DNA of 23,527 nt from a virus. The position numbers were made by a program, and so were the translations under genes. The first letter of the stretch is position 1. Every line of letters starts with the position of its first letter. Below the pieces are notes generated by a model that saw nothing but the letters and a program-made list of their open reading frames with translations, was not told the origin of the DNA and made no database searches. Positions 1 to 23,527 of the stretch are shown here, piece by piece. The stretch is taken from the IMG/VR virus record IMGVR_UViG_3300025929_000050, positions 1 to 23,527 of that record; one strand, given 5' to 3'.

Positions 1-547
1 CTTCGAGGTACGGATGCTCGTTCGCGAAGCGGTCAAGCCGTTCTTCGTGATTGCCCATCGTCAGATGCATTTCCGGGTCGTAGCCCGGCACATTCTTGAA
101 TGGCGCGGTGAGCAGGTCCATCGCGTCCTTCGCGACCTGCAAGTCCTTTTGCACCCGCTTGTTCTCGCCGCGGATGGTTCCCATGTCGTACTTGCTTAAC
201 GCCTGCATGTCCGCGAAATCGCCGATGCACACGATCACGTCCGGCTGTTTCTCGGCGATGTAGTTGCCGACCCACGTCAGATGCTCCAGCGGCACGCCGG
301 GCTTTGCCTGTACGTCGGGGATGACGATGTGCATCCTGCCGATGCGCTCGCGCATGACGATGCGTTTTTCGTCGCGATGGAACATCGGCCGAAGATTGCG
401 CTGCCGCCCGACGTTGGCCCGGTGATTGATGCCGCTGGCAGACAGGACCGTCCCCTTGGCCTTGCGCGCCAGGTGTCCCGAGCCGTGCTGCTCGATCAGG
501 TTTAAGGCTTCAATGCATTCTTCGTCGGTATTTTTCCTCGCGGGCAC
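1..547 (-). CDS. Calcineurin-like metallophosphoesterase, 3' end outside window
   Basis: This is a partial gene: 182 codons are visible and it runs off the left edge. The proposed GTG start lies directly after the TAG of the preceding gene and is in the same frame. Residues about 7-50 look like a helix-turn-helix or winged-helix segment rich in Lys and Arg. The phosphoesterase core follows, with metal-binding motifs PDVQ (78-80, Gln where the family often has His), GDFAD (109-113) and GNHEER (165-170). Known members hydrolyse phosphomonoesters or phosphodiesters with two metal ions, and phage members often carry an N-terminal DNA-binding-like region. The substrate here is unknown. The position after the lysis genes gives no further clue. 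The family call is firm; the exact start is less so. Confidence 0.85.
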   Translation of the reverse strand, partial: MPARKNTDEECIEALNLIEQHGSGHLARKAKGTVLSASGINHRANVGRQRNLRPMFHRDEKRIVMRERIGRMHIVIPDVQAKPGVPLEHLTWVGNYIAEKQPDVIVCIGDFADMQALSKYDMGTIRGENKRVQKDLQVAKDAMDLLTAPFKNVPGYDPEMHLTMGNHEERLDRFANEHPYLE

Positions 548-814
548 CTAGTTCATGGCCCCGCCCGCTCCGCGCAATGCCGCGCTGCGAATAAGCTGTT
601 CAACCTCTGCCGGGTCTGCGAGTTCCGGGTATTGCTGCCATACGAGCAACATAAGCCCTCTACTCATTGTGATTAGCTCTCCGCACGTCAGGGTTCCTAG
701 CGGAACCGTTCCATCTGACTTTCTGCTATAAACCCTGCGCTCAGCCATGCGCTCCTTCACGTCATCACAGGTCATAATCAGTTCCGCGACATCCTCGCGC
801 GATAGCAAGCTCAC
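548..814 (-). CDS. Hypothetical 88-aa protein after the lysis genes
   Basis: I do not recognise this protein. The start was chosen as the GTG whose bases overlap the TGA of the upstream 33-aa gene (GTGA, 4 nt), a junction type used at several other places in this window. No ATG occurs earlier in a sensible position; ATGs further upstream lie inside the endolysin gene. The product is mostly charged and helical in its first half (residues 5-28) with a hydrophobic stretch near 52-60 (GLMLLVWQQY). It ends in a Gly/Ala tail and a TAG codon that is in frame with the following phosphoesterase gene. It could be a lysis accessory or an unrelated small phage protein. Confidence 0.55.
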   Translation of the reverse strand: MSLLSREDVAELIMTCDDVKERMAERRVYSRKSDGTVPLGTLTCGELITMSRGLMLLVWQQYPELADPAEVEQLIRSAALRGAGGAMN

Positions 815-912
815 CACAACGACACGCCGAAATGCACCGCCAGCACCAGCAGGACGGCAACGATGCACGCCCCCGCGATACTGGCCGCAAGCGTCGCCTC
901 TTCCTCGCTCAT
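811..912 (-). CDS. 33-aa single-pass membrane protein of the lysis cassette
   Basis: The ATG overlaps the endolysin stop (ATGA) and the TGA overlaps the next GTG. The protein has a short acidic N terminus (MSEEEAT) followed by about 25 uninterrupted hydrophobic residues ending in HFGVSLW, that is one transmembrane helix and little else. Position directly after a lambda R-type endolysin suggests a lysis role such as a minimal holin, antiholin or spanin remnant. It lacks a proper lipobox and a periplasmic tail, so it is not a standard outer-membrane spanin. The longer open frame upstream is antisense-like noise inside the endolysin gene. The gene itself is likely from its placement; the role is inference. 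Confidence 0.5.
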   Translation of the reverse strand: MSEEEATLAASIAGACIVAVLLVLAVHFGVSLW

Positions 913-1394
913 GCGATAACGCCGCCGGCATCCGAGTAGGCGTCGGCGGCGAATTGAAAACTGCGCCTCGGCTGCATATAGGTAGAGGAAGGCAAGGACG
1001 CCCATACCACCCCGCACTTGTTGACCGCATCCATCAACCGTCCGGCCAGCACGTCGGCCAGGGCATTCTTTTCGCTGATAAGCTCGGTCGCCGCCGCGTC
1101 CTGTGAGAGGGGCGAGAAGTCGGGAAGTCTTAACTTGACCCGCAGACGGTCCCACGTCGAAAAAATGATCTGGTAAGCGCCCGCAGCGGTCGTGAAGCCG
1201 AGCGAGCCGTCCGTTTGCTTGAAGCTGGCGCGGACATTGGGATGCGCGCTGAAGTCGTCGAACAGCTTGCCGCCGAACAGGGTCCTGTAGCCGTCCGGTC
1301 CGTCCGTCCCTTCGCAGGAGCGGATCGTCATCAGGAAGGCGGGAAGATTGGCGCGGCCCGCAGTCATCTGATCGACGATGCGGTCGGCGTCCAT
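909..1394 (-). CDS. Endolysin, lambda R-type lytic transglycosylase
   Basis: The 161-aa product matches the lambda R endolysin plan along its whole length. It has a helix followed by the SCEGTDG motif, with Glu28 in the place of the catalytic Glu of lambda R. A GGKLFDDFSAHPNV segment follows (lambda: GGELFTDYSDHP), then a GAYQIIFSTWD segment and the DFSPLSQDAAA motif before an ICASLP-like CGVVWASLP stretch. This family cleaves the MurNAc-GlcNAc bond of peptidoglycan without water, forming anhydro sugars. No signal peptide or signal anchor is visible, so a holin should be needed to release it. The ATG overlaps the stop of the preceding membrane-protein gene (ATGA), which fits translational coupling in a lysis cassette. 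Confidence 0.92.
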   Translation of the reverse strand: MDADRIVDQMTAGRANLPAFLMTIRSCEGTDGPDGYRTLFGGKLFDDFSAHPNVRASFKQTDGSLGFTTAAGAYQIIFSTWDRLRVKLRLPDFSPLSQDAAATELISEKNALADVLAGRLMDAVNKCGVVWASLPSSTYMQPRRSFQFAADAYSDAGGVIA

Positions 1395-1630
1395 CAGCGC
1401 ATCGGCTTGTTGGGCAATACCAATGTCTCGACGACGGACAGCCTTACGTCGAACTGGCGTAGCTCGCTCTGCATGTAACTGTGGATCGCATCCAGCTTGG
1501 CGTTGACGTTGCGATCCGTCTCGCGCAGCGCGGACTCAGCCACGTCCTGCTTGGTCATAATCCGCCGGGCGAGATACCAGATGAGCCCTGCCAGCCCCGA
1601 TACCACCCCCGGAAGTACCCAATCTGGCAT
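1394..1630 (-). CDS. Membrane protein with coiled coil, candidate holin or inner-membrane spanin
   Basis: The 78-aa protein has one N-terminal transmembrane helix (about residues 4-22, WVLPGVVSGLAGLIWYLARR) followed by a charged region of heptad-like helix (about 24-70). It is the gene just before the endolysin, the usual place of a holin. The topology (short N terminus, one helix, long coiled coil) also fits an inner-membrane spanin of the Rz type. A holin normally has little more than membrane segments, so both readings remain open. The spacer upstream holds a terminator-like hairpin, and the upstream AAAGG is a modest ribosome binding site. Gene confidence is high; the exact lysis role is uncertain. 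Confidence 0.7.
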   Translation of the reverse strand: MPDWVLPGVVSGLAGLIWYLARRIMTKQDVAESALRETDRNVNAKLDAIHSYMQSELRQFDVRLSVVETLVLPNKPMR

Positions 1631-1654
1631 CGTGGCGCCTTTGCGATTAGAATG

Positions 1655-1676
1655 AAAAAACGCCCTCGGAGGAGCG
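1655..1676 (-). terminator. Putative intrinsic terminator between virion and lysis genes
   Basis: On the minus strand a GC-rich hairpin (CGCTC pairing with GGGCG around a 6-nt loop, one G-U pair) is followed at once by six T residues. It lies in the 173-nt gap between the last virion gene and the lysis cassette. The stem is short, so partial termination is more likely than full stop. The same bases on the plus strand supply the ribosome binding site of the small rightward gene. Confidence 0.5.
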
Positions 1677-1680
1677 CTCT

Positions 1681-1827
1681 ATGGAACCATGGAAATACGC
1701 CTTAGCCGGTTTCGTGTCGACCGTCTTCTGGGCGCTCGTAATGCGCCTGACGCGGCGTTACTGCCCGCGCTTGCTGATGCCTGTCGGCGTCGCTTTCCGG
1801 CGGTTACTGCGCCGACGAATAACCTAG
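1681..1827 (+). CDS. Small 48-aa membrane protein on the opposite strand
   Basis: This is the only complete rightward gene I propose. ATG at 1681 is preceded by a strong ribosome binding site, GGAGGAG at 1668-1674, with 6 nt spacing. The product starts MEPWKYALAG, has one likely transmembrane helix (about residues 6-21, rich in Ala, Val, Phe and Trp), and then a strongly basic tail (RLTRR, RRLLRRR). The reading frame fills a gap with no minus-strand gene and overlaps the 3' end of the adjacent virion gene by 24 nt. Size and topology fit a small holin-like or antiholin-like protein beside the lysis genes, but that role is a guess. No promoter for it is clear. Confidence 0.45.
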   Translation: MEPWKYALAGFVSTVFWALVMRLTRRYCPRLLMPVGVAFRRLLRRRIT

Positions 1828-3486
1828 CAGTCCACCGCCCTGCGTGAGCAGGCGACGTGTAAGAAGTGACGCCGGCTTGCCGGCCATGCCGCGTGCTGCG
1901 CCATAGGCCAGCAGCCCTCCCGCGGCGATGTCCATTGGATTTAATCCGAGTTCGTTTGCCCCGTACAAGCCGCCGCCGATGGAGCCGATTGTCGTCAGCG
2001 GGTTGGTAAGCATCTTCTGATAGAACAGCCGTTGCGCCGTGCCGCTGTTCGGGATCGAATCGCCTAATACCGGCTTGGCAAACTGTGCGAGTTCGGCTAG
2101 ATCATTCCCGCCGCCGAAGCGCGCTTTTCTCTGCGCAGAATTGACCGCTTGCAGAAGTTGTGCAGGCGAGAGAGAGCCGGGGGTGGCCTTGGCTGCATTC
2201 GCGACCTGATTGACGTTGAAGTATTGCCGATTAGCCTGTGCCCACGCTTGGGCGTCTTCCGGCGTAATTGATCGGTCCATGCCGCGGGTTACCGCGCCCC
2301 GAAGGTCGCCCAGGACATTCCCGAGCGTGCCGCCGGAACTTGCCGCGAGATCGCCCAGGTCGGAGCGAAACGCGCGGTAGTTGGTGCCGGGAATCGTGCC
2401 GGTATTCGGATCGACCTTGCTCAACAGTTCGTCGATCTGCTTGCCGACGATCTGCGCATCGCTGGTACTCAGGTTCTTGCTCGCGCGCTGTGAGACTGCG
2501 GCGATGTCCTGCGCCAGCTGCGGATCAAGGTTGAGAGAGTTGCGCGCCGCCAGTTGTCCGATCGTGCTGCCGATGCTCTGCTGCGCCTGCCCCAGCAGTT
2601 CCGGCGTAATCTGCGTCGTGTTGGCGCCGAATGTGTTGCCGACAGCGCGGTTGAACCCTTGGAAACTCGCGTCCTTGGCTTTGCTGATTACACCTGAACT
2701 GATCGGCAGATTGGCCGCAACGGAGTCGATGATCTTGAGCGGCACATTATCCGTCGTCTGCGCCACGCGCAGCGGGATACCGAACTTGTTGCCGGCGCTC
2801 AACGGGTAGCTGGCGAAGTCTTCGGCGCCATTCGACGCCACAGGCGCCATTGACGAGGGCCCCAGAAGGCGTCCGGCGAGTTGCCCTACTTTCGCGCCGC
2901 CATAAGTGAACGCGGCATTTTCCGCGCGCTGCCCCGGAGTGCCGTAGCCCGCTGCGGCGATCGCGGCCATTGCCATCGGGTTGGCGGTCGCCATGTACGG
3001 AGCGATCCCCCCCAGCGCCGTCGCCAGTGGATGCGCGGCTTCTAGTGGCGCCGTGGCCGCGTTGTCAGCCGCGACTTGTGCATCCTGCGCGACACTCGTC
3101 GTGGGATGCGTAATGCCGCGGACGAAATTCGAGGTTGACTTGCCGGCACTGACCAATGCCGCCTCAAGCGACGCCGGAAGCGGAATGTGCGTATCAAGCC
3201 GCGCCCCGGTGTATGGGATGCCGAATTGCAGCGTGCCACCCAAGGCCGCATCGGGATTCGCTGATGCTGGCGCAGCATCGAACTGATCGAACGGATTGGG
3301 CTTGCCTTCGCCGCCATAGGTCGCGGGATCGCCATTGGCTTCCGCCGTGCGCAGTGAGTCCCGCGCTGCATTAAGTTGCGCCATTTGTGCAGCGCTGTAC
3401 TTGGTGCCGGGACCGAACTGTCCTGCGGCGAGCGGCGTCCCGACAGTTGAGGCCGGCGCGTCGAATTGATCGAAGACGTTATCCAT
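1804..3486 (-). CDS. Putative internal virion or ejection protein with FDQFDA motifs
   Basis: The 560-aa protein is rich in Ala, Gly, Gln and Asn and has no enzyme motif that I recognise. It carries the short motif FDQFDA twice, at residues 5-10 and 66-71, with a low-complexity linker between. A long Ala-rich region with hydrophobic patches (about 140-205) could be membrane-active. The rest is predicted helical, with a Gly-rich hydrophobic C-terminal part (about 500-545). Proteins starting with FDQFD motifs are common among virion proteins of short-tailed phages, as I recall, and are thought to be carried in the capsid. ATG overlaps the upstream stop (TAATG). The virion role is inferred from composition and position, and ejection is a further inference. 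Confidence 0.65.
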   Translation of the reverse strand: MDNVFDQFDAPASTVGTPLAAGQFGPGTKYSAAQMAQLNAARDSLRTAEANGDPATYGGEGKPNPFDQFDAAPASANPDAALGGTLQFGIPYTGARLDTHIPLPASLEAALVSAGKSTSNFVRGITHPTTSVAQDAQVAADNAATAPLEAAHPLATALGGIAPYMATANPMAMAAIAAAGYGTPGQRAENAAFTYGGAKVGQLAGRLLGPSSMAPVASNGAEDFASYPLSAGNKFGIPLRVAQTTDNVPLKIIDSVAANLPISSGVISKAKDASFQGFNRAVGNTFGANTTQITPELLGQAQQSIGSTIGQLAARNSLNLDPQLAQDIAAVSQRASKNLSTSDAQIVGKQIDELLSKVDPNTGTIPGTNYRAFRSDLGDLAASSGGTLGNVLGDLRGAVTRGMDRSITPEDAQAWAQANRQYFNVNQVANAAKATPGSLSPAQLLQAVNSAQRKARFGGGNDLAELAQFAKPVLGDSIPNSGTAQRLFYQKMLTNPLTTIGSIGGGLYGANELGLNPMDIAAGGLLAYGAARGMAGKPASLLTRRLLTQGGGLLGYSSAQ

Positions 3487-5159
3487 TATTGGCCGAGGAA
3501 GCGCGCTGACGCGCCCGCACCGTATTTAGCGTCGAACTGTCCGCGCAATTGCGGATTGGCTTTGAGCAGTTGCACGGCTTGCGGCGGAACGGCAGGCGCG
3601 GCTGGCGTCGAAGGAGCCGGGGCCGCTTGCGGCGATCCAGGCGGGAGCCCCTTCGCAATGTTCTCGATGGCGCGCAGGTTTACATACGACGAAACCGGGT
3701 GCGACACGTCCCACTGCTCGGAGAAGCCGTTGAGCGAACCATGATTGGCCGGATCAGCGATCCACTTCCTGGCAGCGAGCCCTTTATCGACGATCCATTG
3801 GTGCATCCCTGCCTGCCCGTCAATGATCGTTTCCGGGGCGCCCGGAACTTGCGCGGCATTCGCCATCGCCGACTTGATCATGCCGATTACCTGCTGGCCT
3901 TCGCGCGAGCCGAATACCTTGCTCTGCTCCGCAGTAAGGCCGACGCCGATCTTTTCCATGGCTGCGATCGCCGGCAATGCGGTCGCCGAGTTCGGGATGA
4001 GCTTGTCCGCGACATAGCGGCCGGGCGCTCCAAACGACTGCGCCACGCCAGCGAGCGACGCCAGTGTAGGCACCATGGGACCCGGCGTAAAATACTTGAG
4101 CGTGCCCCTCAACTCGTCGAGTTGCCCCAGCGCCTTTGAAGACTGCGTCGTCGCTGTGCGATAAGTCGCGCCTTCTTCGCCCAGTGCCTCGGAATTCTTG
4201 TCCTGCTCGGGAGAGAGTTTCGTCTGCACAGGAGCGCCGAGCCGCGGCAATCCGGCCGGACTCGCGGAGGGACTCCCGGGCTGCGGGCCGAATATATTAT
4301 TAAGCGGTGCGAACGCTCCGCTTGCCCCGCCGAGCGAACTCAACCCGGTCCCGACGATACCTTCGCCACCACCCGGCAGTACCCCTTTCAATGGCTCCGT
4401 GGCGAGGTTTGCAAGATTCTTTGCGACAGTCGGGAAGGTCAGTGCGTTGGCTGCGTTTCCCACTTGCTGATAGTTCCAATTGCCATCGGCACCTTTGACC
4501 GGAAGCGAGCCGTCAACGCTCTTCGGCGTCATGTTGATTGCGCCGGTTCCGGGATCGTAGATTCCCCCGCCAGCATTCACGCGCACCGGCTGCGGAAACA
4601 TGAAGTTGAGATCGGGCGCGAGATCGATCCCGGCCACCTTCGCCTGTACGCCGATCTTCGCGAGGCGCTGGCGCATGCTCGGATCGGCTTGGTACGCGGG
4701 CATGTTCACCGTAGGGCCCGCAGTGGGGCCCGGCTGTGAAGAAGGGCCGAACATAGCGTCCGTGCCGCCGCCCATGCCGTTGCCACCAACAGCCCCCGCG
4801 GGCAGCGTGGTATTGACCCCGACCGGCTGCTGCGCATCGTTTAGGGCGCCCCCGATCTGACCCATGATCTGCTGCTTTTGCAACAAGCCGAGGAGTGGAA
4901 TCACCGACTGCATGTTCTGCGCACGCAATGCCTGCTGATCCTTTAAATACGTCTGATAGCCCTGCAACGCATTGATGCCGGACTGCCCGATGGTGCCGTA
5001 TTCGGAGCCCTTCCTTGCCCCCATGAGCCCGAGGAAGAACTGTAGCTGCGCCTGCTTTTGCGCCTGCGCCTGGAGCTCGGGGCTGGGCTGGAATTGCGCG
5101 AGCAGGCCTTGCGCGGTCGCCAGAACGTTGTTCGGATCGAGGGCGAGGTTATCGGCCAT
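3486..5159 (-). CDS. Putative internal virion protein, Gln/Ala-rich
   Basis: The 557-aa protein begins with a helical Gln-rich region (about residues 10-105, including QAQAQKQAQ) that may form a coiled coil. A Gly/Pro-rich flexible stretch follows (about 105-165). A middle domain has no fold that I recognise. Near residue 505 there is a Pro/Ala linker, and the C terminus holds a compact segment, [21 protein letters not shown] recall similar C-terminal FDAKYG segments in other phage structural proteins. No catalytic motif is seen. It is flanked by other low-complexity virion proteins and the ATG follows the previous stop by 2 nt. I infer an internal or ejected virion component, with no specific function. 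Confidence 0.62.
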
Positions 5160-5161
5160 GG

Positions 5162-6226
5162 TCAGTTGGTAAAGTCAAAGTTGGTGCCGTAGTTCTGCCC
5201 GTACATGTCCGGTCCCCCGTAACTGTTGCGGTTGGCGAGGTTCATGTAGTAGGTCGTATTGGGATCAAGGGCCGTAGTACCGGCGTTGGACTGACCGCCG
5301 ATGTTGAAGCGGAAATTGGGGGAAGCGCTCAAGATGGATTGCAGGACGTTGTTCCCCTGCGCGCCCGGGCCCGTGCCGAAGACGCCCGGCTGGGTGGCGA
5401 GAGATGCGAGCCGGAACGCCTCTTGCTGCCCCTGCCCCTGCGAAAACTGCATGCCCGCGGTGTCGCCCATGGTGGAGGGCGTGGTAAAGCGCAATGAGAT
5501 GGGACCATTGCCAAGGTTGGTCGGCAGGCGGAAGTTGCCGATCTGCGACCACGGCACGTCGATGACCTGACCGTTGAAGCCGGGATCGGCGACCGCCTGA
5601 CCGGGGCTATGTCGGCTCGCCGCCTGCGCCTGCTGAAAGGCTGCCTGCGCCGCCAATGCGCCGTTGACGTTCTGCCCTGTCGCATTCCCCCATGCGTTGG
5701 TCGCCGCAGCGGACGCGGCGAGCGGGCTACCCGGCGGGGCGCTCATGGGCTGCATGGCCGACTTCTGCATCGAAGCGCCTGCCGGTGCCACGCTCGGCAG
5801 ACCGGGCGTGAACGGCGATTGCCCCGGATTCAACGGGGGCAGGCTCATGCCGGGCGTGATCGGCGGCTGCTGACTGCCGGGTTGCCCCTGTATCCATTGC
5901 GAGCCCGGCGGCGCGGCTGCAGGAATCGGCGGCAGCCCGCCGGACATGCCGGGATTCGATCCCGGTCCCTGATTGCTGCCGCCATTGTTGCCCCACGGCG
6001 GTTGAAACTGCATCGGCTGCGGGGTGGGACTGCCGAACACGGACGGCCACTGCGAGGGAAAGAGGCCGAAGGCGTTATTGTTGACGCCGTTCCAGCGCCC
6101 ATACTGGCTGCCGTTGCTGGGCGCAGGCGGATTGGTCGAAGCCTGGAGTTGCGCCGGCAGGTTGGCATACGGGAACGGCACCGTGTAATTGGGGAAACTG
6201 CCGAGGGGAGCGGTGGGATTAGCCAT
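5162..6226 (-). CDS. Pro/Gln/Gly-rich virion protein
   Basis: The 354-aa product divides in two. Residues about 1-190 are Pro, Gln, Asn and Gly rich and probably disordered. Residues about 210-354 look folded, with alternating hydrophobic residues (for example [15 protein letters not shown]) and a Tyr/Asn-rich end ([16 protein letters not shown]). I recognise no family. The ATG lies 8 nt inside the end of the upstream gene, which suggests coupled translation, and a GGAGGC-like sequence upstream can act as ribosome binding site. Its neighbours are all low-complexity structural-type proteins, so a virion role is the simplest reading. Confidence 0.6.
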
Positions 6227-7208
6227 TCGTGCCTCCGTAATACCTTTTCAAGAGCCCCGCGAGGCTGCCGTATTGCGAGGGCGGCATGTTGAGCAAGCCG
6301 CCAGCCCCTCCAGCCCCTCCCCCTCCGCTGCCTCCCGCGGAGCCGCCGAGCCCGGGAATCTTGCTGAGGATGCCCGGAATCTTGCTCAAGCCGCTCAAGA
6401 TTTGCGACGGCGAAATGCCCGACAGAAGACCGGGCGACAGATCGGCGATCTGGCTCGCGGTCAAGGTGCCGTCCGTGCCCGAACCAAGGCCTCCGTTGGC
6501 CGTGGTCCCGAGGCCCCTATCGTTCATGCCGAAGCCGGTCCCGTCCTGCAAGGCGCTGATGTCGGAGGCGGAAAGCGTCCCGTCCGAGCCCGCGCCACCG
6601 GCCACCCCGAGGCCACGATCGGCCATGCCGAAGGCGCTGCCATCCAAGCCGTCCGCACCTACCCCGGCAATGCCATCCGAGGTGCCGTCAACGATCGGGG
6701 CTGCCGCCTGTTCCGCGAGGAGACCCCCGGCACTGCCGCCCAAGGCGCCCCCCGACATCGCGGAGGCCAGGAACGGCGCGCCGAAGCCGAACGATGCGAC
6801 GAGCAATGGGCCGAGGATGTCGTCGAGGTTGCTGTCCTTGGGAAACGTGAAGTTGGAGGTGGGCGTCGTCTTCCCGTAGACCGGGTCCGTCGTCACCCCG
6901 CTCGGATTGTTGACGGTGCCCTGAATGCCGTGGCCGGTCGCTTCGCCGTACAGGGGCGAATAGTCATTCGGGTTGAGGTCGACGTTCTGCGCGCCGCCAC
7001 CGGGGAGCTTGGAAGCGTCATACTGGATCGTCCACGTCGGCACGCTCCCGTCGGAGCCCCCCTGCGTGCCCTGCTGGAAGTAGGCGGTGGGATCGTACTG
7101 GCGCAACGCGGTGAGGAATTGCTGCGCGGTCTGCGACTGCGCCGGGTCTTCCTGAAGCGTGTTGCCGAAGTAGTAGCCGTAATACGGGATCGCGGGATTG
7201 GTCGCCAT
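6219..7208 (-). CDS. Gly-rich virion protein with internal tandem repeat
   Basis: I place the start at the ATG 2 nt beyond the upstream stop, giving 329 aa beginning MATNPAIPYYGYY; an 11-codon extension upstream is Arg-rich and overlaps the previous gene. Residues 1-125 look folded (Tyr/Gln-rich). Residues 130-170 are hydrophobic and Gly/Ala-rich, possibly membrane-active. Residues 189-256 hold two imperfect repeats built on FGM(A/N)DRGLG and DGTL(S/T)AS. A doublet of LSKIPG occurs at 274-287 and a Gly run at 289-303. I know no homologous family. Composition and neighbours suggest an internal or ejected protein. Confidence 0.6.
   Translation of the reverse strand: MATNPAIPYYGYYFGNTLQEDPAQSQTAQQFLTALRQYDPTAYFQQGTQGGSDGSVPTWTIQYDASKLPGGGAQNVDLNPNDYSPLYGEATGHGIQGTVNNPSGVTTDPVYGKTTPTSNFTFPKDSNLDDILGPLLVASFGFGAPFLASAMSGGALGGSAGGLLAEQAAAPIVDGTSDGIAGVGADGLDGSAFGMADRGLGVAGGAGSDGTLSASDISALQDGTGFGMNDRGLGTTANGGLGSGTDGTLTASQIADLSPGLLSGISPSQILSGLSKIPGILSKIPGLGGSAGGSGGGGAGGAGGLLNMPPSQYGSLAGLLKRYYGGTNG
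6441..6644 (-). repeat. Two-copy coding tandem repeat in the Gly-rich virion gene
   Basis: Codons 189-220 and 222-256 of the Gly-rich gene encode two related units. Each begins DG(S/T)xFGM, continues with (A/N)DRGLG, a Gly/Ala spacer, then (S/T)DGTL(S/T)AS(D/Q)I and a short Leu-containing end. The second unit is 3 residues longer in the spacer. This is seen directly in the translation. Confidence 0.75.
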
Positions 7209-7209
7209 G

Positions 7210-8133
7210 TCAGGCCGTCGGCGTCGTCGGGAAGAAACCATTGAGGGCCGTCGCGCCGGCTCCGATCAGTCCCGTCAGGGCGAGCGCCGGATTCTGTCCC
7301 GGCAACTGCTGAATCTGCTGGCGGTTCGCGTTGGAATAATTGGTCAGCGCGTTGCCCATCAGGTCGTAGCCGAGGTACGGCGCCTGCTGCTGCTGGGTGT
7401 AGTAGTTCTGCATCGCTCCAAGGACGTTCTGCGTGTTGCCCTGCTGCGCGGTCCCCAAACTGTTAAGCCCGTTGATCGCATTCCAGTCCGCGTACTGCGA
7501 TTGCAGGCCCAGGTTCGCCGCCTGGAGCTGGTTGCCGTAGGTGTTCTGGAGGGCTCCGGTCGAGCGGTTAAGCTGATCTTCCGCGAGTTGCGCGTTGTTG
7601 TAGTAGTTCTGGTTGAGCAGGTTCGAGTCGGTCGTGCCCAGAGCATTGGCGAACGCCTTGTTGTTCTGCGCCATCGTGTCCTGATAAGCGGAGCCGCCGT
7701 AGGCCCCGGCCTGATTGAAGGCACCCGCCGTCTGTGCCGCGGTGCCTTTCTGATACGCGTCGGCCATGTTGCTGTTGGTGCTGTTGATGACCTGCTGTGT
7801 ATAGGGATCGGTTCCGAGATAGGGATTGAGCGTCGTCGCGTAGGGATTGTTGAGCGCGCCAGAGGCTTGCCCGATGATGGCGGCGTTCGCCATGTTCCCC
7901 GCCGGGCTTCCGCCGGTCGCAAGGTTGTAGCCCATGTCGTTGGCCGTCTGCTGCATCTGATTCTGCGGCGCGACGGTGGGACCGCCGTAGGGCGTGATCG
8001 GATTCGCCCCCAGCGTCTGATTCAGCCCCGACAAATATTGCTGCCAGTACGGGGTAGCAAAGTCGCCCGCCGACGAGGTTGTCGTCGTCGTGGGGCCCTG
8101 CCCGTTGAACAAGTCGCCGAAGAATCCGCTCAT
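7210..8133 (-). CDS. Asn/Gln/Ala-rich virion protein, putative ejection protein
   Basis: The 307-aa product is unusually rich in Asn, Gln, Ala, Gly and Tyr and almost lacks Lys. It starts MSGFFGDLFNG, an amphipathic segment, followed by a Thr run (TTTTT). Most of residues 55-250 read as long helices with regular small and Asn/Gln residues, which could pack into bundles. The C terminus is hydrophobic (LTGLIGAGATALNGFF), perhaps a membrane-touching helix. Such composition is typical of DNA-ejection and internal proteins of short-tailed phages, but I cannot assign a named family. It follows the LamG-type gene after an 8-nt gap. Confidence 0.62.
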   Translation of the reverse strand: MSGFFGDLFNGQGPTTTTTSSAGDFATPYWQQYLSGLNQTLGANPITPYGGPTVAPQNQMQQTANDMGYNLATGGSPAGNMANAAIIGQASGALNNPYATTLNPYLGTDPYTQQVINSTNSNMADAYQKGTAAQTAGAFNQAGAYGGSAYQDTMAQNNKAFANALGTTDSNLLNQNYYNNAQLAEDQLNRSTGALQNTYGNQLQAANLGLQSQYADWNAINGLNSLGTAQQGNTQNVLGAMQNYYTQQQQAPYLGYDLMGNALTNYSNANRQQIQQLPGQNPALALTGLIGAGATALNGFFPTTPTA

Positions 8134-8141
8134 AGTTGTGC

Positions 8142-8996
8142 CTAGTAGTCAGGGAACCGCGCTGTCGGCGGGGTGAAAGTAGTCGTGTAGCGGCAAACGC
8201 CCTTGGTGACGCGAAACTCGCCCACGTAACCCGTCATGCCGGCATTACCGATGCCGCCTTGCAGGTTGTTATTGCCGATGGTGACGCCGCCCGAGGTATA
8301 GTTGTTGCTGTCGGTGTAGGTGCCTCCAAGCGCCGTACCGTTGACAAACATCTTCGTGGACGTACCAGAGCGCGCCACGGCAATGTGAAACCACGAACCA
8401 GCCGCAATGACGCCGGTTGCTGTGGTAATTTGCTGCGTGGCGCTTACTTGATAGGTAAGCGACCCAGTAGAGAATAGAATTACCTCGGGGCAGACGCTGG
8501 ACGCGCCAGTCCGAAAGTCGAAGATCGAAGACTGCGAGAATGAACTTTGAAACCAATACCATCCCTCAATGGTGAAGTCTCCGGTCCCCATGCTTAATGT
8601 GGAGGTGTCCGGCAACACCTGCACGCTGCGGATGCTCGCAGACGCGGCGCCGATCCCGATGTTCGCTACCGCCGCTCCGAAATGGAGGACGCTGGGTCTT
8701 ACATCTTGTAAAGCCGGTCCTCCGTTGACGGGCTGCACGTAATCGACAGCTTTGCTACAGGTGCCATAATTGGTGATGCTGCCACCGTTATGGTTTGCGT
8801 CGCCGATGTCGTCGAAGTGCAGGAGCAGTACGACCGACGAAAAACTAGGGTCCTGCAAGCTCGGCGGGAAGCGCAAGCCATCGGCGAGCCCGCGCAACTG
8901 ACCGGCAATGAACGTCGGGCGCCAGATGCCGGACGCCTTCTTGAAACTTGGAATGTTGTCGGCGCCAAGAACGCGCCCGTTATAGGCGTTGCTCAC
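8142..8996 (-). CDS. LamG/concanavalin A-like tail adhesin
   Basis: The 284-aa protein has a short N-terminal part (residues 1-50) that may attach it to the virion. A LamG/ConA-like jelly-roll domain follows. Its markers are the VVLLLHFDD opening (about 55-63), the VLHFGAAVANIGI strand (about 103-115), the GTGDFTIEGWYWF motif (about 137-149), the WFHIAVARSGTSTKMFVNG strands, and the closing GYVGEFRVTKGVCRY. These features are typical of LamG_3-type domains in phage tail proteins, which bind carbohydrate. It likely recognises a host surface glycan. GTG start overlaps the preceding TGA (GTGA, 4 nt). Confidence 0.8.
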   Translation of the reverse strand: MSNAYNGRVLGADNIPSFKKASGIWRPTFIAGQLRGLADGLRFPPSLQDPSFSSVVLLLHFDDIGDANHNGGSITNYGTCSKAVDYVQPVNGGPALQDVRPSVLHFGAAVANIGIGAASASIRSVQVLPDTSTLSMGTGDFTIEGWYWFQSSFSQSSIFDFRTGASSVCPEVILFSTGSLTYQVSATQQITTATGVIAAGSWFHIAVARSGTSTKMFVNGTALGGTYTDSNNYTSGGVTIGNNNLQGGIGNAGMTGYVGEFRVTKGVCRYTTTFTPPTARFPDY

Positions 8997-9337
8997 GTAA
9001 TGCGCAGCATGGAAGTGATGAACTCGATATTGCTCGATGCGTTCGCCTGCAACTTGAGCAAATCGGCCGGATTCATAATCAGCGGCTTGTCGAGCAATTG
9101 CACCGTCGCGGTCAGCGGCACGGCAATTTGAAACGTGCCGCGAAAGTCGGTCCCGTTATTGAGACTCCACAGCGCCCACCCCGCATTGGACGCGTGGATA
9201 TTGCACGCCGTAATGCCGAGGACGATGACCGTCTCCGAAGCCCCCGCGGTTACCCGCGTCGTAAGCGTGTTGGTGCCGGCCCATACATCGCGATCGCCGA
9301 CGATCTGCGTCGGAGCGTTGAGGTTTGGCGTTGTCAT
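8993..9337 (-). CDS. Small beta-rich tail-associated protein
   Basis: The 114-aa product alternates Val, Thr, Ile and Gly in a way that predicts mostly beta strands (for example TVIVLGITACNIHA). It begins with an N-terminal TTPNLNAPTQI segment and ends with ITSMLRIT. No family is recognised. It lies between a fibre-like protein and the LamG protein, and both junctions overlap (TGATG before, GTGA after). Small all-beta proteins here are often accessory pieces of the tail or capsid surface. Either could apply. Confidence 0.6.
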   Translation of the reverse strand: MTTPNLNAPTQIVGDRDVWAGTNTLTTRVTAGASETVIVLGITACNIHASNAGWALWSLNNGTDFRGTFQIAVPLTATVQLLDKPLIMNPADLLKLQANASSNIEFITSMLRIT

Positions 9338-9792
9338 CAGTTACCGCCCATCACAAGGGCCCAAAAGAGGCCCGACGATCCGCCGCTCGGCGTGGCCCAT
9401 TTAAGCCCCAAGGTCTGCGTGCTGTCGGCGGTCAGGACTTGTCCGTTACTGCCGATAGGAATGCGCGCGTCAGTCGTTGAATAGCCCCATACGTCGCCCT
9501 TGGTGGTCAGTGGTGACGTAATGCCGGAACCGCCGCTAACCGTCACGACGCCAGTGCCGTCCGTCCCGAGCGTCGCGGTAACGTCGGTGCCGACGAAATT
9601 CAGTCCCGACGCCTGCCCGAGATACGTCCCTTCGTCGAGCAGCGCGATCGTGCCATCGCCGAACGTGCGGAACAGTTCGTTGAGGCGTCTTACAAGTCGG
9701 TCGAAATAGCGATCCGGCTTCATCAGCGGTACCGCAGGATCATCCCCGGCTACCGGGGCTATCGGCAGCTTGGGATCAACCCGGACGCTCAT
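9337..9792 (-). CDS. Tail fibre-like protein
   Basis: I set the start at the ATG overlapping the preceding TGA (ATGA), giving 151 aa starting MSVRVDPKLPIAP. Residues about 25-45 form a helix (YFDRLVRRLNELFRTFG) that may be a trimerising coil or virion attachment. The rest is Gly/Thr-rich beta sequence, with two segments familiar from phage fibres: LTTKGDVWGYSTTDARIPIG and GQVLTADSTQTLGLKWATP. These recur in tail fibre and receptor-binding proteins. It probably forms a short trimeric fibre or its virion-proximal part, working with the LamG protein downstream. Confidence 0.68.
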   Translation of the reverse strand: MSVRVDPKLPIAPVAGDDPAVPLMKPDRYFDRLVRRLNELFRTFGDGTIALLDEGTYLGQASGLNFVGTDVTATLGTDGTGVVTVSGGSGITSPLTTKGDVWGYSTTDARIPIGSNGQVLTADSTQTLGLKWATPSGGSSGLFWALVMGGN

Positions 9793-11306
9793 TGCGCGCC
9801 GGCCGGTACCGAAGTAATGAACAGGCCGGCGAGTTCGCCGTAGGTACTGATCGGGACCGTCATGTAATGAATGCGGCGACTCATGGCGCCGTCCCACCGG
9901 GCATTTGTCGCGTCCGCGGTGAAGGTCGCGGTATCGGAGGCGGTGTCGCCCTGGTACTTGCGCCCGCTCACCGTCATATTCGCCAGCGTGCCGCTGTAGG
10001 AGAGCCAGCGCGCCTTGACACCAGTGACCTTAGCGAACGTCATGTCGTCGCCAATGTCGCCGGTCGTAATGCTCATGGTCGCCGAGGAATTGGTATCCCC
10101 GAGCCGTACCGTCTTGATGACGGCGTTCGTCGTCGAGACAACTTGGCCGACGAGCAGAATGTTGGAGGTCGTGTTCGCCGTGGTCCCGAGAGTAGGTTGC
10201 CACGCCGCGATATCCGACAGAGTTGCCTTGACCACGCCGCGGCAGATGCCGGTGTCCCACCCATCCGTAACGTACCCGTACTGGCCCGTTTTCGGATTGA
10301 ACGCGAGCGCATGCTGTCGCGTGTAGGCCGTACTGTCCGCAGTCGTGTTGAAATACCACAGGATCAGGCTGCTCGATTCGTCGTACACCGCGTGCGCGGT
10401 TGCATACTTCGATTGATCCCCGAGCTTCACGCACAAATAGTTGTTTATCAGCGGGCCGATCGGCTGCACCGAAGCGCCGTCGAAGCGGAATATCCCGGTG
10501 CGATGGCAAAAGTAGTGGATGCCATCAACAATTGCGACCCCATGCGGCGACGCGCACCCCACCTTGTCGGTAATCAGGCGCCATGTCCAGAGTAGGGGCG
10601 ATCCCTGATAGTCGCCGAGGTAAACCGAGTCCTCTTTATAGGCAATTACCGACTCGCGCATGTTCACCAGCGCTGTTACGTTGCCCGGCGTGTCGAGCAG
10701 CCTATAATTTCCAGCCTGCGTCGCGGCGTCCGCCGTCCATGTCGCATCGTTTCCGAGCCCGGACCACCATATCTGATCGCCGAGATCATTGACGCCGTTG
10801 TTGCAGTTGCCGAGCAACACGAAATTCTTGTTGGTGGTGCAGCACGCGGCCTTGGGAGGGCTACCCCCGAGGTCGGCAAATGCACTCGAGGCGTTAATGA
10901 CTTGCGGATTGTTACTCTTGCTGACCGCGATGACATCGTTACCATACGAGGTGAACTGCCAATCCTCGTCGTAACGATGGTTGTCGCTCGTAAAGGAATA
11001 ATCTGCGGCGCCCTTGGACCGATCGATCCATGTCGAGGTATCGGTTGCCTCCATGAGTCTTGTGAGGGTGGCAACAAACAGGCGCGCGGTGCCGTCTACC
11101 TTTTTGATGATCGCACCAGTCAGCGGCGTGCTGTAAGTAGATTCCGAAAATGTCGTGCCGAGGGTGGTAGCGCAAGCGTAGTTCTGCAATGTCCCGCGCT
11201 TGGTCGGGACCATGTTCTGAACGTCAGTCAAAACGCCGGGGTTAATTCCCCATGAGGGGTCCAGGTCCGGCGCGAAAACGACGGGAAAATACTTCGTTGA
11301 CGCCAT
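9789..11306 (-). CDS. Tail hub or DNA-stabilisation protein, P22 gp10-like
   Basis: The 505-aa protein is almost entirely beta, with repeated strands such as AIIKKVDGTARLFVATLTRLME, VTALVNMRESVIAYKEDSVYLG and IHYFCHRTGIFRFDGASVQPIG, as in a beta-propeller. The N-terminal INPGVLTDVQNMVPTKRGTLQNY segment is typical of tail nozzle and packaged-DNA stabilisation proteins of short-tailed phages. Such proteins form a hexameric ring below the portal and adaptor, keep the DNA in and hold the receptor-binding apparatus. The gene directly follows the adaptor gene (TGATG overlap), the usual order. The fold is inferred from sequence pattern, not from a search. Confidence 0.75.
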   Translation of the reverse strand: MASTKYFPVVFAPDLDPSWGINPGVLTDVQNMVPTKRGTLQNYACATTLGTTFSESTYSTPLTGAIIKKVDGTARLFVATLTRLMEATDTSTWIDRSKGAADYSFTSDNHRYDEDWQFTSYGNDVIAVSKSNNPQVINASSAFADLGGSPPKAACCTTNKNFVLLGNCNNGVNDLGDQIWWSGLGNDATWTADAATQAGNYRLLDTPGNVTALVNMRESVIAYKEDSVYLGDYQGSPLLWTWRLITDKVGCASPHGVAIVDGIHYFCHRTGIFRFDGASVQPIGPLINNYLCVKLGDQSKYATAHAVYDESSSLILWYFNTTADSTAYTRQHALAFNPKTGQYGYVTDGWDTGICRGVVKATLSDIAAWQPTLGTTANTTSNILLVGQVVSTTNAVIKTVRLGDTNSSATMSITTGDIGDDMTFAKVTGVKARWLSYSGTLANMTVSGRKYQGDTASDTATFTADATNARWDGAMSRRIHYMTVPISTYGELAGLFITSVPAGAQ

Positions 11307-11917
11307 CAGCCCGGACGAATCTGCATCGCCGGCCCCGTTTTGGCGCGGCTCGATTGACGCATGACGAGGGCCAACGCTTCGTCATAGGACTGCTTCCACA
11401 ACGGCGCCCGGTCATCGTTCTGGATCAGTCCCATCGCTTCCAGAAGACTCCCGTAGAGGTATAAATCGGGGTGCGAGTCGAGAATCCAGTTATGGTCCGA
11501 ATCCGCCGACATTTGCGCGAGACCGGCGTAGTAGACGTGCGTCGCGGTGTAGGTGGTATCGGGAATCGGGGCAAAGCGGAATGTGCCGCCGACGACGGTG
11601 AAGAACTCGGGAATCCCTGTCGAGGCGTCAGCGAACCATTCGACCATCTTTTCGGACGATATGTATTGCAACTGGAAACGGGGCGATGTGGACATGACGT
11701 ACATCGTGCGCGTTTCCAGCCAAAGACTCGGCACGTTCACCGATTCCGTGTTGATCGACAGAGCCGCGTCGATCGTTTCCATTTCCCGCGTACGCAAGGT
11801 GCGCATCAGCTTGTCGTGACACAGGGTAATGAAGTCGGGGATATTGCTCGTCTGATCCGCGCGACTCAGCCACGTCGCCACGGCGGTCTTCAGATTGGCG
11901 TAGGTAGCGAGGGCCAT
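11306..11917 (-). CDS. Head-tail adaptor (gp6-like connector)
   Basis: The 203-aa product begins with a helical segment (LKTAVATWLSRADQTSNIPDFITLCHDKLMRTLRTREME). A beta-rich insert follows (about 55-145), then a C-terminal helical part (SLLEAMGLIQNDDRAPLWKQSYDEALALVMRQ). This layout matches phage adaptor proteins that form a 12-fold ring under the portal. The TWLxRxD...IPDFI opening is characteristic of the group. It likely joins the portal to the gp10-like protein encoded next. Junctions on both sides overlap by 1 nt (TAATG and TGATG), supporting stoichiometric translation. Confidence 0.82.
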   Translation of the reverse strand: MALATYANLKTAVATWLSRADQTSNIPDFITLCHDKLMRTLRTREMETIDAALSINTESVNVPSLWLETRTMYVMSTSPRFQLQYISSEKMVEWFADASTGIPEFFTVVGGTFRFAPIPDTTYTATHVYYAGLAQMSADSDHNWILDSHPDLYLYGSLLEAMGLIQNDDRAPLWKQSYDEALALVMRQSSRAKTGPAMQIRPG

Positions 11918-12120
11918 TACGGTTTAGGCGCTGGGGGCTGGGCTTGCTGCTGCTTCAGCCAATCCGCCATTGATAGCGGCTGCTGGCCCTTGGTCATCTG
12001 CATTTCCGCGTAGTCCTGATACGACTGTTGCGTGGTCCCTTTGGGGACCGCGAGGATGCCGGGGCCCGCGTTGGGCTGCGGTTGTGGTTTGCGGCCGAGA
12101 ATAAAGTCGAGTAGGCCCAT
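11917..12120 (-). CDS. Small 67-aa Gln/Pro-rich protein
   Basis: The start is the ATG that overlaps the TAA of the glycosyltransferase gene (TAATG); an upstream ATG at 12159 would overlap that gene by 40 nt. The product starts MGLLDFILGRKPQPQP, a short amphipathic helix then Pro/Gln-rich sequence, a middle with YQDYAEMQMTKGQQPL, and ends QAQPPAPKP. It is not recognised. Its place just before the adaptor and after the sugar cluster marks where the head-neck module resumes. Virion or assembly roles are possible. Confidence 0.6.
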   Translation of the reverse strand: MGLLDFILGRKPQPQPNAGPGILAVPKGTTQQSYQDYAEMQMTKGQQPLSMADWLKQQQAQPPAPKP

Positions 12121-12788
12121 TAAAGAGGTTCCAATACGCGTTGTAGGGTTTGGCGCCATGCCTGCGCGCCCTCTTGATTCTCGTAACCGTCAAAGCAGGG
12201 CGACGCGACCGTGAAGTGGTAGAGCTTCGGGTTCAACGACTTCGGATATTCCATGCACAGGTGATTCCAGGACTTCGCCAGGTCGCCGATCTGCGCATCG
12301 GTGAGCCACGAAAAGCGATGCAAGTAGGAACCTTGCTGCTTGGCAATGAACTCAGGCGTCAGGCAACGATGCGGGTAAAAGCCGCAGTTCCACAAAATGA
12401 CGCTCGACCAATTCTTCCTCGGATAGTCTTCGTTGACGTGGCCGAGATATTTCTTCGGGAATTTCGTCTTGTAATCATGCTTGACCACTTGCACGCCCTG
12501 ATCCAGCCGCTGCGCGTCAAACAGTTTGGCAATGTCATCGCGGAGCAGCACGTCGCTGTCGAGATATACCGCCCGTCCGACAAAGCCGCACAGGTACGGG
12601 ACCAGAAAGCGCGAATAGGTGAAAGCGTTGGAGCCGTCGGTGCAGATTTCCGTGTAGTCGAGCGTGTTGAGCGCCAGCGGAATGATCGCGATCGGCACCG
12701 TCGCGTGCTCGATGAGCGACTGGCAGGCGACGTGGTAGGTGACCGCTTCCTTCTGATCGAAGCCGATAAAAACCGGCAGCGGTCTCAC
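12120..12788 (-). CDS. Glycosyltransferase, GT8-like
   Basis: The 222-aa product opens with PVFIGFDQKEAVTYHVACQSLIEHA, the start of a GT-A fold of GT8 type. It has AFTYSRFLVPYL and the metal and nucleotide-sugar binding motif YLDSDV (Asp77-Ser-Asp79), followed by NWSSVILWNCG and WLTDAQIGDL segments seen in this family. It should transfer a hexose-type sugar from a nucleotide donor; donor and acceptor cannot be read from sequence. The GTG start overlaps the stop of the DegT-fold gene (GTGA), so the two are probably coupled. Length is short compared with many GT8 enzymes, but the core is present. Confidence 0.85.
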   Translation of the reverse strand: MRPLPVFIGFDQKEAVTYHVACQSLIEHATVPIAIIPLALNTLDYTEICTDGSNAFTYSRFLVPYLCGFVGRAVYLDSDVLLRDDIAKLFDAQRLDQGVQVVKHDYKTKFPKKYLGHVNEDYPRKNWSSVILWNCGFYPHRCLTPEFIAKQQGSYLHRFSWLTDAQIGDLAKSWNHLCMEYPKSLNPKLYHFTVASPCFDGYENQEGAQAWRQTLQRVLEPL

Positions 12789-13822
12789 GCTGCCTTACCG
12801 AGCTTCCATTCCATGCGTTCGTGGCTGTTGCCAATCATCAGCGCGCGATCGTGGATATAGTCCGCATTCTCGGTCTTCGTCGCCACGTAGTCATAGGCGT
12901 AGATCACCGGCTGGCGCAGGAAATTGCCGGTGACGACCGGACGACTTTCGTAGGCGCCGACCAACTCACGGTCGTCGTCGTACACGACGAAGCCGAACCA
13001 TGACGATTTGCCGATTTCCTTCTGCGTGCGCAGAGGGAAGCGCACGGCATTCTCGCGCCGCTGTGCGATAAAGCCGGGGAGTTTCTTGAGTTGTTCGATG
13101 CCGATCGCCGACTGCATTTCGGTGGGTCTTACGTTGTAGCCGGGCAGGATGAAGTGAAACTTATCCACCTTCGCGCCGAGCCGGTTCTTGGTCGGCAAAT
13201 GGCGCGTCCAGCCATGCGAGCGCAGCGACAGCAGCATGTGGTAGTAGTACTCGTCATCCGTCGTAATCATCCCGCCTTCCATCGTGCAGATATGGTGCGA
13301 GAAGTACGTCGAATGACTGGACATGACCCCGAAGCTGCCGGCACGACGGCCGTTGTATTCGGCGCCCATCGCCTCGCAGTTGTCTTCGAGGATGGGTAGA
13401 TCGGGCAGCTTGTCGTAGTCGTTCGGGTTGCCGAGCAGATTGATCGTCAGGATCAGATCGGGGCTGTAGCGCTCGCAGGCGCGGTGCAGCGCCGCAACGT
13501 CGTAGTTGAGCGTTTCTCGATCGATATCGACGAAGATCAGCGTCCAGCCGTATTGCTGGAATGGACTGTAAGAAGTTGACCAGCCGACCGCGGGAACGAC
13601 CACGCGGCCCTTGCCGTGGCGCAGCGTGTAGGCGGCGGTCATCAAGAGATTGGCCGACGATCCCGAATTCACCGCGACGCAATATTTCGTCCCGCAATAC
13701 GCGGCGTAAGCGGCCTCGAACGCTTCCGTTCGCGGTCCCATCGTGTAGCGGCCCGACTGCATCACTTCCAATATCGCCGCTTTTTCTTCTGCTCCCCAGG
13801 TATCGGTTGAGAGGGGAATCAT
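12785..13822 (-). CDS. DegT/DnrJ/EryC1-fold sugar enzyme, likely deoxysugar dehydratase-type
   Basis: The 345-aa product has the type I PLP fold of sugar aminotransferases. GSSAN (54-58) binds phosphate, LEDNCEAMGAEYNGRRAGSFG (145-165) carries the Asp147 that contacts the PLP ring nitrogen, and MEGG (181-184) is typical. The internal-aldimine lysine expected just before the EGG motif is replaced: the stretch reads TYFSHHICTMEGG, with His176 in its place. In known enzymes (ColD, and the RfbH/E1 dehydratases) this Lys-to-His change marks PMP-dependent 3-dehydratases of 3,6-dideoxysugar pathways rather than aminotransferases. The substrate is unknown. It sits among glycosyltransferases, which fits synthesis of a modified sugar donor. 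A dehydrated sugar normally needs further enzymes, possibly from the host. Confidence 0.85.
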   Translation of the reverse strand: MIPLSTDTWGAEEKAAILEVMQSGRYTMGPRTEAFEAAYAAYCGTKYCVAVNSGSSANLLMTAAYTLRHGKGRVVVPAVGWSTSYSPFQQYGWTLIFVDIDRETLNYDVAALHRACERYSPDLILTINLLGNPNDYDKLPDLPILEDNCEAMGAEYNGRRAGSFGVMSSHSTYFSHHICTMEGGMITTDDEYYYHMLLSLRSHGWTRHLPTKNRLGAKVDKFHFILPGYNVRPTEMQSAIGIEQLKKLPGFIAQRRENAVRFPLRTQKEIGKSSWFGFVVYDDDRELVGAYESRPVVTGNFLRQPVIYAYDYVATKTENADYIHDRALMIGNSHERMEWKLGKAA

Positions 13823-13828
13823 GCCGGC

Positions 13829-14017
13829 TTACCAGACGTATTGACGTCTGCTCTCGTCCCAATTGATTTTGGGCGCCGGGACGAGCGGGCCAGGGCGATA
13901 CTTGTCCCACATATTGAGCGCGTCGGCGGCGTCTGTATCGCCTCTCGCAACGCGCGCCTTGCAGTACTCAATCAGAAAATGCAGCGAATCAGAGAACGGC
14001 GCATACGGGTCATTCAT
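13829..14017 (-). CDS. Small 62-aa protein within the sugar cluster
   Basis: The ATG has a strong ribosome binding site, AAAGGAGG, 9 nt upstream; a nearer GTG is too close to it. The protein reads as one helical part (SDSLHFLIEYCKARVARGDTDAADALNMWDKY) and a Pro-containing tail ending NWDESRRQYVW. It is not recognised. It overlaps no neighbour and lies between the GT-A gene and the DegT-fold gene. The well-made ribosome site suggests it is translated on its own. It could be a small partner of one of the enzymes, which is a guess. Confidence 0.7.
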   Translation of the reverse strand: MNDPYAPFSDSLHFLIEYCKARVARGDTDAADALNMWDKYRPGPLVPAPKINWDESRRQYVW

Positions 14018-14019
14018 CG

Positions 14020-14730
14020 TCACTTGCCTCCTTTGCGAAACTTGTTTTCCGGCGATCGGCCCTTGATCTTCCTGGGCCCCTTGCAGTGATCCAGATATTT
14101 GCCGATCTCCGTCACCGCCATCGGATGGGGAGCTTTGCAATGTTCCCCGGACAGATTCGTCGTCGTGATCCTGCCATCGGACAAAAACGTCCGAACGGTG
14201 GCATCCATCGTCATGCAGTCGTGCCACTGCGGAAGGACCTTGTAGCGCTCGGAAAAGTAGACATTCCGCCACGCGTCGAGGAAGTTCCGATGCTCCGGGT
14301 GTCTACAGTCCACGATCCACATGCCGGTTTCGGTATACATCCCCGTTCGCTCGAAACGCGCCAGATAGTGGCCGTCTAAGAGCGTTGCCATGAGCGCTTC
14401 CGGTATCTTCTTGTAAGTTACGACATCCGCGTCCAACCACACGCCGATACCGTCGTAGTCGTACAAGGCATCCGCTGCCGCAAAGACCTTGTGCGCGTAG
14501 CCGACCACATTCCATTGCCAACTCGGAGGCTCATAGCCGGCGTGCTTCAGCTTCCATTGCGTGAACGCAGGCAGTTCCGCGAAGTCGGTGGCGATAACGC
14601 CCTTCGGCGCCTCGTAGCCTTCGGTGTACCAGTGGAACTCGGCGCCTGCGGGCCAGTTGGCCATGCCCTTGAGCCAGCGATGGCCGTAGAGTTCCAAGCC
14701 GGTCTTGTTGCACGTGGTTACGACGCGCAT
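14020..14730 (-). CDS. Glycosyltransferase, GT-A fold
   Basis: The 236-aa product begins MRVVTTCNKTGLELYGHRWL, followed by a GT-A core. The motif GVWLDADVVTYKKIP contains the Asp-x-Asp metal and nucleotide-sugar site (Asp100, Asp102), preceded by a VGYAHKVFAAADAL helix. Downstream are TGMWIVDCRHPEHRNFLDAWRNVY and WHDCMTMDATVR, typical of the acceptor half in this broad group. The C terminus is basic (GPRKIKGRSPENKFRKGGK) and may touch the membrane or an anionic acceptor. Donor and acceptor are unknown. It starts 13 nt inside the preceding gene, so it is part of the same operon. Confidence 0.8.
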   Translation of the reverse strand: MRVVTTCNKTGLELYGHRWLKGMANWPAGAEFHWYTEGYEAPKGVIATDFAELPAFTQWKLKHAGYEPPSWQWNVVGYAHKVFAAADALYDYDGIGVWLDADVVTYKKIPEALMATLLDGHYLARFERTGMYTETGMWIVDCRHPEHRNFLDAWRNVYFSERYKVLPQWHDCMTMDATVRTFLSDGRITTTNLSGEHCKAPHPMAVTEIGKYLDHCKGPRKIKGRSPENKFRKGGK

Positions 14731-15389
14731 GAGTAGCAGTAGTCTTTCAAGTTAAGACGGTCCAATTCGGGGAGCGCCCAATTCGCATACGTGAGGGAGG
14801 CAAGCCATGGCCCCCGCTCCTTGTATTCGGGCGTCTCGATTTGCTCAACACTGCCCGCTGATATAGGCAAGCTCGGACAGATCGGCCCCGCAAACACGGG
14901 CACGCCCATCCGTGCAGCTTCCACACCCGCGGCAGAGCCATAGGTCACCACCGCCCAGGACTCGCGCAGGTATTCGGCCAGGGGCAGGTTCTTGTCCCGC
15001 TTCACGCGCACCGGCCGCTCGGTCACCTGCTTCAGCGTTGCCAAGGTCTGATCCAGCCATGCGTCGGCTCCGAAAATATCCACGTGATAGCGCGACGGCG
15101 GGATCACGACCACGTCCAGCCCGCTCTTGCGCCACGGCGCAACGCTCACGTTCCACTTCTCGAAGCGGTCAGTAGGCCGTTCCAGCAGGCGGGTAAGGTG
15201 AAATCCGCGGCGGATCAGGCGGAAATTGGTCGACCTCGACCCGCGCTTGAAATACGCGTTGTCGAGATACAGGAAATCAAGCCCTTCCAGGACGTAGCGC
15301 TTCAATTCCGGGTCAGTGAGCCCGGCGAAGACCTTGATTCCTGATTCGCGCAGCTTTAACTCGATGGCGTCCCATATCTCCCACTTCAC
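14718..15389 (-). CDS. GT-B-like transferase, capsule-synthesis type
   Basis: The 223-aa protein carries the C-terminal half signature of GT-B and capsule-type transferases: VVIPPSR (94-100), then AVVTYGSAAGVEAARMGVPVFAG (146-168), where Ser/Gly-rich and acidic residues bind the nucleotide-sugar. An N-terminal Rossmann half is short. The protein resembles KpsC/KpsS or glycerophosphotransferase-like enzymes that act on surface polysaccharide, but the exact group is not certain. GTG start overlaps the stop of the TPR-GT gene (GTGA). Together with its neighbours it argues for a multi-enzyme glycan pathway. Confidence 0.7.
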   Translation of the reverse strand: MKWEIWDAIELKLRESGIKVFAGLTDPELKRYVLEGLDFLYLDNAYFKRGSRSTNFRLIRRGFHLTRLLERPTDRFEKWNVSVAPWRKSGLDVVVIPPSRYHVDIFGADAWLDQTLATLKQVTERPVRVKRDKNLPLAEYLRESWAVVTYGSAAGVEAARMGVPVFAGPICPSLPISAGSVEQIETPEYKERGPWLASLTYANWALPELDRLNLKDYCYSCAS

Positions 15390-16786
15390 GCCGCCTCTGC
15401 CAGCGGCACCACGAACGCGCCGTAGTCTCTGGCAAGTCGCGCGATGGCGTGCTGCCAGTCCTTCTCGCCCTTGGCCTGCCGGTACAGCTTCACGGAGTCG
15501 CGCGGGTACCAGACGATGCCATCGTTATCGTATCCGTAGCGCCACGCCGGTTGCGCATTGACCAGCACCGAGGCTTTCTTGCCGAGCGCGCCGCAGACAT
15601 GGGCCACGGTCGTGGTCACGGTGACGACGTGATCCAGTTCGGAAATCAGCGCGACGGTCTCGTCGTAGTCGCCGTCGTTGTCCAGATTCGGAACGTGAAC
15701 CTGCTCGCGGTTATCGATGTTCCAGCGCGCGATCTCCAGTCCCACATCCTGATAGGCCAGATTGATGAACGAGCCGCCCCGCTTGAACACGGGGGCTAGT
15801 TCTTCGAGCTTGATCGAACGCGCAAGGTGATTGGTGCGCGGAATGCCGCCGCGCCAGGCGACGCCAATCCATGGCTTCGGGAATTGCTCCAACCACGCGC
15901 GCCACTTCTGCGCCTTCTCCGGGTCCGCCGTGATGTACGGAACGCGCGGAAAGTCGGCGTCGATCTTGCGGTAGTAGGTCCCAAGCCACGAGATATGCAC
16001 ATGCGCGTCGATCTGATACTTGCGCGGCCACGTGAGACCGCCCTTCGTGTCCAGCGTGTCGTATACGTCGATTGCTGGCCAATTCCGGCGGAACAGGGGC
16101 GCCAGTCTCGTATTCGTCTCGACGATGACCTTCTTGCAGTCGCGGACGAGTTCGGGGAGACATTGCGCGAACATAATCATGTCGCCCAAGCCCTGATCGG
16201 CCTGCACGACGACGGTCTGGCCCTTGCTCCCATCCCAGGTCGGCTCCTCCCGCTCGGGCGGGTTGTAAACGCGGATGGTCAGCTTGTCGCCGTACAGGTA
16301 AGCCGAATCCTTCCAGCCCTCGGCCCAGCGGCCTAGTGACAGATTGCCGAAAGCGCGCGCAATTCGCGCGATAGGATTCGCATCAGCGAGAGCCAGCGCC
16401 TTGTCCGCCCACTCAACGGCCTCGCGCGCCTTTCCTTGCTGGACATAGCCCGCGGCAATATTGGCCGGCGGCTGCGCATCCTGCGGCAGCGTCTTGTGGA
16501 CGTGCAGGAAGGCTTCGCGGGCATCGTCATACTGATGCGTGTCGTGCAAACAAGAGCCGAAGTGCATCCAGATATTGGGAATCTTCCGCTCGCGCGCCAA
16601 TGCTCTGCGAAACAGTTGCAGGGCGATGCCGACGTGCCCCATCTGGCGCATGATGCAGCCGGCCAGATACAGCAGTTGCGGCTGATCGGGGTGATCGTTG
16701 AGCATTTCCGCGACTTGCGGCCATGCCTTGGTGTATTCCTCGCGTTCCACCCAATTGAAGCATTGCTTGATCCTGCTATCGATCAT
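15386..16786 (-). CDS. TPR-glycosyltransferase fusion, GT9/GT41-like
   Basis: The 466-aa product has tetratricopeptide-like helix pairs over residues about 2-165 (for example YLAGCIMRQMGHVGIALQLFRRAL and AAGYVQQGKAREAVEWADKAL). A GT-B catalytic part follows: QADQGLGDMIMFAQCLPEL (195-213), WIGVAWRGG (306-314), HVVTVTTTVAHVCGALGK (386-403) and GYDNDGIVWYPRD (418-430). This combination resembles O-GlcNAc transferase-like and heptosyltransferase-like proteins. TPRs often bind a protein acceptor, so a protein-modifying role is possible, but it is inferred. Its position right after the capsid module is unusual. It begins 11 nt inside the previous gene. Confidence 0.85.
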   Translation of the reverse strand: MIDSRIKQCFNWVEREEYTKAWPQVAEMLNDHPDQPQLLYLAGCIMRQMGHVGIALQLFRRALARERKIPNIWMHFGSCLHDTHQYDDAREAFLHVHKTLPQDAQPPANIAAGYVQQGKAREAVEWADKALALADANPIARIARAFGNLSLGRWAEGWKDSAYLYGDKLTIRVYNPPEREEPTWDGSKGQTVVVQADQGLGDMIMFAQCLPELVRDCKKVIVETNTRLAPLFRRNWPAIDVYDTLDTKGGLTWPRKYQIDAHVHISWLGTYYRKIDADFPRVPYITADPEKAQKWRAWLEQFPKPWIGVAWRGGIPRTNHLARSIKLEELAPVFKRGGSFINLAYQDVGLEIARWNIDNREQVHVPNLDNDGDYDETVALISELDHVVTVTTTVAHVCGALGKKASVLVNAQPAWRYGYDNDGIVWYPRDSVKLYRQAKGEKDWQHAIARLARDYGAFVVPLAEAA

Positions 16787-17108
16787 GGTGATACGAGGTG
16801 GTCTTGCAATAGGCGTAGTCGGGACTGTTGAGCAGCTTCATCCAGCCCTTCTTATGGTCGGGATTGGCGAAATTGACGCCGTATTTGGTGAGCCATTCCA
16901 TCTGCACGATGACCGGCACGCGGGCATAGCGCGCCCATTCTTCCTTGGCGCCGCGGCGGTGCGCCTCTTCGTCGAGCCGATCCAAGCGGTTGGCTTCCAG
17001 AATCGCGGAAGCGTCCTGGTGATAGCCGATGTAGGTCTGATCGCTCGCGTGGTCGTACTCGAACGTCGTGGTGAGCCCGGTAAACGGGTCGTAGTCGATC
17101 TCTTTCAA
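16776..17108 (-). CDS. Small conserved phage protein of unknown function
   Basis: The 110-aa product opens KEIDYDPFTGLTTTFEYDHASDQTYIGYHQDASAILEANR-like sequence, an all-beta start, and continues with EEWARYARVPVIVQMEWLTKYGVNF, a Trp/Tyr-rich helix, and a C-terminal LNSPDYAYCKTT segment. I recall similar proteins next to capsid genes of short-tailed phages, without a known role. The start proposed is TTG (17106-17108); no ATG or GTG is available and no ribosome binding site is seen. The frame continues upstream without a stop to the major capsid TAG, 17 codons before, so another start or readthrough cannot be ruled out. Confidence 0.65.
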   Translation of the reverse strand: MKEIDYDPFTGLTTTFEYDHASDQTYIGYHQDASAILEANRLDRLDEEAHRRGAKEEWARYARVPVIVQMEWLTKYGVNFANPDHKKGWMKLLNSPDYAYCKTTSYHHDR

Positions 17109-17111
17109 GCG

Positions 17112-17139
17112 AAAACCGGCGAGGATTGCTCCCCGCCGG
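17112..17139 (-). terminator. Hairpin with GCAA loop after the major capsid gene
   Basis: On the minus strand, a 10-bp stem (CCGGCGGGGA with TCCTCGCCGG, one G-U pair) closes a GCAA tetraloop and is followed by TTTT and CGC. It lies between the capsid stop and the next gene. It fits an intrinsic terminator or attenuator that would leave capsid mRNA abundant and downstream transcripts fewer. The U tract is only four, so leakage or an RNA-stabilising role is plausible. Confidence 0.7.
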
Positions 17140-17150
17140 CCGAGTGGTTG

Positions 17151-18119
17151 CTAGTTGACGTTGGTCAGCTTGGTATTCGCCGTCGGCGTGGTCGCCACCA
17201 GCGTGTACTCCCCGACCAGCATGCGCTTCTCGCTGTCGCCGGACTTGGCGATGTTCTCCATGTGGATCGGGTCTAGCCAAGCCACCGCCCAGGTGGACAT
17301 ATCCAGGCAGAGAACGGCCGAGGCCCGCATGTAGCGCGACAGTTGAATCTTGTGCGAGCCATAGGACGAGACGTAGATGTCCGCCGCGCCCACGATCGCC
17401 GCCTGATCCCCCGCCGCCACGTTGCGGAAGCGCGTCGCCTGACCCGTAAAGGCGTCCGACTTGTTCTTCAGCGTCGGCGATAGCAGGATCACGTCCGTCT
17501 CGCCGCCCTGACTCCACGCCTGCAACAGCGCGTTCTTCAGATCGGATTCGATGAACGCCGTAGCCGTGCCGTCCGTACCCGCCGTCGATGCCAGTCCCGA
17601 AACCGGGGCGGGCGTCGTGTTGGTCGTGACTCCAGCCGCCGCTACGTCGTTGACCGTGTAAATCCACGTCTCAACAGCAGCAGCCGAACGCGGGCTGGCC
17701 GAGGTACCGGCCGAGGCCACTTCCTTCGACAGCAGATGGCTCTCGATGTCGCGCTTGATGCTCTTGCCCTTCATCACCGTCTGGTAGGCCAGCTCTTCCT
17801 TGCGCCCGGCGGTGTTGACCTTGTTCGCGGTGCGCGTGATTACGAAGTCCTTGCGCGCGATCTGCGCGTAGTTCTTCAGCCGGCTCGTCGGATTGATGAC
17901 CTGCGCCGAGAAGTCGTCGCCTTCCGTGTACTTGTTGGTGGATGACGGCGTGTCGAGGTGATCCGTCTGCCATTCATGCAGGACCGTTTTCGCGGTCTTG
18001 CGGCCCGCGTTGGTGAAGAAGTACGTCTCCATCGGGCTGATGTTGTAGATGATGTCTTCCAGGTCTTCGCGAACGCCGACCTGGTTGTAGACCTGAAACA
18101 CACCTGTTGGGGTGCCCAT
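17151..18119 (-). CDS. Major capsid protein, DUF5309/SU10-type
   Basis: The 322-aa product matches the DUF5309 head-protein plan. The N-terminal arm reads VREDLEDIIYNISPMETYFFTNAGRK, followed by VLHEWQTDHLDTPSSTNKYTEGDDF and LKNYAQIARKDFVITRTANKVNTAGRKEELAYQ. The C-terminal half contains DVILLSPTLKNKSDAF and WAVAWLDPIHMENIAKSGDSEKRMLVGEYTL. Members have the HK97 capsid fold and assemble the icosahedral shell. Gene order (scaffold before it) fits. The ATG has a good ribosome site, AAGGAG, 6 nt upstream, and a small GNRA-loop hairpin just before that. The gene ends in TAG. Confidence 0.93.
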   Translation of the reverse strand: MGTPTGVFQVYNQVGVREDLEDIIYNISPMETYFFTNAGRKTAKTVLHEWQTDHLDTPSSTNKYTEGDDFSAQVINPTSRLKNYAQIARKDFVITRTANKVNTAGRKEELAYQTVMKGKSIKRDIESHLLSKEVASAGTSASPRSAAAVETWIYTVNDVAAAGVTTNTTPAPVSGLASTAGTDGTATAFIESDLKNALLQAWSQGGETDVILLSPTLKNKSDAFTGQATRFRNVAAGDQAAIVGAADIYVSSYGSHKIQLSRYMRASAVLCLDMSTWAVAWLDPIHMENIAKSGDSEKRMLVGEYTLVATTPTANTKLTNVN

Positions 18120-18132
18120 TGCACGCTCCTTG

Positions 18133-18146
18133 ACGCCTCACGGCGT
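18133..18146 (-). promoter_or_regulatory. GNRA-loop hairpin in the capsid gene leader
   Basis: The minus strand reads ACGCC-GTGA-GGCGT, a perfect 5-bp stem with a GTGA (GNRA) tetraloop. It touches the scaffold stop codon and ends 13 nt before the capsid ATG, just before AAGGAG. The scaffold leader carries a similar hairpin with the same loop and one covarying base pair. A role in translation or mRNA processing is inferred. Confidence 0.5.
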
Positions 18147-19135
18147 TATTTCATGCGGTTGAGTAGTAGCGCCGCCGCGTCCCTCACGTCTCCGGTCTTG
18201 CGGAGGCGTTGGGTGAGCGCCTGGGACTTGTCGGCCTGTGCCGAATCGCCCTGCGCCGCACCCGGACGTGTTACCGGGGGTGCCGTTCTCAGTTGTTTGA
18301 CTTTTTCGCTTTTGGCCTTTTGCAGCCGATCGTATTGCATCGCCTTGTACGCGATGGCTACCGAGAACGAGTCGTTCATGCGGTCAACGGCCTGTTCGGG
18401 GACGCCCGAGGTCACCAGATATTCCCTGATGTCTCTGGCTGCTTTCTCGAACACCGCCTGATCCCGAAACGCCGGGATACGCTCGCGCAGTTTCACCGCC
18501 TCTTGCTGAGTGGTTTGCTCAGTGAGGGCCTGTTGACGCTGTGCGACGTACTGGCGTTTCTGCTGGAACTGCCCGACTGCCTGCTGGTAGTTGTTCACGA
18601 TCACGTCGTACTGCGCGCGCCACCGCGGATAACCTTGCGGATCGTCCGTGGCGAGCTTTACCCAATCGACGTTTTGGTACTGCTTGAGCTGCGCTTCTGC
18701 GGCCGTGACGAGGGCGAGGTCCTGGGCAAGCAAAGGCTGCACTTGCTCCATTTCCTGCACCATGCGCACACGCTCCTGCACCTGCCGCTGTGTTTCGGCA
18801 AGGGCCTGCGTCTTCTGCGTATAGTCGAACCCCTGTTGCGCGAGTCGGATCGTTTCCTCGCGGGTCAGCTTCTTCTGTTGCCCGTTGTGGACGATCTCGA
18901 ACGCCTCAACCGCTGACTGCTCGGAAGGAGCGTCGGACTCTAGATCGTCCGGCGTCAGTTCATCCGTGGCTGGGTCTTGTGGCTGTTCTGCTGCTTGGGC
19001 CTGTTCCGGTTCCGACTTCTGCTCGACTTCTTCCGCTTGATCCGTATCGAATTGCGTCAGAAAGTTCTGCATGCGCGTCTGGACATCCGGCGCCGCCTGC
19101 TCGACTCCCGTTGCCGGGGTGGTCTGCTCTGGCAT
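18146..19135 (-). CDS. Scaffolding protein
   Basis: The 329-aa product has the features of a phage scaffold. The N terminus is acidic and Gln/Glu/Pro-rich (residues about 30-75). The middle has long helices (GFDYTQKTQALAETQRQVQERVRMVQEMEQVQ and QQKRQYVAQRQQALTEQTTQQEAVK-like sequence) predicted to coil. The end is basic (TQRLRKTGDVRDAAALLLNRMK), which in known scaffolds binds the capsid protein. The GFDYTQKTQ segment recurs in scaffolds of this type. It guides capsid assembly and leaves before or during packaging. The ATG is preceded by GAGGTAGGAA and a GNRA-loop hairpin. Confidence 0.85.
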   Translation of the reverse strand: MPEQTTPATGVEQAAPDVQTRMQNFLTQFDTDQAEEVEQKSEPEQAQAAEQPQDPATDELTPDDLESDAPSEQSAVEAFEIVHNGQQKKLTREETIRLAQQGFDYTQKTQALAETQRQVQERVRMVQEMEQVQPLLAQDLALVTAAEAQLKQYQNVDWVKLATDDPQGYPRWRAQYDVIVNNYQQAVGQFQQKRQYVAQRQQALTEQTTQQEAVKLRERIPAFRDQAVFEKAARDIREYLVTSGVPEQAVDRMNDSFSVAIAYKAMQYDRLQKAKSEKVKQLRTAPPVTRPGAAQGDSAQADKSQALTQRLRKTGDVRDAAALLLNRMK

Positions 19136-19154
19136 TTCCTACCTCAATTGTTGC

Positions 19155-19174
19155 GGTACGTCTCACGACGTTCC
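19155..19174 (-). promoter_or_regulatory. GNRA-loop hairpin in the scaffold gene leader
   Basis: The minus strand reads GGAACGTC-GTGA-GACGTACC. The stem is 8 positions with one A-A mismatch and the loop is GTGA. It sits in the 62-nt gap before scaffold, ending 19 nt ahead of the ATG. Its core, ACGTC-GTGA-GACGT, matches the hairpin before the capsid gene with a compensatory change. A second weak CCCC/GGGG stem lies nearby at about 19183-19195. Confidence 0.5.
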
Positions 19175-19197
19175 TGTGTTGGCCCCTTCTCGGGGAA

Positions 19198-19512
19198 TTA
19201 CGCGCGCCGCAGAATCCGCTCTTTAAGCGTCCGCTGGCGTTCTATTTCCATCGCCGCCATCGTTCCCGAGGCGAGCACGTTTTCCATGTACTTGCGCGCC
19301 ATGCCGATGGCGATCAGCAAGTCGTTCAATCGGCCGCGTTTATCGGTGGGAAGATCGGCCATTTCCAGTTGCGTCAGAATCCGCTCGCGGATGGCCTGAT
19401 ACGCTTCCTTGTAAATGCCGTTTTCCAGGACCGCGCGGGCCTCTTCGCCGCGCCGCTCTTCATTCACCGGCTGATTCCCCGGCTGATTCCTTCGCTTCGG
19501 CTTCCTGTCCAT
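19198..19512 (-). CDS. Small helical protein between portal and scaffold
   Basis: The 104-aa product starts basic and Pro/Asn-rich (residues 1-18), then is helical and charged: RGEEARAVLENGIYKEAYQAIRERILTQLEM, RLNDLLIAIGMARKYMENVLASGTMAAMEI. I recall similar short helical proteins encoded next to portal genes in many tailed phages, with no settled function. It overlaps the 3' end of the portal gene by 53 nt, covering the portal's Glu/Ser/Gly-rich C terminus. It may help capsid or portal assembly, which is inferred from its place only. Confidence 0.75.
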   Translation of the reverse strand: MDRKPKRRNQPGNQPVNEERRGEEARAVLENGIYKEAYQAIRERILTQLEMADLPTDKRGRLNDLLIAIGMARKYMENVLASGTMAAMEIERQRTLKERILRRA

Positions 19513-21733
19513 CGTCGTAGGCCTTGGTGATGCGGGCTACTTCGATGGCGGACGCGGCCTTAATATGCGCGATCTGAATCTGCGTCTGCTGCTCGCGGTC
19601 GTGACGTATGTTGTCGAGCTCCAGTTGCATCTTTGCCTTGGCGAGATCGAGTTCGGCATTCGTGGCGATCTTGTTCTGCTGCACCTGCATGTCGGCTTGG
19701 GCGCGGGCCTGTTCGGTCTGTGCGTCGGCCTGCGCCTTCACCTGCGCCAACTGCGCATCGGACTGGCTCTTGACCTGCGCGATCTGGGCGTCGGATTGCA
19801 CCTTCATCTGCGCCGACTGCATGCTCGCCTGCGCCTTGATCTGCTCGGCCTGCACAATCGGATTCGGTTGCTGCGGCGGGGGAATCGGCTTGCCGTCCGG
19901 TCCCTTCGGCGGCTCATGGATGAATTTGTCCGCGAACTTGTAACCGGCGGACTTGAATATCTCGGAAATGAAATTGAACATTTCCTCGGGGCCCGCAAGT
20001 CCCATGCCCATTGCTATCTGCATCACCTGCGACAGCGCTTGCAGCTTGCCTAATTGCGCCTCCGGTGTTCCGGTTCCAAGACCGACGCTGATGCTGAAGT
20101 CAGTGCGCTTGGTCCATTCGCGCGGGTTGACCGGCGTCCAGTTGCCCTTAAGTTTGATCTGAAGCGGCTTGGTGCTGTGCTTCAGCGCCAAGGCATGAAC
20201 GATCAGGAACAGGTCCTTGAAGCCGCTGGCCAGCGTGCGGGCAATGAGTTCGATGCGCTGATTAGCTGCCGACTGCATCGCCTGCACGCCAGTGGCGGTC
20301 TTGTTGAGCGTGTTCGCGTCCAGGCCGGCGGAGAAGCCCTGTGTCGTAACCCCGGTCCGCTGCTCGTTGACCGTCGCCATATATTCCAGAGCGCCCAGGA
20401 TGGTCTGCCCCGCATCGGGGGTAACAATCGGGAAGATCGCCGCCTGCGGATCGCCTTCGACGCGGACAATCTGTCCCGGCCGGCTGACCAACAAGTCCTC
20501 CAATGTCACCTTCGATACATCGATCGCGACGCGTCCCGAGTGTTGCAGGAACAGGCCGTCGATCAGTTGCCGCATCAGCATCGTCTTGACGACGCCGATG
20601 TCGTCGATCAGGTCGTAGACCGACACCCCGATATGGCTGTGCGGGTAGATGATCGGGCTAAAGGCGGCGAACGGGATGATGTCCGCCTGCTCCTTCAGGA
20701 TCACCGTCGCGTAGCCGTGGATGATGCACACCCGCCACAGCTGCGGCTTGCCGGTGTTGCGCAAGTCGATGCGGATGTAGGTGTCCTTGAACGTGACCAC
20801 GCGCCGCGCAGGATCTGGCGTCGAATCCTCTTCGAGGCTCGTTTCCTGGAAGCGCTGTCGCTCGATCGCCTCCTGACTGATATCGTTGACGCCGGTGGCG
20901 ACATCATCGGGAATGTCGAAGCCTTCCGACCGAAGCTGGCCGATCGAGACGCGGCGGCGCCACTGCACAAAGTCGGCGTCCAACAGACTTGTCCAGCGGT
21001 GATTGCGGCTGACGATCATCTCGTCGGGCGGGATCGACTCCACCGCGACGTATTCCTCGCACGTCTTCTTCTCGACACGCACGTCGTGCAGCATTGGAGG
21101 CTGGGAAGGCTGCGGCGAGACGCCCGGCGCGCCCATCATCGACATAGGCGCTTGGCTGGGCGCGACTCCCGGAAGGGGGACAGGAGGCGCCGCATAGTCC
21201 ATCATCGGCGGCGACGGATCGGGGTATTCGCTGTGCTCGACGATCTCGACTTCATCGTCCTGCATGAGCATGGCGGCTTCTTCGTCGCTCAAGCCCTTGT
21301 AGGTCTCCACCATCGTGTCGTAGCGGGACTGCCAATAGCCGACGATGTAGCCGTTCTTCAGCAGCAACGCGTCTCTTAAGGTTGCGTTGATCTGGCTGAA
21401 GAGGTCGTTCTTCGCTTCCAGATACCAATTGCAGACATCGGTCTCGACTTCCGCCGCGGCTTCGTCCTGCGGGCCCCTGGGCTCGAACTTGCCGATGTCA
21501 TCGCCGCCCAGATAGATGCGGATCAGGCTCGGCATGATCCATTCGATGGTGTCGAGCACCGACTTATCGACGATCTGTGAACGGCCTTCTATTTCATTGC
21601 CCATCGGCGCCCCGCGATAACGGTCCAAGGCGGTGGCGCGCTCCTTCTGCAACTCACTCGATTTTTCGCCGAGCGAAATAGCCTCCTCTGACTCGATCGC
21701 GGCGATGAGTTCCGAGTCGGTTAGCTTGGGCAA
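19460..21733 (-). CDS. Portal protein with long C-terminal coiled coil
   Basis: The 757-aa product starts with a TTG one nucleotide after the terminase stop. The N-terminal half matches P22/SU10-type portals: ALDRYRGAPMGNEIEGRSQIVDKSVLDTIEWIMPSL (36-70), an NLRDALLLKNGYI-like helix, and later DIIPFAAFSPIIYPHSHIGVSVYDLI. The portal forms the 12-subunit ring at one vertex through which DNA enters and leaves. A Pro-rich stretch (about 171-213) looks like an inserted flexible loop. Residues 628-737 are ten consecutive 11-residue units rich in Gln and Ala, predicting a long helical barrel like that of the P22 portal. The C-terminal end is Glu/Ser/Gly-rich. Confidence 0.92.
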   Translation of the reverse strand: MPKLTDSELIAAIESEEAISLGEKSSELQKERATALDRYRGAPMGNEIEGRSQIVDKSVLDTIEWIMPSLIRIYLGGDDIGKFEPRGPQDEAAAEVETDVCNWYLEAKNDLFSQINATLRDALLLKNGYIVGYWQSRYDTMVETYKGLSDEEAAMLMQDDEVEIVEHSEYPDPSPPMMDYAAPPVPLPGVAPSQAPMSMMGAPGVSPQPSQPPMLHDVRVEKKTCEEYVAVESIPPDEMIVSRNHRWTSLLDADFVQWRRRVSIGQLRSEGFDIPDDVATGVNDISQEAIERQRFQETSLEEDSTPDPARRVVTFKDTYIRIDLRNTGKPQLWRVCIIHGYATVILKEQADIIPFAAFSPIIYPHSHIGVSVYDLIDDIGVVKTMLMRQLIDGLFLQHSGRVAIDVSKVTLEDLLVSRPGQIVRVEGDPQAAIFPIVTPDAGQTILGALEYMATVNEQRTGVTTQGFSAGLDANTLNKTATGVQAMQSAANQRIELIARTLASGFKDLFLIVHALALKHSTKPLQIKLKGNWTPVNPREWTKRTDFSISVGLGTGTPEAQLGKLQALSQVMQIAMGMGLAGPEEMFNFISEIFKSAGYKFADKFIHEPPKGPDGKPIPPPQQPNPIVQAEQIKAQASMQSAQMKVQSDAQIAQVKSQSDAQLAQVKAQADAQTEQARAQADMQVQQNKIATNAELDLAKAKMQLELDNIRHDREQQTQIQIAHIKAASAIEVARITKAYDDGQEAEAKESAGESAGE
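19523..19852 (-). repeat. Ten 33-bp (11-residue) coding units at the portal C terminus
   Basis: Portal codons 628-737 read as ten successive 11-mers, the clearest being QSAQMKVQSDA, QIAQVKSQSDA, QLAQVKAQADA and QTEQARAQADM. The later ones diverge in sequence but keep the register, with small or hydrophobic residues at fixed places. Spacing of 11 is the hendecad period of near-straight, right-handed coiled coils. The four clear copies share about 33-bp DNA similarity. Confidence 0.8.
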
Positions 21734-21734
21734 G

Positions 21735-22994
21735 TCAGACGATTCCTTGGTTTGGATAGACGATAGGTTTCACAGGGGCACGTTCTTTCATGGCGATGGC
21801 CGCATAGCGAAATGCATCCGCGCCATGGCTCGCCCAGTCGTGGACGGGCTCCGATCGCAATTCACCCGTGCGCGTGTTTTCCTCGCGCCGGTAGTTCTGC
21901 AAGGCTTCGATTCCTTGCTTGCACTTGACTTGATCGAACCAGCAGCGCTTGAGAAACAGGCGCGCGGCCTCGATGCCGTCGTCGAGCTTCATCGGCTTGC
22001 AAATATCGACGCGCACGCCGAGGCTTTGCAATATCTCGACGCGGCTGCGACCCGATCCCAACTCGCGGACCTCGGCGTCGTGCGGAAGCGTGTGTCTTCC
22101 CCACGTGTACGGCTTGGCGTTGAGCACGTTGACGTAATGGCCGAGGGCCTCGCCGGACGCCTCGTAATAGTCGATGCAGCGGGCCTCGTTGTTGGTCATC
22201 TGCACGAACCAGATCGCCGTCGAGTCGCCCATGCCCAAATCCCACGCGGTATGCACGGGAATGGATGGCTCCCACGCCACGGACTTAATCCGACCTTCGG
22301 AGCGTAGATACGCGAACTCGCGGGTAAAGATCGCGCCCCTGACACTCGCCTCGAAGCTGCACTCGTATTCCTGCGCGTACTCGTCCTCGGACATAGACTG
22401 GCGCGCGCTGTCCAATTCCTTCTGTGGAATAATTCCCGTCTGGCTGGCCTTGTACTCGGCCAGGAACCAGTCGGGATTGGTGGCGGCGTAGTCGCGCAAC
22501 TCCCAAAACGCGTTCTTGCCATTGGGCGTGCCGATGAACATCGCCCAGCCCATGCGGTCGGACAGGGCCGGTCTTAGGACTTCCGTCCATACCTTGCCCT
22601 GCATCAGGCCGAACTCGTCGAGCACCACGCCGTCAAGATAAATGCCGCGTAATGCATCGGGATTGTCGGCGCCGAAGAGCCTCACTTGCCCCGTGTTCGG
22701 CAGATCGACCCTGAGCTCGGCTTCGTTGAACTGCGTGCCGGGCATGGGCCGCGCGTAGTGCTTGGCGTAATCCCAGGCTACCGTTTTCGCCTGCCGGTAC
22801 GTCGGCGCGATGTAGGCGAAGCGCGGCCGCTCACGGGTACAGGTGAGCGCGCCTTTCAGCAGATGATTGACCGCGAGGACCGTCTTGCCGAAGCGCCGAT
22901 GGCAGACCACAACACCAAAGCGATGGGCGTCTAGCTGGTCGTGTATGGCAATCTGAAGCGGGCGCGGCGCGTAGGGTATTTCTACGTCGATCAC
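21735..22994 (-). CDS. terL: Terminase large subunit
   Basis: This is the packaging motor ATPase and headful nuclease. I prefer the GTG start that overlaps the terS stop (GTGA), giving 419 aa; a TTG start at 23012 would add 6 residues. Walker A is CHRRFGKT, Walker B is GVVLDEF, and the coupling motif is GTPNGK; all are in the N-terminal ATPase half. The C-terminal RNase H-like nuclease shows AWDLGMGDST and the acidic HGADAFRY, which supply metal-binding aspartates. The terminase cuts concatemers and pumps DNA through the portal, whose gene follows after 1 nt. The gene order terS-terL-portal is standard. Confidence 0.95.
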   Translation of the reverse strand: MIDVEIPYAPRPLQIAIHDQLDAHRFGVVVCHRRFGKTVLAVNHLLKGALTCTRERPRFAYIAPTYRQAKTVAWDYAKHYARPMPGTQFNEAELRVDLPNTGQVRLFGADNPDALRGIYLDGVVLDEFGLMQGKVWTEVLRPALSDRMGWAMFIGTPNGKNAFWELRDYAATNPDWFLAEYKASQTGIIPQKELDSARQSMSEDEYAQEYECSFEASVRGAIFTREFAYLRSEGRIKSVAWEPSIPVHTAWDLGMGDSTAIWFVQMTNNEARCIDYYEASGEALGHYVNVLNAKPYTWGRHTLPHDAEVRELGSGRSRVEILQSLGVRVDICKPMKLDDGIEAARLFLKRCWFDQVKCKQGIEALQNYRREENTRTGELRSEPVHDWASHGADAFRYAAIAMKERAPVKPIVYPNQGIV

Positions 22995-23272
22995 TCGCCG
23001 GGCTTGGTCCAATGCACGGACATGGATACCGGCACGCCGTCAGGATCGCCGCCGATGGATTGCGCGGGCTTGCCGTCCAGCCGATCGCCCAATTCCTTGA
23101 GCGCAGTCAGATCGCCTTCAGCAGCGCTATCGAGCAGCTTGTCGGCCAGCGCATTCAGGTCGGCACCGCTGCCGGTCTGTTCCCGACGCGCCAGTGCGCG
23201 CTTGATGGCGTCGGCCCAAGGTTTCGCCTTGGTCGCGTAGTTATTGCCCAGCGGAGCGCCGATACCGGCCAT
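22991..23272 (-). CDS. terS: Putative terminase small subunit
   Basis: The 93-aa product begins MAGIGAPLGNNYATKAKPWADAIKRALAR, followed by LNALADKLLDSAAEGDLTALKELGDRLDGKPAQ and a short tail ending VHWTKPGE. This GAPLGN...KPW...DRLDGKP pattern is one I know from small proteins directly before large terminase genes. It is likely the DNA-recognition subunit, but no clear helix-turn-helix can be seen, so the assignment rests on context. It is the first gene of the leftward operon. A GATTAGAG sequence before the ATG is a weak ribosome binding site. Confidence 0.75.
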   Translation of the reverse strand: MAGIGAPLGNNYATKAKPWADAIKRALARREQTGSGADLNALADKLLDSAAEGDLTALKELGDRLDGKPAQSIGGDPDGVPVSMSVHWTKPGE

Positions 23273-23329
23273 TCAGTCTCTAATCCTAAATGTATGTTTG
23301 ATTCGCGGAATCCGGCCGGCGAACGGTCA

Positions 23330-23356
23330 TTGACACTATATAGCAGATGCTACATA
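23330..23356 (+). promoter_or_regulatory. Candidate rightward sigma70-type promoter
   Basis: A consensus -35, TTGACA (23330-23335), is followed after 15 nt by TACATA (23351-23356) with TGC directly before it, an extended -10 form. The spacer is one or two bases short of the usual 16-18. It would drive the rightward gene at 23395. Confidence 0.5.
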
Positions 23357-23362
23357 CTGCAA
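23335..23362 (-). promoter_or_regulatory. Candidate leftward promoter of the late operon
   Basis: On the minus strand, TTGCAG (23362-23357), a 16-nt spacer and TATAGT (23340-23335) resemble a sigma70 promoter about 60 nt ahead of terS. It overlaps the rightward promoter almost fully, so the two may compete. A loose GCAG/CTGC dyad (23344-23360) inside could be an operator. Confidence 0.45.
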
Positions 23363-23394
23363 GCGTCGTAACTAATCACCAGAGGAACCGAAAA

Positions 23395-23527
23395 ATGATC
23401 ACCGCCAACGTCGAATACTTCTTCAGGTTAGCCGCAGAAAAGGCCGTTGCCAAAATGCGCGCCGAAGGCCACAGCAGCGACAAGATCGTCGAGTTCCTGA
23501 TGCGCCCCGGCCATCTGGCGAGCTTAA
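23395..23527 (+). CDS. Partial rightward gene, unknown function
   Basis: ATG at 23395 has a good ribosome binding site, AGAGGA (23381-23386), 8 nt upstream. Forty-four codons are visible before the window ends with no stop. The product begins MITANVEYFFRLAAEKAVAKM and goes on RAEGHSSDKIVEFLMRPGHL, helical and charged. It is not recognised. It is divergent from the late operon and shares the promoter region with it, so it may begin an early or regulatory operon. Confidence 0.65.
   Translation, partial: MITANVEYFFRLAAEKAVAKMRAEGHSSDKIVEFLMRPGHLASL

Follow-up and report, generated by a model that had tools for sequence, protein, structure and literature searches.

The window, the 23,527-nt viral fragment analysed here, carries in its head locus a cassette of sugar-modification genes. 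In the reading that we favour, with somewhat better than even confidence, these genes would provide a phage-encoded, soluble, cytoplasmic system that glycosylates a virion protein, most likely the capsid protein MCP, during head assembly, with a TPR-glycosyltransferase (TPR-GT) starting the process. The gene content and position of the cassette, its lineage-wide linkage, its co-divergence with MCP, and the signature of a ColD-type enzyme are observed at the sequence level; the folds of the cassette proteins are predicted from models. We infer the attachment of a glycan to a virion protein and the identity of the acceptor.

Organization of the head locus

The cassette comprises six co-directional genes on the minus strand (12120-16786), lying between p110 and an SU10-type adaptor gene; all six are present, as the preliminary description had it. 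Upstream are the gene for an MCP of the SU10/LUZ24 type (17151..18119, minus strand; PF17236, 1e-77) and p110 (16776..17108, minus strand; phrog_3982), which forms the upstream boundary. The latter, previously seen as a small follower of the capsid gene, is indeed there and proves to be an ordinary LUZ24-type head gene in the gp61 position; it occurs with and without the cassette and is therefore not specific to it. Reading on from p110, all on the minus strand, the cassette genes encode TPR-GT (15386..16786; 466 aa), recognized by Pfam TPR families and predicted structure; GTB223, a putative glycosyltransferase of 223 aa (14718..15389); GTA236, a glycosyltransferase of 236 aa with a predicted GT-A fold and a DAD motif (14020..14730); p62, an orphan of 62 aa with an AGGAGG ribosome-binding site (13829..14017); a ColD-type GDP-4-keto-6-deoxymannose 3-dehydratase of 345 aa (12785..13822); and a GT8-type glycosyltransferase of 222 aa with a DSD motif (12120..12788; PF01501, 3e-6; phrog_28018, 1e-41). 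They are followed by p80 (11917..12120, minus strand), a small protein, likely of 67 aa from the ATG at 12120, whose start overlaps the GT8 stop, and by the tail tubular A-like SU10 adaptor (11306..11917, minus strand; PF24175, 1e-33), the downstream boundary. Neither p62 nor p80 belongs to a family in Pfam, PHROGs or NCBIfam, and p62 has no relative among the compared loci.

The intergenic spacings from p110 to the adaptor gene are, in order, -11, -4, -13, +2, +6, -4, -1, and -1 nt, so the earlier observation that most genes are joined by overlapping starts holds. Within 11000-19600 the coding strand showed no sigma-70-like promoter, and the total of terminator-like sites was near chance, with one at the ColD/GT8 junction. 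The order MCP-p110-adaptor is common to the window and the head module of LUZ24 (Bruynoghevirus), where gp61 sits between MCP and adaptor; LUZ24, however, has these three genes without the cassette. No phage record matches the window at the nucleotide level.

Glycosyltransferases of the cassette

In its AF2 model (pLDDT 91), TPR-GT is predicted to combine a TPR superhelix (residues 1-170) with a GT-B domain of the GT9/GT41 type (185-462). A whole-chain Foldseek search with this model returned SPINDLY (8dtf, 2e-10), XcOGT, and human OGT as top matches; whole-chain TM-scores against GT41 were low, owing to a different setting of the domains. The donor of SPINDLY is GDP-fucose, a GDP-deoxyhexose. 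Taken alone, residues 185-462 fit GT9 well (3tov: Z 17.8, rmsd 3.5, 260 aligned), so that the predicted fold is close to both GT9 and GT41. TPR-GT thus resembles the GT41 enzymes OGT and SPINDLY over the whole chain but without a sequence match of the GT domain, whose profile found nothing significant in the PDB, its sole match being a GT9 heptosyltransferase at E 0.24. The QGxGD motif and H396 are invariant over 32 TPR-GT relatives.

The arrangement of an N-terminal TPR part and a C-terminal GT-B domain, in a soluble protein, is also that of FlmG from Caulobacter crescentus, an O-glycosyltransferase that binds its substrate, flagellin, through the TPR domain (PMC7591256). The likeness is one of architecture, and FlmG differs in its target, in its sugar (pseudaminic acid), and in the length of its TPR part (1-313 vs 1-170) (PMC7591256). 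That the TPR domain of TPR-GT may likewise hold a protein acceptor is supported by this precedent, and fits both the GT41-like architecture and the co-divergence with MCP described below.

The preliminary description counted four glycosyltransferase-type genes, which stands by family or fold for TPR-GT, GT8, and GTA236. In GT8, D77 and D79 of the DSD motif are invariant in 20 relatives. GTA236 has no Pfam match; its AF2 model (pLDDT 91.8) has a GT-A fold comparable to glycogenin (Z 14.4) and to the PBCV-1 capsid glycosyltransferase 2p72 (Z 13.8), and relatives occur in loci L003-L013, L044, and L056. GTB223 is the weakest assignment in the cassette: it resembles the C-terminal half of a GT-B enzyme and hits DUF6716 ('putative glycosyltransferase') at E=0.012, below the cut-off; its profile has no PDB match, and its relatives are found in L003, L034, L042, L043, L057, L058, and L059.

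Phage DNA can also carry sugars, as in Thanatos, whose DNA reportedly bears a pentose, and one relative of the window (G014) has a TET/JBP-like gene. Glycosylation of phage DNA bases by these enzymes nevertheless seems to us scarcely credible: by fold they match transferases that act on proteins or glycans, and of the genes that would mark DNA hypermodification, the thymidylate synthase/hydroxymethylase family was found in none of 14 records and TET/JBP in only this one, in records that may be incomplete.

Sugar-nucleotide chemistry

The fold assigned earlier to the DegT-type enzyme was right (PF01041, 2e-59), and its function can now be narrowed to that of a 3-dehydratase. The best PDB match is ColD (2gms, 1e-93), 64 orders of magnitude ahead of the best aminotransferase (3e-29), and the catalytic Lys is replaced by His176 (FSHHI), aligned with ColD His188; this ranking and the catalytic His rule out an aminotransferase. 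Replacement of the PLP-binding Lys by His is the hallmark of 3-dehydratases (PMC8987622), so that both the DegT/aspartate-aminotransferase fold and the Lys-to-His exchange of ColD/E1-type enzymes are present. His is kept at this position in the phage relatives, with Lys in L003 only. Compared with ColD, the phage-borne enzyme is shorter (345 vs 390 aa, with short deletions), and the window has neither ColC nor GDP-mannose 4,6-dehydratase (GMD).

The window is a fragment, and in the relatives L006-L013 and L044 GMD lies directly upstream of ColD. These neighbours back GDP-4-keto-6-deoxymannose as the likely substrate for 3-dehydration by the phage enzyme, and because of them a GDP-linked 3,6-dideoxyhexose is the probable cassette sugar. 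The full GDP-colitose set of GMD, ColD, and ColC was not found: GMD appears in relatives only, and no ColC-like reductase was found in relatives with GMD, the sole SDR found in G001, G002, G003, and G010 being GMD itself.

Linkage to the head genes across a lineage

Relatives were gathered with ColD, GT8, GTA236, and MCP queries; a single-sequence query with TPR-GT found none among viral contigs. TPR-GT is present in 30 of the 74 related head loci that have both ends in view, always between p110 and the adaptor gene and nowhere else in view. On the MCP tree it marks exactly one capsid clade (36/36 rows, support 100), and the cassette label needs 1 change, vs 26 when shuffled. Among loci found through MCP alone, GT8 accompanies TPR-GT in 14 of 22, vs 0 of 44 loci without it (Fisher p=4e-9, an optimistic value since the loci are related). 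Phage-encoded glycosyltransferases are thus linked to virion genes, as expected of a virion glycosylation system, and many other phages show the sugar genes in linkage with one another and with capsid genes rather than merely scattered, in keeping with the earlier proposal.

The cassette is modular, with a fixed TPR-GT accompanied by exchangeable GT8 and sugar genes. GT8 mostly closes the cassette on the adaptor side. In other members of the lineage the variable positions hold methyltransferases or a radical-SAM enzyme; Type B relatives, whose MCP is a different one, carry the GT domain but no TPR part. Of the multi-step glycosylation suggested before, the sugar pathway is borne out (ColD here, GMD in relatives), but not one fixed six-gene system. 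Could the genes then be passengers that settled in the MCP-adaptor interval, an insertion hot spot, without any link to the virion? The same interval also takes HNH endonucleases, a GDSL hydrolase, and a single annotated glycosyltransferase, and the divergence of GT8 and MT2 hardly tracks that of MCP; individual add-on genes may be such passengers. For the cassette as a whole we hold this very unlikely: passengers are expected to be patchy, whereas TPR-GT occurs in every member of one deep clade after one change on the tree, with invariant motif residues.

In bacterial chromosomes a TPR-GT also occurs close to GT8 with no phage gene nearby (37 of 63 loci), and therefore the pair needs no capsid acceptor. 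The GT8 query of bacterial genome contigs led to chromosomal loci, not prophages, and no flagellar genes were found among the neighbours checked of these pairs. Such chromosomal relatives would suit enzymes that late in infection modify host surface glycans or a surface protein (flagellin, pilin), blocking re-infection or adsorption to debris; ColD and E1 normally supply O-antigen synthesis (PMC8987622), and the target of FlmG is flagellin (PMC7591256). This alternative, already raised in the preliminary description, received no support and we consider it unlikely. No membrane segment is present in the cassette proteins; 14 records, most of them 35-47 kb, contain no GtrA and no phosphoglycosyl transferase (Bac_transf), so neither the GtrA-like flippase nor the membrane glycosyltransferase of Gtr-type O-antigen conversion was found; and the evolution of TPR-GT in step with MCP would be left unexplained. 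The earlier interpretation is thus partly supported, namely in the linkage, the multi-step pathway, and the idea of a protein acceptor.

Co-divergence with the capsid protein

The divergence of TPR-GT correlates with that of MCP at rho 0.68, a value that no other pair among the ten genes compared reaches, and the correlation persists in a partial Mantel test that controls for scaffold, p110, and adaptor (r=0.66, p=0.0005). The excess remains once alignments are cut to 105 columns, and the signal is no weaker in the GT half of TPR-GT than in its TPR half. Because the gene beside the capsid gene has evolved in step with MCP, we suggest that the phages themselves put a sugar coat on their particles; close co-inheritance of genes whose products do not touch could also account for co-divergence and confinement to one clade.

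The same machinery might serve another virion protein (p110, the adaptor, a tail or fibre protein) instead of MCP. With few exceptions the cassette has p110 and the adaptor gene at its ends, and CcrColossus has, behind a tail protein gene, a GT8 relative, an annotated GT9, and a sialyltransferase-like gene. The correlations of TPR-GT with p110 (0.28) and adaptor (0.13) are, however, far below that with MCP, and the p110 homologue of phiM5 has no proteome-detection note whereas several of its neighbours have one, which makes another acceptor fairly unlikely. Residues 168-170 of MCP itself read TTP and lie in a Ser/Thr-rich loop, and [ST][ST]P occurs in 30 of 36 cassette MCPs and 7 of 43 others; since the cassette MCPs form one clade and count as one event, this loop is a lead only and not an independent sign of acceptor sites. 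The overall Ser+Thr content is no different (0.185 cassette vs 0.179 others), and the SU10 capsid paper gives no residue numbers for the loop.

Proposed mechanism and comparison with known systems

We also infer the enzyme activities, the donors, and the benefit of the cassette. In the capsid glycosylation that we favour, the TPR domain would bind a virion protein, most likely MCP, and the GT9/GT41-type domain would attach the first sugar; GT8, GTA236, and GTB223 would then lengthen the glycan. A GMD of the host, or one encoded outside the contig, would supply GDP-4-keto-6-deoxymannose, and ColD would divert this GDP-mannose branch to a GDP-linked 3,6-dideoxy sugar ending or decorating the glycan; the capsid would thereby gain a sugar coat.

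The chlorovirus PBCV-1 encodes the enzymes for its capsid glycan, most of them soluble: a GMD fed with GDP-mannose by the host, glycosyltransferases, and methyltransferases (PMC9614988), and domain 1 of its A064R is structurally close to GTA236 in model comparison. It differs in being a giant algal virus with an N-linked glycan, without a reported TPR-GT and with glycosyltransferase genes not gathered in one capsid operon (PMC9614988); the window itself lacks GMD. Another precedent is found in mycobacteriophages Che8 and Rita, whose phage-encoded glycosyltransferases glycosylate the capsid (Freeman 2023, as cited in PMC11256854). In the related Maravista, as far as the account in PMC11256854 goes, the glycosyltransferases are near the 3' end of the genome and not by the capsid gene.

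Virion glycosylation has been shown in few phage systems. We see about an even chance that the window represents a lineage of environmental LUZ24/SU10-type podoviruses with an obligate, capsid-specific O-glycosyltransferase co-evolving with MCP, and with exchangeable sugar genes giving each phage a different glycan coat, that of the window with a ColD-derived 3,6-dideoxy sugar. If this is true, capsid glycosylation would be a stable feature throughout an environmental podovirus lineage that is widespread, one in which the initiating enzyme is clear and the decoration genes can be swapped; the role of capsid glycans for phages outside animals would become directly testable, and TPR-GT and its capsid protein would offer a compact pair for studying how a cytoplasmic glycosyltransferase chooses its protein.

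Position of the cassette among the head genes

The window, which spans an entire IMG/VR record (23,527 bases), is a podovirus fragment with head genes of the SU10/LUZ24 type on its minus strand: TerL, portal, scaffold, major capsid protein (MCP), p110, the sugar cassette, adaptor, and a further virion structural protein. The preliminary description had placed six genes, most with overlapping starts, between the small capsid follower (p110) and the adaptor, and all six are present there (12120-16786): a TPR-glycosyltransferase (TPR-GT), GTB223, GTA236, p62, a DegT-fold enzyme, and GT8. Their junctions overlap or leave gaps of at most 6 nt, and the observation of a sugar-modification cluster in the head operon is confirmed. 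LUZ24, by comparison, has the order MCP, gp61 (p110), adaptor, whereas in the window the cassette is inserted between the last two. Between MCP and adaptor, two phages carry HNH endonucleases, two Manatee Spring phages carry a single annotated glycosyltransferase, and in phiM5 the space between MCP and the p110 homologue is occupied by a GDSL/SGNH hydrolase (5397-6707) with a note of its detection in virions. The interval is therefore open to genes generally, and position alone is weak evidence.

Two further features of the cassette deserve mention. The 62-residue orphan p62 (13829-14017) has a strong ribosome-binding site, and a search for its relatives gave none. A terminator-like hairpin with a T-run lies at the ColD/GT8 junction (12794-12775, minus strand), the regional count of such sites being near chance.

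Linkage and co-divergence with the capsid protein

The check suggested in the preliminary description, whether these genes co-occur beside capsid genes in other phages, came out in favour of linkage. Relatives of the DegT-fold enzyme are co-located with GTA236 and GT8, and often with TPR-GT, in two arrangements. Type A (the window, L028, L034, L035, L037, L043, L044, and others) reads MCP-p110-TPR-GT-variable genes-GT8-adaptor, with GT8 upstream of TerL instead in some phages; type B (L006-L014) has the same kit just upstream of TerL, portal, and another MCP, and those of its GT proteins that were inspected have, ahead of the GT domain, about 95 other N-terminal residues in place of the TPR. 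Among 98 loci with a window-type MCP the adaptor was in view in 74, and TPR-GT was present in 30 of these, always between MCP/p110 and the adaptor and nowhere else in view. Because part of this set had come in through GT8, we tested GT8 in the loci found via MCP alone: it occurs in 14 of 22 with TPR-GT versus none of 44 without. Most contigs being fragments, absences in general are weak evidence. In the MCP tree (79 rows) the cassette marks one clade (36/36; 1 change versus 26 in shuffles), whose members share as little as about 39% MCP identity with the window; TPR-GT has therefore been retained across a long divergence. One cassette-bearing phage (G014, 11544-11957) also encodes a TET/JBP-like dioxygenase, a hint of DNA base modification in that phage.

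After dereplication at an MCP identity of 80%, 21 taxa remained, and across these the identities of MCP and TPR-GT correlate with a rho of 0.68; MCP gives 0.35 with p110, 0.32 with scaffold, 0.44 with portal, 0.21 with adaptor, 0.17 with GT8, and 0.32 with the methyltransferase MT2; TPR-GT itself gives 0.28 with p110 and 0.13 with adaptor. The weak tracking by GT8 and the methyltransferase is as expected of exchangeable parts. Shared inheritance of neighbouring genes can mimic co-evolution; p110, located between MCP and TPR-GT, shows the signal to a lesser degree. A partial Mantel test of MCP against TPR-GT that controls for scaffold, p110, and adaptor gives 0.66 (p=0.0005). Trimmed to 105 columns TPR-GT still averages 0.57, so the signal is not caused by protein length, nor is it limited to the TPR part, since the GT half gives 0.68 and the TPR half 0.47.

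Sugar pathway and predicted folds

The DegT fold given in the preliminary description holds, and its assignment can be sharpened to the ColD type: the closest solved structure is ColD (2gms, 1e-93), the best aminotransferase reaching only 3e-29, and His176 replaces the PLP lysine, as in every aligned phage relative except L003. This change is the mark of nucleotide-sugar 3-dehydratases, and ColD lacks an iron-sulphur cluster (PMC8987622). In L006-L013 and L044 a GDP-mannose 4,6-dehydratase (GMD) gene lies immediately upstream of ColD, providing two successive steps of one pathway; for the window, which has no copy, the host may supply GMD, or the gene may lie outside the contig. No ColC-like reductase was found, a PF01370 search of four ColD-bearing records giving GMD as the only SDR. 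A radical-SAM/SPASM gene beside ColD in 12 phage loci (L004-L014, L044), absent from the window, is possibly a candidate for the step after the 3-dehydratase. In L003 (MW202713, 2048-6581) a TPR-less GT, GTA236, a methyltransferase, GTB223, and a DegT gene lie directly upstream of TerL; this DegT is probably an aminotransferase, as the PLP lysine is retained, and the kit would then be an equivalent cassette for a different sugar.

The best Foldseek matches of the TPR-GT model (pLDDT 91) are SPINDLY, XcOGT, and human OGT, and its profile gave no significant match to PDB sequences. Its TPR part aligns with the OGT superhelix (1w3b; Z 19.3, rmsd 3.9, 170 residues) and its GT part with the GT9 enzyme 3tov (Z 17.8, rmsd 3.5, 260 residues); from the low TM-scores, the predicted structure shares architecture with these matches rather than detailed superposition, GT9 and GT41 being indistinguishable here. 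GTA236 (pLDDT 92) is modelled as GT-A. Its nearest structures, glycogenin (Z 14.4, rmsd 3.7, 191 residues) and the capsid glycosyltransferase of PBCV-1 (Z 13.8, rmsd 3.0, 172 residues), are tied, so that these matches inform on fold only.

Bacterial relatives and probable role

On bacterial chromosomes a TPR-GT lies near GT8 in 37 of 63 GT8 loci (L136-L198), without phage genes, mostly in aquatic Proteobacteria (Polynucleobacter, SAR116, Aestuariivirga, and others); L139, L153, and L163 also hold GTA236 and GTB223 relatives. The core pair may therefore be a cellular protein-glycosylation pair acquired by phages, or may act on another target. Binned with a Planctomycetota MAG is a 4,040-base contig (L194) of phage origin on which GT8, radical-SAM, methyltransferase, and SU10 adaptor genes follow one another, matching the end of the cassette; it may point to a host or reflect misbinning. 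The jumbo phage CcrColossus carries sialyltransferase-like, GT8-like, and annotated GT9 genes between a tail protein gene and the lysis genes (3620-8173), a further group of glycosyltransferases next to virion genes.

The preliminary description had proposed a glycan on either the virion or the host surface. Action on the host surface is the less preferred of the two, no membrane-like segment being found in any cassette protein; we favour the virion. There are precedents: FlmG of Caulobacter is a soluble TPR-GT whose TPR domain binds the structural protein that it glycosylates in the cytoplasm, its GT domain by itself showing no binding (PMC7591256); PBCV-1 draws on host GDP-mannose to build a capsid glycan of its own, most of the enzymes being soluble (PMC9614988); and the capsids of mycobacteriophages Che8 and Rita are described as glycosylated (PMC11256854). 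Combining these, and inferring attachment, donors, and benefit, the cassette is best read as a system in which TPR-GT, its conserved first gene matched to MCP, would recognise the acceptor while the variable genes would build the glycan.
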